Assembly (NCBI RefSeq): GCF_033472595.1
Contig: NZ_CP137642.1
Location: 496,001-560,000, forward strand
Direction: 5' to 3'
Length of the DNA stretch: 64,000 bases
Origin: Methanoculleus receptaculi
Lineage (GTDB): Archaea; Halobacteriota; Methanomicrobia; Methanomicrobiales; Methanoculleaceae
Shown here: positions 1 through 64,000 of the stretch, in pieces
Numbering within the stretch: position 1 is the first letter of the stretch
How the letters are laid out: every line of letters begins with the position of its first letter
The notes under the pieces: model-generated
Seen by the model: only the letters and a program-made list of their open reading frames with translations
What the model was told of the DNA's origin: nothing
Databases searched by the model: none
Program-made: the position numbers and the translations under genes

Positions 1-186
1 TTTGGGCTGATCGTCTTCTTCGAACTCTGGCGCACTGTGGTATTTGAACCAGTCGCTGCCGGATGGGGTGCGATACTGGTCGGCGTTGTTGTGATTCTCA
101 TCTTTGCCATAATCGACCGCTACATCGAGGTCTGGGCAAGAAAGACCTTCGGTCCATACGTGGCGCCTGAGGAGGCATCGTCATGA
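1..186 (+). CDS. mtrE: Tetrahydromethanopterin S-methyltransferase subunit E (3' end)
   Basis: The window opens inside this gene; frame 1 is open from base 1 to a TGA at 184-186. The 61 visible residues show a hydrophobic helix (ILVGVVVILIFAII) followed by a charged tail. MtrE is one of the large membrane subunits of the sodium-pumping Mtr complex, which moves the methyl group from tetrahydromethanopterin to coenzyme M. The assignment rests mainly on position: the stop overlaps the mtrD start in ATGA, as expected for the order mtrE-D-C-B-A-F-G-H. The N-terminal part lies outside the window. Confidence 0.8.
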   Translation, partial: FGLIVFFELWRTVVFEPVAAGWGAILVGVVVILIFAIIDRYIEVWARKTFGPYVAPEEASS

Positions 187-1034
187 CCGCTCTCGGTGCA
201 CCTAAACAGACGGCGGGTGTTCAGCCGCCGACTGGTATGGGTATCGTTCTCAGTATAGTTCTCATCGTCATTGCGCTTGCACTTGCCTACCTCCTGCTGC
301 AGATGGCCGGGCTGGTAGCTCTTATCGGCATCGTCATCGGCGGCGCCCTGGTCGCGTTCGGCGTCCACTTCGTCCCGGTCGGCGGCGCGCCTGCTGCAAT
401 GGGGCAATCACCCGGCATCACAACAGGTGTCGCGATGCTTGCTGCCGGTGCCGGTCTGGCCGGACTCTTTGCCGGTGCATGGGCTGCCCCGCTTGGACTT
501 GCTATCGCTGTTGCCAGCGGTGCGATCGGTGGCGGGCTTCTGATGGCGATCACCTGTACGATGGTCAACATCATCTACGTCTTTGGCATGGGTATCCCGG
601 CGGCTTCGGGTAAGGTCGCAAAGGATCCAATCACGGGCGACACCTTCCCCGAGTACAAGAGCCAGGGCACGGAGGGGCACGGCCTGCCGTTTGTCTCCTG
701 GGTTGGCGGTGTCATCGGCGGTGCGCTTGGCGGTTTTGGTGGGACCCTCATCTATCTTGAGCTTCTGGGGGTTTACCAGGCTCAGCTGCCGGTACTTCTG
801 GGCGCAACGGTCGAGCAGATCGCGCCTGTTGCGATCTCGCTTGCAGGCATCTTCGCTGTCGGCATGTTCCTGGTCAACGCTGTGCTTGCGGCATACAACA
901 TCACCGGTACCATTGAAGGGCCGCATGACCCCAAGTTCAAGCGGTTCCCGAGGGCGATCATCGCATCCGCCGTGGCATCCGCTGTTGCAGGCATCGTTGC
1001 ACTCGGGCTGTTCCAACTACTGGGGGTATTCTAA
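183..1034 (+). CDS. mtrD: Tetrahydromethanopterin S-methyltransferase subunit D
   Basis: A 283-residue integral membrane protein and subunit of the Na+-translocating Mtr complex. The chain is rich in Gly/Ala helices: hydrophobic stretches lie near residues 22-62, 80-130, 165-195 and 205-240, with a last one at 255-280. A polar loop (residues about 140-165, KDPITGDTFPEYKSQGTEGH) is typical of the family. The start ATG overlaps the mtrE stop by 4 bp, implying translational coupling, and the next gene begins one base after the stop. It is slightly longer than the versions I know of (about 230-250 residues). Confidence 0.92.
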   Translation: MTALGAPKQTAGVQPPTGMGIVLSIVLIVIALALAYLLLQMAGLVALIGIVIGGALVAFGVHFVPVGGAPAAMGQSPGITTGVAMLAAGAGLAGLFAGAWAAPLGLAIAVASGAIGGGLLMAITCTMVNIIYVFGMGIPAASGKVAKDPITGDTFPEYKSQGTEGHGLPFVSWVGGVIGGALGGFGGTLIYLELLGVYQAQLPVLLGATVEQIAPVAISLAGIFAVGMFLVNAVLAAYNITGTIEGPHDPKFKRFPRAIIASAVASAVAGIVALGLFQLLGVF

Positions 1035-1886
1035 ATGACCGTAAAGGTTGAAGCAGGAGCAGGCGGCATCCCGCACAACAAGATCATGATCTACGGTCTT
1101 GTGGGTTCGCTCGTCTGTCTCTACCTGACGTACCTCAACACCTACTTGCAAGCGCCGTACCTCGCGTTTTTCGGCGGGCTTGCTGCTGTCGCTGCGCTCG
1201 TCTGGGGTGCTGACACGATCAAGCATCTCTGCAGTTATGGTCTGGGTACCGGTGTCCCGTCCGCGGGTATGATCGCGCTCGGCTCAGGTGTAATCGCCGC
1301 GCTATTCGGTGCGACGACCGGGCCACTGACGCCCATCGTTACGCTTATAGTCGCCGCGATCATCGGAGCGATCGCCGGATTGCTGGCCAATCATGTTGTC
1401 AGGATGGATATCCCGGCAATGGTATCTTCGCTGACAGAACTTGCGGTTATCGGCGCGATCACCGTGCTCGGTCTTGTGACGATGGCCTGTGGTACGTTTG
1501 AGTTCCTCGGTATGATCACCGGCACGATCACGTTCCTCGGGTTCACGATGCAGACCTACGAGATGTCTGTCATCGGCGGCGGCGTCATCGCCGCGATCTT
1601 CATGCTTGGCGCCATCGCCATCCAGCACGCGTTCAACGCCTGCCTCGGACCAGGGGAGAAGCAGGACAGGACGCTCATGCTCGCCGCGGAATGCGGGTTC
1701 CTGAGCATGATAACCGTCGCGATAATCTCGTTTGCGTTCATCGCGACCTACGCCGCTCTCCTGGCGCTTGTGATCTCTGTCATCGGGTGGCTCTACACCT
1801 ACAAGCAATACATCGCCCTCTCGAAACGTGACGCATACGCCTGGCTTGACGCCAAGCCTATCATCGAACCAAAGGGAGGTGCCTGA
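1035..1886 (+). CDS. mtrC: Tetrahydromethanopterin S-methyltransferase subunit C
   Basis: A 283-residue polytopic membrane subunit of the Mtr complex. After a short polar N-terminus come several hydrophobic helices (about residues 15-35, 40-60, 75-115, 130-175, 180-200, 215-260). The ATG directly abuts the mtrD TAA, and mtrB follows two bases after the stop, preceded by a GGGAGG ribosome-binding site inside the mtrC 3' end. Together with MtrD and MtrE it is thought to form the sodium-conducting membrane part; that is family knowledge, not something the sequence alone shows. Confidence 0.92.
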   Translation: MTVKVEAGAGGIPHNKIMIYGLVGSLVCLYLTYLNTYLQAPYLAFFGGLAAVAALVWGADTIKHLCSYGLGTGVPSAGMIALGSGVIAALFGATTGPLTPIVTLIVAAIIGAIAGLLANHVVRMDIPAMVSSLTELAVIGAITVLGLVTMACGTFEFLGMITGTITFLGFTMQTYEMSVIGGGVIAAIFMLGAIAIQHAFNACLGPGEKQDRTLMLAAECGFLSMITVAIISFAFIATYAALLALVISVIGWLYTYKQYIALSKRDAYAWLDAKPIIEPKGGA

Positions 1887-1888
1887 GA

Positions 1889-2173
1889 ATGGCTTACGTT
1901 CATGTGCTGCCAGAGTATGGACTGGTTGTCGACCCGATGATCGGTGTTGTCACCACAGTCGGTGTCTCATACACCCCCGTGCTCGAGCAGGTGGCTGAAC
2001 TCGAGAAGATAACCGAGGACCTTGTTGGGATGCTCTCCGGAGAGGGCAGTTTCCTGTCTTCGTTCCCGAACCGGGAAGGTGTCCTCAAGATCGCTGGAGG
2101 CGTGACCGCATTCTGGTATGGCATGGCAATTGGTCTTCTGATTGCCGGTGTCGTTGTATTAGGACTGCTGTGA
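1889..2173 (+). CDS. mtrB: Tetrahydromethanopterin S-methyltransferase subunit B
   Basis: A 94-residue protein with a soluble N-terminal part beginning MAYVHVLPEYGLVVDP, a helical middle rich in Glu/Leu (residues about 30-50), and a single C-terminal membrane helix (FWYGMAIGLLIAGVVVLGLL). This one-helix architecture and length match MtrB. It lies between mtrC and mtrA, as in other methanogens. A GGGAGG Shine-Dalgarno sequence precedes the start. Confidence 0.93.
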   Translation: MAYVHVLPEYGLVVDPMIGVVTTVGVSYTPVLEQVAELEKITEDLVGMLSGEGSFLSSFPNREGVLKIAGGVTAFWYGMAIGLLIAGVVVLGLL

Positions 2174-2184
2174 GGTGAATGAAC

Positions 2185-2703
2185 ATGGTTGAGAAGAAAT
2201 CACCGGCCAGCGGATGGCCGATCGTCAAGGGCGACTTCCATGCGGGAGACCCGCAGAGTTGTGTCGCTGTCGTCACCATGGGTTCGCATCTCGACGAGCA
2301 GGGTATCTGCGATGCCGGAGCGGCAATCGCCGGGTCTTGCAAGACCGAGAACCTTGGTCTTGAGAAGGTCATTGCAAACGTCATCTCCAATCCCAACATC
2401 AGGTTTGTCCTCTGCTGCGGTACGGAGGTGAAGGGGCATCTTGCCGGGCAGAGTTTCATTGCTCTGCATGCGAATGGTGTCTCCGGCGGAAAGATCGTCG
2501 GTGCTCAGGGTGCCATTCCGTTCATCGAGAACCTTCCTGATGAGGCGATCAAGCGTTTCCAGGAACAGGTTGAGATCGTCAACATCATGGAGACGGAGGA
2601 CCTGGCAACCATCAAGGCCAAGATCGAAGAACTTAAGGCGAGAGATCCGGGTGCCTTCCCCGCAGAGCCCATGATCGTCGAGGTCAAAGAGGCGGGCGCT
2701 GCT
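2185..2703 (+). repeat. Direct repeat of the MtrA corrinoid domain, copy 1
   Basis: Bases 2185-2703 and 3127-3645 are direct repeats 942 bp apart. By eye I count about six differences in ~519 bp (three silent ones near 2262-2268 versus 3204-3210, then one each near 2636, 2656 and 2696). Beyond the repeat the sequences diverge completely into MtrF-like and MtrG tails. Such near identity inside functionally divergent genes suggests a recent duplication or continuing gene conversion. Confidence 0.95.
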
Positions 2704-2907
2704 GCAGAGGAAGTGACCGGCGAGAGCCAGCCGCTTTCTGGCGAACTGGCACTGATACACGCACGGATGAAGGTTATCGAGCGGATGGTCACCGACATAG
2801 GCTATCGCAACAAGTTTGCGGCAGGTGTCTATGCAGGTAAGATCGAGGGGCTCATGATAGGTCTGATCGTCTCGTTTGTGATCCTGGGGTTCATCTTGCT
2901 GGGGTGA
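2185..2907 (+). CDS. mtrA: Tetrahydromethanopterin S-methyltransferase subunit A, copy 1
   Basis: The corrinoid-carrying subunit of Mtr, about 240 residues. Residues 1-175 form the cytoplasmic cobamide domain; His85 in the motif EVKGH corresponds to the axial cobalt ligand known from M. marburgensis MtrA (His84). The C-terminal 55 residues end in one membrane helix ([19 protein letters not shown]) preceded by [10 protein letters not shown], which looks MtrF-like. I chose ATG 2185 over ATG 2179: GAGGTG at 2172-2177 is well spaced only for 2185, and the second copy starts at the same codon. Its first ~519 bp are repeated almost exactly at 3127. Confidence 0.93.
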
Positions 2908-2912
2908 TATAA

Positions 2913-3125
2913 ATGGCAGAAGAAACTACAAAGGCAACTGGCCCCATCCGGATGACTGCAATCAACAGGATGATGGAATCCATCCGGTACAAGGCGCAGA
3001 TCCTTGCCAGAACAAACAAGCTGGATTCAGGCATAATGGACTCGGGGATAGTCGGGTTTGCGATCGGGCTTGCCCTTGTCATGATCTTTATCCTGGTTCC
3101 TGCACTGCTGCTGGGAGGGATCTAA
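2913..3125 (+). CDS. mtrF: Tetrahydromethanopterin S-methyltransferase subunit F
   Basis: A 70-residue protein: polar N-terminus, then an amphipathic stretch [20 protein letters not shown], then one C-terminal membrane helix ([21 protein letters not shown]). The IRYKAQ...G-I-GFAIG pattern resembles MtrF, and the gene sits in the mtrF position after mtrA. The tail of the preceding MtrA copy has the same layout, so two MtrF-like tails are present. It ends one base before the second mtrA-like start. Confidence 0.82.
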
Positions 3126-3126
3126 C

Positions 3127-3645
3127 ATGGTTGAGAAGAAATCACCGGCCAGCGGATGGCCGATCGTCAAGGGCGACTTCCATGCGGGAGACCCGCAGAG
3201 TTGCGTTGCCGTCGTCACCATGGGTTCGCATCTCGACGAGCAGGGTATCTGCGATGCCGGAGCGGCAATCGCCGGGTCTTGCAAGACCGAGAACCTTGGT
3301 CTTGAGAAGGTCATTGCAAACGTCATCTCCAATCCCAACATCAGGTTTGTCCTCTGCTGCGGTACGGAGGTGAAGGGGCATCTTGCCGGGCAGAGTTTCA
3401 TTGCTCTGCATGCGAATGGTGTCTCCGGCGGAAAGATCGTCGGTGCTCAGGGTGCCATTCCGTTCATCGAGAACCTTCCTGATGAGGCGATCAAGCGTTT
3501 CCAGGAACAGGTTGAGATCGTCAACATCATGGAGACGGAGGACCTGGCAACCATCAAGGCCAAGATCGAAGAACTTACGGCGAGAGATCCGGGTGCCCTC
3601 CCCGCAGAGCCCATGATCGTCGAGGTCAAAGAGGCGGGTGCTGCG
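3127..3645 (+). repeat. Direct repeat of the MtrA corrinoid domain, copy 2
   Basis: Second copy of the repeat at 2185-2703, coding for the N-terminal domain of the MtrA-MtrG fusion. Identity begins at the shared AACATGG around the start codon and ends where the linker to the MtrG part begins. Confidence 0.95.
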
Positions 3646-3864
3646 GCGGAAGTGGCTGTTGCAGGTGTAAACCCGCAGTTCCTCGAGATCGAGGAGAGGC
3701 TCGACGCCATCGAGGAGAAGATCGAGTTCGTGGATTCGGAGGTTGCCCAGCGCGTCGGAAGAAAGGTCGGGCGCGACATCGGTATCCTTTACGGACTGGT
3801 CGCAGGTTTGATTGTGTTCATGATGTTGCTGGTATTACTGCCCAAATTGGTTGAGTATCTGTAA
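3127..3864 (+). CDS. mtrA-mtrG: MtrA corrinoid domain fused to MtrG (second MtrA copy)
   Basis: 245 residues. Residues 1-175 are nearly identical to MtrA copy 1, including the EVKGH cobamide-ligand motif. After a short Ala/Val linker the C-terminal ~60 residues are a complete Mtr[21 protein letters not shown], then [15 protein letters not shown] and a membrane helix. MtrG is normally a separate ~75-residue subunit, and no separate mtrG exists before mtrH, so this fusion supplies it. The complex may therefore carry two corrinoid domains, or this copy may replace MtrA in some complexes. The start follows a GGGAGG site, with mtrH 15 bp downstream. Confidence 0.9.
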
Positions 3865-3879
3865 GGAGGATTGACAAAT

Positions 3880-4917
3880 ATGTTCAAGTTCGAAAAAGAA
3901 CAGGTGGTACACGACTTCAACGGTACCAAGCTCGGCGGGCAGCCTGGAGAGTACCCCACCGTGCTCGCTGCATCCATCTTCTACAACAAGCACGAGATTG
4001 TTCTGGATGACAAAACCGGAAAGATCGATAAAGAGACGGCAGAGGCTCTCTGGAACCGCTGCCAGGAACTCTCGGACATCACCGGGATTCCACACTTCAT
4101 CCAGATCATCGCGGAGTACGGTGAGGCGTTTGAAAGCTATATCGACTGGTTCTGTGGCGTAGATGACAAGACCGCATTCCTGATGGACTCGTCCGTCCCG
4201 GCGGCGCTTGCACACGCGTGCGAATATGTCACACAGTCAGGCGTTGCGGATCGCGCGATCTACAACTCCATCAACGGTTCGATCTTGCCGGAGAACATGG
4301 AGGCGCTTGCAAAGAGTGATGTAAACGCAGCCATTGTCCTGGCCTTCAACCCTGCCGATCCATCGGTGGCCGGCCGTGAGAAGGTTCTGGTCGAGGGCGG
4401 CGTCGCCGGCCAGGAACTCGGGATGCTCGAGATCGCAGAGAAGTGCGGGATCACCCGCCCGATCCTTGATACCGCAGCAACCCCACTCGGTCTGGGATCC
4501 GGTGGTGCATACCGTGAGATCCTTGCCTGCAAGGCGATCCACGGTCTTCCGACCGGTGGTGCCTACCACAACATGACCGTTTCCTGGACGTGGCTGAAGC
4601 GTTGGAAGGGTACGAAGAAGGTCCCCTCGCAGCAGCTGGCCGGGCTCGAGGGCAAGGATGCGCTGGTCAAGCAGCTCCTGCACCACTATCTTGGTGGTCT
4701 GGATGGAGTGCGCCAGGCGGCCTGGTCTGCTCCCGATATAGGCTGCAACATGATCGCAAGCACACTCGGTGCGGATCTGATCATGTACGGCCCGATCGAG
4801 AACGTCGAGGCGATGATCACCGCCCAGGCCTACACCGACATTGTCATCATGGAAGCAGCGCGTGACCTAGGGATCGAGCCCCAGGCTGAGACCCATCCAT
4901 TCTTTAAGCTAGTCTAA
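3880..4917 (+). CDS. mtrH: Tetrahydromethanopterin S-methyltransferase subunit H
   Basis: A 345-residue soluble TIM-barrel methyltransferase that takes the methyl group from methyl-tetrahydromethanopterin and passes it to the MtrA corrinoid. Recognised by the start MFKFEKEQ, the segment LGGQPGEYPTVLAASIFY, ILDTAATPLGLGSG and GLPTGGAYHNMTVSW. Length fits the family. ATG 3880 is preferred over TTG 3871, because the strong AAGGAGGA site at 3863-3870 would touch the TTG but is 9 bases from the ATG. Last gene of the mtr operon; a T-run follows. Confidence 0.96.
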   Translation: MFKFEKEQVVHDFNGTKLGGQPGEYPTVLAASIFYNKHEIVLDDKTGKIDKETAEALWNRCQELSDITGIPHFIQIIAEYGEAFESYIDWFCGVDDKTAFLMDSSVPAALAHACEYVTQSGVADRAIYNSINGSILPENMEALAKSDVNAAIVLAFNPADPSVAGREKVLVEGGVAGQELGMLEIAEKCGITRPILDTAATPLGLGSGGAYREILACKAIHGLPTGGAYHNMTVSWTWLKRWKGTKKVPSQQLAGLEGKDALVKQLLHHYLGGLDGVRQAAWSAPDIGCNMIASTLGADLIMYGPIENVEAMITAQAYTDIVIMEAARDLGIEPQAETHPFFKLV

Positions 4918-4934
4918 ATCCACTTTTTTTTCTC
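4918..4934 (+). terminator. Oligo-T terminator after mtrH
   Basis: Seven bases after the mtrH stop there is a run of eight T (4924-4931) followed by CTC. Oligo-T tracts without a strong hairpin are the usual archaeal termination signal, and it lies exactly where the mtr operon should end. Confidence 0.6.
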
Positions 4935-5202
4935 TGGGTAGGGTAGTTCCTGCGGTTGAGTCTGTGGCCGGTACTGTCCATCGGGCAGAGAGTGTGGTGC
5001 TTGCACGTATGAAACACGACAGCCCTTCATATGATCTCCTCTTGGATGAGCTGGTGGAATAGCCGGGCAATGGGTGGGCTAAGGCGTGATCTGATCGTCC
5101 GCATTAACCTCTACACCTCTCAGAATATTCCAAAACTCCAAGATATTTGTATTTTCAGCGAATACGCTTTAGTATGTCTCTTGTTGATGATTTTGAGGAC
5201 AC
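4935..5202. other. Spacer with possible antitoxin-like remnant
   Basis: No complete gene is seen. One plus-strand frame is open up to a TAG at 5060-5062 and ends in a protein-like tail (AESVVLARMKHDSPSYDLLL), loosely like the C-terminus of small archaeal antitoxin-type proteins. It has no clear start. I regard it as a possible remnant of a short gene only. The rest is featureless up to the left end of the TnpB element. Confidence 0.3.
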
Positions 5203-5333
5203 TTTAACTTGCGTGGGTGAAGGGGGCGGAGCGGGAAGTCCCCGGTCGAGAGGAGAGGGGATGAAAGCGGAGCCGCCCTTCCTTCCTGCGATAGATATAT
5301 TCCTCTTGAGTATTCTATTATCATTCACCCAAC

Positions 5334-5437
5334 ATGAGGTATAAACTTGATAGGTCTGCACATTCGGTACAGGTACATCAGGACAGGTAAGCCTCGATGC
5401 GCTGAAGGAGTATGTTGACCCGCAGATGGAGAAGTAA
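5334..5437 (+). pseudogene. tnpA: IS200-type transposase TnpA, internally deleted
   Basis: The frame from ATG 5334 begins MRYKLDRSAHSV, as TnpA (Y1 HUH transposase) proteins do. It then reads into out-of-frame codons and stops. In the shifted frame the sequence resumes as TFGTGTSGQVSLDALKEYVD, the typical TnpA C-terminus, ending at TAA 5435-5437. Only about 12 N-terminal and 25 C-terminal residues of an expected ~130 remain; the catalytic HUH pair and Tyr are gone. The tnpB ATG follows the stop directly, as in intact IS605 elements. Confidence 0.75.
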
Positions 5438-6628
5438 ATGATCGTTTCCTACAAGTACCGGGTGTATCCAGACGCAACCGTGGAAACACGGCTGAACACT
5501 GCACTTGATACCTGTAGGTGGCTCTACAACAAACTTCTCGAAGAATGCAACACGGCACGAGAGAATGGAATCTCTCCGACGATGCGAGAAATGCAGGCGC
5601 GGATCGTCACGCTGAAAGAGGAGAATCCTGCACTCAAGGACGTATACTCTAAAGTGCTCCAGATGGTCAACTATACCCTCTGGAGCAACATCGCTGCACT
5701 CTCGCAGACAAAGAAGAGAGGACGGAAGATCGGCAAACTCCGATTCAAGAGTGCAGCCCGATACCGGACGCTCAATTATAATCCGTCGGTTTTCAAGATC
5801 GATCGCGAGCATAGTTCGATTACGTTCTCGAAGATCGGAACGATTCCGTTCAACATGCACCGACCCTACACCGGGAGGGTGAAGGGTGTCCTGATCACCC
5901 GTTCCGGCGATAGATGGTATGTGATCATTCAGACAGAGCAGGAGGTCTACAAGTCAAAGCGTGAAGGGCGTTCAGTCGGCATCGATCTCGGGTTGGATTC
6001 GTTTGCAGTCGATAGCGATGGCGCGGTGATAGAGAACCCCCGGTTCTATGAACATTCTCTGGGCAGGATCAAGAAGATCCAGCGGAGTCTTGCCCGGAAA
6101 CAACGGTTCTCGAAAAACTGGAAGAAAGCAAAAGGGAAACTGGAGAAGGTCTATGATCATGTCACCAACCAGAAGAACGATTTCCTGCACAAACTCTCCC
6201 GTCAGTACGTTGACACCTATGCAACGATCTGTGTTGAAGACCTGAATATCAAGTATTTGAAAGAGAACGGCAAATCTCGCGGGATCCGGAGAAGTATCCA
6301 CAGTGCGTCGTGGGGACGATTTTATTCTTACCTCTCGTACAAGGCTGAAAGTGCTGGTACGGAACTCGTCAAAGTCGATCCCCGCGACACGACACAGATG
6401 TGTTCGAACTGTGGAAGCATCGTGAAAAAGACGCTCTCCGAGAGAGTCCACGAATGCCCATACTGTGGGTTTGTTGCCGATAGAGATTACAATGCTGCGG
6501 TAAATATCCACCGCGTGGGGATGGAACAGCCCTTTGAGCCTGTGGAGCCAAGACCTCTACATCACATCTCTGTGGTGCAAGTGTTGGCCATGATAGCCGG
6601 GAAGCCCCGCCCGAGAGGCGCGGGGTAG
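5438..6628 (+). CDS. tnpB: TnpB, RNA-guided nuclease of an IS200/IS605 element
   Basis: 396 residues, full length for TnpB. The start MIVSYKYRVYPDA and the helical N-terminal domain are typical. The RuvC-like site is complete: Asp183 in GIDLGLDSFAVD, Glu267 in CVEDLNIKYL, and Asp348/Asp350 in DRDYNAAVNI. A zinc ribbon (CSNCG...CPYCG) lies before the last motif. TnpB proteins are known to cut DNA guided by an RNA made from the element's right end. The stop at 6626-6628 lies within the right-end hairpin. The gene appears intact although its tnpA is not. Confidence 0.93.
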   Translation: MIVSYKYRVYPDATVETRLNTALDTCRWLYNKLLEECNTARENGISPTMREMQARIVTLKEENPALKDVYSKVLQMVNYTLWSNIAALSQTKKRGRKIGKLRFKSAARYRTLNYNPSVFKIDREHSSITFSKIGTIPFNMHRPYTGRVKGVLITRSGDRWYVIIQTEQEVYKSKREGRSVGIDLGLDSFAVDSDGAVIENPRFYEHSLGRIKKIQRSLARKQRFSKNWKKAKGKLEKVYDHVTNQKNDFLHKLSRQYVDTYATICVEDLNIKYLKENGKSRGIRRSIHSASWGRFYSYLSYKAESAGTELVKVDPRDTTQMCSNCGSIVKKTLSERVHECPYCGFVADRDYNAAVNIHRVGMEQPFEPVEPRPLHHISVVQVLAMIAGKPRPRGAG

Positions 6629-6633
6629 TTCAC
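6480..6633 (+). ncRNA. Candidate TnpB guide RNA (omega RNA) scaffold
   Basis: By analogy with characterised TnpB systems, the guide RNA derives from the tnpB 3' end plus the right end, with the guide taken from flanking DNA beyond base 6633. The sequence shows the required right-end hairpin (6602-6625) and intact TTCAC end. Exact RNA ends cannot be read from the sequence. Confidence 0.4.
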
Positions 6634-6905
6634 TCCACTCCATCGGTCATCTTGGCTTTGTTGCTGGAGCCTACGACTCCCTGCAGAACGCTGACGTGTT
6701 CGATGCCGCCCTCCGAGGACCCGTCATCACCATCTCAGCCACTCCCAGATTCTCAAGGTCATGGTTCTCAACGGTCTTGGATTCATAAAACGCCGTCTCT
6801 ACCTATTCCCCGAATTCTTTGATGGCATCGCGATTGAACGCCCCCTCGGAGAGGATATCCAGTGCAAACACCACACCGATGATGTGCTCGGTCGTAGATA
6901 GGCCG
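6634..6905 (+). pseudogene. IS1634-type (DUF4277) transposase fragment, frameshifted
   Basis: Starting immediately after the TnpB element, one frame reads GHLGFVAGAYDSLQNADVFD. After a frameshift near 6720 a second frame reads LSHSQILKVMVLNGLGF, RRLYLFPEFFDGIAIERPLG and DDVLGR before stopping at 6902. These are the conserved N-terminal blocks of IS1634-family transposases (DUF4277). The rest of the ~550-residue protein, with its catalytic domain, is missing. It abuts a magnesium-chelatase fragment on the opposite strand. Confidence 0.7.
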
Positions 6906-7110
6906 CCATCGCCGGCTGGATCGCAACTGTATGGGCAGCCGCTGACCAGATCGATCTCGGGGAGCACATCGGCAAGCCCCTGACAGCAGTGGACTTTGCG
7001 GTCCATTTCTCGCCACGGATGAGTAACGCCGCCGATGCCAGGGTTGACGGCGTTGAGAAGGAGTGTACGCTTCATCGTCTCTTGGCCGACGATGGCAGTG
7101 AACGGAAAGG
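6902..7110 (-). pseudogene. Magnesium/cobalt-chelatase ATPase (BchI/ChlI-like) N-terminal fragment
   Basis: On the minus strand the frame reads FPFTAIVGQETMKRTLLLNA, then GIGGV, and later GLADVLPEIDLVSGCPYSCD. This is the N-terminus of the BchI/ChlI AAA+ subunit, which in archaea is linked to CobN cobaltochelatase. The Walker A region sits in a different frame (LIRGEKWTAKSTAV), so two small compensating shifts flank it, and Gly of the GxxGxxK loop reads Trp. The frame ends at the junction with the transposase fragment at about 6902. A dead 5' fragment of a ~350-residue gene. Confidence 0.7.
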
Positions 7111-7207
7111 ACGTTCCTCCGTGCTGGATATAACATATAACATACTTTAGAATAGGATGCAATTAATGTTAAATAATCTCTTTTTTGTAGCAAAAGATGG
7201 GCGCAGT

Positions 7208-7238
7208 CCGGGCGTGGGCGGGCCTTGCCCACGCCCGG
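7208..7238 (-). terminator. Hairpin terminator for the 7251-7580 gene
   Basis: A perfect 12-bp stem, CCGGGCGTGGGC (7208-7219) with GCCCACGCCCGG (7227-7238), and a 7-base loop lies 12 bases beyond the stop of the minus-strand gene. On that strand it is followed by T-rich sequence (CTTTTGCTACAAAAAAGAG). Confidence 0.6.
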
Positions 7239-7250
7239 TAACGTGAGGTC

Positions 7251-7580
7251 TCAGAACTCTTCCGCGATGCCGTAACCGTATGACCGCAACGCCAGGCTCC
7301 CCTTCGTCTCAGGATATGCGGTGAGCATGAGCCCCCGCATCTCCAGGAACTCCTCAGCTGCGAGAATGGAGACCGGCTGGAGCAGTTCCTTCTCGCCAGG
7401 CTCCATCGACCAGGAGTGGATGTAGTAGATATCAGGAACCCCGTCCTCTTCGTGCAGGTAGAGGTCTTTGCCCCGCGCATATGCCCCGCCAGGCCTTCCC
7501 CGCGCTGCGTAGTATATGCAGGCATCGTGGTCGGTGTCAAGGAAGATCTCGACTTTCTCGGATCGAATGTATTTCTTCAT
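7251..7580 (-). CDS. Hypothetical protein, 109 residues
   Basis: A soluble protein beginning MKKYIRSEKVEIFLDTDHDA (an ATG two codons upstream is also possible). It is rich in aromatic and charged residues (DIYYIHSW, EEDGVPD), with no membrane segment, signal peptide or cysteine motif. I do not recognise the family. A hairpin terminator follows. Codon use is normal for the genome, so I take it as a real gene, although it is flanked by decayed DNA on one side and a long spacer on the other. Confidence 0.65.
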   Translation of the reverse strand: MKKYIRSEKVEIFLDTDHDACIYYAARGRPGGAYARGKDLYLHEEDGVPDIYYIHSWSMEPGEKELLQPVSILAAEEFLEMRGLMLTAYPETKGSLALRSYGYGIAEEF

Positions 7581-7586
7581 GATCAA

Positions 7587-8203
7587 TCACATTCGCCCCG
7601 CCACCGGCAGAGCGATTCGGCAGGCGCCGGCGATGAACTCCGGGAGCCCGGTGAGGTGGCCATGGCTTTTCGGTGTCCTGCAACCGCCCGTCGGGCAGAG
7701 ATAGGACGGCGGGTATTATCTAATTTATCATTCTTAAGATTAAGTGCTACATCATCAAATATATATAACACCAATCCCCGACGGTCTCGCCATCCCGGTT
7801 TTTGCCGTCCGGTCAATCCCGGATCCGCTGTCATGCCGGGCAGTGCCCGGGGAAACATTCGATACGAGAAAAACCGGGTTTGTTGAACCCCTTCCCCGCC
7901 TGCGCCCGGCGATAGCGGTTCCCGGGCGCTGCGGTTCACCGGTCTATGTACCTGACGGTGCTCCTTGCTCCTGTTCTGGCGAACCATCGCTTAACCCGCG
8001 TAACAACATGACAGTGATTTCTTCCAGAAATTTAGATCTGATCCCGGACACGGCTTTCACGGGGCAATCACCACTCACTGCCCGCCTCTCATTGAGCGCC
8101 GGGTGGTGCGCTGGTCTACGAGAGATGTTTGATGGGGGCGATTTTGAGGGGTTCCAAAATTGTTCGTGCAAAAAAAGAACTTTTGCTCTCCTATTGCCGC
8201 TGC
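7587..8203. other. Long spacer, no supported gene
   Basis: About 620 bases. Open frames of 80-160 codons occur on both strands, but they lack family-like sequence, a start context and hydrophobic patterning, and they overlap one another; I treat them as chance in GC-rich DNA. Bases 7717-7775 are AT-rich with TATATATAAC at 7761-7770, a possible plus-strand promoter without an obvious gene behind it. The last 40 bases hold the A-run that acts as a T-run for the minus-strand gene ending at 8204. Confidence 0.5.
8162..8188 (-). terminator. T-rich terminator of the SelB-like gene
   Basis: Read on the minus strand, about 15-40 bases after the stop at 8204 the sequence is GCAAAAGTTCTTTTTTTGCACGAAC, with seven consecutive T and a short GTTC/GAAC pairing. 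Typical of archaeal oligo-T termination. Confidence 0.45.
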
Positions 8204-9169
8204 TCATGAGAGTTCAATATGTCCGGCGATCCTGAGTTTCCCGCCCTCGAGATAGTGGAGCACCGCCCTGTCATCCGGGAGGTAGACAAGGTCTTTCTCA
8301 AGCGCAAGCGTAAGCATCGGTCTTCGCCAGTCCCCGTCGTCCTGCACCGCCTCGACCCGCGCCGGTATGAACTGCATCCAGTGGCCGAGGTGGAGCACCA
8401 TGCCGCGCGCAATAGGCGCCGGCCAGTACCTGACCAGGGTTGCCCGCGCTTTGAGTCCCGTCCCGACGCGGATGGCGGGATCAGTTGATAGGACGTAGCC
8501 GCGATCGAGGTCGCCGGACTCGATGTTCTTGAGCGCGAGCCCCACACGGTCGCCCTCTGCGGCCCAATCAAAGTCGTCATCGTGCTTCTGGATCGAGCGC
8601 ACCGTGACCACGCGTTCTCCGGGATAGACCGTCATGGTATCGTGTTTCCTGATACCGCCCCGCACAACGCCGCCGAGGATGACTGTCCCTATTCCGCGGA
8701 CGTTGAAGTGGTGATCTATGGTCACCGTTCCAGTGGCGCCTGGCTCTGGCGGGACGGGTCTACGGGCGTGCGCCCTGGCGATCAGCCGTTCACGAAGCGC
8801 TATAGGGTCGTCGTCGACGAACTCGTAGCCTTCGAGCACCGTCCCCCGGAGCAGCGGTGCAAGATCCGCAGGGGTGAGGTAGTTTTTGAGTATTATGCTG
8901 CCATGCTCCACCCCTGCCTCATCGAGCATGAGCACCCACTCCCCGAAGATCGCGGTGATCTCACTCACCACTACGAGGGCCTCGTCAGCCATCGACGCAG
9001 CGTAAAAGAGCGGAGCCAGGCGCTCCGGGTAGCGCGCAGGCTCGATTAAGGTGACGGTATCCTCGCCTTTCTTCAGGTTATAAAAGATGATATCGGACTC
9101 CGTGCCCTTCTTCCCGAGGTCCTTTGCGTAACCCGCGGGGCCGAGCACGGCAACATTCAGGTTGCCCAT
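8204..9169 (-). CDS. SelB/EF-Tu-like protein with degenerate G domain
   Basis: 321 residues. The middle part (about 145-225) is a clear translation-factor domain 2 (TVTIDHHFNVRGIGTVILGG, GERVVTVRSIQ), closest to SelB, and domain 3-like strands follow. The N-terminal G domain is degenerate: the P-loop is replaced by GPAGYAKDLGKKGTES, and neither DxxG nor NKxD is visible. This matches the described archaeal SelB-like family (aSelBL), which has lost normal GTPase motifs and whose function is unknown. No selenocysteine gene is evident nearby; FwdB here carries Cys. It is transcribed divergently from the btu-type operon. Confidence 0.65.
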   Translation of the reverse strand: MGNLNVAVLGPAGYAKDLGKKGTESDIIFYNLKKGEDTVTLIEPARYPERLAPLFYAASMADEALVVVSEITAIFGEWVLMLDEAGVEHGSIILKNYLTPADLAPLLRGTVLEGYEFVDDDPIALRERLIARAHARRPVPPEPGATGTVTIDHHFNVRGIGTVILGGVVRGGIRKHDTMTVYPGERVVTVRSIQKHDDDFDWAAEGDRVGLALKNIESGDLDRGYVLSTDPAIRVGTGLKARATLVRYWPAPIARGMVLHLGHWMQFIPARVEAVQDDGDWRRPMLTLALEKDLVYLPDDRAVLHYLEGGKLRIAGHIELS

Positions 9170-9230
9170 ATGCCAGATCTCTTCGCTCTTGCGGGCTATG
9201 AGTTTTGCTCCATCCGGTTGGGATGGGCAT

Positions 9231-9288
9231 ACCCCCTTTCAACCCAAATAGATTTTTACAAAGTAAACTTAATTTTTATACCATACCT
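9231..9288 (+). promoter_or_regulatory. Promoter of the btuC-btuD-btuF cluster
   Basis: An AT-rich stretch precedes the permease start: TTTTTACAAAGTAAACTTAA, then TTTTTATACC just before ATG 9289. The TATA-like AAACTTAATTTTTATA lies so close to the ATG that the transcript may be nearly leaderless. No corrinoid riboswitch-like structure is evident. Confidence 0.5.
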
Positions 9289-10239
9289 ATGCGGAGGACG
9301 GCACCGCTAACCATCCTGGCACTCATCTGCGCCCTTATCATCAGCGCGGGCTGTGCAGTCACTCTCGGGCCCGCAGGCATCCCGCTTAAAACTCTCCTCT
9401 CTTCACCGAACACCTGGATGATCTTCTGGGACGTCCGTCTTCCCCGCGTCTTCACCGCGGCGCTGGTCGGTTGCGGGCTTGCCGTGGCGGGCACGACAAT
9501 GCAGGGACTCTTCCGGAACCCCATGGCAGACCCGTACATCATCGGCACCTCCTCTGGGGGGGCGCTCGGGGCCACGATTGCAATCGTCCTCCTCGCCGGC
9601 AGCGGCCGTCCAGTACTCGCGTTCCTTGGGGCGATCGCCGCAACCTTCACCGTCTACTTCATCGCCCGGAGCGGCGGGAAGGTCCCGGTCGAGACGCTCC
9701 TCCTCTCCGGTGTCGCTCTCTCAACGCTTCTTTCAGCTCTCCTCTCCTTTTTGATGTATACCGCAGGGCGGAGCCTCCACCAGATCATGTTCTGGCTGAT
9801 GGGCGGATTCTGGAACGTATCCTGGAACGACTTCTTCATATCTCTCCCCATCCTGATGGGGTGTGGAGGGATCTACCTCTTCGCACGGGACCTAAACGTT
9901 CTCTCATTGAACGAGGAGGATGCGATCCATCTCGGGGTGAACGTCGAGCAGGTGAAAGGGATCCTCCTTGCCCTGAGCGCGTTCGTGACAGGGATAGCCG
10001 TTGCAGTGGCTGGATCGATAGGGTTCATCGGGCTGATCACGCCGCATCTCATGCGTCTTATCGTCGGGCCAGACCACCGCCTCCTCATCCCGGCGGCCGC
10101 GCTTGCCGGGGCCATCCTCCTTCTCTGGTCAGACACCCTTACCCGGACGTTTACAAACGACATGCCGGTCGGGATCATAACCGCATGTTTCGGTGCACCT
10201 TTCTTCATATACCTCCTGCGGAGCCGGATGAGAGCATGA
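9289..10239 (+). CDS. btuC: ABC transporter permease, FecCD/BtuC family
   Basis: 316 residues with about ten membrane helices. It shows the family blocks RLPRVFTAALVGCGLAVAG, QGLFRNPMADPYIIG and GSIGFIGLITPHLMRLIVG (the coupling-helix region). Such permeases import corrinoids, haem or iron-siderophores. I chose ATG 9289 rather than the upstream open frame because hydrophobicity begins there and the promoter lies just upstream. The neighbours (ATPase, BtuF-like binding proteins, transcobalamin-like surface proteins) favour a corrinoid substrate, but an iron chelate cannot be excluded. Confidence 0.87.
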   Translation: MRRTAPLTILALICALIISAGCAVTLGPAGIPLKTLLSSPNTWMIFWDVRLPRVFTAALVGCGLAVAGTTMQGLFRNPMADPYIIGTSSGGALGATIAIVLLAGSGRPVLAFLGAIAATFTVYFIARSGGKVPVETLLLSGVALSTLLSALLSFLMYTAGRSLHQIMFWLMGGFWNVSWNDFFISLPILMGCGGIYLFARDLNVLSLNEEDAIHLGVNVEQVKGILLALSAFVTGIAVAVAGSIGFIGLITPHLMRLIVGPDHRLLIPAAALAGAILLLWSDTLTRTFTNDMPVGIITACFGAPFFIYLLRSRMRA

Positions 10240-11492
10240 AACCTATCGAGATCATCGGTGTCGACGTATCCTACGGGGCAAAGAAGATCCTGGAGGAGAT
10301 CTCGTTCCATGTAGATAAGGGCGAGATCCTCGGGATCATCGGACCGAACGGATCGGGGAAGACGACACTGCTCAGGGCGATGAGCCGGGTTGTTGCAAGG
10401 GACCGTGGGGAGATTCTTCTTGACAGCCACGACCTGGATACCCTGGGGCACCGTGAACTTGCGCGCCGGGTTGCGGTCGTCCCGCAGGACATATCGATTG
10501 GTTTCGACTACACGGTGCGTGATGTCGTCATGATGGGCAGGCACCCCCACATCGGGAGGCTTGCCTCCGAGACGGCACGGGACGTGGAGATCTGTGAGCG
10601 CGCCATGCGCCTTGCAAACGTCGCGCACCTGGCTGGCGCATCGGTGCACGATATCAGCGGTGGGGAGCGCCAGAGGGTGCTCATAGCCCGGGCGCTTGCA
10701 CAGGAGCCAGAGATCCTCCTGCTCGACGAGGCGACATCGAACCTGGATGTCAGCCACCAGGTTGAGATCCTTAACATCATCCGTGACCTGGCCGGGGGTA
10801 TCGCGGTGGTCAGCGTCTTCCACGACCTCAACCTGGCTGCGTACTACTGTGATCGACTGCTGCTCCTCAAAGACCGGAAGGTCTACGCCACCGGGGCGCC
10901 TGCGGACGTCCTCACATGCGAGAACATCCGCGAGATCTTCGGGATGGAGACGCTTGTCAGGCCACACCCTCTGACCGGGAGACCCTATGTCCTGCCGGTC
11001 TACACCAAAACCACGGGTGCCGGGGTGAACCGGCGGGTGCATCTCGTCTGCGGTGGGGGGACAGGGTCTGATATACTTTACCTGCTCCGTGCTGCGGGGT
11101 TCACGGTAACCTGCGGCGTCCTAAACGTCCTGGACACGGATTACGGAACGGCCGTGCACCTTGGTATCCCCGTCGTTGCAGAACCGCCGTTTCACGGCAT
11201 AACCACGGCATCCCTTGCGGCCGTCAGGGAGTGGCTTGACCGGGCGGATGCCATCGTCGTGACGGCAATGCCTATAGGTCCCGGAAACCTCGACAACATT
11301 CGTGTGCTGCTCGATTACCCTGAAAAACCCCTCTTTCTCTACTCCGGGAACGGCAGCGTCCGGATGGAGGACTGCACCGGGGGCGAGGCGGATAAGGTTC
11401 TTGCGGAGATTGAGGCGCGGGGGGCGGTGAGGGTCGGGGGAGCGGAGGTTCTCATCACCCTCCTCTCGCAGCAGCAGATCGGTCGGGAGTGA
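10236..11492 (+). CDS. btuD: ABC transporter ATPase of BtuD type with C-terminal extension
   Basis: 418 residues. Residues 1-250 are a standard ATPase: Walker A GPNGSGKTT, Q-loop VVPQD, signature ISGGERQR, Walker B ILLLDEATSNLD and the switch His in FHDLNL. The C-terminal ~160 residues (from about 262) form an extra Rossmann-like domain (VHLVCGGGTGSDILYLL ... ADAIVVTAMPIGPGNLDN). A similar extension is known in some archaeal BtuD-type proteins; its role is unclear and regulation by ligand is only a guess. ATG 10236 overlaps the permease stop by 4 bp. The same frame is open far upstream, but that part is the shadow of the permease. Confidence 0.88.
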   Translation: MKPIEIIGVDVSYGAKKILEEISFHVDKGEILGIIGPNGSGKTTLLRAMSRVVARDRGEILLDSHDLDTLGHRELARRVAVVPQDISIGFDYTVRDVVMMGRHPHIGRLASETARDVEICERAMRLANVAHLAGASVHDISGGERQRVLIARALAQEPEILLLDEATSNLDVSHQVEILNIIRDLAGGIAVVSVFHDLNLAAYYCDRLLLLKDRKVYATGAPADVLTCENIREIFGMETLVRPHPLTGRPYVLPVYTKTTGAGVNRRVHLVCGGGTGSDILYLLRAAGFTVTCGVLNVLDTDYGTAVHLGIPVVAEPPFHGITTASLAAVREWLDRADAIVVTAMPIGPGNLDNIRVLLDYPEKPLFLYSGNGSVRMEDCTGGEADKVLAEIEARGAVRVGGAEVLITLLSQQQIGRE

Positions 11493-11556
11493 CCCCGCAC
11501 CCGCTGCATTGGGTCGCCGGTCCGGGAAAATCATTACGCTCAATGGGAGTCTATTG

Positions 11557-12630
11557 ATGGTTATGCGACCCATACGCCTGATACCTCCTGTATCGTTTCT
11601 CATACTGCTCTTGCTTCTCGCCGCTGCAGCGGGTGCTGTGCCTCCGACCCCCGGCGTGCCACCAGTAGCGATGGAAACGGCCGATGGCGGCCGAAGCGTA
11701 ACGCTGACCGACGATCTCGGGGAGACCGTCGTCATAGAAGGAACCCCGCAGAGGATCGTATCGCTTGCGCCCTCCAACACCGAGATACTGTATGCCATCG
11801 GGCTTGAGGATCGTGTGGTCGCCGTCACCGACTACTGTGACTACCCTCCGGAAACAGCCGGTAAACCAACGGTTGGTGGGTTCAGCACGGTCAACATCGA
11901 GAAGGTGATCGTGATGAACCCGGATCTCATCCTTGCCGCGCCTGCCAATACGGAAGAGATCATCGATCGGCTGCGCTCGCTGGGGCTGACCGTTGTCACA
12001 CTCGATCCCCAGGCGATCGAGGACGTTCTGCATGACATCGAGTTTCTCGGCAGGGTGACCGGCAATGAGGCGGAGGCCTCGGCGCTTGTCGACGAACTTC
12101 GGGCGCGCATCGATGCAGTGGTTGCAGGGACTGGAAACCTCACAGAACGCCCTTCTGTTGCCCATGTCATCTGGTATGACCCACTGTGGGTCAGCGGCAG
12201 TGATACGTTCCAGGACGAGGTCATAACGCTGGCCGGGGGGATGAATGCGTTTGGTTCGCTTGAAGGCTGGAGTATCGTAAGCCTCGAGGAGTTCATCACC
12301 ACCGACCCCGATTGTATCCTGGTCAGTTCTGGCAGCGGTATGGGCCAGGAGGGTTACGATGCCGTCTACAACTACATCGTGAACGAACCCCGCCTCCAGA
12401 ACCTTGATGCGGTCAGGGAAGGCCGCGTCTACGTCGTCGATGCCGATGTAGTCAGCCGCGGAGGGCCGAGGATCGTGGACGCGCTGGAAGAGGTGGCGGC
12501 CATTCTCCACGGGGAAACCCCGGCGCCGACCGTTCCGAAGACCACCAATGCGCCAGAGTCAGGGGGATTTGGTCTGATCCCGATCGTTTCTGCCCTGTTT
12601 GCTGTAATCCTGCTCTGGAGGGATCGGTAG
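11557..12630 (+). CDS. btuF: Corrinoid/iron-chelate binding protein, BtuF family, membrane-anchored
   Basis: 357 residues. An N-terminal signal/anchor helix (IRLIPPVSFLILLLLLAAAAG) is followed by a BtuF/FepB periplasmic-binding fold from about residue 55: VTLTDDLGETVVIEGTPQRI, then SLAPSNTEILYAIG, VWYDP-like VIWYDPLWVSG and SRGGPRIVDALEEVAA. A second hydrophobic segment at the C-terminus (GFGLIPIVSALFAVILLWRD) would anchor it to the cell surface. ATG 11557 has a GGGAG site 8 bases upstream. It closely resembles the binding domain fused in the 16640-18628 gene. Confidence 0.87.
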   Translation: MVMRPIRLIPPVSFLILLLLLAAAAGAVPPTPGVPPVAMETADGGRSVTLTDDLGETVVIEGTPQRIVSLAPSNTEILYAIGLEDRVVAVTDYCDYPPETAGKPTVGGFSTVNIEKVIVMNPDLILAAPANTEEIIDRLRSLGLTVVTLDPQAIEDVLHDIEFLGRVTGNEAEASALVDELRARIDAVVAGTGNLTERPSVAHVIWYDPLWVSGSDTFQDEVITLAGGMNAFGSLEGWSIVSLEEFITTDPDCILVSSGSGMGQEGYDAVYNYIVNEPRLQNLDAVREGRVYVVDADVVSRGGPRIVDALEEVAAILHGETPAPTVPKTTNAPESGGFGLIPIVSALFAVILLWRDR

Positions 12631-12780
12631 GTTCGAAATAGTTTGACCCGGGCGGGGGGGCCAATATTTAGCGCGAGAGTTCCTGTTCGAGGGGTGCTGC
12701 AAAGTCCCACATTTTCTCTGTTTATCAACTTATAATAGCCCGTAGAGATGCCTGGTGACCTCCAGGAGCCAGGTTGAGGT

Positions 12781-12863
12781 TTGGTTACATAAGCAAATTA
12801 TATGTAGTTATATAAAATTAAATTTGCAAAGTTTTATTAATTTAGATAAAGTGTACTTGTACT
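12781..12863 (+). promoter_or_regulatory. AT-rich promoter before the surface-protein genes
   Basis: After a 150-bp GC-rich spacer following the BtuF gene, about 80 bases are strongly AT-rich (ACATAAGCAAATTATATG, then TTATTAATTTAGATAAAGTG) directly before ATG 12864. TATA-like TTATATAAA at 12809-12817 is a candidate. This suggests the three surface-protein genes can be transcribed separately from btuCDF. Confidence 0.55.
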
Positions 12864-15800
12864 ATGAGGCCTAAACGGTTGCTCCCCTTTGCGGGATCTA
12901 TTGTCCTTTTGTTACTGCTCGTTGGGGTGGCGAGTGCATCATATCCAATGTTCCACTACGATCAGCAGCGGACCGGCTACGTCCCCGAAGAAGGGCCGCA
13001 GACAGATGCCCTCCTCTGGATTGCGGAGACCGCTGAATGGGCCGATGGTTCACCTGCGGTGTATAACGGAAAAGTCTTCGTCCCGACCTGGCCTGATATG
13101 AACTTCGGCGAAGCCAACCCGATGGGGCTTGTCTGCTATGACGCCGTCACCGGGGTGGAGGTCTGGACGAATGAACTTGGCGGCGTCAGCGTTGGTTCCG
13201 TCTCGGGGGTCGCCGTCGCTGACGGTTATGTCTACCTCGGCGGGACCGATGGACGTCTCTACTGCATCGATGAAGAGACGGGAGATACACTCTGGGTGAG
13301 CGATCGGATCGACACCACCGGCTATTTTGGGCTCTCGTCATCGCCTCTTGTCTACGAAGGAAAAATCTACGCCCTCTCTGCTTCAGATGGCGTGCTGCAT
13401 GCCTTCGATCCTGATGGTACCGAAGCCTGGAGATTTGAAACGGGTAAGGGTGTGATCTACTTCACCTCTCCTGCAGGCTACGATGGAAAGATCTACTGCG
13501 CAGGAAACAGGAGCCAGATCTTCTGCATCGACCCTGCAGCGCAGACCGCCATCTGGAGATTTAATCAGGGGGGATCGGTAAAGTCTTCGCCGGTCATCGG
13601 AGCGGACGGAACAGTTTACTTCACCACCTCGTCGCGGTGCTACGCCCTCGACGGCAGCACAGGCACAGAGCGCTGGAACAGTTCCGTGACCGGGACGATG
13701 TCGACCCCTGTCATTGCTGACGGTTATATCTATGTAGGGGCTTATGATGGCCTCCACTGCCTGGACGCCTCGACCGGTGAGGAGGAATGGCATTTCCAGG
13801 CAAAAGAGGTAAACGTTGCACCGGTTGTTGCCGGCAACCTCGTCTACGCCGCGACAAACGAGGAGACAGGAACCCTGTATGCGGTGGACGCCGAGACCGG
13901 CGAACCGGTCTGGTCATACTCCCTCGAAGCCCCTGGCGACGGGACGTTCTCTGCGTTCTACACATCATCTCCCGCTGTATCGGGCGGTGTTCTCTACATC
14001 GGAGCCGAGAACAACCGCTTCTACGCCTTCGGGGAAGGAGAGGTACCGGAACCTGCGTTTACCGGATGGAGCGGAACTGTCAGCCTGACAGACGGCCAGA
14101 CCTTCGAGGTCACGCCGTTCAACAACGAGAGTGCCGTCTACACCATCAACCGGACATCAGCGCTCGGGGCTCTCGATGCCGCCGCAACGAAAGGCGGGTT
14201 TAACTACACAATCCAGGAGACCACCTGGGGTCTGTTCCTCTATTCCATCGGCGGTATCGCCTACAACGATACTACATGGGACTCCTGGCTCTATTCGGTC
14301 AACGGGGTGCCTGCAGAGGTCGGTGCCGCCGATTACTCTCTCAAGGATGGGGATCTTGTCACCTGCTGGTATGGTCCCTGGGGTTCATCGCCAGAAACCG
14401 CCCGTGCGGCGGTCAACATTACCGTCTCCATCCCGCTGCCTCCTGCATCGGTCACCACGCTATGGAACGGGACGGTGACCTTGATAGAAGGTGAGACCTT
14501 CCAGTTCGTCCCCCCGAACAACGAAAGTGCCTCGTACACGATTAACCGCACCACTGACCTCGGGGCTCTCGATGCCGCCGCAGTTCGCGGGAACTTTACC
14601 TTCAACGCCTCCGATGCCTGGTACGCATCTTATGGGTCGTTCCTGCTCGAGGATATCGCCGGCATCGCAAACGAGGACTGGACAGAGGAGAACGCGCGGT
14701 CATGGAGCATCTTCATCAACGGTGCGGCGGCATCCGCAGGGCTCGGAGCGAACACCCTCGCAGACGGCGACAGGCTCGCCTTCTACTACTGCCCCGCGGA
14801 TCCAGACACGTATGCCCCGCTCATAGACCAGGCCGATTACGCCGTCATTATCGACGTCACCCTTCGCGACTTTGCGTGGGAGGGAACTGTCAGCCTGACA
14901 GACGGCCAGACCTTCGAGGTCACGCCGTTCAACAACGAGAGTGCCGTCTACACCATCAACCGGACATCAGCGCTCGGGGCTCTCGATGCCGCCGCAACGA
15001 AAGGCGGGTTTAACTACACAATCCAGGAGACCACCTGGGGTCTGTTCCTCTACTCCATTGGCGGTATCGCCTACAACGATACTACATGGGACTCCTGGCT
15101 CTATTCGGTCAACGGGGTGCCTGCAGAGGTCGGTGCCGCCGATTACTCTCTCAGGGAGGGGGACGTCGTCACATACTGGTATGGTCCCTGGGGTTCATCG
15201 CCAGAAACCGCCCGTGCGGCAGTCAACATCACCGTCTCCATCCAGGCATCGGGTGGCGGTGGTGGCGGAGATGGCGGTGGCGGCGGCGATTCGTCACCCT
15301 CCTGGGTCAGCGTCACCCTTGCAGCGGGCACATTCAACATCACCCCTACGAACAGTGGAAAGACCTACACGGTCGATCGACAGACCGCGCTGGGGGCCCT
15401 CGATGCAACGGGGATCGCATACACCATCAACGACGCTTATTACCAGGAGTATGGCTCGCTCTTCATCGACTCCATCCGGGGCAGGGCGAACGAAGGGACC
15501 GCGGGCTGGATGTACCAGGTGAACGGTGAAAGCCCTGGCGTCGGTGCAAACGCATATGCCGTCCAGAACGGCGATGAGGTTGTCTTCTTCTGGAGCGAGA
15601 GTATGAGTTCAACCCCGGCAACCTCGCGGGATACCATCTTCATCAGGGTCGTGACCCCGGGGTCGTCGTCCGGTGGTTCCGGATCGGGTTCATCAGGAAG
15701 CGGTTCCGGCGGTTCGGGTTCCACATCGACCACCACGACCACGGGAACCGGTGAACCAGGAGAGGTCCTCTCGTTCTCCCTCGGGTTACCGGCAGGGGCC

Positions 15801-16640
15801 ACAGTTAAACTCGGAGAATGGGGTCAGAGTTTCTCGATTGATCTCACCGCAGGAGATAGATCCACGGAACAGGTAAACGTATCAGGAAACACCGTCATCA
15901 TCAACCGGGAAGGTGTAAAACTGGTCATCACCGCCCGGAACATCGATAAGAAAGGTGGCCTGGCCGCGGGCCTGGTAGAGCGTGTCACGGCATCGGTCGG
16001 CCCCGTCAGGGCCAATTTCAGCACTACGGGCGTTATCGCTGCATCAGTAAACCTAAACCTCACAGGCATCCCTGGGGACGGCCAGATCAGGATCTCCCTG
16101 AATGAGACCCCCGATGCAGAGACAGCGCGCGAATTCCATCTCGCCTCGGCAGAGAATGGCAAAGATGTCACCGCAGTTGCCTACAGCATGACCGTCACGC
16201 GGATCAACCTGGAGAACGGCAGAGATGTCGCGGGAGCGGTGATCACGATGACCATAAACCCTGCGTGGGTGGATGAGCACGGCGGTCTGGATGCCATAAG
16301 GATCGCGCGGTCTGCGGAGGACGGTACCTGCACCATACTTGATACCCGGCCAGCCGGGAGCGATGCAGATGGCAACCTGATCTTCGAAGCAGTATCTCCC
16401 AACGGTCTATCTACTTTCGGCCTTCTGGCGGTTGGGGTGGTCCCGGCCGCCGGGGCCGGAGGAGAGGAGGAGACCGGGGTGATCGCTCCGACCACCGCCC
16501 TGGGCAGTCTTGCCACCACACCAGAGATGCACAACACAGCGGCAAAGCTGCCCCTCTCATCACCGCTTCTCATTATCGGTGTGTGCACGATCCTGCTCGT
16601 GGGAGCGGCATACCTCATCATCAAGCGGAGGAGAACCTGA
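12864..16640 (+). CDS. Surface protein: beta-propeller plus four DUF4430 (transcobalamin beta-domain-like) repeats
   Basis: 1258 residues. Signal peptide 1-25; PQQ-type beta-propeller about 30-395 (repeats such as LYCIDEETGDTLWVSD and LYAVDAETGEPVWSYS); four DUF4430 domains at about 402-525, 533-665, 672-795 and 815-930. Each carries the pattern YTINRTSALGALDAA ... GLFLYSIGGI ... SWLYSVNGVPAEVGA ... DGDLVTCWYG. A Gly/Ser/Thr linker, a beta-rich region and a C-terminal membrane helix with RRR tail (about 1232-1258) follow. DUF4430 resembles the C-terminal domain of transcobalamin/intrinsic factor, which contacts B12. Lying after btuCDF, it probably captures corrinoids or another ligand outside the cell; that is inference. 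Its stop overlaps the next start. Confidence 0.82.
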   Translation: MRPKRLLPFAGSIVLLLLLVGVASASYPMFHYDQQRTGYVPEEGPQTDALLWIAETAEWADGSPAVYNGKVFVPTWPDMNFGEANPMGLVCYDAVTGVEVWTNELGGVSVGSVSGVAVADGYVYLGGTDGRLYCIDEETGDTLWVSDRIDTTGYFGLSSSPLVYEGKIYALSASDGVLHAFDPDGTEAWRFETGKGVIYFTSPAGYDGKIYCAGNRSQIFCIDPAAQTAIWRFNQGGSVKSSPVIGADGTVYFTTSSRCYALDGSTGTERWNSSVTGTMSTPVIADGYIYVGAYDGLHCLDASTGEEEWHFQAKEVNVAPVVAGNLVYAATNEETGTLYAVDAETGEPVWSYSLEAPGDGTFSAFYTSSPAVSGGVLYIGAENNRFYAFGEGEVPEPAFTGWSGTVSLTDGQTFEVTPFNNESAVYTINRTSALGALDAAATKGGFNYTIQETTWGLFLYSIGGIAYNDTTWDSWLYSVNGVPAEVGAADYSLKDGDLVTCWYGPWGSSPETARAAVNITVSIPLPPASVTTLWNGTVTLIEGETFQFVPPNNESASYTINRTTDLGALDAAAVRGNFTFNASDAWYASYGSFLLEDIAGIANEDWTEENARSWSIFINGAAASAGLGANTLADGDRLAFYYCPADPDTYAPLIDQADYAVIIDVTLRDFAWEGTVSLTDGQTFEVTPFNNESAVYTINRTSALGALDAAATKGGFNYTIQETTWGLFLYSIGGIAYNDTTWDSWLYSVNGVPAEVGAADYSLREGDVVTYWYGPWGSSPETARAAVNITVSIQASGGGGGGDGGGGGDSSPSWVSVTLAAGTFNITPTNSGKTYTVDRQTALGALDATGIAYTINDAYYQEYGSLFIDSIRGRANEGTAGWMYQVNGESPGVGANAYAVQNGDEVVFFWSESMSSTPATSRDTIFIRVVTPGSSSGGSGSGSSGSGSGGSGSTSTTTTTGTGEPGEVLSFSLGLPAGATVKLGEWGQSFSIDLTAGDRSTEQVNVSGNTVIINREGVKLVITARNIDKKGGLAAGLVERVTASVGPVRANFSTTGVIAASVNLNLTGIPGDGQIRISLNETPDAETAREFHLASAENGKDVTAVAYSMTVTRINLENGRDVAGAVITMTINPAWVDEHGGLDAIRIARSAEDGTCTILDTRPAGSDADGNLIFEAVSPNGLSTFGLLAVGVVPAAGAGGEEETGVIAPTTALGSLATTPEMHNTAAKLPLSSPLLIIGVCTILLVGAAYLIIKRRRT
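14072..14434 (+). repeat. Near-identical DUF4430 repeat, copy 1
   Basis: Bases 14072-14434 and 14883-15245 are direct repeats 811 bp apart, identical by eye apart from a few changes (mainly near 14343-14370 versus 15154-15181). They encode DUF4430 domains 1 and 3. Domains 2 and 4 are diverged, so this pair was duplicated or converted recently. Confidence 0.9.
14883..15245 (+). repeat. Near-identical DUF4430 repeat, copy 2
   Basis: Partner of the repeat at 14072-14434, coding for the third DUF4430 domain of the surface protein. Confidence 0.9.
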
Positions 16641-18628
16641 TGAAGCGGATCGGTCTCACCCTCTTCATCCTCCTCCTCTGTGTCGTCTCGTGCGGCGCTT
16701 ATCCGCTGAACACGGATGACCCCGGCATCCAGGCCTCGGTTGATTATATCCGTGGTTGCCAGAAGAGTGACGGCGGTTTCGGGGAGATCGGGCGCGAGAG
16801 CAGCCCAGGCACGACATCGTGGGTGATAATGGCAGCCGTCGCTGCTGGCGAAGATCCGCGGAACTGGGCGAACGGAGGAAACTCGACCCTTGACTACCTC
16901 CGCTCGATGAACGACGAGATCCTGGCAAAAGGAGGAACCGTAGATATCGCCCGCACCATCCTGACTCTGGTCGCGATCGGAGAGGATCCACACGCTTTTT
17001 GCGGGACTGACCACGTCACGGAACTGAAATCTCGGGTAAAACCTGATGGCCAGGCAGGAGATCACGTTTACACGACCATCTGGACGATCATAGCCCTGGC
17101 TTCGGTCGGCGAAGATACCGATTCGTCGGCCGAATGGCTGATAGCCAGGCAGAACACCGACGGTGGATTTCCCTGGACGCAGGGTGCTGAAAGCGACCCG
17201 GACGATACCGGTGCCGCGCTTGAAGCCCTCGCAGCGGCAGGCGTCTCCAGCGATGCGACTGTGGTGCAGAACGCCCTCGCCTACCTGAAAGGAATGCAGC
17301 AGGATGACGGCGGGTTCCATTACGGCGGGACGAGTGCTACAAACGCTGCCTCCGATGCCTGGGTTATCCAGGGTATCGTCGCCGCAGGAGACAACCCCGC
17401 CGAGTGGGTGGTGGGGGAGAGGGATGTGGTTGAGCACCTCCTCGGGCTCCAGAACCCAGATGGATCGTTTCGCTACACCGCCTACGTTACAGACAGTCCC
17501 TGCCGGATGACGGCAAGCGCGATACCTGCACTCCTTGGAATGCCCTACCCCATAACATCTGCACAGGTTCAGCAGCCGCAATCCTCCACCCAGGAACCAC
17601 GCGCAACGACTGTTCCCCTGGCCACGACCCCAACCGCGATCCCAACCGTTACAACCGCTCCGGTGGTGATGGATAACAGCCAGAGATCCGTTACAGTAAC
17701 CGATGACTTCGGGGAGATCATCACCATCCGGGGAACCCCGCAGAGGATCGTATCGCTTGCCCCATCAAACACCGAGATACTTTATGCTCTCGGGCTTGAG
17801 GACCGCGTGGTCGCCGTCACCGACTACTGCAACTACCCTCCCGAAGCGGCAGATAAACCCCAGGTCGGCGGCTACAGCACCACCAACATCGAGAAGGTGA
17901 TCGCAGCGGAACCGGATCTGGTCCTCGCCGCTTTCGGGAATACCGAGGATGTTGTCAACCGTCTGCGGTCTCTGGGGCTAACTGTTGTCTCCCTCAACCC
18001 GCTGACGGTCGAAGACGTCCTGCACGACATCGAACTTGTCGGTGTGGTGACCGGCCAGGAGGAAGAGGCCTCGACGCTCGTTGGGGAACTCCAGGCCCGT
18101 GTAGAGGCGGTGACCGGGAAGACTGAGACACTGGAGGAAAAACCATCGGTCACCCATGTCGTCTGGTACGACCCGATCTGGGTCAGCGGCAGGGATACGT
18201 TCCAGGACGAGGTGATCAGGATGGCCGGGGGTGTTAACGTATTCGATCAGGTCGATGGATGGGGTATCGTCAGCCTTGAAGAGTTTATCGTCATGGATCC
18301 GGATTACATCCTGGTCAGTTCCGGAGACGGTATGAGTGAGAGGGGGCGCGATATCGTCTATGACTACTTCATGAATGAACCACGGATGCAGGAACTCACC
18401 GCAGTCAGGAACGGCCGCGTCTACGTCATCGATGCTGACGCCGTCAGCCGCGGAGGGCCGAGGATCGTGGACGCGCTGGAAGAGGTGGCGGCCATTCTCC
18501 ACCCTGACCAATTTGAGACGGTCAGCCCGAAAGAGACCACCGTGGCCCGGTCGCCGGGTTTCAACGTGATCACTCTTGCCTGTGCGCTCCTTGTTCTTCT
18601 CCTGGTCCATGAAAGAGGCAGGAAGTGA
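16640..18628 (+). CDS. Alpha/alpha-barrel (transcobalamin/prenyltransferase-like) fused to BtuF-type binding domain
   Basis: 662 residues. Signal peptide 1-20. Residues about 25-305 form prenyltransferase-type alpha-barrel repeats, recognised by recurrent DGGFGEIG, TDGGFPWTQG, DDGGFHYGG and NPDGSFRYT followed by helices such as TGAALEALAAAG. The same fold makes the N-terminal half of transcobalamin and intrinsic factor. A Pro/Thr/Gln linker leads to a complete BtuF domain (about 345-630; RIVSLAPSNTEILYALG, VVWYDPIWVSGRD), then a C-terminal anchor helix. ATG 16640 overlaps the upstream stop. The barrel may hand ligand to the fused BtuF domain, which delivers it to the permease; inference from domain order and operon. 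Confidence 0.82.
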   Translation: MKRIGLTLFILLLCVVSCGAYPLNTDDPGIQASVDYIRGCQKSDGGFGEIGRESSPGTTSWVIMAAVAAGEDPRNWANGGNSTLDYLRSMNDEILAKGGTVDIARTILTLVAIGEDPHAFCGTDHVTELKSRVKPDGQAGDHVYTTIWTIIALASVGEDTDSSAEWLIARQNTDGGFPWTQGAESDPDDTGAALEALAAAGVSSDATVVQNALAYLKGMQQDDGGFHYGGTSATNAASDAWVIQGIVAAGDNPAEWVVGERDVVEHLLGLQNPDGSFRYTAYVTDSPCRMTASAIPALLGMPYPITSAQVQQPQSSTQEPRATTVPLATTPTAIPTVTTAPVVMDNSQRSVTVTDDFGEIITIRGTPQRIVSLAPSNTEILYALGLEDRVVAVTDYCNYPPEAADKPQVGGYSTTNIEKVIAAEPDLVLAAFGNTEDVVNRLRSLGLTVVSLNPLTVEDVLHDIELVGVVTGQEEEASTLVGELQARVEAVTGKTETLEEKPSVTHVVWYDPIWVSGRDTFQDEVIRMAGGVNVFDQVDGWGIVSLEEFIVMDPDYILVSSGDGMSERGRDIVYDYFMNEPRMQELTAVRNGRVYVIDADAVSRGGPRIVDALEEVAAILHPDQFETVSPKETTVARSPGFNVITLACALLVLLLVHERGRK

Positions 18629-18634
18629 TGCAGC

Positions 18635-19774
18635 GTGCGGCAGAGTCTAACCCTTACCTTGCTTTTTGCTGTTCTTGCTGTTCTTGCTGTTCTTGCGCTC
18701 GGCAGTCTCGTCTACCCGGTTGCCGGGCAGGAGATATCCGGCAGCGAGGTCTGGCTGTCCGGGGTTGGAGACCCGGTTATGGCGGTTGCACTCTCAGAGG
18801 ATGGTCTATACAGTCCTGTCATCACGGAATGGAATATCTACGTCTATGATCAGAACGCTACGGTTCTCTGGCGTTACCCGGTGTCCCATGGCGAGAGTGT
18901 GGCCATCTCATCAGACAGCGAACGCGTCGTTGCCGCCGGTGACCATCTTCTGCTGTTTGACCGGGAAGGAAACATCATATGGCGCTATAAACCGGATTCC
19001 CGCATCCGGGACGTTGCTCTCACCGCTGACGGACGGACCATCTGCACGGCAACTGATGCCGGCCTCTGTGTCTTCTCCCTGAACAAGGAGCGAACGGTCG
19101 CTAACGTCTCCTGGACGTTTGAGGCGGAAGACCGGATCAAAAGTGTATCGGTCGATGGCGGGGGTACGGGTACCGTTGCCGGCGGGGCCGCGGGTGATGT
19201 ATACTTCCTCAGCGGGGATGGGCGCCTCCTCTGGACGTACAGAACGGGTAATGGCGGAATCAAGGCGGTCATCTCCCGCGACGGATCGACGGTTGCCGCA
19301 GCATCCAGCCAGCAGGTGATCCTCCTGAATCGAAACGGACAGCTCCTCTGGAAGTCTTCGGTGCCAGGGAGGATCGTCGATGTTGCGATCTCCAGAGACG
19401 GTTCGACTCTTCTCCTGGCAAACGGAGGTGTTGCAGTCTTCAACCGGAGCGGAGAGAACATATGGACGTACGCAACAGAAGAGGATATCGGGTCGGTCTC
19501 CGCTCCATCTGCGAGTATGCAATTTCTAACCGGCGCGTTCGACGGGAGTGTATCGTTCTTTGTGCTGCAACCAGAAACCATCTCATGCGGGACACCGGAT
19601 GATACTTTATCTAACGCCGTCACCGCTGCCGCCGAACCATCTCAAACCAGCGTCGCACCCCCTCAGGGGCAAACAACCTCACAACAGGAGGGGATGGCAC
19701 TCTCCCCGACAACGCCGGTTGCTGTGGTTGCATCTGCTGCTGCCCTGATCTGGTTGCGAAGAGAGGGACGGTAG
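18635..19774 (+). CDS. Anchored beta-propeller surface protein
   Basis: 379 residues from GTG 18635, with AGGAAG 9 bases upstream and 6 bases after the previous stop. Signal peptide 1-30 contains the repeated AVLAVLAVLAL. Residues about 40-320 form WD40/PQQ-like blades (LLLFDREGNIIWRYKPD, VYFLSGDGRLLWTYRTG, VAVFNRSGENIWTYA), then a Ser/Thr/Gln-rich linker and a C-terminal helix (TPVAVVASAAALIWLRREG). It is co-directional with the two preceding surface proteins and probably belongs to the same assembly. No ligand can be inferred from sequence; propellers often mediate protein contacts. Confidence 0.75.
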   Translation: MRQSLTLTLLFAVLAVLAVLALGSLVYPVAGQEISGSEVWLSGVGDPVMAVALSEDGLYSPVITEWNIYVYDQNATVLWRYPVSHGESVAISSDSERVVAAGDHLLLFDREGNIIWRYKPDSRIRDVALTADGRTICTATDAGLCVFSLNKERTVANVSWTFEAEDRIKSVSVDGGGTGTVAGGAAGDVYFLSGDGRLLWTYRTGNGGIKAVISRDGSTVAAASSQQVILLNRNGQLLWKSSVPGRIVDVAISRDGSTLLLANGGVAVFNRSGENIWTYATEEDIGSVSAPSASMQFLTGAFDGSVSFFVLQPETISCGTPDDTLSNAVTAAAEPSQTSVAPPQGQTTSQQEGMALSPTTPVAVVASAAALIWLRREGR

Positions 19775-19787
19775 GCCCTTGTTCTCT

Positions 19788-20531
19788 ATGCCCACACTGA
19801 ATTCTATCGGCTGCTCAACCTGGTGCCTGATGGACCGGTCACTTGAGGAGGCGCTGGATGCGATCTCCAGCCTCACAGGTTGTGCGGAGATCCTCTCTGA
19901 CAGCCTTCACTCCCTCTTCGTATCTGAAGAAGCCTGCCATTCATTTGATCTGCAGTATACGGTTCACGCCCCTACAGGTGATATAAATATAGCATCCGAG
20001 AACGAGCGCCTCCGGAAGGCGGCCATCCAGGTCATCGGGGACCTCGCGGAGGTCTGTGATCGTATCGGCGCTGTGAGACTGGTCATTCATCCCGGGCACG
20101 TCTGGGAGGAGGAAAGGCGCGGTGCCGCACAACGGGCCCTCGATCGGTCGCTTGACGACCTTGCCGCGATGCAGCAGGAGGTAAACGTAAGGTTTGCCGT
20201 CGAGAACATGGGGACGTGGGATGTCTGTTTCTTCAGGGAACCGGATTTCCTCGGCCGTCTTGCCGATACTGGACTGGGTTTTGCCCTCGATGTGGGCCAC
20301 GCCCACGCAAACGGCAACCTGGAAACATTCCTGGAACTGGGGGGAGCGATCCACGTTCACCTGCACGACAACTGCGGCAACCGGGATGACCACCTGGCAT
20401 GCGGTGAGGGGAACATCGATTTTCGTCGCGTGCTGGCAGCCGTCCCGGCGGGCGCCACGAAAGTTCTCGAACCGGTCTCGTTTCAACAGTTCGAGCAAAG
20501 CCTCGATTACCTGGAGCGTCTCACCCCCTGA
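19788..20531 (+). CDS. Sugar phosphate isomerase/epimerase-like TIM-barrel protein
   Basis: 247 residues with xylose-isomerase-like (AP-endonuclease 2) features: TVHAPTGDINIA, RLVIHPGHVW, VRFAVENMG, GFALDVGHAHANG and IHVHLHDN, which supply the conserved His, Glu and Asp metal ligands. Start ATG 19788 follows the surface-protein stop by 13 bases; a TTG at 19779 is less likely. The substrate is unknown: enzymes of this fold in methanogens act on sugars or are uncharacterised. No pathway context is visible; it may simply be the last gene of the transcript. Confidence 0.75.
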   Translation: MPTLNSIGCSTWCLMDRSLEEALDAISSLTGCAEILSDSLHSLFVSEEACHSFDLQYTVHAPTGDINIASENERLRKAAIQVIGDLAEVCDRIGAVRLVIHPGHVWEEERRGAAQRALDRSLDDLAAMQQEVNVRFAVENMGTWDVCFFREPDFLGRLADTGLGFALDVGHAHANGNLETFLELGGAIHVHLHDNCGNRDDHLACGEGNIDFRRVLAAVPAGATKVLEPVSFQQFEQSLDYLERLTP

Positions 20532-20535
20532 ACGC

Positions 20536-20934
20536 TCACGGCTCCAGCCCGACCAGATTTTTCACCGCCAGAAAAAACTCCCTGAACTCCTTTGAGACGT
20601 TGGGCCCGGTTGAGGCCGGGTACGCGTCTGCGCCCTGCACGACGATCTTTTGCCCGTCTAACTCTATCTTGAGGTACCAGTAGGTGACGTCGCAGCAGGA
20701 GTGGGCGGAGAGGTACTGCGGTTCCCACTCCCTGACACCCAGGCGGTCGACGGTCTCCCGGAACCGCGCCCATTCCTCCGGGGTGGGCGTTGCCTCCATA
20801 ATCACTCCTGAATAACTGCCGTTGGATGCCCATTCGTAGAGGAGCCGGCCGCCAACGAGTCTGACATAGAGGGAGGGGCCGGCGCTCCCGCCAAGGTAGA
20901 ACTCAAACGCCCCCGGTGGGGCAGCATCGTGCAT
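20536..20934 (-). CDS. Hypothetical protein, 132 residues
   Basis: Soluble, acidic protein without membrane segment. Features are FEFYLGGSAGPSLYVRLVGG, a Cys pair in SAHSCCDVTYWYL and a C-terminal FREFFLAVKNLVG helix. Family not recognised. Its stop is 4 bases from the convergent isomerase gene. An ECF-T remnant lies just upstream on the same strand. Confidence 0.6.
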   Translation of the reverse strand: MHDAAPPGAFEFYLGGSAGPSLYVRLVGGRLLYEWASNGSYSGVIMEATPTPEEWARFRETVDRLGVREWEPQYLSAHSCCDVTYWYLKIELDGQKIVVQGADAYPASTGPNVSKEFREFFLAVKNLVGLEP

Positions 20935-20942
20935 ATTCCTTG

Positions 20943-21270
20943 TTATGCGATCAGCACGGCCAAATACCCGACGACCGCAACACCCATGCAGCAGATCCCG
21001 GCGTAATCAGCCCTTCCCGGAGAGAGTTCACGCACCGGTGTCTGTTTTCCCGAGTGGTAACCCCGCAGGTCAATGGTCAGCCCGAGAACCGTTGCTTTCC
21101 CCAGGGCGTTCGAGACCAGCGGGATGATGATGGGAAAGAGCCCTCTTACCTTCCCAGCAACACCCTTTCCGGGGTTGTAGGCGCGGGCGAGCTGCGCCTC
21201 GTGGATCCGTTTTGCCTCAAGCTGGAGGCTCGGGATGAACCGCCGTGCCAGGGCCGGGAGACCGGACTTT
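20943..21270 (-). pseudogene. ECF transporter T component (CbiQ/EcfT-like), C-terminal remnant
   Basis: The minus strand reads SGLPALARRFIPSLQLEAKR, then IHEAQLARAYNPG, GLFPIIIPLVSNALGKATVL, GLTIDLRGYHSGKQTPVREL and a last membrane helix before TAA at 20943-20945. These are the coupling-helix and C-terminal blocks of the membrane subunit of energy-coupling-factor (cobalt/nickel/vitamin) importers. The N-terminal ~150 residues are missing: upstream of 21270 the similarity ends and no start is available. Dead by truncation. Confidence 0.75.
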
Positions 21271-21701
21271 CAGAATGACTCTAACCTGAAACCGACGGAA
21301 ACCTGCTCCCATATCCTGGCGTGCCACTGGGAGATCTCTCTCACCGATCAAACAGGCAGGAGGCCCACCCCTTTAGGTGGGTAGTTGACAAAATTGGGTG
21401 GGTAGTTGACAAAACCCCCACTCACCCCCGGACACCAGACGCTCAGGCGGTCTGCGGTGATACAGGCTTCTGGGGGGTCTGTCGCCCATTGCAACGATTA
21501 TCAGGCCGGGGCGCAGCCTGGGGATGTTGACCTCGAATCGGGTCTCAAGACTCCTGGCAGACCGCCGGGTGCTCCACCGCATCTACCCGTGCCCCCCAGG
21601 TCCCCGTCGCGCGAGAGCCGATTGTTTCTTCTGCTGCCAGCCGCCAGAAGAGGAGAGGCACCGGCCTGGCCGGGGGGCGGCAAACCCTGTTCACCCCCTT
21701 C
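21271..21701. other. Decayed spacer with IS605-like hairpin ends
   Basis: No intact gene. Bases 21364-21381 form CCCACC-loop-GGTGGG followed by TAGTTGAC (to 21389), and GGTGGGTAGTTGAC recurs at 21397-21410. This looks like right ends of IS200/IS605-type elements ending in TTGAC. On the minus strand between about 21590 and 21450 two frames together read protein-like sequence (TWGARVDAVEHPAV, then SLETRFEVNIPRLRPGLIIV), probably a frameshifted gene remnant that I cannot identify. Confidence 0.45.
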
Positions 21702-22691
21702 TCAAGGAACGGCGTGCCCGGCACTGGCGTAAGCCTCAACAAGTTGCCGGGTGGTCTCCTTCGGCTCACCTGGCCCCGGGTTGAAGCGTGCCCCATCGAG
21801 AGCGGCGATGATAGATCCTATTGCCGCCGGGTGCGAGACGCTATAGCCACCCTCGAGCACGAGGGCGAGCGCCCCATCGTATACTTCAAGAAGCATCGCG
21901 GTCAGCGCCCCGAAGTCTTCTGGCCGTAGGAGCAGCGACGCGAGCGGGTCATCAAAGAGCGCGTCCTGCCCTGCCGAGACCACCAGAGCGTCCGGTTCGA
22001 ACCTTGCAAGTGCCGGGGCAAATACCCTCCGGAAGACAATGGCGTAGTCGGCGCCGGTTGAACCTGCCACAACCGGCAGGTTGATGGTATACCCGGCACC
22101 CCGGCCGGCACCCCGTTCTTCCGGCCACCCCGTTCCGGGAAAGATCCCTGCCTGGTGAACCGAGCAGTATAAAACCCGATCCGTGGTGTAAAACGCCGCC
22201 TGCGTCCCGTTCCCGTGGTGCACATCCCAGTCCACTATAGCAACCCGCTCGACCTCACGGAGCGCCTTTGCCACGGCGATAGCGATGTTGTTGAAGAGGC
22301 AGAACCCCATTGCTCGATCCGGTGTGGCGTGATGCCCCGGTGGTCGGACTAGAGCAAAACAGTGCTCACCCTCGAGCGCCCGTTCCACCGCCTGCCACGC
22401 ACCCCCAGCCGCGTACAGGGCGGCGTCGAACGACCCGGCGGTGATGTAGGTGTCCGGGTCGAGGTAGAGGGCGCGTCCTGGTGGGAGAGCGCGGCAGAGC
22501 TGCCGCAGGGTCTCGATATGCCGCTCCGTGTGCACCAGGGCGAGGTCGCCGGGTGCCGCTCTCACCGGCGCGATGCAATCTGTTCCGGCCGGCACCCCGG
22601 TCAGCGCGGCATCGAGGCGTGCCTGCGACTCGGGATGGCCGGGGTCGTCGTGGCCTGAGAAGACATCACCTGTCACGACCGTGCAGGGCAT
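21702..22691 (-). CDS. Histone deacetylase family protein
   Basis: 329 residues with all hallmark blocks of the arginase/deacetylase fold: DPGHPESQARLD, ALVRPPGHHATPDRAMGFCL (the His-His charge relay), VAIVDWDVHHGNGTQAAFY (Asp/His zinc ligands), DALVVSAGQDALFDDPL (Asp ligand, with Gln before it) and LALVLEGGYS. Likely acts on acetylated amines or acetyl-lysine in the cytoplasm; archaeal members are also acetylpolyamine hydrolases. The start is the only ATG before the conserved block. It runs in the same direction as larE, 85 bp downstream of it. Confidence 0.9.
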   Translation of the reverse strand: MPCTVVTGDVFSGHDDPGHPESQARLDAALTGVPAGTDCIAPVRAAPGDLALVHTERHIETLRQLCRALPPGRALYLDPDTYITAGSFDAALYAAGGAWQAVERALEGEHCFALVRPPGHHATPDRAMGFCLFNNIAIAVAKALREVERVAIVDWDVHHGNGTQAAFYTTDRVLYCSVHQAGIFPGTGWPEERGAGRGAGYTINLPVVAGSTGADYAIVFRRVFAPALARFEPDALVVSAGQDALFDDPLASLLLRPEDFGALTAMLLEVYDGALALVLEGGYSVSHPAAIGSIIAALDGARFNPGPGEPKETTRQLVEAYASAGHAVP

Positions 22692-22776
22692 GGCGGATCG
22701 ATGGTGGGTTGGCGGCCCCCGATATGAATCTTATCTGCCCGGAAGATCAGGCCTTCCAGATGCGCCCCGGATGCGT

Positions 22777-23595
22777 TCAGGGCCGGTGCAGATGTTCATT
22801 TGCCTCATCCATGCTCCCGCTGCGGTAGCCGGCGAGGTCAAGGGTGACGTAGACAAACCCCAGCCGGCGAAACTCCGCCGCTATATCGCGGCGCACCTCA
22901 AATAGCCGTGCCATCCCATCCTCCGGCACCTCGATCCTGGCAAGGCTGCCGTGCACCCTGACCCGCACCCCTGAGAAACCACGGTCGCAGAGTGCGTCCT
23001 CGGCCGCCTCAACCCTTGCAAGCGTCTCTTCTGTTACCTCGCTACCGTAGGGGATGCGGGTGGCAAGACAGGCTGCCGCCGGTCTGTTCCAGCAGGAGAG
23101 ACCGCACTCGCGAGCGATCCTCCGTATATCCTCTTTGGTTGCGCCCGCCTCGGCAAGGGGGTGACAGATCCCCTCCTCATCGCTGGCGGCAAGCCCCGGG
23201 CGGTACTCGCCAAGGTCGGAGAGGTTCGTCCCGTCTGCGATCGTCTCGATTCCCTCCAGTCTGGCAACCTCTTTGAGCAGCCGGAATGCCGCTTTCTTGC
23301 AGGTGTAACAGCGGTCAGCCCGGTTTTCCCGGAAGGTGGGGTCTGCAAGGATCGGGAACGCCACAACCTCCAGGGGAAGCCCGAGTTCCGCGGCGGTCTC
23401 TTTCGCCTTCTCGACCTCCCGCCGGGGGATGAGGGGGGAGTCCAGGAGAACACAGCGGACGCGCTCCCGACCCAGAGCCTGGACGGCCAGTGCCGCAAGA
23501 AGAGAGCTGTCGACGCCGCCGGAGAAGGCGATCAGCAGGCGTTCGTGCTTCATCAGGGCACCGATGATCATCTCCCTGCCGCACTCAGCCTCCAT
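22777..23595 (-). CDS. larE: ATP-dependent sacrificial sulfur transferase LarE-type
   Basis: 272 residues. PP-loop SGGVDSSLLAAL at about 25-36, then VRCVLLDSPLIPRREVEKA, ADRCYTCKKAAFRLL and IADGTNLSDLGEYRPGLAA are the LarE hallmarks. LarE transfers its own or a cluster-bound sulfur to the nicotinic-acid-derived pincer cofactor. The Cys in CYTCKK and another in GLSCWNRPAAACLATRIPYG suggest a cluster-bearing rather than a suicide LarE. ATG 23595 has GGGGAG 7-8 bases upstream; the longer frame overlaps the regulator gene. LarB and LarC are not in the window. Confidence 0.88.
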   Translation of the reverse strand: MEAECGREMIIGALMKHERLLIAFSGGVDSSLLAALAVQALGRERVRCVLLDSPLIPRREVEKAKETAAELGLPLEVVAFPILADPTFRENRADRCYTCKKAAFRLLKEVARLEGIETIADGTNLSDLGEYRPGLAASDEEGICHPLAEAGATKEDIRRIARECGLSCWNRPAAACLATRIPYGSEVTEETLARVEAAEDALCDRGFSGVRVRVHGSLARIEVPEDGMARLFEVRRDIAAEFRRLGFVYVTLDLAGYRSGSMDEANEHLHRP

Positions 23596-23608
23596 CGGCA
23601 CACTCCCC

Positions 23609-23932
23609 TCACGCATCCGTGCCACACGAGCCCTCGAGCAGGTTCTCCCCGCGGATCTGTATGCAGATCTCACAGATGCGGGATGCAAGGTCTTCAACCC
23701 GGTTGTCCTTGAGGTAACGGCCAAGCCGGCTTAGCGGGCCTCTTGCATCGCCCTCAAAGACGATCCGGTAACCGCGTTTACCGGTGCGGTAATGGGAGAT
23801 TGCCGGGGGCGTCATCTCCAGGAGGCGGGCGGCCTCCATCCGGGAGACCCCGAGAGCAATGAACTCTTCCGCGATTGCGGCACGAAGTGCAGGCAGAACG
23901 TTCCATACAACCGACTGGCAGGGAAGTTTCAT
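23609..23932 (-). CDS. HTH transcriptional regulator (XRE-like, COG2522 type)
   Basis: 107 residues. A helix-turn-helix is visible at about 25-60 (EEFIALGVSRMEAARLLEM, then TPPAISHYRTGKRG). The C-terminal part has a Cys pair, SRICEICIQIRGEN, possibly a metal or redox site. Small archaeal regulators of this type occur next to larE-like genes, and larE starts 13 bases after this stop, so they form one operon. A palindrome in the divergent promoter region may be its binding site. Confidence 0.78.
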   Translation of the reverse strand: MKLPCQSVVWNVLPALRAAIAEEFIALGVSRMEAARLLEMTPPAISHYRTGKRGYRIVFEGDARGPLSRLGRYLKDNRVEDLASRICEICIQIRGENLLEGSCGTDA

Positions 23933-23941
23933 GATACCATA

Positions 23942-23990
23942 ACTCGTAGTTGTTCGAGAGTACCACCAGTGATGTTAACAATTGTTAATC
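23942..23990. promoter_or_regulatory. Divergent promoter with palindromic operator candidate
   Basis: Between the regulator (minus) and the MoaD-like gene (plus) lies a perfect 14-bp palindrome, TTAACAATTGTTAA, at 23975-23988. A second imperfect inverted repeat, ACTCG...CGAGAGT, lies at 23942-23961. Their place between a regulator and the divergent gene fits autoregulation; the palindrome also has TATA-like content. Confidence 0.45.
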
Positions 23991-24041
23991 TGCCTCCAGG
24001 AGAAGAAATACCTTTGTGCATGGTTCGGGTGAGGTGAGGAT

Positions 24042-24320
24042 ATGAGGCTCAGCGTGAAGGCATTTGCCAGGTTCAGGGAGATCCTGGGGAGTGAGTTCTC
24101 TATCGATCTCCCGGACGGAGCGCAGATGGAAGCGGTTCTCGCCGTCCTCAGGGAACGTGCCGGTGACGAGGCCGTTGCGGTCTTCGATGAGACGGGGAGA
24201 CTCCGGCCGCATGTCATACTGATGCTGAACGGGAAACGGGCAAACAGGAACGATATCGGGTCTCTCGCCCTTGAGGATGGAGACGAGATTGCCCTCTTCC
24301 CGCCGGTTGCTGGAGGATGA
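24042..24320 (+). CDS. MoaD/ThiS-family sulfur carrier or SAMP
   Basis: 92 residues, beta-grasp fold: MRLSVKAFARFREILG, then SIDLPDGAQMEAVLAVLRER, ILMLNGKRANRN, DGDEIALFPPVAGG. The C-terminal Gly-Gly is the residue pair that is adenylated and thiocarboxylated by E1-like enzymes. It could be MoaD for molybdopterin synthesis (Fwd needs Mo/W-pterin) or a ubiquitin-like SAMP protein modifier; sequence alone does not decide. TGATGA double stop. The divergent larE operon, another sulfur-transfer gene, is suggestive. Confidence 0.85.
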   Translation: MRLSVKAFARFREILGSEFSIDLPDGAQMEAVLAVLRERAGDEAVAVFDETGRLRPHVILMLNGKRANRNDIGSLALEDGDEIALFPPVAGG

Positions 24321-24360
24321 TGAACCTTTTTCCCCGGCCGGAGATATGTGTTCGATAGCC

Positions 24361-25146
24361 ATGAACGACGACCTCAAGGCTGCTGTCATCGAGCAGTGCC
24401 GGAAGATGGAGATCCCCCTCGTCAGGGTCGCGAACACTGAGCGATGGGAGAACCCGCCGTTCCTCCCCTGGATGCCGGAAGACTTCTACCCCCAATCGAT
24501 CTTTCCCGGCGCGCGCTCGGTGATCGTGATCGGCCTGCCGATCCACCTCCCGGTGATCGAGACCGCACCCTCGATCTACTACCACGAACTCTATAGAACC
24601 GTAAACACCCTGCTTGACCAGTACACCTACCGGCTTGCTTCCTTCCTCAACGACCGTGGCCACCCCTCGGTCTTCGTCCCGCGGGACGGTTATGGAAGCA
24701 TCGAGGTGCTCCTGAAGAACCCGGTGGCATTCTTCTCACACCGCCACGCCGCTTTCCTCGCCGGGCTTGGAACTTTCGGCGTGAACAACACCATCCTCAC
24801 GCCGGAATACGGCCCGCGTGTCCGGTTTGCCTCCGTTATCACCACAGCTGAGATCCCGGCCGATCCGCTGTTTCCGGAAGACCTTTGCACCCGTTGCATG
24901 CTCTGTGTCCACTCCTGCCCCGTGGGTGCGCTCGATGAACTGGACTACCCCGACGGTCTGACCGACAGCGCGGCCTGTGCTGCAAACAGCGCCCGACTCG
25001 GCCGCCGCCACACCTCCCCCTGCGGGATCTGCATCAGGGTCTGCCCGGTGGGAGAGGATCGGCGGCACTACGCTCGCAGCGCTGCTGCTGAAGATCCACG
25101 TCATCTCCGGGCCAGGGAGCACGTGCAGAAGTATGGTGGGCTTTAG
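24361..25146 (+). CDS. QueG-like ferredoxin-type reductase, two 4Fe-4S clusters
   Basis: 261 residues. The N-terminal part (FPGARSVIVIGLPIHLPVI, HRHAAFLAGLGTFGVNNTIL, YGPRVRFASVITTAEIPADP) resembles the corrinoid-binding region of epoxyqueuosine reductase. It is followed by two cluster motifs, CTRCMLCVHSCPVGA at about 180-194 and CGICIRVCPVG at about 222. Shorter than QueG (about 350 residues) and lacking the HEAT tail, so a reductase of unknown substrate in the same superfamily. ATG 24361 is 40 bases after the MoaD-like gene; an ATG at 24346 is possible. Confidence 0.78.
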   Translation: MNDDLKAAVIEQCRKMEIPLVRVANTERWENPPFLPWMPEDFYPQSIFPGARSVIVIGLPIHLPVIETAPSIYYHELYRTVNTLLDQYTYRLASFLNDRGHPSVFVPRDGYGSIEVLLKNPVAFFSHRHAAFLAGLGTFGVNNTILTPEYGPRVRFASVITTAEIPADPLFPEDLCTRCMLCVHSCPVGALDELDYPDGLTDSAACAANSARLGRRHTSPCGICIRVCPVGEDRRHYARSAAAEDPRHLRAREHVQKYGGL

Positions 25147-25237
25147 CGCCCCCGCCAACGAGGCAGTCCGCGGGGCTTTTCATGGCAGGGAGACCCATTG
25201 CCACCTGGCAAAAAGAGAGGGAGGTGATTTTTCCGAC

Positions 25238-27511
25238 TCATTCGGGGGCTGCGATCCCGGCCGGGGCCCGGGAACGCGCGGTGAAGCGGTACATCAACGC
25301 CAGGATAGCTGGCATCACCACGATCGCGCCCAGGAGCGAAAATGCCACCGAGAGGACGGTCACGATCCCGAAGTTGCTGATGATGTTGAAGTTTGAGACG
25401 ATGAGTGCGGAGAACCCGAAGACCGTTGTCAGCCCCGAGACCGTGATTGCCGTCCCTATCTTCTGGACGGCTGTCTGGATAGCCTCGAGGAATGGCATGC
25501 CGCGGGCAAGTTCTTCTTCGCAACGCTCCATGATAAGAACGGTGTACTCTGATGCGACGCCTATCGTCATCGACCCCAGGACGGCGGTCAGCGGGGTGTA
25601 ATCCAGGCCGAGCATGTACATGATCCCTCCGTTCCAGCCCACAATGAAGACGATCGGGATGATCGGTGAGATGGCACTGAATTTCCGGTAGACCAGGATC
25701 AGGAAGACAAGGATGAAGGCAAACCCGAGCACTGTCATATACACACGGGACTCGCTGATATCGTCCATTACGGCCGCAAACATCTCCAGGCTGCCGGTGA
25801 TCTTCACCGTCACGCCGGCCGGCGGGTTGCTCCATGCAACATCATCCTGCATCCTCTTGATAAGGTCGCGGGCAACGCTCATCTCCATTTCTACCGTCGA
25901 GAACTCGAGCACCGCCTCCATCTTCCCGTTGAGGTAGCGGTTCAGGGTCGACTCCGGGATCCGGGCAACGACCGTGTCGACCTCCCTCTCTGTCGAGGGG
26001 AGCACACCGCCGTTGTAGTCCCTGACCAGGGTGGCCACGCTGATCGCCCCTGTGATCTTGTCGTTGTTCGCGATCTCGTAAGCTCCGAACCGATCGATCC
26101 AGGCGAGAGTGTCAGGGGAGAGGACGTCGTCTGCGCTCACAACGACCGGGATGGTGCTCGTCGATCCCATCACCCTGATGAGTTTCTCGAGGGAGATGAG
26201 AGCGGGCATGTCATCCGGGACGAAGGTCTTCTCATCCGCACTGACAGGGACGCTCTGGTCAAGGTAGAATCCTCCCGCCGCAACCACCGCAAACAGCATG
26301 ATTACAGGTATGGGGTGTTTTGCGATGGTGTAGGCCAGACGGCCGAGGAAGCGGTCATACCGCTCCATGAGGGACTCCTCCTCTGATGGTTGTGAGGTGG
26401 TGTCTCCCGTGGTTGTTTTCTCATTCTTTGGCCGGTAGCGGGTGACGGTCGCAAAGATCGGGACGATTACAAGCGCCGCAATGTAGCAGGAGGCGATCCC
26501 GATGGCGCAGACCATCCCGAAGTCGGCCACCATGGGGACCGGGGCAAAGAACATCGCGATGAACCCTAGCGCCGTTGCCGACATCGCGATCAGGACGGAG
26601 GGCCCCATCTGGGTGACGGTGGCCCATACGGCCTCAGGGATCGTCTTCTGCCGGACTTCATCATCGAACCGTGCGTGGAACTGGACAGCATAGTCTATCC
26701 CGATCCCTATTAGCACCGGGAAAGCCCCGACAACCACCATGCTGATCGGGATGCCGAATAGCCCCATCAACCCGAAGGTTGAGATCAGGCCGATGGCCAC
26801 GATCGCGACGGGGAGAAGACTGTAGCGGACGTGCGAGAAGAGGAGCATCACAGCAACGATCATCAGAACCATGGCCACAAAGATCAGTGTGCCCGTCTCT
26901 GTCCCCATGTCTTCCATCATGTCCTGGGCGAACGCCGGGTTCCCGGTGACCGTGATGGTAAGGCCCGGTGGGGGGTTTGAGATGGCTATGGTCGACCTGA
27001 CGTTTCCGAGGACCTGTTTCTGAGTATCCAGGCCGACACCGGGTTCAAGGTTGATGACCCCGATCGTTATGAGCCCCGAGGGCATCATCTGTTCGATCGC
27101 TTCAGGGGGAGCCTGTGAAATGATCGCATCGATCTCCGCTTTTGAAGACGGCAGGACGCCACCGTTTGCCTGTTTCAGTAAGTCGGTAACGCCGGATACG
27201 CTCTCGACATACCGCTCGCTCCTGAGGTCTTCCTGGAGGTTGTCTATATACCTGAGGATCTCGGGGTCCCTGACGTTGTCTGCCTCGTAGAGGAGCATGA
27301 TCGCGTCAGATCCGTAGGTCTCCATGTAGTGATCCAGGAGCGCTCCGCGTGGTGTGGTCTTGTCAAGATAGGTATCCTCACCTGTCTCCATCGAGACCAT
27401 CGAGAGACCCAGGAGCGCCAGGACAAATACGGCTGCAGCGACCCCTGCAACCGTCCAGGTATGGTTGTTGATGGCGCTGGCAAGCCATTCGTAAGGGTTC
27501 TTCACCTGCAC
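25238..27511 (-). CDS. RND/MMPL-type exporter (HAE3-like)
   Basis: 757 residues with the duplicated RND layout: helix at about 18-38, a large extracellular loop to ~200, five helices to ~360, a helix at ~395, a second loop to ~590, then five helices. Typical blocks are PVLIGIGIDYAVQFHARFDD and MTIGVASEYTVLIMERCEEE at the start of helix 4 in each half. Such proteins export lipids, hopanoid-like compounds or drugs using the proton gradient; the substrate here is unknown. Its start overlaps the end of the small upstream gene by 10 bp, so the two are cotranscribed. Confidence 0.88.
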   Translation of the reverse strand: MQVKNPYEWLASAINNHTWTVAGVAAAVFVLALLGLSMVSMETGEDTYLDKTTPRGALLDHYMETYGSDAIMLLYEADNVRDPEILRYIDNLQEDLRSERYVESVSGVTDLLKQANGGVLPSSKAEIDAIISQAPPEAIEQMMPSGLITIGVINLEPGVGLDTQKQVLGNVRSTIAISNPPPGLTITVTGNPAFAQDMMEDMGTETGTLIFVAMVLMIVAVMLLFSHVRYSLLPVAIVAIGLISTFGLMGLFGIPISMVVVGAFPVLIGIGIDYAVQFHARFDDEVRQKTIPEAVWATVTQMGPSVLIAMSATALGFIAMFFAPVPMVADFGMVCAIGIASCYIAALVIVPIFATVTRYRPKNEKTTTGDTTSQPSEEESLMERYDRFLGRLAYTIAKHPIPVIMLFAVVAAGGFYLDQSVPVSADEKTFVPDDMPALISLEKLIRVMGSTSTIPVVVSADDVLSPDTLAWIDRFGAYEIANNDKITGAISVATLVRDYNGGVLPSTEREVDTVVARIPESTLNRYLNGKMEAVLEFSTVEMEMSVARDLIKRMQDDVAWSNPPAGVTVKITGSLEMFAAVMDDISESRVYMTVLGFAFILVFLILVYRKFSAISPIIPIVFIVGWNGGIMYMLGLDYTPLTAVLGSMTIGVASEYTVLIMERCEEELARGMPFLEAIQTAVQKIGTAITVSGLTTVFGFSALIVSNFNIISNFGIVTVLSVAFSLLGAIVVMPAILALMYRFTARSRAPAGIAAPE

Positions 27512-27840
27512 CCCCCCTCCATCTCCTCCCGGTATTCATTTATGATCGCAAGAGTCACCGCATGGGCGACCGCGGTCTCGCTCATCCCGTCTGGTTCGAT
27601 CCCGTATTCCGATGCGATGCGGAGGAGTTTTGAGGGGTCGAAGACCCAGTAACCACTCTCAAATCCTGTGGCTCCTGCTGCTCTGCTCAGTGTGGATGAT
27701 AACAGGGGGGTTGCGGGGTCTTCGTCCAGGGCAAGGTGGTGGAGCACGGCCACGGCCAGCCGATGCTCCTCTGGCGGGAGAAATCCGGCTTCAAACCAGA
27801 CCTGGTCGGTCTCCTCAATATGCGGTTCACTGCTGGACAT
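27502..27840 (-). CDS. Hypothetical protein upstream of the RND exporter
   Basis: 112 residues from ATG 27840 (MSSSEPHIEETDQVWFEAGF). Mostly helical with FLPPEEHRLAVAVLHHLALD, FDPSKLLRIASEYGI and AVAHAVTLAIINEYREEME. No membrane helix or known motif. The 10-bp overlap with the exporter start suggests coupled expression; a role as a soluble partner or regulator is only a guess. The longer frame to 27921 has an unconvincing N-terminus. Confidence 0.6.
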   Translation of the reverse strand: MSSSEPHIEETDQVWFEAGFLPPEEHRLAVAVLHHLALDEDPATPLLSSTLSRAAGATGFESGYWVFDPSKLLRIASEYGIEPDGMSETAVAHAVTLAIINEYREEMEGGCR

Positions 27841-28375
27841 CTCACGGTGGGCCGGGTGTCTGCAGGGTGGTTCCCTGGAACCACGGTTGAGTCCTGTGTT
27901 ACAGGTGGTTGCGCAGTTCACGTCTCTCCTCTCATAAATGGTTCATCAGCTGGAGGTAATGTTTTCGGGGGACTGGATATGAACCTGTTGCAACCCCGAA
28001 TAGGAACCGATCCAGTGCAAAGGAACTGCTGTGGAAGTTGAGGGTTTACTGGTAGGCTATATGGGGAACAGAAATCCGGAATGAGCGCCGGTTTCAGACG
28101 TGCGCATTCCCGCCGCCCCTGCCGCGGGTTAAGGCCCGGGATCTTGTTGACGGGTCTCTCTCCTGGTCTCTCGAAGCGTGATACGGCCCCTGCGCTCTGT
28201 TATGTATCATCCATCGCATGCCGGGGCAGCCATCCTCGCGAAAGGAGGGGTTATCCCGGGCGTGCTGACGGCTGCCTGATCAAAGATGCTCTGGCGGGGA
28301 GAGATCGACTCTCCTAGCGGTGTACGTGATCTCTCTTCGCAACCCATAAGTGTGTTGCAACCCAACAGGGGTGCA
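27841..28375. other. Spacer before the TrmB gene, with direct repeats GCAACCCA
   Basis: About 535 bases without a supported gene. Near its right end GCAACCCA occurs at 28339-28346 and again at 28357-28364, 18 bases apart, immediately before the TrmB start at 28376; a relative (TTGCAACCCCG) lies at 27989-27999. The pair could be an autoregulatory TrmB operator. The remainder holds only a short open frame (28081-28317) that I consider chance. Confidence 0.4.
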
Positions 28376-29131
28376 ATGACTGCTGAAGTTGTCGCTGGGC
28401 TGCGTGCGCTGGGGATGAACGAATACGAGGCACGCGTCTATTCCACGCTTGTCGGGCTTCAGAAAGCGACTGCACGGGACCTCCACGAGATCAGCGGAGT
28501 TCCCCGCGGGCGGATCTACGAGATCTTAAACGACCTTGCGCGCCGGGGTTTTATCGGGGTTGAAGAGGGGTCTCCCACATCCTACTACGTTCTCGATATC
28601 GATCTGGTCTTTGACCGGCTCAAGGACGACCAGATCCGCAGCCTCGATTTGACCCGCGAGGCGCTGAAGAGACTCTCGGTCAAACCGCGTCTTCCTCCCG
28701 ACTCGTTCTTCATCCTCCGGAGCGACTGGGCGATCGAGAACCATGTATCAGCGCTATTTCGCCGGGTGAAGAAGAGCATGGTGATCCTCTGTTACAATCC
28801 GGAGTTCCTCCGAAGACACTATGCGGCCATCAAACCGCTTGAGAAGAGGATAGATCTGTACGTCGTTGTACGCAGAAAGGAGGACTACTCAGAGATCAAG
28901 CTCCCGATCTACGAGGCCAGGGGGGCAGTGATCGATCTTCTCAATACGCCGCCGGTGAACGAGTCCCTGATCGACTTGAGGCAGGACGAGTGCACGATCC
29001 TGGTCGACGGCCGGGACTTCCTGGTAATTGCCACCGCCGGTTCCGGCCGGCACGCGGTGATAGGCTCGGATATGCCGATCATCGGATATCTCCAGAAGAC
29101 GGTCGTCGAGCGGCTGGAAGAGGCGGCGTGA
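28376..29131 (+). CDS. TrmB-family transcriptional regulator
   Basis: 251 residues. The N-terminal winged helix (about 1-75) has the family pattern ALGMNEYEARVYSTLVGLQK, then TARDLHEISGVPRGRIYEIL and DLARRGFIGVEEGSPTSYY. A coiled-coil/dimer region follows, then the C-terminal PLD-like effector domain (SFFILRSDWAIENHVSAL ... LVDGRDFLVIATAGSGRHAV). TrmB proteins sense sugars or other metabolites. I chose ATG 28376, preceded by AGGGGTG and where the winged helix begins; upstream in-frame codons show no family pattern. No obvious target operon besides itself. Confidence 0.88.
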   Translation: MTAEVVAGLRALGMNEYEARVYSTLVGLQKATARDLHEISGVPRGRIYEILNDLARRGFIGVEEGSPTSYYVLDIDLVFDRLKDDQIRSLDLTREALKRLSVKPRLPPDSFFILRSDWAIENHVSALFRRVKKSMVILCYNPEFLRRHYAAIKPLEKRIDLYVVVRRKEDYSEIKLPIYEARGAVIDLLNTPPVNESLIDLRQDECTILVDGRDFLVIATAGSGRHAVIGSDMPIIGYLQKTVVERLEEAA

Positions 29132-29269
29132 TCCGGCGCCGCCAGAAAACCGCCTCTTGTTCCCGGATATGCTTTTACACCTAGTTTCCCTTCCCAAACC
29201 CTGGCGCTGCCTTCTCTTCATGGAAAAAGTGGACACTATAGCCAGGTTGGCCATAGTTCCCCGCCCTTA

Positions 29270-30604
29270 CTACTGACTCACAGGGTTCACGACCCGGCCC
29301 GCAAAGAGGATCGTGCCGTTATCCCTCTCGACGATCAGGAAGACGAACGGGTGATCCGCCCGGAATACGGGCGTGGTGTCGCCGCCGGGTGCACCCTTGA
29401 TGCTCACGACCACACCCGTCGCTGCTGCGGCCTCGGTGCCCTCCTCGTTCACATCGACGAAGGCTTTGTGATAGACCTCATTGACGAAGAGCATATCTGT
29501 GCCGTCCATCCCCGAGAGGTCGGCATCAACGGAAAAGACCGCTGGCATACCCATATCCGCGAGAATCTGGCTGAGTGTGTAGCCGGTCTCAAGCCTGAAC
29601 TTCGGGAAGACAACCCTGACCCGCTGCTCGACCAGCGAATCCCGGAGTTCTGCAATCGTATCAGCGTCAAGAGCCTCCTCCAATGCCGTCAGGTTCTCGT
29701 CCTTCGGGAGGAGGACGATCATGGATATCCCGGTTTCGTTCCCGTGCGCGTAGGGCATCTCGAGCACCTGGAGGGTATCGGTCTCGGTGTAGGGATAGAT
29801 GGCCTCCTCATCGGTCATGTGCATCATCGGGACGGTCACAGTCTTCTCAGGCGAAACCCGGAACTCTTCATCAGTTGTTTCATCCGGGTTGAACTCTCTG
29901 ACCCAGTCTCCCTTGAAGTAGATCGCGTTTGTGATCACGAGACGGGTGATCGAGTCGATCGAACCCGGCGGGAGCAGGTCGCGGATCCTATCTTCGGTCT
30001 TCTCCTCCACCCACCGGTTGATCGTCTCCCGCGAGCCTTCGGCGTCGCTCACGAAGTCAAGGTTCGTGACGTTTGCCCCATACCACTGTTCCGCCACCTC
30101 GGTGTAGTCCGGGAGGAACCGATGGGTCTCCTCTGCCCAGAGGGCGTTTGCAATGCGGAGGGTGTAGTTGTCGCTACCCCTGTTCAGGCCGGCGTTGAGC
30201 GCGGCAAACCCCTGTCGCCGGATGGTATCGTCGGCGGGGAGGCTGAGCACCGACCTGATCTCGTCTGCGGTTGTGCCGCGGGCGCCCTCGTAGGTGATCG
30301 CGAGCGCCGAAGAGATGCTGTAGGGGGAGAAGAAGATGTTCCTGCCAGCGTATGCCGGGTCGCTTGAGATCTGCCTGTAGAGATCGAGCGCGAACCGGTT
30401 GTTCCCATCCGTGACGTTGCTGATGCTTTCTGCAACATCATCCGGACTCGCGGTCCCCTCGCCGGCAGGAGGGGTGGAATCCGCAGGCGCGGCCTCTTCC
30501 GTCCCGGTGCATCCGGCAGCGATGCACCCGAGTGCTATAATGCCTGCGAGAAGCAGCAGGCCGATGGCGTTTCTGTCCATGGTCTGTGATATGGCATGGG
30601 ACAT
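29270..30604 (-). CDS. Serpin, membrane-anchored protease inhibitor
   Basis: 444 residues. The N-terminus has a hydrophobic signal and lipobox-like LGCIAAGC (about 25-32), then a Pro/Ser/Thr linker. The serpin fold begins at about 65 (NRFALDLYRQIS, NIFFSPYSISSALAITYEGA, LVITNAIYFKGDW, VNEVYHKAFVDVNEEGTEAA, HPFVFLIVERDNGTILFAGR). The hinge EEGTEAAAAT keeps small residues, as in inhibitory serpins. Counting from the hinge puts P1 at Lys in SIKGA, which would target trypsin-like proteases. Serpins are sporadic in archaea, so lateral transfer is plausible. Confidence 0.92.
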   Translation of the reverse strand: MSHAISQTMDRNAIGLLLLAGIIALGCIAAGCTGTEEAAPADSTPPAGEGTASPDDVAESISNVTDGNNRFALDLYRQISSDPAYAGRNIFFSPYSISSALAITYEGARGTTADEIRSVLSLPADDTIRRQGFAALNAGLNRGSDNYTLRIANALWAEETHRFLPDYTEVAEQWYGANVTNLDFVSDAEGSRETINRWVEEKTEDRIRDLLPPGSIDSITRLVITNAIYFKGDWVREFNPDETTDEEFRVSPEKTVTVPMMHMTDEEAIYPYTETDTLQVLEMPYAHGNETGISMIVLLPKDENLTALEEALDADTIAELRDSLVEQRVRVVFPKFRLETGYTLSQILADMGMPAVFSVDADLSGMDGTDMLFVNEVYHKAFVDVNEEGTEAAAATGVVVSIKGAPGGDTTPVFRADHPFVFLIVERDNGTILFAGRVVNPVSQ

Positions 30605-30656
30605 AGTTATACCTGGCGTTAACGACGAAGGAATTCTAAGTCTTCCCGGGGGTGCA

Positions 30657-31440
30657 TCAGTTGCGGTCGGCTTGCCTGCCTGTTACCGGGGCCGTTCTGC
30701 ATGCTGATGAAACCGGATTCCGGGTGAACGGCAAGAATGGCTGCATACAACCAGTACGGATCTCCTCACGCTGTATGGTCATCATCCGAAAAGAGGATCG
30801 GCGGCGATGGATGCGATCGGTGTACTTCCCGCGTTCAAAGGGATCATGGTCCATGACTGCTGGTCGCCATACTTCGGGTATGCATGCGAGCATGCGGTCT
30901 GTAATGCCCATATCCTCCGCGATCTCAAAGGGATATCGGAGAATGCCGGTCAACGTTGGTCTGATGAGATGCATGATCTCCTTCTTGAGATCTACGCCGC
31001 TGTTGATGGAGCCCCGGAATCAGCGGGTTCTCTCACACCGATTGAGATCGAAGAGTTTCAAAGACGATTTGATCTGATCCTCGAGAACGGGAAGGCAGAG
31101 AACCCCTCCTCTCCTCTGCCGGTTCAAGGAGGGAGACGTAGTCGGAAGAGACGAACTCCTGCTGAGAACCTCATTGACCGGTGTCAGAGATATCGTGTAG
31201 AGATCCTCCGGTTCATGACCGATTTCAGGATGCCCTTTACGAACAACCTTGCGGAGCGTGACATCAGGATGGTTAAGGTTCAGCAGAAGATCTCGGGGAC
31301 GTCTCAGTTGTGTGGAGGGGGCATCTAACTTCTGCAGAGTTCGGGGGTATATCTCAACAGTGAGGAAGAATGGAGGGTCGGTAATCACGGCCATCCGGAG
31401 AGCATTCGAGGGAGAACCCTTCATACCAACTGCGGCTTAC
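30657..31440 (+). pseudogene. IS66-family transposase remnant, truncated and frameshifted
   Basis: Plus-strand frames together read LPVTGAVLHADETGFRVNGK, (shift) TSTDLLTLYGHHPKRGSAAM, then a long correct stretch from 30807 (AFKGIMVHDCWSPYFGYACE, HAVCNAHILRDLKGI, RMPFTNNLAERDIRMVKVQQ). After another shift near 31320 it ends with NFCRVRGYISTVRKNGG. These are the central DDE blocks of IS66 TnpC. The N-terminal zinc-finger region is missing, so the element is dead. No inverted repeats were found. Confidence 0.82.
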
Positions 31441-31442
31441 AG

Positions 31443-31624
31443 GTATACCTGACCTGTTACAATTCGAGTTACACCGAGATGGTCTTCCGCCTGGATGACC
31501 AGGACCGCGATGACCGCATGACCGCTCCTATGATCGTGGTCCAGGTTAACGATTCGTGCAGGGTTTCTGCCGCCTATGAGGCCTATCCTTCGTATATCCC
31601 GGGCTGCAGGGGGAGAGCCGGATA
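31443..31624 (+). pseudogene. C-terminal remnant of an unknown gene
   Basis: One frame is open to TAA 31622-31624 and ends VYLTCYNSSYTEMVFRLDDQ ... MIVVQVNDSCRVSAAYEAYP. It looks like real coding sequence, possibly of a secreted protein with Cys residues, but has no start and emerges from the IS66 remnant. Probably the 3' end of a gene broken by that insertion. Function unknown. Confidence 0.4.
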
Positions 31625-31625
31625 A

Positions 31626-32351
31626 TCACCAGCAGAACTTCTCCATATCATACCCGGCGTGCGGCATCCCCGGCGGAACCAGGTGGCTCATGTGGACGCA
31701 CCGATAGTCCTTCGCGCCTACATCGGCGGCGAACCTGACGGCTTCGGCGTAGTTCATGTGCTTGCTGATATTGTGCCCCTCGGGAGCGATGGCGTCGACA
31801 AAGAGGAGATCGATCTCTCTCCCCGCCACGAGTTCCCGGCTATCTGCCGGTATATCCTCCCTCGTATCGCTGGTGTAGGCGATCGTCATGTCATCATGCT
31901 CGAGGAGGAGGCCACAGGTGTAGACCGGCGGGTGGTTCACAGGAAAGAACGTAAAGGTGAGACCAAAGAGGCCGAATGACTCAAAGGCCGGGACGGCATG
32001 CTTCTCAAACGAGAGAAAGTGGAGGTAATCCGAACAGTAGTCCATCACCGGCGGAGCCGCGTATGCCGGCGGCACTTTTTGAACCCTGTAAAACTCCCCG
32101 AACCCGATAAAATGGTCGTAATGACCGTGCGACCAGATGACCGCATCGATATGAGGCGAACCTACCCGGAGTAACTGCTGCCGCAGGTCGGGTGAAGACT
32201 CTACAAGGATGTGCTTGCCTCCGATCTCGATGATGAAGGATGTCCGCAGTCGCGACCACCCTCTTGCGACCATCTCCCTGCAGTTTTTGCAGTTGCAACC
32301 CACCTTCGGCGTCCCGATGGCATCCCCCGTCCCGAGGAGCGTGATCCGCAT
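31626..32351 (-). CDS. Metallo-beta-lactamase fold hydrolase, PhnP-like
   Basis: 241 residues. It begins MRITLLGTGDAIGTPKVGCN with the Cys pair CNCKNC as in PhnP. It continues with SHGHYDHFIGF (two-metal His/Asp motif), FFPVNHPPVYTCGLLLEHDD and YTSDTRED, and ends with His in VHMSHL. PhnP-type enzymes are cyclic phosphodiesterases; this archaeal version has no phosphonate genes nearby, so the substrate is open. One base separates it from the AAA+ gene start side, so the two are likely coexpressed. Confidence 0.88.
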   Translation of the reverse strand: MRITLLGTGDAIGTPKVGCNCKNCREMVARGWSRLRTSFIIEIGGKHILVESSPDLRQQLLRVGSPHIDAVIWSHGHYDHFIGFGEFYRVQKVPPAYAAPPVMDYCSDYLHFLSFEKHAVPAFESFGLFGLTFTFFPVNHPPVYTCGLLLEHDDMTIAYTSDTREDIPADSRELVAGREIDLLFVDAIAPEGHNISKHMNYAEAVRFAADVGAKDYRCVHMSHLVPPGMPHAGYDMEKFCW

Positions 32352-32352
32352 C

Positions 32353-33639
32353 TCAATGCCCGGCCCGGATGAGGTTGCGCTCCTCGACCCGGAGGAGCCC
32401 CTGTTCGATATCCACCGGGCTGATCCGGTGCCGACCTTCCATCAGCGCCGATATCACAGCCTCTTTCATCATCATCCGCAGATCGGATCCCGAGAACCCC
32501 TCCGTCCTGGCGGCGATGTCTGCAAAATCGCAGTCGCACTCGATCGTGGCAGCAACCTTCTCCAGGATCGCCTGCCTCATCTTCCGGTCAGGAAGCGGGA
32601 ACTCCACAACCTCGTCAAAACGTCGCCAGGCCGCTTCGTCAAGGATGTGGGGATGGTTCGTTGCCCCGATGAGGAGAACACCGTTCCTCACGAAACTGAT
32701 CTGGTCGATGTTCTTTAAGAGCATATTCACCGCGCGCTTCATCGCGCCGTGGTCGTCGCTGACCCTGGTCTTTGCGACGAAATCGAACTCGTCAATGAAG
32801 AGAATACAGGGAGCGAGCCTCTTTGCAAGTTCAAAGATCCGGTCGATGTTCTTTGAGGTCTCACCAAGGTACTGGGAGGTGACCATTGCCAGGCGGACCT
32901 CAAGAACCGGCATATGGAGTTCCGGGGACATCGCAAGCGCAAGCGACGTCTTTCCGGTGCCAGGTGGACCGACGAAGAGGAGGCGGCCGAACTCATAGAT
33001 CCCATGCTGCTTTAAGAAATCACGGTGCTCGAGGGCGACACCGATCTTCTTGATGACCTCCTCCTGTCGGGGGGTGCAGACCAGTTTTTCAAGATTGTAC
33101 TCAACCTCCGCCGGAGCGCTGATGATGATGAGATCGCGGGCCTCCCGCATCTCTTCACTCTCCCCGACGACGCGGGAGACCTTCGCCTCGATGTACTCCT
33201 TTGTATCCTCAAACCGTGGGTTCTTCGCCCGAACGTCCTGGTAGCGGAGATCGATGCTGTCCATCCCTTCAAAATAGAATGCAAGCACGGGGTTCTCCCC
33301 GATCCGATCCTTCCCGCCCCTTTTGATGAACCATCCCGCCGCCGCATCGAGCGAGAGCAGGCGGAGGCGCTGCCCGAACTCTTCGTAACCGACGAAGGGG
33401 TTGGCGCGAACAGCCTGGCAGACGGTCTCCGGGACGCCAAGAACCTTCTTGATCGCCCCTTCGCTAACGATCAGGGGTCTTTTCACCTCGGGGCTCCCGC
33501 CGACCCCGACCCCAAAAAACTCTCGGGTGAGCGGGTGGAGATCGTTGATGTCGAGGTTCTCGTTCCGATTGAATATCTCAGCGGTCAGCAGGAGTTCCAT
33601 GATAGCAAGGAGATCACGCATACCAGTATCGCCGGTCAT
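32353..33639 (-). CDS. AAA+ ATPase of the proteasomal-regulator type
   Basis: 428 residues from ATG 33639 (GTG 33663 and ATG 33621 are alternatives). The N-terminal ~170 residues are of unknown fold and contain GKDRIGENPVLAFYFEGMDS. The AAA+ module has Walker A VGPPGTGKTSLAL, Walker B ILFIDEFDFVA, sensor GVLLIGATNHP and an arginine pair AAWRRFDEVVEFPLPDR. It lacks the coiled coil and OB domain of PAN. Probably a protein-remodelling ATPase of unknown client, cotranscribed with the PhnP-like enzyme. Confidence 0.82.
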   Translation of the reverse strand: MTGDTGMRDLLAIMELLLTAEIFNRNENLDINDLHPLTREFFGVGVGGSPEVKRPLIVSEGAIKKVLGVPETVCQAVRANPFVGYEEFGQRLRLLSLDAAAGWFIKRGGKDRIGENPVLAFYFEGMDSIDLRYQDVRAKNPRFEDTKEYIEAKVSRVVGESEEMREARDLIIISAPAEVEYNLEKLVCTPRQEEVIKKIGVALEHRDFLKQHGIYEFGRLLFVGPPGTGKTSLALAMSPELHMPVLEVRLAMVTSQYLGETSKNIDRIFELAKRLAPCILFIDEFDFVAKTRVSDDHGAMKRAVNMLLKNIDQISFVRNGVLLIGATNHPHILDEAAWRRFDEVVEFPLPDRKMRQAILEKVAATIECDCDFADIAARTEGFSGSDLRMMMKEAVISALMEGRHRISPVDIEQGLLRVEERNLIRAGH

Positions 33640-33683
33640 ATCTGTGAACTGACATATTTGCACGCGACATCAATAAGTATAAC

Positions 33684-34565
33684 TCAGCGGGTGGTGACCT
33701 CACACCCATCCGCTGTAACTATCAGGGTATGTTCGGCCTGAGAGACGAACGAACCCTGGATATCGTGCAGAACAGGGAACGGGTGAATGACCCCGGTTCG
33801 CACCAGCGTGGATAACCCCAGATCGACCTTGTCCCCCGGCACCCAGCGCCGCGAGAACGGAAGTCCTCGCCGCGGCCGGGCGATCTCGAGGATCCGTTTG
33901 GCCGACGGCAATCGTGCGGGGCGGGCCGCAACCTGTTTATAGATCTCCACCCTGGGCGCCTCTACAACCCTCCCCGATCCCGTTGTGGCAAAAGGTTCGA
34001 TTGCAAAGACCATCCCCTCCACAAGGATCGCCCCGCCGTTCATGGCAATGTTAGGTATCATGGGTTTTGCATGTAGATCGTAGCGTTCAAGACCGTGCCC
34101 CGTGAGGTTTGCAACCGGTTTGTAGCCATGCCCCTCGATCTTCGACTGGATGATCGTCCCCAGGTCACCAGCGGCAATCCCCGGTCGAACGGCGGCGATC
34201 GCTGCATCGAGGGCCGCACGGGATGCCTCGACGAGCGGGCCGTGATTGCCGAGGTCGACGGTCATCGCGGTGTCGGCGATATAGCCGTCAACGTGGACAC
34301 CGAGATCAACCTTGATCAGGTCTCCCCTGGCAAAGGTCCGTTCATCGCCCGGCATGGCGGTGTCGTGTGCTGCGGCCTCGTTGAAGGAGACGTTTAAGGG
34401 GAAGGCAAGTTGTGCACCCTCCTCAACCACCATTCTCTCCGTCGTTTCAACCATTTCAAGGAGAGAGACCCCCTCTTTCACGAGCCCCGCCCCCCTGCGG
34501 AGGACCTTCCTTGCCAGCGCCCCGGCTTCCCGGTAGGCGTCGCAGACTCTGTCATCCATGCTCAT
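33684..34565 (-). CDS. map: Methionine aminopeptidase, type II
   Basis: 293 residues, the usual archaeal type II length. Metal-ligand motifs are visible: FARGDLIKVDLGVHVDGYIA and DTAMTVDL (two Asp), LTGHGLERYDLHAKPMIPN (His), VFAIEPFAT (Glu) and SQAEHTLIVTADG (Glu). It removes initiator Met from nascent proteins. The ATG overlaps the stop of the upstream M24 gene by 4 bp, so the two peptidases form an operon. The C-terminal insertion with HPFPVLHDIQG is characteristic of type II. Confidence 0.93.
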   Translation of the reverse strand: MSMDDRVCDAYREAGALARKVLRRGAGLVKEGVSLLEMVETTERMVVEEGAQLAFPLNVSFNEAAAHDTAMPGDERTFARGDLIKVDLGVHVDGYIADTAMTVDLGNHGPLVEASRAALDAAIAAVRPGIAAGDLGTIIQSKIEGHGYKPVANLTGHGLERYDLHAKPMIPNIAMNGGAILVEGMVFAIEPFATTGSGRVVEAPRVEIYKQVAARPARLPSAKRILEIARPRRGLPFSRRWVPGDKVDLGLSTLVRTGVIHPFPVLHDIQGSFVSQAEHTLIVTADGCEVTTR

Positions 34566-35716
34566 ACTGTAAGCCTCTCTTCGTATTGGGTGAACCGGTC
34601 AAACCCGGTCTCTGTAACCACGCCCATATCCTCAAGGCGGACACCGCCGATGCCCGGGTAGTAGAGCCCGGGCTCAACGGTGACCACGTTGCCTGCGCAA
34701 AGTTCCCCGCCCTCGGGACCTAGGGACGGATCTTCGTGCACCTCAAGCCCTACGCCGTGACCGAGGCTGTGGGTGAACCCCCGCATGTTGCTCTCGTATC
34801 CGCGGTCGCGGAAGAACTCCACTACCTCACGATGCAGGTCGGCGCCGTGCGCACCGGCACGAAGCATCGATATCGCATGTTCTTTTGCAGCCCTGACAGC
34901 GTCATACATCTCCCTGATCGCCGGAGATGGTTCGCCTTTCACGACCGTGCGTGTCATGTCGGCATGATAACCGGTTCTTTCGTCCTGGGGGAAGATATCT
35001 ATGACAATGGGTTCATCCTCCAGGAGCGGCCCCCTACCCTGGTGGTGGGGAAGCGCGGTGTCAGGACCGCAGGAGACGATGGTATCGATCCCACGGTAAC
35101 CATGAGCAAGGAGAGTGGTGTGCATCTCCGTTCTGACGGCTTCGGAGGTGAGGGGTGCACCATTCCGATAAAGGAGGCCATCTTTCGGGACGGATGAACG
35201 GATAAGCGCTATACCCCTGTCCATCGCAGCCTCGGTAACGTGCTGGGCACCGCGTATCCACTGGATCTCTTCCGGCGTCTTGACCGCCCTCATCCTCTCA
35301 ACAACACCTTTCTCGTCGAGTATGACCGGTTGAAACGACTCCAGGTGCCTGGCGAGGGCAAACGGGAAGAAAGAGGGGGCGAGGAGAGGGCCGCCGGCCA
35401 TGTCTGCGATCACGTGCGCTGTCGCCCGCCAGCGGGACTCCCCTGCCCTGATGCAGTCGAGGAACCCGACGTCGGCACGGGTGACCACCGCTGCCGTCGA
35501 TTCGCGCACCGCACGTTCATACTCCATCTGCGAGACCACGATCAACCCGCGCTCCCCGGGTTTGTGGACATACACCACAGGGTCGGTGGTGCGAAACCGG
35601 GTCAGGTAACGCACATTGGCGTCTGCAGACGAGCCGTAAGCCACGTATGCCGCCGCACCAGCATCCTGTATGGCCGAATCCAGCCAGTTCGTTCTATCAG
35701 TCTCTGAGGATACCAC
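34562..35716 (-). CDS. M24 family Xaa-Pro dipeptidase-like protein
   Basis: 384 residues: a creatinase N-terminal domain (about 1-150, NVRYLTRFRTTDPVVYVHKP) and a pita-bread catalytic domain. Metal ligands are visible in PIVIDIFPQD and YHADMTRTV (Asp), FTHSLGHGVGLEVHEDP (His), VVTVEPGLYYPGIGGVRLED (two Glu). Likely cleaves dipeptides with C-terminal proline in the cytoplasm. Translationally coupled to map. Start ATG 35716, within 35 bases of the divergent small membrane gene, so the promoters overlap. Confidence 0.88.
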   Translation of the reverse strand: MVSSETDRTNWLDSAIQDAGAAAYVAYGSSADANVRYLTRFRTTDPVVYVHKPGERGLIVVSQMEYERAVRESTAAVVTRADVGFLDCIRAGESRWRATAHVIADMAGGPLLAPSFFPFALARHLESFQPVILDEKGVVERMRAVKTPEEIQWIRGAQHVTEAAMDRGIALIRSSVPKDGLLYRNGAPLTSEAVRTEMHTTLLAHGYRGIDTIVSCGPDTALPHHQGRGPLLEDEPIVIDIFPQDERTGYHADMTRTVVKGEPSPAIREMYDAVRAAKEHAISMLRAGAHGADLHREVVEFFRDRGYESNMRGFTHSLGHGVGLEVHEDPSLGPEGGELCAGNVVTVEPGLYYPGIGGVRLEDMGVVTETGFDRFTQYEERLTV

Positions 35717-35750
35717 AAGTACTTTTATTCCACGCGTTCAAGTATGAGTG

Positions 35751-35984
35751 ATGGATGAGGCAACGAAGAAGGATTTCAAGACCAGGTTCACCAAGCTGAC
35801 AATCATGCTCAACATCATCATACTCTGTTTCGCGATAGGCATCTTTGTCCTCCTCCGGTTTGCGCCCGAAGGGACGCCCGGCCTTGTGATTGGCCTTCTT
35901 CTCCTGGCTGCAGGAGCGGTCGTCTCCATATCGTTCCGGAAGCGGTATATCCGGATGAAGGTCTGGCTGAGCGAACAACCATAA
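35751..35984 (+). CDS. Small two-helix membrane protein
   Basis: 77 residues: charged start MDEATKKDFKTRF, two hydrophobic helices (LTIMLNIIILCFAIGIFVLL and GLVIGLLLLAAGAVVSISF) separated by a short loop, and a basic tail RKRYIRMK. Family unknown. A GTG at 35748 is also possible. An ACTTTTATTC box about 25 bases upstream suggests a leaderless transcript divergent from the M24 peptidase. Confidence 0.68.
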   Translation: MDEATKKDFKTRFTKLTIMLNIIILCFAIGIFVLLRFAPEGTPGLVIGLLLLAAGAVVSISFRKRYIRMKVWLSEQP

Positions 35985-36015
35985 GGGGCGTGGGTATTTC
36001 GCCCGCGCGGCAACC

Positions 36016-36315
36016 ATGCTGTCAAAGATCAAATCCGAGATCGAGCTCGTCTCAAGGCATCTTGAGGTTATCCGGGTGGTCGTGGAGCATCAGCCCATCG
36101 GAATCATGAGGCTCTCTGAAATCCTGGGTCTTCCCTACCACCGGGTTCGCTACTCACTGCGGATCCTGGAACAGGAGGGTTACATCCACGCTTCGCCGGC
36201 AGGTGCGGTAGCAACACCCCTGGCAGCGGATCTTCTTTCCAGCCTTGATGATGAGGTAGACGAACTGATTGAACTCCTGCAGGCCATCCGGAAGAATAAT
36301 TCCCGTAACGTTTAA
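36016..36315 (+). CDS. Winged-helix DNA-binding protein, 99 residues
   Basis: A small helical protein with a clear winged helix at about 25-75: IGIMRLSEILGLPYHRVRYS and LRILEQEGYIHASPAGAVAT. The C-terminal helix LLSSLDDEVDELIELLQAI probably dimerises. Related to short archaeal regulators without a sensor domain. It lies 31 bases after the small membrane protein and just before tRNA-Asn; targets unknown. Confidence 0.78.
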   Translation: MLSKIKSEIELVSRHLEVIRVVVEHQPIGIMRLSEILGLPYHRVRYSLRILEQEGYIHASPAGAVATPLAADLLSSLDDEVDELIELLQAIRKNNSRNV

Positions 36316-36354
36316 TATGATTCAGTCAAGACTGTATAGGGCAACTGTTCCGGT

Positions 36355-36427
36355 GCCGCCATAACTCAGTTGGTAGAGTGGCTGGCTGTTAACCAGCATG
36401 TCACAGGTTCGAGTCCTGTTGGCGGCG
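36355..36427 (+). tRNA. tRNA-Asn (GTT)
   Basis: A 73-base cloverleaf: acceptor GCCGCCA/TGGCGGC, D-arm with AGTTGGTAGA, anticodon stem GCTGG/CCAGC with loop CTGTTAA (anticodon GTT at 36388-36390), T-loop GGTTCGAGTCC, discriminator G. CCA is not encoded. A TTTAATATG box about 40 bases upstream is a candidate promoter, and CTTTCCTTTT follows. No intron is seen. Confidence 0.96.
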
Positions 36428-37469
36428 CTTTCCTTTTAGGTATCTTTGCCTGTTGTGGCACCTCCATTGGTTCTGGAGAAACCACCCTCTAGACCCCTAT
36501 AACCCTGCAGTCTATCGGAGCAAAGTATCCGGATCAACGTTCATTCACCATTGTTTGTGCATCGGAGGTTCCCCTTTCAGCGTTCTGCACTACAGCGTGC
36601 AGAACCGCGTCCAGGGTTGTGACGGAAACCTTTGCCAGAGCATCATTGGCGAGGGGAGCCACAGACAGATATCAAGATGGTGCGACCGATCTCCTATACC
36701 CACAACCTGCCCGCCCTTGCGCAAACAACTGTCAACTACCCACGAACCCGAACCCGAACCCGTCCCGGTCTCTCGCGGCGATCTCGAATGGAAACGTTCG
36801 TAAACATCGAGGTCTATCTCGATGTGTAAGGAGGAGGTTGAGATAGCGAGACTGGTGCTGGTCGACACGGTGACAGGAACGCGGATCAGACACCGTATCA
36901 GGAATATGAAGCAGGCCTTAAAGCAGCAGGAGTGGTACGAGGCAGCCCTCGGGCGCCGTGTTCGGATCGAGAAGGAGTTCAGGCGATAGGGTAGGTAAAG
37001 CGGGCTCAGAGGGGATATGATACCTTCAGCAGGCGCATTGAAGAACCTGCTGCGTGATACGCTGGGATCTCTCTCACGCAGGGATGTTGAAGAACCTGGC
37101 GGTGGGGTTGCAGGGCCCCCTCCTCTTCAATGGCCTCTGACAAGGCCTACAGCGGCCAGTTTGCAGAAGGGATCCTGGTGCTGCTTGGGAGCGGTTTGGC
37201 CTCTTCTTCATGATTCTACCTGGTCTGGCGATCTGGGCGGTGACGATAATCTCGCTATCGGCGGCAGCGATGATGCTCCTCGTCGCAATGGGGCTTGAAT
37301 GGATGTTGTAGGCGGGCAATGTTGTATTGTCAGGCAGCCCCGGGTCATACTACGTCACCCGTCAGCCCCAACAAGACCGGAGAAACCCTGATATACACCA
37401 ATACACTGAATTTCTGATTTGTTAGCACAATAGGAAACATTCATATTACTCGATCGACAACAAAACCTT
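36428..37469. other. Gene-poor stretch after tRNA-Asn
   Basis: About 1 kb with only scraps. GTCAACTACCCAC at 36731-36743 is the complement of the TAGTTGAC-type IS605 end seen at 21376-21410. It is followed by CGAACC repeated about three times (36743-36762). A 55-codon frame lies at 36822-36989 (separate entry). At 37210-37311 a frame encodes one membrane helix (FMILPGLAIWAVTIISLSAA), open but with no clear start context. The lack of intact genes next to a tRNA suits the scar of a lost integrated element; no repeat of the tRNA 3' end was found, so this is unproven. Confidence 0.4.
36822..36989 (+). CDS. Possible small protein, 55 residues
   Basis: ATG 36822 preceded by GAGGT at 36809-36813. 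The product is charged and helical (MCKEEVEIARLVLVDTVTGT ... MKQALKQQEWYEAALGRRVR) and ends at TAG 36987-36989. A shorter frame from ATG 36788 (METFVNIEVYLDV) overlaps its start; a single frameshift would join them. It could be a small gene or the remnant of a larger one. No family recognised. Confidence 0.35.
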   Translation: MCKEEVEIARLVLVDTVTGTRIRHRIRNMKQALKQQEWYEAALGRRVRIEKEFRR

Positions 37470-37988
37470 ATGAGAGGCTCCCCGCCAGATCGGCTCATCT
37501 GCCTCATCCTGCTGCTAATGCTCGTTCCGGCCGCAGCATGGGGCGCCACGGTCACCCGGACGCTCTCCACCGCCGAGCCGGGGGCGGGCGAGGTCTTTGA
37601 GGTCTCGCTCTCTATCGAGGGGATCACCCTCGGCGGCGTCGTGGAGACTCTGCCGCCCGGCTACACCTTCGCGGGAACCGACCACCCGGCTGACCGCATC
37701 CTGGCCAGAGACAGGCAGGTCGCGTTTGCGCTGATAAACGAGACCCTTATAACCTACAAGGTCAGGGCGCCCTCCTCCGGCAGCGGGGATATAACCGGCA
37801 TCTGGGAAGACTTCCTGGGCGAGTCAAACGGCACCATCCCCGCCTCACATCTCGCGGTGGACGGTATCGAGACAGAAGAAGAGAACACCCCGCAGGAGAG
37901 GCCGACACAGGAGGCCGCCCCGCCGTTTGCCCTCCTTACAGCGATAGTTGCTCTCATCATCGCCCGGCGGTGGGGTGGTCAGCGATGA
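37470..37988 (+). CDS. Membrane-anchored surface protein upstream of an ABC importer
   Basis: 172 residues: signal peptide about 1-25 (LICLILLLMLVPAAAWG), a beta-rich extracellular domain (VTRTLSTAEPGAGEVFEVSL ... GVVETLPPGYTFAGTDHP ... LINETLITYKVRAPSSGSGD), a Glu/Pro-rich linker and a C-terminal helix with RRW tail. Similar domains occur in archaeal S-layer-associated proteins. It overlaps the start of the binding-protein gene by 4 bp, so it probably works with the transporter as a surface partner. Specific ligand unknown. Confidence 0.7.
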   Translation: MRGSPPDRLICLILLLMLVPAAAWGATVTRTLSTAEPGAGEVFEVSLSIEGITLGGVVETLPPGYTFAGTDHPADRILARDRQVAFALINETLITYKVRAPSSGSGDITGIWEDFLGESNGTIPASHLAVDGIETEEENTPQERPTQEAAPPFALLTAIVALIIARRWGGQR

Positions 37989-39202
37989 ACCGGCGTATCA
38001 TCCTCATCCTTCTCCTCCTCCTCCTCGCCGTCCCGGCATCGGCGGCTGAGGGCAGCATACCGGGAGATGCCGATGGGGATGACGTCCTCACCTTCAGCGA
38101 GTACACCGCGGCAGCCCTCTCCTATCTCGACGCCGCCTACATGGGTGGTGCCGGAGAGATAGACCGCGATGACATCCTGGACGCCGCCTGGGTCTACGCC
38201 CGCTGGGATGGAAAACCGCTTCTGGTCACCGACTCATCTGGAAGAGACCTGACGCTCTACCGCCCCCTGCGCCGGGTTGTGACCTTCAGCGGTGAGGCTC
38301 TCGAGACGCTGCGGTCTGTCGGGTTCGATATGGAGAAGGTTGTGGCCGTCGACAAGTACACCCACGAGAAAAGCACGTTCTTCCCCGAATGCCAGGATAA
38401 ACCGAACGTCGGTTCGATCTGGTCGCCAGATATGGAGAGGGTCGTCTCCCTCCGGCCGGACGCCGTATTCCTCTACGCGAGTATCAGCACATCGGCCTGC
38501 GACGATATCCAGCGCAGGCTTGAGGCGAGCTGTCCTGGTATCCGGGTTTTCAGGTTCGACTGCTTTAAGCCCGCAACCTATCCGGAGGAGATCCGAAAGA
38601 TCGCCGCGATCGTAGACGAACCCTGGCAGGGAGAAGAGTTTGCCTCATTCTACGAGTCGACGATGGACAGGATCCGGGAGGGCACGGCAGATATACCGGT
38701 CGATGAGCGTGTCCGGGTATACTTCGAGTACTGGACGGACTACAAGACCGTCGCGGCCGGATCCGGGTATAACGAGAAGATCGAGATCGCTGGTGGGCTG
38801 AACCCCTTTGCCGGCGAGAGCGGGGAGTATCCCATCATCGACCCTGAGGCGGTCATCGTCGCTGACCCGCAGGTGATCGTGAAACTGGCCGGGCAGGGCC
38901 TGGCCGTCGGCGGCTACGCCCGGCGCGACACAGAAGCGCTGGCCGAGATCAGGTCGGCGCTGCTTGAACGCCCCGGCTGGTCCAGGATCTCCGCCGTGAA
39001 GGACGGTCGGGTCTACGTCATCCATTCGGATATCCTTGGCGGTGCCCAGCACTTCATCGGGACGGCTTACCTGGCGAAGTGGTTCTACCCCGACAGGTTC
39101 GCCGACCTCGACCCGCACGCCATCCACCAGCGTTACTTAAGCGAGTTCCAGGGGATCGATTTCGATCTCGCGTCTATGGGAAGTTTCGTCTACCCCGAAT
39201 AG
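37985..39202 (+). CDS. ABC substrate-binding protein (BtuF/FepB type) with EF-hand-like N-terminus
   Basis: 405 residues. Signal peptide 1-21, then a dockerin/EF-hand-like stretch (IPGDADGDDVLTFSEYTAAA ... GEIDRDDILDAAWVY). From about residue 75 a class III binding domain follows: TDSSGRDLTLYRPLRRVVTF, then EALETLRSVGFDMEKVVAVD and DGRVYVIHSDILGGAQHFIG. There is no C-terminal anchor; Cys residues in SACDDIQRRLEASCPG may pair. ATG 37985 overlaps the preceding stop. It probably delivers an iron-chelate, corrinoid or similar ligand to the permease that follows. Confidence 0.85.
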   Translation: MNRRIILILLLLLLAVPASAAEGSIPGDADGDDVLTFSEYTAAALSYLDAAYMGGAGEIDRDDILDAAWVYARWDGKPLLVTDSSGRDLTLYRPLRRVVTFSGEALETLRSVGFDMEKVVAVDKYTHEKSTFFPECQDKPNVGSIWSPDMERVVSLRPDAVFLYASISTSACDDIQRRLEASCPGIRVFRFDCFKPATYPEEIRKIAAIVDEPWQGEEFASFYESTMDRIREGTADIPVDERVRVYFEYWTDYKTVAAGSGYNEKIEIAGGLNPFAGESGEYPIIDPEAVIVADPQVIVKLAGQGLAVGGYARRDTEALAEIRSALLERPGWSRISAVKDGRVYVIHSDILGGAQHFIGTAYLAKWFYPDRFADLDPHAIHQRYLSEFQGIDFDLASMGSFVYPE

Positions 39203-39213
39203 GAGCCATCGCC

Positions 39214-40266
39214 ATGGAGCAGAATATCAGTCTTTACGAGGGCTACGCGCGGCTGAAGAGGACACGCGCCGCCTTTATGCTTGCCCTCATCTTCGGACTC
39301 ATCCTCCTCATCGGGATAGCGGTCACCCTCGGGTCGGCCGATCTCGGAGTGGCTGAGTCCTATCTCGCGATCCTGGCCGGTCTCTTCCCCGGCAGGTTCA
39401 GTGCTCCGGAACTTGCAATCACCATCGTCTGGGACTACCGGCTCCACCGGGTGCTCTTCGCGGTCTGCGCCGGGTTCGGGCTCGCGGTGGCGGGTTCGGT
39501 GATGCAGGGGATCCTCCGAAACCCACTTGCAAGCCCATTCACGCTCGGTATCGCCTCGGCGGCGGCCACCGGCGCAGCCGTTGCGATAGTCATGGGCGCC
39601 GGGGTTCTCGGCGGGGAGTACCTCATCATAGGCAACGCTTTCCTCTTTGCCCTGCTTGCCGCGTTTGCCATCTACGGGATGGCCCGATACAGAGGAGTGG
39701 GCTCGGAGACGATGGTCCTTGCCGGGATCGCGCTCATGTACCTCTTCTCGGCGGTGACCTCGCTCCTCCAGTACGTCGGCAGCAGCGAAGAGCTCCAGGC
39801 AGTGGTATTCTGGATGTTTGGGTCGGTTGACAAGTCAACCTGGCTGAAACTCGGGATCGTCGCGCTTGTCCTTGCCTGCACCGTCCCTTACCTGGTATAC
39901 CGTGCCTGGGACCTCAACGCTCTGGCAGAGGGTGACGAGGTGGCGGCCGGTCTCGGGGTGCCGGTCGAGCGTTCGATGATGGTCATGATGCTTATCGCCT
40001 CGCTCATCACAGCGGTGATCATATGTTTCACCGGGACGATCGGGTTCATCGGGCTTGTTGCGCCGCACATCACACGCATGATCATAGGTAGCGATTTCAG
40101 AACGCTCCTTCCGGCATCCGGTCTCATCGGTGCTCTCCTTCTCCTGGCGGCAGACAGTATCGCCCGAAGCGTCCTTGCACCGCAGGTCATCCCTGTCGGT
40201 ATCGTGACCGCGTTTCTCGGGGTGCCGTTCTTCATCTACCTCTTCCTGCACCGGAGGGATGCCTGA
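39214..40266 (+). CDS. ABC transporter permease, FecCD family
   Basis: 350 residues, about ten helices. Family blocks: VWDYRLHRVLFAVCAGFGLA, GSVMQGILRNPLASPFTLGI, GTIGFIGLVAPHITRMIIG and QVIPVGIVTAFLGVPFFIYL. The in-frame extension upstream of ATG 39214 is the shadow of the binding-protein gene. It lies 11 bases after the binding protein and overlaps the ATPase start by one base. It is diverged from the permease at 9289, so the two importers are not recent duplicates. Confidence 0.88.
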   Translation: MEQNISLYEGYARLKRTRAAFMLALIFGLILLIGIAVTLGSADLGVAESYLAILAGLFPGRFSAPELAITIVWDYRLHRVLFAVCAGFGLAVAGSVMQGILRNPLASPFTLGIASAAATGAAVAIVMGAGVLGGEYLIIGNAFLFALLAAFAIYGMARYRGVGSETMVLAGIALMYLFSAVTSLLQYVGSSEELQAVVFWMFGSVDKSTWLKLGIVALVLACTVPYLVYRAWDLNALAEGDEVAAGLGVPVERSMMVMMLIASLITAVIICFTGTIGFIGLVAPHITRMIIGSDFRTLLPASGLIGALLLLAADSIARSVLAPQVIPVGIVTAFLGVPFFIYLFLHRRDA

Positions 40267-41054
40267 TGCCGCTGATATCGGTCGAAGATCTCTCGTTTGC
40301 CTACCGTGACCGGGAGGTTCTCCACGAAATCACCTTCTCGGTGGAGAGGGGGGAGGTTCTCGGGCTTGTGGGGCCGAACGGCTGCGGGAAGACAACGCTC
40401 ATCCGGTGCATCAACGGGATGCTATCTCCAAGACGCGGGAGGGTGATGCTCGATGGTCGGGATATCCGCATCATGCACCGGCGCGAGATTGCGCGGGCGA
40501 TGGCCTACGTGCCGCAGTCTGCCGGGAACCGGACCGCTGCAACCGTGTTTGAGACCGTCCTGATGGGGAGGCGGCCATACCTGAACTGGAAGGTGAGCCC
40601 TGCTGACGAGGATAAGGTGGTTGAGGCGCTTACCCTCCTCGATCTCGAGGAACTCGCGTTCCGGAGGGTTGCCGAACTCTCCGGCGGGGAGCGCCAGCGG
40701 GTTATGATCGCACGGGCGCTTGTGCAGGAGACAGACGCTATCTTCCTCGACGAACCGACCAGCAACCTGGATCTCTGCCACCAGATGGCGGTGATGGAGA
40801 TCCTGCGCGACCTCGCCGATAAGAAGGGACTTGCTATCGTCATCGCTCTCCACGACCTCAATCTCGCGGCTACTTACTGCCACCGTCTTCTGGTGCTCGA
40901 AGGCGGGTCGATATACGGCTGCGGGGCTCCGGCGGAAGTGCTAACCGAAGATATGCTCAGGTCGGTCTACGGGATTGAGGCAGTGGTAAAACGGGACCTC
41001 CCGGCGCCTTACATCGTCCCCCTCCGCCCCGGGTGCCTGGAAAGCGGCGTATAA
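40266..41054 (+). CDS. ABC transporter ATPase, FepC/BtuD type
   Basis: 262 residues, standard length. Walker A GPNGCGKTTLIR, Q-loop YVPQSAGN, signature LSGGERQRVMIARAL, Walker B AIFLDEPTSNLDL, switch LHDLNLAATYC. It lacks the long C-terminal domain of the ATPase at 10236. The last gene of the second importer operon; its ATG overlaps the permease stop (TGATG). Substrate is set by the binding protein and is unknown. Confidence 0.9.
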   Translation: MPLISVEDLSFAYRDREVLHEITFSVERGEVLGLVGPNGCGKTTLIRCINGMLSPRRGRVMLDGRDIRIMHRREIARAMAYVPQSAGNRTAATVFETVLMGRRPYLNWKVSPADEDKVVEALTLLDLEELAFRRVAELSGGERQRVMIARALVQETDAIFLDEPTSNLDLCHQMAVMEILRDLADKKGLAIVIALHDLNLAATYCHRLLVLEGGSIYGCGAPAEVLTEDMLRSVYGIEAVVKRDLPAPYIVPLRPGCLESGV

Positions 41055-41203
41055 TAGCCCATACGTCCCCAAAACGACGATGTGGCGCAGTACAACACCC
41101 CCAGGTCCGCGATACGACCGGGACGATAGGGGGGTACCGTGGAGAGTCAGGGGAGCCAGAACGAAATGGATTAAATTATTACAGGGTGCGTCAACCCCCC
41201 TTC

Positions 41204-41485
41204 ATGGGGTATACAGTCAGACTGGATCTCCCCAGGATCCTGGAGGTGACAGGCGAGTTACAACACTTCCTCGAGCTCGGGACCGCCCGCCTTGAGGCGG
41301 AAGGCCCGTTATCAGAAGAAGAGTCCGAAGCGCTGATCTTCTCCCTTGCAGACGAACTTGAAGACCACCTGAGAACGATGCGCGAGCGGCAGGGGTCTGC
41401 CAGCATACGCGATCTCCAGATGTGGACCAGGGCCTGGATCGAGGAGCAGCAGGAGGATCTCGGGGGAAGAGAGGACGCAGGATAA
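41204..41485 (+). CDS. Hypothetical helical protein, 93 residues
   Basis: Starts MGYTVRLDLPRILEVTGELQ and continues as amphipathic helices (LSEEESEALIFSLADELEDH, LRTMRERQGSASIRDLQMW). Acidic, soluble. ATG 41204 is chosen because the upstream in-frame part overlaps the ATPase gene and is not protein-like. A TTAAATTATTAC box at 41172-41183 is the likely promoter, so it is transcribed alone. Family not recognised. Confidence 0.62.
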   Translation: MGYTVRLDLPRILEVTGELQHFLELGTARLEAEGPLSEEESEALIFSLADELEDHLRTMRERQGSASIRDLQMWTRAWIEEQQEDLGGREDAG

Positions 41486-41512
41486 CCGTCGCGGGCCGAT
41501 GCGAATGATTCT

Positions 41513-41677
41513 TCATCTCCGCCGGTCCCGCTTCACCTCGATCCAGCGCTTCTTCTTCCCGCAGCGTTCGCACCGCTGCTCCCACTCGATGACGTTTGAG
41601 GAGTAGTCATCGTAGCCATGCTTCCGGCCCCACCGATGGAGTCCGAGCCTGCAAAGGATCTGTCCGGGTCCCGCCAT
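41513..41677 (-). CDS. Small basic CxxC protein, 54 residues
   Basis: Begins MAGPGQILCRLGLHRWGRKH with Cys9, continues NVIEWEQRCERCGKKKRWIE with a CxxC pair, and ends with a basic tail. The LGLHRWG start and CxxC resemble small zinc-ribbon proteins common in methanogens. It lies 58 bases downstream of the radical SAM gene on the same strand and could be cotranscribed. A link to that enzyme, for example as substrate, is speculation. Confidence 0.6.
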   Translation of the reverse strand: MAGPGQILCRLGLHRWGRKHGYDDYSSNVIEWEQRCERCGKKKRWIEVKRDRRR

Positions 41678-41735
41678 CTTTTCACTCCAGTTGTTCCCCT
41701 TTCATCCGGATGAATCTTCGCCTGGAGAGCCCCCC

Positions 41736-42854
41736 TCAGGGTATGATCTCACAACTGTTGTAGCGCCGGTGGGAGAAATCCTCCAGCCTGATTCTGCCGT
41801 CCTGGATGAGCGATCTGACATGCGGCAGCGCCGCTGAGAGAGCGGCATGGAGGTTCTCCACCGTGCTGCAGACGACCCGCCGCCCCTCCTCCGGCCAGGG
41901 TCGGAGGATGTTTGAGTAAAGGCAGCGGCCGCCGCAGAACTCAAGGATACCACACTCCGTGCAGGGACTCCCAACAGTGGTAACCGGCAGGTGGAGGGGA
42001 TCTGCTGTCGCTATATGCCCGGCGTAGTAGTCCTTCATCCCTACCATTATTGGGCATGGAACGATATGCCCGTCGGTCATGATGCTGTAGTTTGCGTGGC
42101 CGCAACCACACCGGAGTTTGCCTGGCCGGCCGAGCAGCATGTCCTCCATCGGGTCAATGAAGGGGTACCACCGGAGCACCCGTGCCTCCCGCCGCATCGT
42201 CTCGACCCAGAAGGCCACAAGCGAGCGGATACCAGGGTTGTAACTTTCTGATACCCATGCAGCGTAGTCTCGCATCCCGTAGTCGTTCCAGAAATTTGCG
42301 TCCATCTGCCAGTGGACTGCCGGGAAGGAGAACCTCTCGTTCTCCGTAAGGTAGCAGACCGCCTCAACGATATCAGTATCCTCGGTCACGGTCATCCTGG
42401 CGATCAGTTCGCCTCCAAACCCGCCGGCCACGAGACCGCGGAGGTTTCTCATGACCCGATCAAACGTCCCCTCGCCCCGGTGGGCGTCGGTGAGGCTCTC
42501 CGGGCCGTCGATCGAGACCAGGATGGTGTCGAACCGGTTTGCGATGGCGGGTTCGAGATCATCAAGGAGCGTGCCGTTGGTGTGCAGGATCAGCGCCGAT
42601 ACAGGCGCTTTGCGGGCGATCTCGCTGACCAGGTCGGGTGCGAGCAGGGGTTCCCCGCCATACAAGATGAGTATCGGATCGGGATCCTTTGCCAGGAACC
42701 GGTAGAGGTCATCGAGATCGATATCGAGGTCAACAGGCAGGTCTTCGTCGATGGAGATCCCGGGTTGGTCGGGGGAGTCGACGACAAACGCCTTTCCGCG
42801 GCAGTAGGTGCAGCAGAGGTTGCAGGCATCGGTCAGGATGAGATGGTAGTACAC
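41736..42854 (-). CDS. Radical SAM/SPASM enzyme, AF1577-type putative peptide-modifying
   Basis: 372 residues from GTG 42854. The start gives MYYHLILTDACNLCCTYCRGK-type sequence with the radical SAM cluster motif CxxxCxxC at about residues 11-18. Further blocks are LYGGEPLLAPDLVSEIARK, ILHTNGTLLDDLEP and ILVSIDGPESLTDAHRG. The C-terminal SPASM-like region carries many Cys (LRCGCGHANYSIMTDGHIVP, CTECGILEFCGGRCLYSN). It matches the TIGR04084-type family, suspected to modify peptides, whose substrate is unknown. TATA-like GTATACACC about 25 bases upstream supports this leaderless GTG. Confidence 0.82.
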   Translation of the reverse strand: MYYHLILTDACNLCCTYCRGKAFVVDSPDQPGISIDEDLPVDLDIDLDDLYRFLAKDPDPILILYGGEPLLAPDLVSEIARKAPVSALILHTNGTLLDDLEPAIANRFDTILVSIDGPESLTDAHRGEGTFDRVMRNLRGLVAGGFGGELIARMTVTEDTDIVEAVCYLTENERFSFPAVHWQMDANFWNDYGMRDYAAWVSESYNPGIRSLVAFWVETMRREARVLRWYPFIDPMEDMLLGRPGKLRCGCGHANYSIMTDGHIVPCPIMVGMKDYYAGHIATADPLHLPVTTVGSPCTECGILEFCGGRCLYSNILRPWPEEGRRVVCSTVENLHAALSAALPHVRSLIQDGRIRLEDFSHRRYNSCEIIP

Positions 42855-42972
42855 GAAAGGTCTCTTATTATTCAGGGTGTATACGTGAAAAAGGTGAGGT
42901 TTGATCTGTCCTGCTCCCCATTCCCCGTTCCATGCCGCAAAGCAGAAGAGCCTGCAGGATAAAGTGGCTCTT

Positions 42973-43308
42973 ATGTCGGAGACTGAAACCGAGAGACTCA
43001 CCGAACGTGTCATCGACCCCCGCGGCCTGGTTGCCTATCAGCCAGGCTCGATCGTCAGCCGGATGCTCATAAACACCCCTGCAGGCACCATAACGATCTT
43101 TGCCTTCGATGCAGACGAAGGCCTCTCGGAGCACACCGCTCCCTATGACGCCGTCCTGGAGGTTCTTGAGGGAGAGGCTCTCATCACCATCGCGGGCACG
43201 GATTACTCCCTTACAGCGGGCGAGATGATCATAATGCCCGCCGGGAAGCCCCACGCTGTCCAGGCCATCACGCAGTTCAAGATGATGCTGACGATGATCC
43301 ATGCCTGA
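42973..43308 (+). CDS. Cupin-domain protein
   Basis: 111 residues, single cupin barrel: DEGLSEHTAPYDAVLEVLEG holds the first motif (His and Glu ligands), and MIIMPAGKPHAVQAITQFKM the second (His). Small archaeal cupins of this type bind a metal and have varied or unknown roles. It is divergent from the radical SAM gene with 118 bases between starts. ATG 42973 is chosen because the cupin begins soon after. Confidence 0.82.
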   Translation: MSETETERLTERVIDPRGLVAYQPGSIVSRMLINTPAGTITIFAFDADEGLSEHTAPYDAVLEVLEGEALITIAGTDYSLTAGEMIIMPAGKPHAVQAITQFKMMLTMIHA

Positions 43309-43439
43309 CCCACTCCCGGGTGAGCGCAGACTGAAAGCTTTTATGTAGTTTTGAGAGAGATCATACCTTCAGGGACGGTAGGACGGCCGGGCATCCTCGC
43401 AACCATCGAATCTCCAACGCATACCAAAGAGGTAGTAGA

Positions 43440-46178
43440 ATGTATAAAAACCTCTCTCCAGATGAGTGCCGGACGACCGCGTGGCACGCCCTCCAGGTGG
43501 ACGAGGTAGAACGACTGCTCGAATCATCGACAGATGGCCTCACCCAAGAGGAGGTTGCCCGGCGAAAAGAGGTCTTCGGCGAGAATGCCCTCCCTAAGAA
43601 GCGCCCACTGACTGTATTTGAGGTCTTCCTCCGCCAGTTCAAGAGCCCGCTAATCTACGTTCTCCTTGCAGCCGGGATCATCTCTATCCTCTTCGTCGAT
43701 CTCACCGATGCCATCTTCATCTTTGCCGTTCTGCTGCTCAACGCTGTCATTGGAACTTTTCAGGAGGTGAAGGCAGAGAGGGGTGCAGCAGCGCTGCAGG
43801 AGATACTCAAGATCCATGCACGCGTGATACGGGGCGGCCGGGAGAGGGTTGTGCCTGCCGAAGACCTGGTTCCAGGCGACCGTGTCGTCCTGGAGTCCGG
43901 CGACCGCGTCCCCGCCGATACCCGAATCATCAGAGCACGGTCACTCACCGTCGACGAGTCGCTCCTGACCGGTGAGTCCCACGCGGTCGAGAAGACACCC
44001 GACCCCGTGGACGCGTCGCTGCCCACCAGCGATCGACGGAGCATGCTGTATGCCGGCACCACTGTCATGACCGGGCGCTGCACGGGAGTTGTGGTCTCGA
44101 CTGGCCAGAATACAGAGATTGGCCAGATCGCACAGAGCGTCACGGAGTCAGAGGGCGGCAAACCACCGCTCATCATCCGCATGGAAGACTTCTCGCGCAA
44201 GATTGCCATCGCCATCCTTGCTGCCACAGGGGTGCTTGCTATCATCGTGCTCGGCCAGGGGATGCCTATCCTTGATGTCTTCTTCCTTGTCGTCGCCCTG
44301 GCGGTCTCGGCGATCCCCGAGGGGCTGCCGGTCGCACTGACCGTTGCTCTCTCGATCGCGGCGTCGCGGATGGCAACACGCAACGTCATCGTCCGGGTCC
44401 TCGCAGCGGTGGAGAGTCTTGGAAGCTGCACTCTGATCGCAAGCGACAAGACCGGGACGCTCACCGTGAACCAGCAGACCGCCAGGGTCATCGCCCTCCC
44501 CACCGGTGAGAGGTTCAGCGTAACCGGGGCCGGTTACGCAGGTGAGGGTGAGGTTCTCGAGGAAGACGGCGATCCGGTGGCCGGCCCCGGCCGCTCCAGA
44601 CTGGAACAACTTGCCCGGGCGGCGGCGATCTGTAACGAGGCGGCGCTGGAGCGGACCGACGATGGCAACTGGACACATCATGGCGATGCAATCGACGTGG
44701 CGTTTCTCGCACTCGCATACAAACTCGGGCTTGACCCCGCTACCGTCCGGGAGGGTGCGCCAGCCGTTGCCGAGATCCCGTTTGAGTCCGAGCGGCGCTA
44801 CGCTGCTGTCTGGTACCGTGATGGGGAGGGGATCCGGGTAGCGGTCAAGGGGGCCGTTGAGACCGTCCTCCCGTTCTGCCAGAGTATGGCTACCGGGGGA
44901 GAGAGGAGTCTTCCCCTCGATCCTGACGGCGTGCAGGAGGAACTCGAGTTCCTGACCTCACAGGGCTACCGGGTGCTTGCTGTGGCCCATGGTCGGGAGG
45001 AGAGAGATATCTCTGGAGAGAACCCGCAGGTTCCTCCCCTTGAACTCCTCGGCCTGGTCGGGTTCATCGACCCGATCCGGCCCGACGTCCCGGATGCCGT
45101 CCGACGGTGCCGTGAGGCAGGGGTAGATGTGGTGATGGTGACCGGCGACCACCCCGCAACAGCCCTTGCCATTGCACGGGAACTGGAGATCGCCGATTCG
45201 CCGGATCAGGTGATCACCGGCGCGGAAATGGGCGATACCGGCGACTCGATCACACCCGGGCTTATCGAGCGGGCGAAGCGCGCCCGTGTCTTTGCAAGGG
45301 TGACACCGTTACAGAAACTCCGGATCGTCGAGGCTTACCGGGAGAGCGGGGCGTTTGTTGCGGTCACGGGGGACGGCGTAAACGACGCTCCGGCACTCCG
45401 GAGCGCTAATATCGGGATCGCGATGGGCTCGGGGACTGATGTTGCCAAGGACACGGCATCGCTGATCATCGCCGATGATAACTTCGCCTCGATCGTTGCA
45501 GGTATTGAGGAGGGGCGCTACGCCTACGACAACGTCCGCAAAGTTGTCTACCTCCTGATCTCGACCGGGTTTGCGGAGGTTCTCCTCTTCATGCTCGCCC
45601 TGGCCCTGGGTCTGCCGCTGCCGCTTTTTGCCGTCCAACTCCTCTGGCTGAACCTGGTGACAAACGGGATCCAGGATGTGGCGCTCGCATTCGAGGGGGG
45701 GGAGCCCGACGTAATGAAACGGCCGCCGCGAAAGCCCGACGAGGGGATCTTCAACCGCCTGATGATAGAGGAGACGCTCCTCTCGGGCACCGTCATCGCG
45801 GTGGTGGCGCTTGGCGCCTGGCACTGGATGCTCGGCAACGGCTGGGACGAGTTCGCGGCCAGAAACATGCTTGTCCTGCTGATGGTGCTCTTCGAGAACA
45901 TCCACGCCTTCAACTGCCGGTCGGAGTACTTCTCCGCGTTCCGTGTCCCTATCAGCCGCAACTACTTCTTGATTGCCGGCGTCATTGCTGCGCAGGGCAT
46001 ACACATCCTCGCACTCCACATTCCCTTCTTCCAGAACGTGCTCCAGGTGCAGCCGATATCCCTGGGAGAGTGGGTCTTCCTGCTTGCCCTTGCCTCAACG
46101 GTGATGATCGTGATGGAGATCTTCAAGGCCGTCAGAAAACACAGACCGCCACGTCACAAACCGGAGGAGAATCATTGA
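43440..46178 (+). CDS. P-type cation-transporting ATPase (PMCA/SERCA-like, P2 group)
   Basis: 912 residues. An N-terminal cation ATPase domain (AWHALQVDEVERLLESSTDG), helices 1-2, and an actuator with LLTGESHAVEKT. Helix 4 has the Ca-type PEGLPVAL. Phosphorylation Asp336 lies in SDKTGTLTV; the hinge is MVTGDHPATALAIARE and VAVTGDGVNDAPALRSANIG. Four C-terminal helices follow, helix 6 with WLNLVTNGIQDVAL. Full length. Exports Ca2+ or exchanges cations at the expense of ATP; the ion cannot be fixed from sequence. It is convergent with a Ca/Na exchanger gene, consistent with calcium handling. Confidence 0.92.
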   Translation: MYKNLSPDECRTTAWHALQVDEVERLLESSTDGLTQEEVARRKEVFGENALPKKRPLTVFEVFLRQFKSPLIYVLLAAGIISILFVDLTDAIFIFAVLLLNAVIGTFQEVKAERGAAALQEILKIHARVIRGGRERVVPAEDLVPGDRVVLESGDRVPADTRIIRARSLTVDESLLTGESHAVEKTPDPVDASLPTSDRRSMLYAGTTVMTGRCTGVVVSTGQNTEIGQIAQSVTESEGGKPPLIIRMEDFSRKIAIAILAATGVLAIIVLGQGMPILDVFFLVVALAVSAIPEGLPVALTVALSIAASRMATRNVIVRVLAAVESLGSCTLIASDKTGTLTVNQQTARVIALPTGERFSVTGAGYAGEGEVLEEDGDPVAGPGRSRLEQLARAAAICNEAALERTDDGNWTHHGDAIDVAFLALAYKLGLDPATVREGAPAVAEIPFESERRYAAVWYRDGEGIRVAVKGAVETVLPFCQSMATGGERSLPLDPDGVQEELEFLTSQGYRVLAVAHGREERDISGENPQVPPLELLGLVGFIDPIRPDVPDAVRRCREAGVDVVMVTGDHPATALAIARELEIADSPDQVITGAEMGDTGDSITPGLIERAKRARVFARVTPLQKLRIVEAYRESGAFVAVTGDGVNDAPALRSANIGIAMGSGTDVAKDTASLIIADDNFASIVAGIEEGRYAYDNVRKVVYLLISTGFAEVLLFMLALALGLPLPLFAVQLLWLNLVTNGIQDVALAFEGGEPDVMKRPPRKPDEGIFNRLMIEETLLSGTVIAVVALGAWHWMLGNGWDEFAARNMLVLLMVLFENIHAFNCRSEYFSAFRVPISRNYFLIAGVIAAQGIHILALHIPFFQNVLQVQPISLGEWVFLLALASTVMIVMEIFKAVRKHRPPRHKPEENH

Positions 46179-46200
46179 TCCGGCCGCAGGCGGGAGTAGG

Positions 46201-46221
46201 GGGCACCTGGTGAAGAGGTGC
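46201..46221 (+). terminator. Hairpin between convergent ion-transport genes
   Basis: GCACCT (46203-46208) pairs with AGGTGC (46216-46221) across a 7-base loop, 24 bases after the ATPase stop. No long T-run follows (ACCCACTTTAACC), so its role as terminator is uncertain. Confidence 0.35.
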
Positions 46222-46321
46222 ACCCACTTTAACCCCCTCCCCGTTGAATTACCGGCCGGTTCCAGGTGCTCTCTCCGATGGTCCCTGAATCAGGCCATGT
46301 TTTACTGTGAGACGACTCCTC

Positions 46322-47260
46322 TCACCCCACCGGCACAGCCCCAAAACTCCATGCGATATAGGCGGCGTAGCCAAGGAGCAGGATGCACGACCAGCCCCGA
46401 ATGACGGCGGGGCGGGCAAAGAGCAGGGGGAGGACCGCGATAGAGAAGAGTACAACAGCGATGATATCGAGAGGCGATCCTATCGTGGCGGGGGCGAGGA
46501 GGAGGCTTATCCCGAGTACCAGGAGCAGGTTAAAGATGTTGCTTCCAAGGATGTTGCCGACCGAGATGGCTTCCACCCCCTTTGCAGCGGCGACTACCGA
46601 TGTTGCAAGTTCTGGAAAGGAGGTGCCGACAGCGACGACCGAGACTCCGATGACAAACGCCGGGATCCCCAGGGCCTCCGCGAACGCGACAGCGCCGTCG
46701 ACGACCAGCTGCGCTCCGATGATGACCGCGGCAAGCCCAAGACAGATGTAGAGGGCGTCAACCCAGCCGTGTGACCTGAGTTCGACGCCCTCCTCCTCCT
46801 CACGCTGCTCCCGCAGGAGAACTGTGAGGATTCCAACAAAGAGGATGAGGAAAACTACACCGGCAAAGGCGTCAAGCGTGCCTGCCAGGGCAAGAAGTGC
46901 AAATACCGCCGTCGCAACGAGCATCAGCGCGGTGTAGCGGATCAATAAGTGGCGCGACTTCTCGGAGGCGGCGAAGATGCCTGGGCGGAGGAGGGTGCAT
47001 AGCGCGAGAACCAGAGCGATGTTTGCTATGTTGCTCCCGAGAACGTTTCCAACCGCTATATCCGAGTTTCCCTTTACCGCAGCGCTCGTGCTGACAACGA
47101 GTTCGGGTAGCGAGGTGCCGAAGGCGATTATCGTCGACCCTATCAGTGCGGGGGAGATCCGGTGCCGGATTGCAAGATCACTTCCGCCGCCCACGAAGAG
47201 ATCGGCCCCTTTGACAAGGAGGAGTACACCAACGATGAACAGGATGAATGTCACGACCAC
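46322..47260 (-). CDS. Calcium/sodium antiporter, CaCA family (YrbG-like)
   Basis: 312 residues with the two inverted alpha repeats that bind the cation: AFGTSLPELVVSTSAAVKGN ... AVGNVLGSNIANI (about 47-80) and AVGTSFPELATSVVAAAKGV ... SVGNILGSNIFNL (about 210-245). About ten helices; a Glu-rich cytoplasmic loop (REQREEEEGVELRSHG) lies in the middle. Likely exchanges Ca2+ for Na+ or H+. Convergent with the P-type ATPase. Confidence 0.92.
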   Translation of the reverse strand: MVVTFILFIVGVLLLVKGADLFVGGGSDLAIRHRISPALIGSTIIAFGTSLPELVVSTSAAVKGNSDIAVGNVLGSNIANIALVLALCTLLRPGIFAASEKSRHLLIRYTALMLVATAVFALLALAGTLDAFAGVVFLILFVGILTVLLREQREEEEGVELRSHGWVDALYICLGLAAVIIGAQLVVDGAVAFAEALGIPAFVIGVSVVAVGTSFPELATSVVAAAKGVEAISVGNILGSNIFNLLLVLGISLLLAPATIGSPLDIIAVVLFSIAVLPLLFARPAVIRGWSCILLLGYAAYIAWSFGAVPVG

Positions 47261-47654
47261 AGGAAACGCCCCGTGCGGTGGTAATGGTTGAATTGGATCG
47301 ATTAATACGTTTCCGAAGCCCCGGTTCCTGAGAGGGTCGGACGGGACGGTGTATCGATGGAGAGTTCGTCAATCAGGGAGAGGCTGATGGGGATGGAGCA
47401 GAACCATCCACTCCCCTGCCTGCCCCTAACATCTCCTCGAAAACGTCTCTCGCCGACCCCCCCACCACCTGGCAGCTCCGCGGCCTCCCGCCCCCTTCAT
47501 AGGGGGGCAAGTGTCTGGCGATAGCCAGGGGGAAGCCGTGCCCGGAAGGTTTATCAAACCAGGGAGGTATCGGTTCGATGCCCTCGATGAAGAATGACTC
47601 GCATCTGCCGAAGGAGATATCCCCTCCGGCGTCCAAATAGCTGCTAGAACCGGC
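47261..47654. other. Spacer, no supported gene
   Basis: About 390 bases. Open frames on the minus strand run through it into the shadow of the next gene, but their sequence is Pro/Gly-rich and not protein-like. An AATTGGATCGATTAATACG stretch at 47292-47310 could hold the promoter of the exchanger on the minus strand. Nothing else stands out. Confidence 0.5.
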
Positions 47655-48392
47655 TTGACTGTCGGGGTTAAGGGGGGTGCCCGGGTTACGTTCACGTTTG
47701 ATGAACAGATTGCCGCCCTTGAGGCGGAGCGAGACCGGCTTCTCCAGTTCCCGGAGGACGAGTTCATCGCGATCATCCGGGACGTAGGGTTCTCCTGCGA
47801 CCGCTGCGGCCGGTGCTGCACCCGCGAGTTTAACGGCCATGTCTTTCTGCTGGAGGACGACACCGATATTGTCCGCCAGATCCTGCCAGACGCCGTCATT
47901 CCTGCACCGTATTTCGATGCTTGCGACCAGGAGGGGAGGTTCTATGTCTCGGGGTACGCCTTGAGGACGAGACCGGACGGATCATGTATCTTTCTCAAGG
48001 ATGGCATGTGCAGCATCTACGACCGGCGGTTCTCCATCTGCCGGGTCTACCCCTATATGCTCCACCGCGAGGCCGACGAGAGTGGTGCCGTCGAGTGGCG
48101 GCAGATCAGCGGCCTTAACGAGCATGGAACCTACAACAACCCGATCGAGGATGCTGAGTGCGCCAGAATCTTTCGGGAGACCGTGGCCTACGAGGCGGCG
48201 TTCCTCAACCAGGAGATCCGGTTCCGGCAGGCCCTGCGCGACCTCTTCGCACGGGAGGGGCTGCGATACGTCCGGCGGACATACGACCGCCTGATGCGGG
48301 AGTTCCGCAACGGTGCCTTGGTCGATGTCCGTGTCTTCCACCGCGGGCGGTTTGTGGAGCATCGGGTCAGGCGCGATCTCTATGGGCGGTGA
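47655..48392 (+). CDS. YkgJ-family cysteine-cluster protein
   Basis: 245 residues. Cysteine motif GFSCDRCGRCCTREFNGHVF at about 46-65, then DGSCIFLKDGMCSIYDRRFS, ICRVYPYML and a late Cys in DAECARIF, together the putative zinc/iron-chelating cluster of the family. Function unknown. The start is uncertain: TTG 47655 is the first candidate in frame and no ATG precedes the conserved region. The C-terminus is basic (FHRGRFVEHRVRRDL). Convergent with the ech operon. Confidence 0.78.
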   Translation: MTVGVKGGARVTFTFDEQIAALEAERDRLLQFPEDEFIAIIRDVGFSCDRCGRCCTREFNGHVFLLEDDTDIVRQILPDAVIPAPYFDACDQEGRFYVSGYALRTRPDGSCIFLKDGMCSIYDRRFSICRVYPYMLHREADESGAVEWRQISGLNEHGTYNNPIEDAECARIFRETVAYEAAFLNQEIRFRQALRDLFAREGLRYVRRTYDRLMREFRNGALVDVRVFHRGRFVEHRVRRDLYGR

Positions 48393-48434
48393 GCCGGCAC
48401 CCAGCACCGGCCCGGATCCCCAACGGTGTGAGAC

Positions 48435-48827
48435 CTAGCCGCCCTTGCCCTCTTCATCTGGTTTCTTCTCGGGTTTCTCTGGTTTCACGTAGGTGATGGT
48501 GTAGCGCTCAACCATACGATCCACGACAGGCTGGATGTAATCCTGCTCCATCGCGAGGCTGTCGAACGGACAGTCCTCCACGCACTCGCCGCAGGCGATG
48601 CAGCGCATGCGGTCGATCTCCCAGAAGTTGGCCTCTTTGTCCAGGTTGATCGCCCCCGAGGGGCACCGCCTGGAGCAGAGTCCACAGGAACGGCACGTGG
48701 CCGGGTTGAAGACGACGTGCCCCCGGGTTATCGGACTCTTCCTTGCCGGTACGGCGGGGTAACGCCGGGTGGCCGGGCCTCCTGCAAGGTTTCGGAGAAC
48801 CGTCTTTGTCATCTGAAAAATTCCCAT
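48435..48827 (-). CDS. echF: Energy-converting hydrogenase subunit F, 2x[4Fe-4S] ferredoxin
   Basis: 130 residues with two cluster motifs, CRSCGLCSRRCPSGA at about 45-59 and CIACGECVEDCPFDS at about 77-91, and a Lys/Glu-rich tail. It carries electrons between the EchC cluster and soluble ferredoxin. ATG 48827 is 7 bases after the echE stop; the longer open frame is the shadow of echE. Last gene of echABCDEF. Confidence 0.9.
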   Translation of the reverse strand: MGIFQMTKTVLRNLAGGPATRRYPAVPARKSPITRGHVVFNPATCRSCGLCSRRCPSGAINLDKEANFWEIDRMRCIACGECVEDCPFDSLAMEQDYIQPVVDRMVERYTITYVKPEKPEKKPDEEGKGG

Positions 48828-48834
48828 TTCGTCT

Positions 48835-49914
48835 TCACCTCTCCATGCAGCCGATGCAGGGGTCGATCGAGAGGACAACCACCGGGACATCCGCAAGCTG
48901 GACACCCGGGAGCATCTTGACGAGCGGCGGGATGTTCGCGAGCGTCGGTGTCCTGATACGGTCGCGAACCAGGTGCTTTGTCCCGTTGCCCCGAAGGTAG
49001 TGAACGACCTCGCCGCGGGGTTGCTCAGCACGGGAGAAATACTCCCCGTCCGGCGTTCCCTTGACCTTCACATCGATCGGGCCTTCCGGCATCTCCTCGA
49101 TCGCGCGCCTGATCAGGTCGATGGACGCGTAAACCTCCCTGACCCTTACGGCACACCGGGCGTAGCAGTCGCCTGCGGTCTCGATGACCGGTTTGAAACC
49201 GAGATCACCGTAGGCCGCATAGCCGGTCTCGCGGTGGTCCATCTCGACACCGCTTCCCCTCGCGGTCGGGCCGACAGCGCCAAGGTCGTAGGCCTCGTCC
49301 TTTGAGATGACCCCGAGTCCCTTGAGGCGGTAGTTCACCGTATTGTCGTTTAAGAAGACGTCGCCGAGGTCCCGGCACTCCTCCTCGAAAGACTCAAGTC
49401 CGCGGTGCATCTCGTCGAGTTTCTCCTGCACTATATCCCGCCGGACACCGCCGACCTTACAGGTGCCCTGGATGACCCGGCCGCCGGTCGTGTCCTCAAG
49501 CACGTCTAGCACCTTCTCCCGGAGCTGCCACGAACGCATGAAGAGGTTCTCAAAGCCCATTGAGTCGGCAAAGAGCCCGAGCCAGAGGAGGTGAGAGTGA
49601 AGACGGGAGTACTCTGACCAGATCGTCCGGAGGTAGCGTGCCCGGTCGGGAACCTCGATCTCCATGATCTTTTCGATGCCCTGGCAGTAACAGAGGCCGT
49701 GAATGAAACTGCAGATCCCGCAGATCCTTTCAGCCACATAGACGAACTCCTGATACTCGCGCTTCTGCACGAGCTGCTCAAGTCCACGATGGATGTAGCC
49801 GATGGATGGGATCGCCTCCACCACCTTCTCGTCCTCAAGGACGAGATCGATGTGGATCGGCTCAGGCAGCACAGGGTGCTGCGGCCCGAACGGCACGATT
49901 ATTCGTTCTGGCAT
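48835..49914 (-). CDS. echE: Energy-converting [NiFe] hydrogenase large subunit
   Basis: 359 residues. The NiFe ligands are in RICGIC (Cys65, Cys68) and DPCIGC (Cys353, Cys356); the N-terminus FGPQHPVLPEPIHIDLVLED is typical. The chain ends MER right after the last ligand, so there is no C-terminal peptide for a maturation protease to remove, as described for some Ech/CooH-type enzymes. It catalyses H2/H+ conversion coupled to ion flow and ferredoxin. It overlaps echD by 16 bp. Confidence 0.94.
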   Translation of the reverse strand: MPERIIVPFGPQHPVLPEPIHIDLVLEDEKVVEAIPSIGYIHRGLEQLVQKREYQEFVYVAERICGICSFIHGLCYCQGIEKIMEIEVPDRARYLRTIWSEYSRLHSHLLWLGLFADSMGFENLFMRSWQLREKVLDVLEDTTGGRVIQGTCKVGGVRRDIVQEKLDEMHRGLESFEEECRDLGDVFLNDNTVNYRLKGLGVISKDEAYDLGAVGPTARGSGVEMDHRETGYAAYGDLGFKPVIETAGDCYARCAVRVREVYASIDLIRRAIEEMPEGPIDVKVKGTPDGEYFSRAEQPRGEVVHYLRGNGTKHLVRDRIRTPTLANIPPLVKMLPGVQLADVPVVVLSIDPCIGCMER

Positions 49915-50279
49915 GCGTCCTCCCCCTTCCTTGTGATGCTGAACGGATACTTCTTAGCCGTCCTGATGAATGTCCCCTTAAAGTCGATGTTGATCCCGGA
50001 AACAGGGATTCCAAAGAGGTCGTGCATCTCGTTCTCGTAGACGAACGCCCCCCAGTAGATCCCGGAGATGCTTGGAACCCCTGTATCTGGCCCGACCTTC
50101 AGCCGGAGGTTCTTGAACTGGTAGCCCTTATCAAACGAGTAGTTGATCTCGTAAGCACCGCCGAGATCCGTACACCCGATCTGGACAAGGCGGTATCCAT
50201 CGGCATGAAGCCTCTCGACCTCCCGGAGTAGATCCGGAAGCGCGACCTCGATGATCGTCTGCTCCTCCTGTATCGTCAT
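49899..50279 (-). CDS. echD: Energy-converting hydrogenase subunit D (NuoC-like)
   Basis: 126 residues: VERLHADGYRLVQIGCTDLG, then FKNLRLKVGPDTGVPSISGI and YENEMHDLFGIPVSGINIDF, the conserved NuoC/complex-I 30-kDa end (ENEMHDLFG). A hydrophilic subunit connecting EchC and EchE. It overlaps echC by 4 bp and echE by 16 bp. Confidence 0.92.
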   Translation of the reverse strand: MTIQEEQTIIEVALPDLLREVERLHADGYRLVQIGCTDLGGAYEINYSFDKGYQFKNLRLKVGPDTGVPSISGIYWGAFVYENEMHDLFGIPVSGINIDFKGTFIRTAKKYPFSITRKGEDACQNE

Positions 50280-50749
50280 GCGGTCTCACCCGCCTCTTCT
50301 GAATGCTGCGCCGTCTCTTTCATCTTCGCTCGCTTCTCCTCCAGAATCGAGAGAGCCCTCACGACACCATCGATGATCTGCTCCGGCCTTGCCGCGCAGC
50401 CGGGGACGTAGACGTCCACGGGGATCACTCTGTCGACTCCGCCAACGATGTTGTAGCACTCCCGGAATATGCCGCCCGATGCAGCGCATATACCGACCGC
50501 AACGACGACTTTCGGCTCCGGCATCTGCTCATAGAGGTTCTTCACAACCTGCCGGTTCTGCTCGTTGACCCCGCCGGTGATCAGCAGGATGTCCGCGTGC
50601 TTGGGGTTCCCGGTGTTGATGATGCCGAACCGCTCCACATCGTAGAGCGGGGTGAGGCACGCCAGCACCTCGATATCGCAGCCGTTACAGCTCGACGCAT
50701 CGTAGTGAAGGATCCATGGTGATCGCTTCAGGAATGCCATGCTACTCAT
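50276..50749 (-). CDS. echC: Energy-converting hydrogenase small subunit (NuoB-like)
   Basis: 157 residues. It begins MSSMAFLKRSPWILHYDASS, followed by CNGCDIEVLACLTPLYDVER, VVVAVGICAASGGIFRECYN and VYVPGCAARPEQIIDGVVRA. These supply the four Cys for the proximal [4Fe-4S] cluster. ATG 50749 overlaps the echB stop by 4 bp; ATG 50740 is a second possibility. Passes electrons between EchE and EchF. Confidence 0.92.
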   Translation of the reverse strand: MSSMAFLKRSPWILHYDASSCNGCDIEVLACLTPLYDVERFGIINTGNPKHADILLITGGVNEQNRQVVKNLYEQMPEPKVVVAVGICAASGGIFRECYNIVGGVDRVIPVDVYVPGCAARPEQIIDGVVRALSILEEKRAKMKETAQHSEEAGETA

Positions 50750-51612
50750 GCACCTCCAATCATCATATAGGAGAGGATCGCCAGGTTCACGATCCCGATC
50801 AGCGCCGCGAACCACCCGGTCTTAAGCGCTGCCTGCCACCGCACGCGTGCCGTGGTGTTATCTACAAAGATCTCAACAAGATACGTGAGCACGACCGCGA
50901 CCACCCCGATCACCGGGTTCCAGGCGAAGAAGAGGTAAACCAGGCCGAGGAGGAATATGTTCTCGTACCAGTGGGCGATCTCGATCGTCCCGAGTGTCGG
51001 GCCCGAGAACTCCGTCGTGATCCCCTTTACTATCTCCTGGTGGGCGTGGTGCGATGTCGAGATGTCGAACGGAGACTTCCTGAGCTTGATTGTGAGGATG
51101 ATGGCAAGCCCGAGGAAGACTCCGGGAAGGTAGAGGATGGCCGGAACGGCCACTGCGGCGATATCGGCAACGTAGAAACTGTTTGCGACCATGTAGAGGC
51201 CGACCGCCGCAAGGATGACCATCGGCTCGTAGGCCATCACCTGGATCAGCTCGCGCTCCGCCCCGATGTGGCTGTAGGGTGAGTGAACCGCATAGGCTCC
51301 GAGAACAAGGAAGACGTGGGCGAGTGTGAAGGCAAAGATAGTCAGCAGCAGGTCACCCCCCGCAAAGAAGAGCGCGCCGGCAAGGGCTATGAAGATGAGG
51401 TAAGCAAGAACGTAGAAGTTCTGCGCCGTGGTGACGACGACGCGCTCCTTCTCGAAGAGTTTGCCGACATCGTAGAACGGCTGCAGGAGAGGCGGGCCGA
51501 CCCTCCCCTGCATCCTGGCGGTTATCTTGCGGTCAATTCCCGCGATGAGACCACCCGCCAGGGGCGCCAGGATAAGGAATAAGACCGCTCCTATAAGCCA
51601 TGCCCAGGTCAT
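50746..51612 (-). CDS. echB: Energy-converting hydrogenase membrane subunit B (NuoH-like)
   Basis: 288 residues, about eight membrane helices. Conserved cytoplasmic segments are IDRKITARMQGRVGPPLLQP (after helix 1), GAERELIQVMAYEPMVILAA and LRKSPFDISTSHHAHQEIVK. These match NuoH/EchB, the subunit that links the soluble arm to the proton or sodium channel. It overlaps echA and echC by 4 bp each. Confidence 0.93.
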   Translation of the reverse strand: MTWAWLIGAVLFLILAPLAGGLIAGIDRKITARMQGRVGPPLLQPFYDVGKLFEKERVVVTTAQNFYVLAYLIFIALAGALFFAGGDLLLTIFAFTLAHVFLVLGAYAVHSPYSHIGAERELIQVMAYEPMVILAAVGLYMVANSFYVADIAAVAVPAILYLPGVFLGLAIILTIKLRKSPFDISTSHHAHQEIVKGITTEFSGPTLGTIEIAHWYENIFLLGLVYLFFAWNPVIGVVAVVLTYLVEIFVDNTTARVRWQAALKTGWFAALIGIVNLAILSYMMIGGA

Positions 51613-53513
51613 AGCGCCACCCCCGCAAGGATCCAGGAGATGATTATCAGCGCCGTGCAGACCGCCAACCCTGGACGGAAGAGTTTTGCCTCGCCGAAGT
51701 AGTCGTTCAGGTAGTAGTTCCTGGTCTGGGCCTCCCGGGTGAGGCCAAGAGAGCCCGCAAAGTGGCGGTCTGCCGTCGCCGGTCTCCCGCCCATGTAAGC
51801 GGGGAGGTGTTTTGCGCTCCTCTTGAAGAGCATGAACGAGATCGGCAGCACGAGAAGCAGGGCCATCATCAGGAGCATGATCGCGACGTTCGCCTGCGCC
51901 ATGCGTGCCGTAGCCCCGTAGATGGCAAGGACGTATGGTTCAATCAGCACAGATGAGATCAGCGGGAATAGGAGGGTGGCCGCCACCACGAGACCCGTGA
52001 GGATGTAGAGGGGTGCCCAGGGCTCCTCCAGGACACCTCTCTCCACCCGCTCCTGCTCACGGGTGACCGCAACCAGCTTGCCCATCCACTTCGCCCAGAA
52101 AAAGACTGTGACAGCGCTTCCGTAGGCAAGGAGGGCTATGAAGATGAGTCCGAACGGGGCCTGGACAAAAGCCTCGATCGCAGCCCATTTCGAGATCAGC
52201 ATCCCGAAAGGCGCAAGGAACATACCGGCCATCCCGATGAACATCATCACAGCCATACGGGGCATCCGGACGATCAGACCCTCCATATCCTCGATATCCC
52301 TGCTACCGATCCTGTGCTCGATCATCCCTGTACCGAGGAAGAGGAGCGCCTTTGCGATGGCGTGGAATATGATCAGGAGTATCGCAGCCCATACAAGCAT
52401 GTATGTTCCAACACCCGCACATGCGGCTATAAGGCCGAGGTTTGCGATCGTCGAGTAGGCGAGAACCCGTTTCGCGTTGCTCTGTGATATCGCGATCGCA
52501 GACGCGAGGACGAATGTCAGGGCGCCCACAAGCCCTATGGAGAACCCGGTAAGCGTTCCCGCAAAGACCGGTGCGAACCTGACCAGGATGTATACACCGG
52601 CCTTGACCATGGTGCTTGAGTGGAGGAGGGCCGAGACCGGGGTTGGCGCCACCATCGCCCCGAGCAGCCAGGAGGAGAACGGCATCAGTGCGGCCTTTGT
52701 GATCCCGGCAAACCCGATCAGCGCCGCCGGGAGCAGGATGACCGCCGCATCGCCGGATGAGAGCACCCCGGCAAGGTCGATACCCCCGCTCAAAGGTTCG
52801 GTGGCGGCAAGGATGATGAGTGCCGCAACGAACGCTATTCCGCCAAGCAGGTTCATCACCAGCGCCAGGAAAGCGTTCTTCGTTGCCTCCTCGGTCTCCG
52901 CGTAGCCGATCAGCAGGAACGATGTGATCGTTGTGATCTCCCAGAAGAAGAAGACCCACATCAGGTTGTTGGAGAAGACCAGGCCGAACATCGCAGCCAG
53001 GAAGATGAATATGACAAAGAAGAACGTCCTCTGCCGGTCACGCACCTCCGGATGGTGATGGTGGTAGGTCTCCATGTACCTGACCGAGTAGACGGCTATC
53101 AGACTCCCGATGATCCCGATGATCAGGGCCATGATGATGGAGAACTGGTCGATGAAGAGGTTGTTGACCACATGAAGGCTTCCCGAATACGTCGTTTCAA
53201 GATATACCACCAGAGCAGCCTGGACGACTGCCAGCGCGATTGCCAGGTAGTTCTTGAACTTTACACCCATGTAGATGATGAAGAGCGCAAGCCCCATCTC
53301 GATGATCACCATGAGCGGGTCGACTGTTCCCGAGGGCACGGCAAAGTAGACCGCGCCCGCGGAGATATACCGCAGCAGCAGGTATATCGTAGCCCCGCCG
53401 ATGGCAAGAGCGGAGATGACCACCACCACGTAGCGCAATGCCGTTCGTTTTACGAACAACAAAAGACATGCGGCGATGATGGGGAATAAGATAAGGAAGA
53501 GCAGCGTCTGCAC
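51609..53513 (-). CDS. echA: Energy-converting hydrogenase membrane subunit A (NuoL-like antiporter)
   Basis: 634 residues, about 15-17 membrane helices, of the NuoL/MrpA antiporter family (SVRYMETYHHHHPEVRDRQR, FFFWEITTITSFLLIGY with the key Glu, FAGITKAALMPFSSWLLGAM with Lys, ALLHSSTMVKAGVYILVRF). It pumps ions as the hydrogenase turns over. GTG 53513 has GAGGGA 5 bases upstream; TTG 53528 gives a longer version. First gene of the operon. Confidence 0.92.
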   Translation of the reverse strand: MQTLLFLILFPIIAACLLLFVKRTALRYVVVVISALAIGGATIYLLLRYISAGAVYFAVPSGTVDPLMVIIEMGLALFIIYMGVKFKNYLAIALAVVQAALVVYLETTYSGSLHVVNNLFIDQFSIIMALIIGIIGSLIAVYSVRYMETYHHHHPEVRDRQRTFFFVIFIFLAAMFGLVFSNNLMWVFFFWEITTITSFLLIGYAETEEATKNAFLALVMNLLGGIAFVAALIILAATEPLSGGIDLAGVLSSGDAAVILLPAALIGFAGITKAALMPFSSWLLGAMVAPTPVSALLHSSTMVKAGVYILVRFAPVFAGTLTGFSIGLVGALTFVLASAIAISQSNAKRVLAYSTIANLGLIAACAGVGTYMLVWAAILLIIFHAIAKALLFLGTGMIEHRIGSRDIEDMEGLIVRMPRMAVMMFIGMAGMFLAPFGMLISKWAAIEAFVQAPFGLIFIALLAYGSAVTVFFWAKWMGKLVAVTREQERVERGVLEEPWAPLYILTGLVVAATLLFPLISSVLIEPYVLAIYGATARMAQANVAIMLLMMALLLVLPISFMLFKRSAKHLPAYMGGRPATADRHFAGSLGLTREAQTRNYYLNDYFGEAKLFRPGLAVCTALIIISWILAGVAL

Positions 53514-53552
53514 TATTGTCCCTCGCAAAGGAAGTATGCTCCACTTACATAA

Positions 53553-54605
53553 TTAATCATTCCAAATAGGCACGGGGCAGATCCGTTCGCACTTCCGGCA
53601 GCCGATACACGCCCCGCTGATCACACCGGGCCGGGGTGCATAGGTTCTACCGAACCGCTGGAGGAGAGCGAGCGAAACCCGCCGCCCGACGCCACCCCTG
53701 GCGCCAGTATATGCAGAGGGTTTCCGGAAGTCGGGAACAGCGAGGGCGGCAGGGTCATCGCCGACCGTCCTGACGTCTGCAGGGTTGAAGAGGTCGCGTT
53801 CGGCTGCGCTTGCTATGCAGCCGATCTCAAGGGGCTCGATCCCTGTAAGCCGCGCAAGAATGGTGTCCACGGCCGCGTATTTGCTCCCGGCCAGGGTTGC
53901 CCCGATCTTTCGGGGGGTTCCCGCCCGGGGACCTTCTCCTTCCATCCCCATGACGGCATCCACAACCGGAAGTCGTGGTCTCATGCACTCGTTGAGGTCG
54001 ACAAGCATCTCCCCGGATCTCCGCTCGTCCTGAAACCTGGAGTGAAAGACCGGTTTTTCGAGACCCGGGATTATGCCAAAGAGGTTTTTTGTGGCGCCGG
54101 TCATCCTGGTCCACATATGGGTTTTGGCCTTTGAGACGACCACGATCCCGTCAGCCTCCACGGCCAGGGGTGATGATGGAGAACTGTCTCATCGCCGCTC
54201 CCTCAGGAAAGGAGACGCTACTTGAACCGGTATCATAGTTAAGGGCGGCCCCGGTCTCTTCCGTCGCCGCCATATACCCGGCACGGGCGTAAGCCCGTCG
54301 AAGGTTCGCTTCGCTGTAGATTACCCCGCCTCCCGGGCTGTCTGCGATGAGAACACGGCAACCGTGCTCCACGAGGAGGCGAGGGATAGCGGCGACGACC
54401 GCCGGGTGGGTTGTGACGCACCGATCCGGTTCAAGCCCATGTAAAAGGTTTGGCTTAAGGAGGATCTTCTCCCCGTGGAAACAAACCTTCCAATACCACC
54501 AAAATGGTCGATTGCGCGCCTGACGGCAGCATCGACCTCAGACCGGCTGTAACCCTCGCACCTGACAACAGCGACTCGTGTGTCCCTCCCGGACGGTTGC
54601 AGCAC
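53553..54605 (-). pseudogene. DUF362 iron-sulfur protein gene with two frameshifts
   Basis: Three frames in succession make one DUF362 protein: VAVVRCEGYSRSEVDAAVRR from GTG 54605; after a shift near 54475, EKILLKPNLLHGLEPDRCVT and VLIADSPGGGVIYSEANLRR; after a shift near 54165, LAVEADGIVVVSKAKTHMWT to the C-terminal cluster motif CIGCRKCERICPVPIWND. Apart from the two shifts it is complete (~350 residues) and well conserved, so either the decay is recent or the shifts are sequencing errors. It follows rnc by 2 bases and precedes nothing on its strand except the ech promoter. Confidence 0.75.
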
Positions 54606-54607
54606 TT

Positions 54608-55315
54608 TCAGCCCTTCCCGAGGCGTATTAGCGCCTCCCTTGCCGCGATCATGGCCGCAGCCTGCTTCGTCCGGGCCTCTCCTTCTCCGGATGGGACCCC
54701 ACCGACGCTCACCCGGGCAACCCAGGTCGGGCAGCTCCCGGGACCGGTCTGGCGGAAGGTATACTCAAGGTAACCAAGGTTCTTCCTTGAGACGTGTTCC
54801 TGGAGCCTCCCTCGGTAGTTTCGGTCTGTGTCGCAATCGGCTATCTCATCTTCAAAGATCGCGATCACCACGCTCCTGGCCGCATCGAGGCCACGGTCAA
54901 GGTAGATCGCACCGATCAGAGCCTCAAAAGCGTCGGCGATGATCGAGTCGGTCAACACCTGCCCCCGCCGCCTGACGGCGCGGTCGATACCGAGCCCCTG
55001 CAGCCGCACGATCTCGGCAAGTTTCGTGTTCCGTGTCACCTGGAGCCTCCGGTTCATCTCGCCTGGCTGGAGGTCGTAGCCGGTGTAGAGGTGCTCGGCG
55101 ATGATAAAATCAAGGATGTAGTTCCCGAGAAACTCAAGCCTCTCGTAGTCCTCAGCCACCGCTGCCGGATACTCACCACCGTTCGAATATGACCGGTGGG
55201 TCAGCGCACGGTCATAGAGATGGATAGCAGCATCGGTGATTCCGGTTACCTCGAAAGGGGGGCGGGCGAGAAGCGCACGTAGTTCCTCTGCACGATCGCG
55301 GCCTGGAGGATCCAT
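54608..55315 (-). CDS. rnc: Ribonuclease III
   Basis: 235 residues. The RNase III domain has the signature YERLEFLGNYILDFIIAEHL and the second metal site SIIADAFEALIGAIYLDRGL (Asp and Glu of DxxxE present). The C-terminal dsRNA-binding domain follows (GRLQEHVSRKNLGYLEYTFR ... EARTKQAAAMIAAREALIRL). The usual Asp of the FLGD motif (Asp45 in E. coli) is Asn here (codon AAC), which may lower activity. RNase III is uncommon in archaea. ATG 55315 gives the normal length; upstream ATGs (55384) are possible. Confidence 0.88.
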   Translation of the reverse strand: MDPPGRDRAEELRALLARPPFEVTGITDAAIHLYDRALTHRSYSNGGEYPAAVAEDYERLEFLGNYILDFIIAEHLYTGYDLQPGEMNRRLQVTRNTKLAEIVRLQGLGIDRAVRRRGQVLTDSIIADAFEALIGAIYLDRGLDAARSVVIAIFEDEIADCDTDRNYRGRLQEHVSRKNLGYLEYTFRQTGPGSCPTWVARVSVGGVPSGEGEARTKQAAAMIAAREALIRLGKG

Positions 55316-55426
55316 ACGGAGGTGGCGCGATCGCCAGAAAAGTCTACTGATACGAGATCCGGGCCAGTTGACGGAGAGTTTCATGGTAATCTGTCGGAAG
55401 GCGCAATCCCGCTCTTCTTCTATAGA

Positions 55427-56257
55427 ATGACTTTCGTTCAGCAGGATAAACCTTTGCTGGAGACCGGCCGGCCGCGAAACCTTTTCTCTCCCGCCGCAGA
55501 GATCCTGCACCTGATGCAGTCGGCAGGCAGGCATGTCTACATGGACATAGAGTTCGGTTACGTATATGGCACCTCCAGGGAGGTGATGATGCCGATCGAG
55601 ATCGGTGCTGTCCTGCACCGACCTGAGGACGAGAGTCTTTCTTACGCGGCTGAGCAGTTCCGCTACGACCTCGATCTCGAGATCTGGAAGAAGGTGACCG
55701 ATCCCTGCGGCAGGACGGCCGGTGTCGAGACGACCGTCTCAAACCTGAGTCGGGGTGAGTGCGGAATGCCATACGACCACTCCTACCGGCTCCCCGACGA
55801 CGAGGTTGAGACCGCAGAGATGACGGCACAGAAGGCGTTCAGCGACCTGCGAGACTTCCTGGAATCGATCGTTTCAAAGGAGGGGGCCACAGCAATCATC
55901 GTCTTTGCAGCGAGTATGGAGAGGCGGGCCTTCCGCGCGGCCGGGTTCTCCCCTGACGGCTGTGCGTTTGTCGACCTGCAGCGGGAGATCCGTCGACGTT
56001 TGAAGATGAAGCAGTTTCTATCCCTGGACCGTCTGGCCTGCCTGATCGGGTTCTCCACCGACGGCGCCATCATCTCCTCAGCCCATTTCCAGTACCCGGT
56101 CCCGCAGGGCTACCGCCACCTCCTCGGCGCCCACCGTGGACTGGGCGACGCCGTCCGGACTTTCCTGGTTGCACGCGAGTTCCAGGAGCACCTGCCCTAT
56201 CTTGGGGAGCGTATCAGAACCCTGGTGGAGACCGGCGGCGGGAATGGTGAGGAGTGA
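55427..56257 (+). CDS. Putative DnaQ/RNase H-fold exonuclease-like protein
   Basis: 276 residues from ATG 55427. The segment HVYMDIEFGYVYGTSREVMM followed by PIEIGAVLH looks like the first motif (DxE) of DEDD exonucleases. SLDRLACLIGF and YRHLLGAHRGLGDAVRTFLV resemble the later motifs (H...D). A clear match in the middle (motif II) is less obvious, so the activity is uncertain. It is divergent from rnc with 111 bases between starts, and convergent with moeA (3-base gap). Confidence 0.55.
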   Translation: MTFVQQDKPLLETGRPRNLFSPAAEILHLMQSAGRHVYMDIEFGYVYGTSREVMMPIEIGAVLHRPEDESLSYAAEQFRYDLDLEIWKKVTDPCGRTAGVETTVSNLSRGECGMPYDHSYRLPDDEVETAEMTAQKAFSDLRDFLESIVSKEGATAIIVFAASMERRAFRAAGFSPDGCAFVDLQREIRRRLKMKQFLSLDRLACLIGFSTDGAIISSAHFQYPVPQGYRHLLGAHRGLGDAVRTFLVAREFQEHLPYLGERIRTLVETGGGNGEE

Positions 56258-56260
56258 AAT

Positions 56261-57436
56261 CTATACGCGTGGCCCTGTCACCTCCACCTCGACCACCGTG
56301 CCTTCGGGTATTACACCGCCTCTACCGGCGGGTATATGCAGAAAGGCGTTTGCACGCACCAGGGCCATCTGCGTTCTGGAGCTGCGGGGCAGGGGTGCAG
56401 CGGTGTAGTGATCGCCGCTCCAGGAGACGGTGAGGAGAACAAACTCATCGTATCCCGGGTCTGCTGTGACCGTCTCTGTGAGGCGGGCGCTGAGACGCTG
56501 CGGCGGCCGGGGGGCCAGACCCCACGCCGCGAGGAGGGGGAGGGCAAGTTCCCGTATGACCGTAATGGCGGCGATCGGGTAGCCCGGGATCCCGATAACC
56601 GGTTTACCGTTGATTTTGCCGACGATTGCCGGTTTTCCAGGTTTCATTGCTATCCCGTGAACGAGCACCTCCCCAAGGTCTCCGATTACATCTGCGGTGA
56701 AGTCGCGGGTGCCTGCCGATGACCCTGCGGAGACCAGAAGCAGGTCGTTTTCACGTATCCCGCGTACAATGGCCTCCCGCAGAAGCCCGGGGTCGTCAGC
56801 AACGATCCCGTAACGGGTGCATGTTGCCCCGGCCTCACCTAGCATCGCCGCTGCAACGGCGGTGTTGCTCTCGATGACGCCACCGGGACCCGGAATCTCA
56901 CCCGCAGGAACCACCTCACTCCCCGTCGGGATGAGCCCGACCCTGACCTCCAGCACCTCCACTCCGGTAACGCCGCAGGATAGGAGGACGCCGATGTCGC
57001 AGGGACGTATCCAGTGCCCTGCCGGGAGGATCAGGTCACCCTGCCGGACCTCGACCCCCGCAGGATGGATATGTTCACCCGGGCGCGCCGCCTTCACGGT
57101 GCTCCATCCCCCTTCGTCACCGGTGACATCCTCGATCATGACGACCGCGTCATAGCCGGGAGAGATTGCGTTTCCGGTATTCACCCTTTTGGGATTCTGA
57201 AGTCTCACCGGGTTTCTCCCACTTGCACCGAGTGTCTCACGGCTTTTGACGGCAAAACCATCTCTTGCGGCAATATCCGTTGCCGGAATTGTCAGTGGTG
57301 AGTAAACCGGGGCTGCTGTTACCCGTCCAGCGGCGTCAGCAACCGGAGTCTGGATGCTCCGGCCGGCAGCCTGGAAAGCGGAGCGCAGCAACTCCTGTAC
57401 ATCGGCAAATCGAGCCAGATTAAGGCGTTGCCTCAC
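56261..57436 (-). CDS. moeA: Molybdopterin molybdenumtransferase MoeA
   Basis: 391 residues from GTG 57436. Family blocks: DIAARDGFAVKSRETL, PKRVNTGNAISPGYDAVVMI, GLIPTGSEVVPAGEIPGPGG, VSAGSSAGTRDFTADVIGDL, GIAMKPGKPAIVGKINGKPV, IGIPGYPIAA. It inserts molybdate or tungstate into molybdopterin. It begins 33 bases after fwdC on the same strand, so it probably shares the fwd transcript and serves formylmethanofuran dehydrogenase, whose active site needs this cofactor. Confidence 0.93.
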   Translation of the reverse strand: MRQRLNLARFADVQELLRSAFQAAGRSIQTPVADAAGRVTAAPVYSPLTIPATDIAARDGFAVKSRETLGASGRNPVRLQNPKRVNTGNAISPGYDAVVMIEDVTGDEGGWSTVKAARPGEHIHPAGVEVRQGDLILPAGHWIRPCDIGVLLSCGVTGVEVLEVRVGLIPTGSEVVPAGEIPGPGGVIESNTAVAAAMLGEAGATCTRYGIVADDPGLLREAIVRGIRENDLLLVSAGSSAGTRDFTADVIGDLGEVLVHGIAMKPGKPAIVGKINGKPVIGIPGYPIAAITVIRELALPLLAAWGLAPRPPQRLSARLTETVTADPGYDEFVLLTVSWSGDHYTAAPLPRSSRTQMALVRANAFLHIPAGRGGVIPEGTVVEVEVTGPRV

Positions 57437-57469
57437 ACGACCCCCCCCACGATACTGGAGAAAAAAAGG

Positions 57470-58270
57470 TTAGACCCTGGTATAGATGTTCCCATACACA
57501 GGCTTGCCTCTGGAGACGGGGTGGCGCTCGCCGAGATCCCCGATGTAGTGGATGAAGCGGGCCTTCGTACCGTCGACCTCCTCTTCGACCTCCCCGATAT
57601 GCTGGAATCCCGGGAGCGGATTCTCGATCTTTCCAAAGACGTAGATATTGCCTTTCACCATCTGCCCGCCGACCCGGCCTTTGGCGTTCCCCTTGATGAT
57701 GACGGTGCCGCCTTCGGCGTGGGTGGATACGTGTATGTCGGCATCGCCGCCGATGATGATCGTTCCGCCGTTCATGAACGTGGCCGTATCGTTCCCGACG
57801 CTGCCGGCGACCCGGATAACTCCGCCCTGCATGCCGCGCCACTCACCACGGGGAGATGATCCGAGGTGGTGTCCTGCGTTCCCGTCGATGATAAGTTCGC
57901 CGCCTTCCATGGCAAGGCCGCAGAAAGAGTCGACGTTTCCTTTGACATGGATCTTCCCGCCTTTCATCCAGCCACCGATGTACATGTCAGCGTCGCCTTC
58001 GATGACTATCTCACCGGCAGTCATCTGCTGACCGACTCTCTTGAGACGGGAGCAGTCTCCACGGAGTATGATCTTCGTATCAGCCGCCGTTGCACCACCG
58101 TTGCCCTCAACGGTGAAGTACTTGCCGAGCGGGCTCTTCAACTTGCCCTCCCAGACGTCTATGGCAGCTATCTCGGCTGCAGTCTTGCCTGCAAAGGCGT
58201 CCGGGGTGATATTTTGCCCCTCAAGGTAGAGCTCGGGGGGATTGGTCATGGTGAGGATTACTGTCTTCAT
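57470..58270 (-). CDS. fwdC: Formylmethanofuran dehydrogenase subunit C
   Basis: 266 residues. After an N-terminal part (MKTVILTMTNPPELYLEGQN) it forms a right-handed beta-helix of Gly-rich repeats (VIEGDADMYIGGWMKGGKIH, VKGNVDSFCGLAMEGGELII, GGTIIIGGDADIHVSTHAEG), the glutamate-synthase alpha C-terminal fold used by FwdC. It contacts FwdA and helps form the internal formate channel. ATG 58270 is preferred to 58282. Codes next to moeA. Confidence 0.94.
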   Translation of the reverse strand: MKTVILTMTNPPELYLEGQNITPDAFAGKTAAEIAAIDVWEGKLKSPLGKYFTVEGNGGATAADTKIILRGDCSRLKRVGQQMTAGEIVIEGDADMYIGGWMKGGKIHVKGNVDSFCGLAMEGGELIIDGNAGHHLGSSPRGEWRGMQGGVIRVAGSVGNDTATFMNGGTIIIGGDADIHVSTHAEGGTVIIKGNAKGRVGGQMVKGNIYVFGKIENPLPGFQHIGEVEEEVDGTKARFIHYIGDLGERHPVSRGKPVYGNIYTRV

Positions 58271-58283
58271 GCTTCTCATCACC

Positions 58284-59990
58284 TCATTGTGTCGTATCGA
58301 CCTCGATCACCCGTGGGTTGAAGAGGTGTTCCTCGAAGAGCGAGTAGTTGTCAAGGTTCACGCTGTAGTGGCGGAGGAAGTGCTCGTAGATGTCTCTCTG
58401 CACCTGCGCATTCTCCGGGACATTGACATCGACCCAGACTGTCCGTTTTGCAGGCTCCGTGAGGACTTCGCCATCCCTGACCGTCACAACGCCGTCTTTC
58501 AGAAGCCAGGCGCAGCGGGAGAAGGCCTTCTCGATCTCCGCCGGATCAGAGGGCATATTCTCCGGGTTGAGGGGGTAGATAGCGATATCAGCGTCCATGC
58601 CGGGTGCAAGCCCGCCGTAGGTGTTGCTGATACCGAGCGCCATTGCCGGCCCTGCACGGGTCATCTGCGCGATCTCGTAGAGATCGAGCTCGCGGTCGAT
58701 GCTGTCGATAGAGGTTGCATCGATAGTCTTCTCAAGCCACTTGAACGTCTTCATGGTCGCATCGCGTGCAGCCCTGCTCATCAGCCAGGTGATGACCCGT
58801 GGGTAGCGAGTAAAAGGCCCGGCGTTCGGGTGATCGGTGGAGACGAACGTCCGCATCAGGTCCTTCGAGAGAAGGGCAAGCTCAAGGCCCACCGCCCACT
58901 GGATGGTGCAGACCTTAACCTTCGGGCTGTATATGTAGGGCACGACGCCTGCAGCGGTCTCGAGTTCAACGTCGGTGTTTGCCCACTTCAGGTTGTTTAA
59001 GGCACGCAGGTGGTGCTCAAACGGGCCGTCCGCCGTCATGGTGGTGGTCTCATCGAGAGTCACCTGGCCGATGTCGATGGTGATGTTGTCGTGGGAGTTC
59101 ACGTAGTCGATGACCTCAGGTGCCCGCGACTCGAAGTTCCCCCATGAATCACCGCCGTAGGAGTGGAACTGGAGATGAGTGGCGTGGAGCACTTGCTCAC
59201 GGCCGAAGTTGTTCTTCGGGGTGTATCCCTCGGCGAGTTTGAGTGAGTCGAGCGTGTCGGTATAGTTGCCGGGGTTGCCAAGGTTGTTGCAGTGCAGGTG
59301 CACCGAGTGTGGGAGACCGAGATGCTCGTTTGTCTCGATGAGACCCTTGATTATCTCTGCCGGGGTGATATCGAAGTACGGAACAGGGTCGTGGACGTTC
59401 TCACAGTTCAGCCCCCATCCCCAGGCCTCGGTTCCACCGGGATTGACGGCCTTGATGGCGAACCCCCGGGTTGCACGGAGTAGCCAGGCAGTATACGCTG
59501 CGTTGTTCTCGATCTCATGGTTCTTGAGGTATTCAAGGGTGAACCAGTTGTTAGCAAAGACCGGCATCGCGGCGTTGTCGATGATCGGGGTATCCCGGAT
59601 CTCCTCGTGGACGTGGGGTGAGTGGAGCGGCGGCATCGCCGCCTCGTTGACAAAGACGTAGCCCATACGTGCGTAGTCGTAACCGGCCTTGAAGGTGGAG
59701 GGAACGGAGAAACCCATCTCCATGCGGCTGCAGCGTTTCAGAGGACTTTTGAATAGTTTATCCTCCGGACGGAAGAGTCGGCCGACATTCACCTTCGGCC
59801 CGACCACGTGGGCATGAATGTCAATACCGCCTCCCATCACCGTCATACCGGATGCGTCGATTGTCTCCGGATGCCGCAGAGCGCCTGTCTCCACGATCTT
59901 GCCGTCCCTGACCGCGATCTCCATGCGGTCGCCCTTGATCCCCTGCAGGGGGTCAAAGACAAAACCGTTCTTGATCAAAAATTCGCTCAT
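58284..59990 (-). CDS. fwdA: Formylmethanofuran dehydrogenase subunit A
   Basis: 568 residues, amidohydrolase fold. Metal ligands: GGGIDIHAHVVGPKVNVGRL (HxH), the candidate carboxylated Lys in ATRGFAIKAVNPGG, His in LPHSVHLHCNNLGNPGNY and LHATHLQFHSYGGD, Asp in FVSTDHPNAG. It condenses formate, produced at FwdB, with methanofuran. It sits 3 bases after the fwdB stop and 13 before fwdC; no C-terminal truncation. Confidence 0.96.
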   Translation of the reverse strand: MSEFLIKNGFVFDPLQGIKGDRMEIAVRDGKIVETGALRHPETIDASGMTVMGGGIDIHAHVVGPKVNVGRLFRPEDKLFKSPLKRCSRMEMGFSVPSTFKAGYDYARMGYVFVNEAAMPPLHSPHVHEEIRDTPIIDNAAMPVFANNWFTLEYLKNHEIENNAAYTAWLLRATRGFAIKAVNPGGTEAWGWGLNCENVHDPVPYFDITPAEIIKGLIETNEHLGLPHSVHLHCNNLGNPGNYTDTLDSLKLAEGYTPKNNFGREQVLHATHLQFHSYGGDSWGNFESRAPEVIDYVNSHDNITIDIGQVTLDETTTMTADGPFEHHLRALNNLKWANTDVELETAAGVVPYIYSPKVKVCTIQWAVGLELALLSKDLMRTFVSTDHPNAGPFTRYPRVITWLMSRAARDATMKTFKWLEKTIDATSIDSIDRELDLYEIAQMTRAGPAMALGISNTYGGLAPGMDADIAIYPLNPENMPSDPAEIEKAFSRCAWLLKDGVVTVRDGEVLTEPAKRTVWVDVNVPENAQVQRDIYEHFLRHYSVNLDNYSLFEEHLFNPRVIEVDTTQ

Positions 59991-59993
59991 GCC

Positions 59994-61364
59994 TCAATCC
60001 TCCGCGGGGACTCCCTCCGGCGTGGTCTTAGCCCGCTCTTTCGCGGCATCTTCCGCCTCCAGGTCACAGAGCCTCTGGTAGATCCGCTCGAAGAGTTCCT
60101 CGTCGCTGATAACGCCCTCGGGCGGGTCGATGACCTTGCGGTACTGGATCGGGACGTTATCCATACGATAGACGATACCGGGGACCTCGACACCGACGAT
60201 GCCGACCGGGATGTGAAGGTCAGAGATCTCGCTTGCCATGCATATGTTGGGGTCGATGGTGATCCAGGGATGTTTTCTGAGTTCCTTGACCGCCGCGATC
60301 GGGAAGTGAGCACCGGCGTCGGTCGCCACGTTGAAGAATGCATCTATCTCGCCGCGCATGGCAAGGTCGATGGAACTGGTCTCACCCGGGTTCATGTGGG
60401 CAATGTCACGCTTTGAGAGGTCCAGACAGTAGGGGAAGCCATACTGCCACGACCAGACCTGGTTTGGCCCGGTGATGTTGTAGTGACCGCGCATGGCCAT
60501 GATCGTCCACTTGGTGAAGTCATTGAGGTCACGCGTCAGGCTGATGGCGATGTCAATGTTGTGGTTCCGGCCATCAGTATGGCAGAGTCCCATTCCATAG
60601 AATATGGTACCGAACCGGGCGTTTTTCATGATCTCGGCCACTTCGTGGATCTTCTCGCGCTTGATCCCGGCAACTTCCTCGGGGATCTCGTGGCCACGCA
60701 CAACTGTGCGGAACGCATCGAAGAGGTCGTAGTCGTAGCCCTGCTTCACCTGGAGGTAGATGTCCGCCACCCTGGCAGTGTCGGTGTAGCGGGGGTCAAT
60801 GACGATGATCTTGCGGCTCTTGTGGCCCTTGCCGGTGAAGAAGCCACGGGGGAAGATCGAGTAGCGGGACATGTGTCGCGGGTGGGCATGGGCTGGGTTT
60901 GCACCCCAGTAGAGGATGACGTCCGCCCGGTTCTTGACCTCCCCGAGGGTGCAACTCGGGTAACCGTTGTCGAATATGGCCAGAAGAGAACTCCCGTGAC
61001 ATATGGAGGCGCAGTTGTCGAGTATGGCACCCGCTTTCTCGCCGACCTTGGCCGCTGCGGCCATGCCCTCGCAGTTGGTCGATCCGAACCCGTAAATGAG
61101 GGGCTTCCTGGCGTTGTATAGTACTCTCGCCGCGTAGTCGATAGCCTCGTCGTAGGAGATCTCCTTGTAGGTGCCGTCCGGCTGGCGGAGACGGGGCAAT
61201 TTGACTCTCTCGCTGTCTGTTGCATGGTGGTAGATCTGGTTGCCAATGGCACAGGCATTCTCCACCTCAAGTATCTTTTTTCCATCGTCCGATACGGTCA
61301 CGACAAGGTCGTCACAGCAGACACCGCAGTATGGGCATCCGACGTTCTCGATTCTCTTTGGCAT
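59994..61364 (-). CDS. fwdB: Formylmethanofuran dehydrogenase subunit B (Cys form)
   Basis: 456 residues, molybdopterin oxidoreductase fold. N-terminal [4Fe-4S] motif CPYCGVCC plus Cys38 (ENACAIG). The metal-ligand Cys118 lies in LDNCASICHGSS, so this is the cysteine rather than the selenocysteine version; no in-frame TGA. It reduces CO2 to formate at the Mo/W centre. It overlaps fwdD by one base. The C-terminal tail (ERAKTTPEGVPAED) is slightly extended. Confidence 0.95.
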   Translation of the reverse strand: MPKRIENVGCPYCGVCCDDLVVTVSDDGKKILEVENACAIGNQIYHHATDSERVKLPRLRQPDGTYKEISYDEAIDYAARVLYNARKPLIYGFGSTNCEGMAAAAKVGEKAGAILDNCASICHGSSLLAIFDNGYPSCTLGEVKNRADVILYWGANPAHAHPRHMSRYSIFPRGFFTGKGHKSRKIIVIDPRYTDTARVADIYLQVKQGYDYDLFDAFRTVVRGHEIPEEVAGIKREKIHEVAEIMKNARFGTIFYGMGLCHTDGRNHNIDIAISLTRDLNDFTKWTIMAMRGHYNITGPNQVWSWQYGFPYCLDLSKRDIAHMNPGETSSIDLAMRGEIDAFFNVATDAGAHFPIAAVKELRKHPWITIDPNICMASEISDLHIPVGIVGVEVPGIVYRMDNVPIQYRKVIDPPEGVISDEELFERIYQRLCDLEAEDAAKERAKTTPEGVPAED

Positions 61365-61780
61365 TACTCTTCACCTCTCCACATTCCAACGGCCCCCTGG
61401 ACAAGTTCAAGTGCGCTCTTGCGCCTCTCGCCCCTGGCAGCGGGCTCGACCGTCACAGGAAAACCGCTGTACTGGGGTTCCCCGGTTGCCTGTGTCCTTG
61501 GTGGGACGATCTGGTTTGCCCAGACACCCTGCGGGATGAATGCAAGACCAGGATAGAGAGTCTGGCGTCCCTTAACGACCTTGACAACCACACTCCCGCA
61601 CTCGCTTGTCACCCGCACAACCTGGTTAGGAACCAGGCCGAGCGCCTTGATGTCTTCATCATGCATCTCGATGATCGAGCATGCCTCAAAGTATTCCGGG
61701 GTTGTTTTGCCCTTTTCCATCGCGACACCTTCCTCGATGGAACGCTGGGTGATCATGTTCAGCGTAATCTTGTTCGCCAT
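61364..61780 (-). CDS. fwdD: Formylmethanofuran dehydrogenase subunit D
   Basis: 138 residues, molybdopterin-dinucleotide binding (MopB C-terminal) beta-barrel: MANKITLNMITQRSIEEGVA, EMHDEDIKALGLVPNQVVRV, VVKGRQTLYPGLAFIPQGVW. In the complex it completes the cofactor pocket of FwdB. ATG 61780 has GAGG about 8 bases upstream. First gene of fwdDBAC-moeA. The polyferredoxin subunits (fwdF/G) are not in the window. Confidence 0.93.
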   Translation of the reverse strand: MANKITLNMITQRSIEEGVAMEKGKTTPEYFEACSIIEMHDEDIKALGLVPNQVVRVTSECGSVVVKVVKGRQTLYPGLAFIPQGVWANQIVPPRTQATGEPQYSGFPVTVEPAARGERRKSALELVQGAVGMWRGEE

Positions 61781-62078
61781 AGTTTTTCCTCGATTTAGTT
61801 GGTACGGCCGGTCTCCCGGAGTTTCGGTGAGATGGCCATGTGGAGCACGGTGATCCCGATAATGCCCTTTTCATCAGGCCCCCTGGATACCAGGAAGATT
61901 TACCGGGATTTGCCGTGCCCGGAACGCGGGTCCTCCTCCCTCACGTGGGGCCCCACTTATTTGGGGGAAACGAAACTTCCGGGCGGATCGTTTTATCATA
62001 GCTTGTAATGGTTTGTATTTAACCATTCCGCATATGTAAGTAATTATATGTTACATCATTTACATTAAGGTTTTTTGA
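61781..62078 (-). promoter_or_regulatory. Promoter and long leader of the fwd operon
   Basis: On the minus strand GGTTAAATACAAACC (about 62010-62024) and ATATAATTACTTACATATG (62030-62050) are candidate promoter boxes, giving a leader of roughly 200 bases before fwdD. Part of the leader is protein-like in one frame: IFLVSRGPDEKGIIGITVLH then MAISPKLRETGRTN and a stop directly before fwdD. It is preceded by an in-frame TAA and lacks a start, so it is probably the remnant of another gene. No SECIS-like element was evident. Confidence 0.45.
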
Positions 62079-62303
62079 TTTATCCTGCGGTGGTGAGGCG
62101 GCGAACTGGGAAGACCCCGACCAAACTGTGCGGGGATGAAAGCGGAAAACCACCTCCACCTCGCCCCCTCCTTTATAGTTTGCAGGCAGTTCACCGGCAG
62201 AGGGGGTCAGGATCGTTCGTTTCCCGGATGAACCTGCCCGAGTTCCACCGTTCCTCTGCGAGAACCCCGGGAAGCCCCGCCCGGCAGGCGCGGGGCAGTT
62301 CAC
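62079..62303 (+). mobile_element. 225-bp non-autonomous relative of the TnpB element
   Basis: The left end (TTTATCCTGCGGTGGTGAGG ... CCCCG-loop-CGGGG at 62115-62135, then GATGAAAGCGGA) and the right end (GGGAAGCCCCGCCC ... GGCGCGGGG ... AGTTCAC, 62269-62303) match the ends of the element at 5203-6633. There is no coding capacity between them. This is a PATE/MITE-type deletion derivative mobilised by an IS200/IS605 transposase in trans. It sits between the fwd and mcr promoters. Confidence 0.8.
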
Positions 62304-62829
62304 GCCCCTCGCTCCCCCGATGATAATAGAGATGCTTTCTGTTTGGCACAATAACGGTGGGTCAGAAGACCTCTTTTTCAAAAACCGGCCCTGAGAGGTA
62401 AAATTATATATTTTTATGGCTAAAGTTATGAGATTGGTTGCCGTTAAGCACTAGTTGTGATTATTATCTGAACTATTGCTATTTATATATATTTTAATAT
62501 TATTTAATGTGTATTACATCTGCATGCCAGATATTGCGTCTTGCAACACCCGGTTTGATAGAAACTCTTTTAAATGATCCAATTTAATTATTTTAGACCC
62601 AGAAATCAGGATTTTAAAATATAACAATGAGAATAAATCTTAAATGAATAATACTTTTTAAATGTTAAATCTATCTTATTTCGCAAATTTTATTAACACA
62701 TCTCATCTACTCTTATAGTCCCTTCTGGGACGTGGAGTAGCGGTCTTTGGAGAATCCGGCGCGGATCGTTACCCCGCCGTATCCTGCATGAACAGAACGT
62801 ATTGAACAAGGGTAAAAGGATGAAATACT
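62304..62829 (+). promoter_or_regulatory. AT-rich control region and leader of mcrB
   Basis: About 300 bases (62400-62700) are strongly AT-rich with several TATA-like boxes (TTATATATATTTTAATATT at 62483-62501, CTTTTTAAATG at 62654-62664). A GC-richer leader of about 120 bases follows (62711-62829) with inverted segments (GTCCCTTCTGGGAC at 62719-62732), then AAAGGATG before ATG 62830. This is a strong promoter for the highly expressed mcr operon. No gene is supported in it. Confidence 0.55.
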
Positions 62830-64000
62830 ATGGCTAAATACACAGAAACAATCGATCTATATTCTGATGATGGTAAACTGCTCAAAAGCGGCGTTACCCT
62901 CGACAGAATCAGCCCGCTGGTTAACCCGGCCACAGGTAAGATCATCGACCTGACCAAGAGAACAATCAGTGTGAACCTCGGCGGCATCCAGGATGCGCTC
63001 AGGACAGGAAAACTTGGAAAGGGCAAGATCAAGGGAAGAGAACTTGACCTCCCGATCATGGAGAATAAGGATGCGATCGTCAGCAGGATCAAAGAGATGG
63101 TCCAGGTTGAGGAGGGTGACGACACCGAGATCCTGGAGTTCAATGGGGGTAAACTCCTGCTTGTCCAGGTCCCGACAAAACGCCTGATCAATGCATCCAC
63201 ATATGATGCCGCGATCACCTCGGTCGCAGCCGCGACAACGCTCGCGATCGTTGATCAGTTCAACATCGACGCGTTTAACGCCTCCACCGTCAAAGCGGCC
63301 TGCTGGGGCAGTTATCCTCACACCCAGGACATGGAGGGTGCGCTTGTCACATCCATCCTCACGATCCCGCAGAACAATGAGGGTATCGGCTACGCGCTCC
63401 GCAACATCCCGGTCAACCATGTCGTCATGATGACCAACAAGAACGCTCTCCAGGGTGCAGCGCTATCGTCCACCCTCGAGACCGCCGGGATATTCGAGAT
63501 GGGATCCGCCATTGGGCCGTTTGAGCGCGCCCAGTTGCTTGCCTACGCATACCAGGGCCTGAACGCGAACAACCTGGTCTACGACCTCGTAAAGGCGAAT
63601 GGTGAGAATGGGACGATCGGAACCGTCGTCCAGAGCCTGGTCGAACGCGCCATCGAGGATAAGGTTATCACCCCCGGCAAGAAGGGCGGCTACTTCCAGT
63701 TCTACGAGACGAAGGACCCGATGCTCTGGAACGCCTACGCCGCTGCAGGAACCATGGCAGCCACCATCGTCAACTGTGGCGCCGGACGGTTTGCGCAGGC
63801 GGTCTCGTCGACGCTCCTCTACTTCAACGATCTCCTCGAGCATGAGACCGGTCTCCCGAGCACCGACTACGGCCGTGTGATGGGTACTGCCGTCGGGTTC
63901 TCGTTCTTCAGCCACTCGATCTACGGTGGCGGAGGTCCCGGTATATTCAACGGCAACCATGTTGTGACCAGACACGCCGCAGGCGTGGCCATCCCGTGCG
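62830..64000 (+). CDS. mcrB: Methyl-coenzyme M reductase subunit beta (5' part)
   Basis: 390 residues are visible before the window ends, of an expected ~435. Start MAKYTETIDLYSDDGKLLKS; recognised by LINASTYDAAITSVAAATTL, FNASTVKAACWGSYPHTQDM, GYALRNIPVNHVVMMTNKNA, FQFYETKDPMLWNAYAAAGT and GFSFFSHSIYGGGGPGIFNG, which lies near the F430/coenzyme pocket. McrB is the beta subunit of the enzyme that releases methane from methyl-CoM and CoB-SH. It is the first gene of the mcr operon (usually mcrBDCGA); the rest lies outside. Confidence 0.97.
   Translation, partial: MAKYTETIDLYSDDGKLLKSGVTLDRISPLVNPATGKIIDLTKRTISVNLGGIQDALRTGKLGKGKIKGRELDLPIMENKDAIVSRIKEMVQVEEGDDTEILEFNGGKLLLVQVPTKRLINASTYDAAITSVAAATTLAIVDQFNIDAFNASTVKAACWGSYPHTQDMEGALVTSILTIPQNNEGIGYALRNIPVNHVVMMTNKNALQGAALSSTLETAGIFEMGSAIGPFERAQLLAYAYQGLNANNLVYDLVKANGENGTIGTVVQSLVERAIEDKVITPGKKGGYFQFYETKDPMLWNAYAAAGTMAATIVNCGAGRFAQAVSSTLLYFNDLLEHETGLPSTDYGRVMGTAVGFSFFSHSIYGGGGPGIFNGNHVVTRHAAGVAIPC

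Follow-up and report, generated by a model that had tools for sequence, protein, structure and literature searches.

A predicted system for surface capture and import of corrinoids in Methanoculleus receptaculi, with a lid domain of the transcobalamin type

The methanogen Methanoculleus receptaculi appears to catch B12-type molecules at its surface with the type of lid domain used by animal B12 carriers, capture being linked to an importer by gene neighbourhood and by fusion. The genes lie in a stretch of 64,000 nucleotides (contig NZ_CP137642.1, positions 496,001 to 560,000; here called the window) and probably specify a system that captures corrinoids (B12-type cofactors and their precursors) at the cell surface and imports them. 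This prediction builds on the observed domain identities, gene order and fusions, and on conserved neighbours belonging to corrinoid salvage.

All genes of the cluster are on the forward strand. The importer comes first, with a BtuC-type permease of the FecCD family (9289-10239; 316 residues; Pfam FecCD, E 6.6e-91), a BtuD-type ATPase with a C-terminal extension (10236-11492; 418 residues; best NCBIfam match PRK09536) and a BtuF-type substrate-binding protein with an anchor-like C-terminus (11551-12630; Peripla_BP_2, E 8.4e-36). Three anchored surface proteins follow. The first (12864-16640; 1258 residues) combines a PQQ-type beta-propeller (PQQ_2, E 1e-40) with four DUF4430 domains (E 1.7e-44 over four stretches), which a custom-built HMM placed at 14151-14375, 14547-14792, 14961-15185 and 15378-15596. 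The second (16640-18628; 662 residues) carries an alpha/alpha toroid (16700-17554; SQHop_cyclase_C, E 1.3e-13) joined through a linker to a second BtuF domain (Peripla_BP_2, E 6.2e-41), and the third (18635-19774; 379 residues) is another beta-propeller (PQQ_2, E 8.9e-14). Signal-peptide-like starts and hydrophobic C-terminal anchors were recognized by eye on the surface proteins of the cluster. The genes described in the earlier note were thus all found where it had placed them, including exactly four DUF4430 domains. That note also set the Mtr genes 8 kb away; with mtrH at 3871-4917, this is about right for the DUF4430 gene (~8 kb) but not for btuC, which is only 4.4 kb from mtrH. At the end of the cluster, starting 4 bp after the last propeller gene, lies a gene that the earlier note did not mention (19779-20531). 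Its product is a CbiR-like TIM barrel of the AP-endonuclease-2 type with a putative role in cobamide remodelling. A second FecCD set in the window (37970-41054) was considered as a member of the system and set aside: it occupies a long, isolated branch of the BtuC tree, and the best match of its substrate-binding protein is of the ferrichrome type.

By profile and by predicted fold, the DUF4430 domain is a relative of the beta domain of transcobalamin, as had been proposed from the sequence. In profile comparisons DUF4430 matched TCN1 with E 1.9e-5 and, with hhalign, the transcobalamin beta domain with a probability of 97% (E 2.9e-11). When the AlphaFold model of domain 1 (m3c7042299210; pLDDT 95.2) was submitted to Foldseek, ranks 1-17 were held solely by transcobalamin, intrinsic factor and haptocorrin. 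The 1258-residue protein is the only DUF4430 protein of the complete 1.98-Mb genome, its four matches making up the genome's total; the region of domain 3 is 93.5% identical in DNA sequence to that of domain 1.

The proposed resemblance of the toroid to transcobalamin held at the level of fold class only. An alpha/alpha toroid is predicted with high confidence, and Pfam assigns the domain to the prenyltransferase/squalene-cyclase group. The structures nearest to the model are squalene-hopene and other terpene cyclases and prenyltransferases; transcobalamin is absent from the best 50 PDB matches returned by Foldseek, and hhalign gives a weak match to the transcobalamin alpha domain (probability 32%, E 5e-4). 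Profile comparisons, too, favoured terpene cyclases and prenyltransferases, and a specific match between the toroid and this alpha domain was dropped.

Comparison with other archaea showed the same parts fused, partly fused or unfused. In all 20 order-level toroid loci examined, from 8 genera, the toroid-BtuF fusion lies beside genes for BtuC, BtuD, BtuF and DUF4430, a constancy that argues against a chance arrangement. Across genomes, DUF4430 is present in 41 of the 45 that have the toroid and in 16 of the 105 that lack it (Fisher p 4e-19, with no phylogenetic correction). The association of the toroid and DUF4430 genes with btuCDF, which the earlier note had suggested checking, is thus borne out. 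In Methanomicrobiales, as in the window, the toroid is fused to BtuF and DUF4430, in variable copy number, resides on another chain. In Archaeoglobales relatives, DUF4430 and the toroid share one chain, as the two domains of transcobalamin do, and BtuF is separate. All three are separate in one family (f10). A single 1151-residue ORF of Methanoculleus UBA430 joins the counterpart of the 379-residue propeller to toroid and BtuF, and several loci show no BtuF other than the one fused to the toroid. Counting against the proposed system, no BtuCDF genes were found within about 10 kb of the toroid and DUF4430 loci of another family (f22).

These arrangements suggest how the system might work. The DUF4430 domains, displayed on the anchored propeller protein, would bind an extracellular corrinoid together with the anchored toroid, the two closing over one molecule as in animal transcobalamin. 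The BtuF domain of the toroid chain, on its flexible linker, would then take the ligand over, and the loaded, toroid-tethered BtuF would dock on BtuC-BtuD for ATP-driven import. Finally, the CbiR-like enzyme, or CbiZ in relatives, might trim the imported cobamide for re-use. By analogy with the animal protein, we give joint closure of toroid and DUF4430 over a corrinoid an even chance; when made separately, the alpha and beta domains of human transcobalamin join solely upon addition of cobalamin (PMC5599065). Slightly more tentative is the fuller picture for the Methanomicrobiales, in which two anchored proteins share the transcobalamin trap between them, propeller-borne DUF4430 lids close on a corrinoid held by the toroid, the toroid is tethered to its own BtuF, and capture, closure and handover constitute one surface machine.

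It is conceivable, if rather unlikely, that corrinoids are captured with no closed trap, DUF4430 or a propeller binding alone and the toroid serving as a scaffold or as a docking module for BtuF. In favour of such an arrangement, terpene cyclases are closer kin of the toroid than the transcobalamin alpha domain is, its profile match to that domain is weak, and the Methanomicrobiales halves are placed on different chains, with a variable number of DUF4430 copies. Against it, the toroid seldom occurs without a nearby DUF4430 in the Methanomicrobiales sample, and the two are fused in Archaeoglobales, a union also known from B12 binders of bacteria and animals (PMC1796856). Binding by a propeller has a precedent in Bacteroides, where BtuG, a propeller, and BtuH are surface B12 binders that hand B12 to an importer. 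However, no chain named BtuG was found among the PDB sequence matches of either window propeller, a search by sequence in which chains bear the names given by their depositors, and the propellers were not retained as BtuG homologues.

Whether the halves close together or not, the genomic context predicts that the ligand is very probably a corrinoid. Both permease and ATPase fit B12 or corrinoid models best: the leading NCBIfam match of BtuC is the vitamin B12 permease PRK09535 (346 bits, below the cut-off of 461) and that of BtuD is the corrinoid transporter ATPase PRK09536 (349 bits, below the cut-off of 537), aligned up to residue 346 of 418. BtuF likewise scores under the curated cut-off of its B12 model; its PDB matches include the BtuF proteins of Vibrio (E 5e-30) and E. 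coli (E 1e-21). In the BtuC tree, the window protein falls in one clade with the BtuCs of BtuC-BtuD-CbiZ operons. CbiZ is found within 9 of the 21 DUF4430-toroid loci, Archaeoglobales clusters included, and a CbiR-like gene in 17 of 27 toroid-BtuF loci; beside btuD, the two genes substitute for one another from locus to locus. Among the nearest bacterial btuF loci, 13 of 26 have a cobalamin riboswitch directly upstream. The window itself contains no match to RF00174, and the idea that its genes are under riboswitch control was discarded. The CbiR-like gene is so named because its scores stay below the cut-off of 105 bits for the CbiR model NF041277, though this is the best-matching model for the window protein (65.8 bits, E 4.1e-18); eight relatives scored 45-71 bits, and membership of CbiR proper was accordingly rejected.

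Capture of another ligand, such as heme, a siderophore, a precursor of F420 or some other metabolite, seems quite improbable next to this evidence for corrinoids, given the CbiZ gene inside the Archaeoglobales cluster and beside members of the same BtuC clade, the riboswitches above the bacterial btuF relatives and the B12 models preferred by BtuC and BtuD. In its favour are the sub-threshold scores of BtuC, BtuD, BtuF and the CbiR-like protein, the use of FecCD and BtuF families for heme and siderophores as well, and the presence of CbiD, a marker of de novo cobamide synthesis, in the organism's own genome. From CbiD and CbiZ, the only two genes on which the pathway was judged, M. receptaculi probably makes its own cobamide, and B12 auxotrophy was abandoned as the reason for the system. 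It is highly improbable that the toroid just happens to sit in the importer cluster, as either a terpene-cyclase-type enzyme outside the cell or a structural protein of the cell wall. In favour of this reading, its DxD(D)T motif is invariant (D166, D168 and T170, each 62 of 62) and its nearest folds and Pfam family are those of squalene-hopene cyclases. Against it, the protein is secreted and anchored, and its fusion partner is either a substrate-binding protein or a transcobalamin-beta domain, as one would expect of a ligand binder rather than a lipid cyclase.

The predicted corrinoid system resembles animal transcobalamin, intrinsic factor and haptocorrin in its beta-type domain, recognized by profile and fold, in the alpha/alpha toroid that partners it and, in Archaeoglobales relatives, in having both on one chain. 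It differs in distributing the halves, in Methanomicrobiales, over two anchored chains, in placing several DUF4430 copies on a propeller, and in a toroid that is nearer to terpene cyclases and has BtuF as a fusion partner where the animal proteins rely on recognition by a receptor. Like BtuG and BtuH of Bacteroides, the archaeal proteins are predicted to be exposed at the surface and to pass B12 to an importer, one partner being a propeller; the protein families differ, however, so far as their sequences tell, the archaeon has no outer membrane, and an ABC importer takes the place of a TonB channel. With BtuCDF importers attached to a CbiZ salvage route the cluster shares its BtuC, BtuD and BtuF domains and a BtuC clade adjoined by CbiZ; what it adds is a layer for capture at the surface and the tethering of a BtuF domain to the toroid.

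The earlier note knew of no archaeal system described in this way, which is correct in part. Burroughs et al. (2007; PMC1796856) described secreted or anchored SLBB domains with toroid and propeller partners, transcobalamin-like domains in euryarchaea, and toroid fusions in bacteria. They tied the bacterial operons to CbiO/CbiQ, predicted B12 scavenging in bacteria, and left the archaeal ligand open, allowing for one other than B12 because archaea make their own. No mention of BtuCDF, CbiZ, CbiR or a toroid-BtuF fusion was found in the text consulted. What is new relative to that work is the link to BtuCDF, CbiZ and the CbiR-like gene, the occurrence of fusions in both directions and the division of the halves between chains.

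The links to CbiZ, the CbiR-like gene, riboswitches and BtuCDF point to corrinoids as ligands of the archaeal transcobalamin-like proteins, a question that can now be tested directly. If the prediction is true, archaea would own a dedicated B12-catching surface layer, built with the domain type found in transcobalamin and intrinsic factor and wired directly into an importer. This would bear on where the B12 carriers of animals came from, and on the sharing of cofactors in anaerobic communities, in which methanogens both make corrinoids and compete for them.

All the genes that the earlier note had listed, a BtuC-BtuD-BtuF set followed by three surface proteins, are found at 9289-19774, within a complete genome of 1.98 Mb. 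The best NCBIfam models for BtuC (9289-10239) and BtuD (10236-11492) are B12/corrinoid models, and the scores of these two proteins and of BtuF (11551-12630) all lie under the curated cut-offs. An AT-rich gap of 233 bp precedes the gene for an anchored 1258-residue protein combining a propeller with four DUF4430 domains (12864-16640). Next come an anchored 662-residue protein in which an alpha/alpha toroid is fused to a second BtuF domain (16640-18628), a second propeller (18635-19774) and an additional member of the run, a CbiR-like metal-dependent TIM barrel (19779-20531; best NCBIfam model CbiR, 65.8 bits against a cut-off of 105). The spacing between 16640 and 19779 amounts to a 1-base overlap, 6 bp and 4 bp, so that the run from the DUF4430 gene to the CbiR-like gene looks like one transcription unit. 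No cobalamin riboswitch was found within the window. The toroid-BtuF protein has a counterpart of 90% identity in Methanoculleus sp. Yes49-05. The two BtuF domains share 66% identity and, judged by sequence, are the products of a duplication. BtuD carries a C-terminal extension (11031-11492, residues ~266-418) without a Pfam match; the extension is conserved among most relatives from archaea and some from Firmicutes. PDB sequence matches to the propellers (12864-14050 and 18635-19774) include many designed propellers (Cake, Scone and Bagel).

Other loci in the window were also recorded. In the mtr operon, two mtrA-like ORFs (2179-2907 and 3127-3864) are 99% identical over their first ~480 bases and then diverge; this looks like a recent duplication or gene conversion that placed the corrinoid-binding part of MtrA onto a second C-terminus. 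A TnpB-like (IS200/IS605) ORF (5438-6628) separates this operon from the btu cluster. At 37970-41054 lies another FecCD-type importer set, whose binding protein comes closest to a ferrichrome-type model and whose permease sits on a long isolated branch of the BtuC tree.

A profile built from 21 archaeal DUF4430 domains matched human transcobalamin-1 best in the PDB (E 1.9e-5), with intrinsic factor next. Aligned by hhalign with a profile made from intrinsic factor, TCN1 and TCN2 (sequences checked against the PDB), it gave a 97% probability and E 2.9e-11 across 74 columns; for control pairings the probability stayed below 1%. In a Foldseek search with the AlphaFold2 model of DUF4430 domain 1 of the window (pLDDT 95.2), ranks 1-17 were all taken by transcobalamin, intrinsic factor or haptocorrin. 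The best match had E 1.3e-4, a probability of 1.00 and a target TM-score of 0.64, with a high rmsd of ~9 A. The proposed resemblance to the transcobalamin beta domain is thus borne out, and profile and model together identify the DUF4430 half as a domain of this type. Domains 1 and 3 (14079-14450 and 14889-15260) are 93.5% identical in DNA, apparently a recent internal duplication.

The companion prediction, that the toroid corresponds to the transcobalamin alpha barrel, held only in part: the fold class agrees, a closer kinship less clearly so. The structure query was a natural DUF4430-toroid fusion from Archaeoglobus (predicted model with pLDDT 89.6, pTM 0.67). Foldseek placed squalene-hopene and terpene cyclases and prenyltransferase beta subunits on top, and transcobalamin was absent among the best 50 matches listed. 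Profile searches agreed in finding terpene cyclases and prenyltransferases nearest, and hhalign of the toroid with TC-alpha was weak (32% probability, E 5e-4). The toroid half is therefore predicted to be of the right fold class but not SPECIFICALLY TC-alpha. Its DxD(D)T motif, which resembles that of class II terpene cyclases, is invariant (D166, D168 and T170, each in 62/62).

Among 150 genomes of Methanomicrobiales, the toroid family occurs in 45, DUF4430 in 57 and both in 41 (Fisher p 4e-19, uncorrected for phylogeny); the 16 genomes with DUF4430 and no toroid have mostly weak matches. The predicted association of the surface genes with btuCDF was apparent in 20 loci fetched from this order, mainly those on long contigs (8 genera, 4 families): the toroid-BtuF fusion, DUF4430, BtuC and BtuD are together in 20/20, in varying orientation and order. 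The wider survey covered 58 toroid loci, some representing the same genome from two collections. Toroid-BtuF fusions are found in 27, accompanied by DUF4430 in 27/27, BtuC and BtuD in 25/27 and a CbiR-like gene in 17/27. In a further arrangement, seen at 21 of the 58 loci and mostly in Archaeoglobales, DUF4430 and the toroid share one chain, with a separate BtuF gene in 17 and CbiZ in 9. The fusion partner of the toroid thus differs by lineage, being DUF4430 in one and BtuF in the other, which links the three functionally. One family (f10) has propeller, DUF4430, toroid, BtuF and BtuC each as a separate gene; in Methanoculleus sp. UBA430 (L002:9653-13105), a single ORF of 1151 residues comprises toroid, BtuF and second propeller. 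In this locus and in L003, no BtuF was seen other than the toroid-fused one. Genes for toroid, DUF4430 and propeller are also grouped in five loci of another family (f22: L129, L135, L140, L142, L143). No BtuCDF was found within ~10 kb of these toroid and DUF4430 genes, suggesting that the pair has other uses too.

CbiZ is an adenosylcobinamide amidohydrolase and CbiR a cobamide-remodelling phosphodiesterase. In Archaeoglobales, a CbiZ gene (Pfam E 1e-41 to 1e-45) separates the BtuD gene from that of the propeller protein, and the clade holding the window's BtuC (support 100/100) also takes in BtuCs from BtuC-BtuD-CbiZ operons. The gene that follows btuD varies even within a single genus: among g20 species it is CbiR-like in two (L111, L120) and is CbiZ in L145-L147, likely a non-homologous replacement. 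The window's TIM-barrel protein and 7 of 8 relatives tested match the CbiR model best, always under the cut-off. Among 26 bacterial loci with the nearest BtuF relatives, a cobalamin riboswitch lies directly upstream of btuF in 13 (Dehalococcoidia, Thermoflexus, Firmicutes), and one more locus (L050) also contains a riboswitch. CbiR and CbiZ genes often adjoin transport genes (PMC7733943). Gene context thus makes a corrinoid a highly probable ligand.

Transcobalamin-like domains in euryarchaea, and toroid fusions in bacteria, were already reported by Burroughs, Balaji, Iyer and Aravind (2007; PMC1796856). In the literature searched, this is the only paper naming transcobalamin and Archaeoglobus together; DUF4430 is named in just six. 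Against this background, the ties to BtuCDF, CbiZ and CbiR appear to be new, as do the two directions of fusion and the split over separate chains. Human TC-alpha and TC-beta, as separate proteins, assemble only upon cobalamin addition, as do the halves of intrinsic factor (PMC5599065), and by this analogy a division between two chains would be physically plausible. Most likely, extracellular corrinoid would be bound by the toroid together with DUF4430 lids shown on the propeller protein. The toroid would hand it to the BtuF domain on its tether, the linker between them being Thr/Pro-rich and flexible (residues about 306-346). BtuF would then dock onto BtuCD, and the imported cobamide may be trimmed inside the cell by the CbiR-like enzyme. 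As CbiD and CbiZ are encoded elsewhere in the genome, the organism probably makes cobamides and uses the surface system for salvage.
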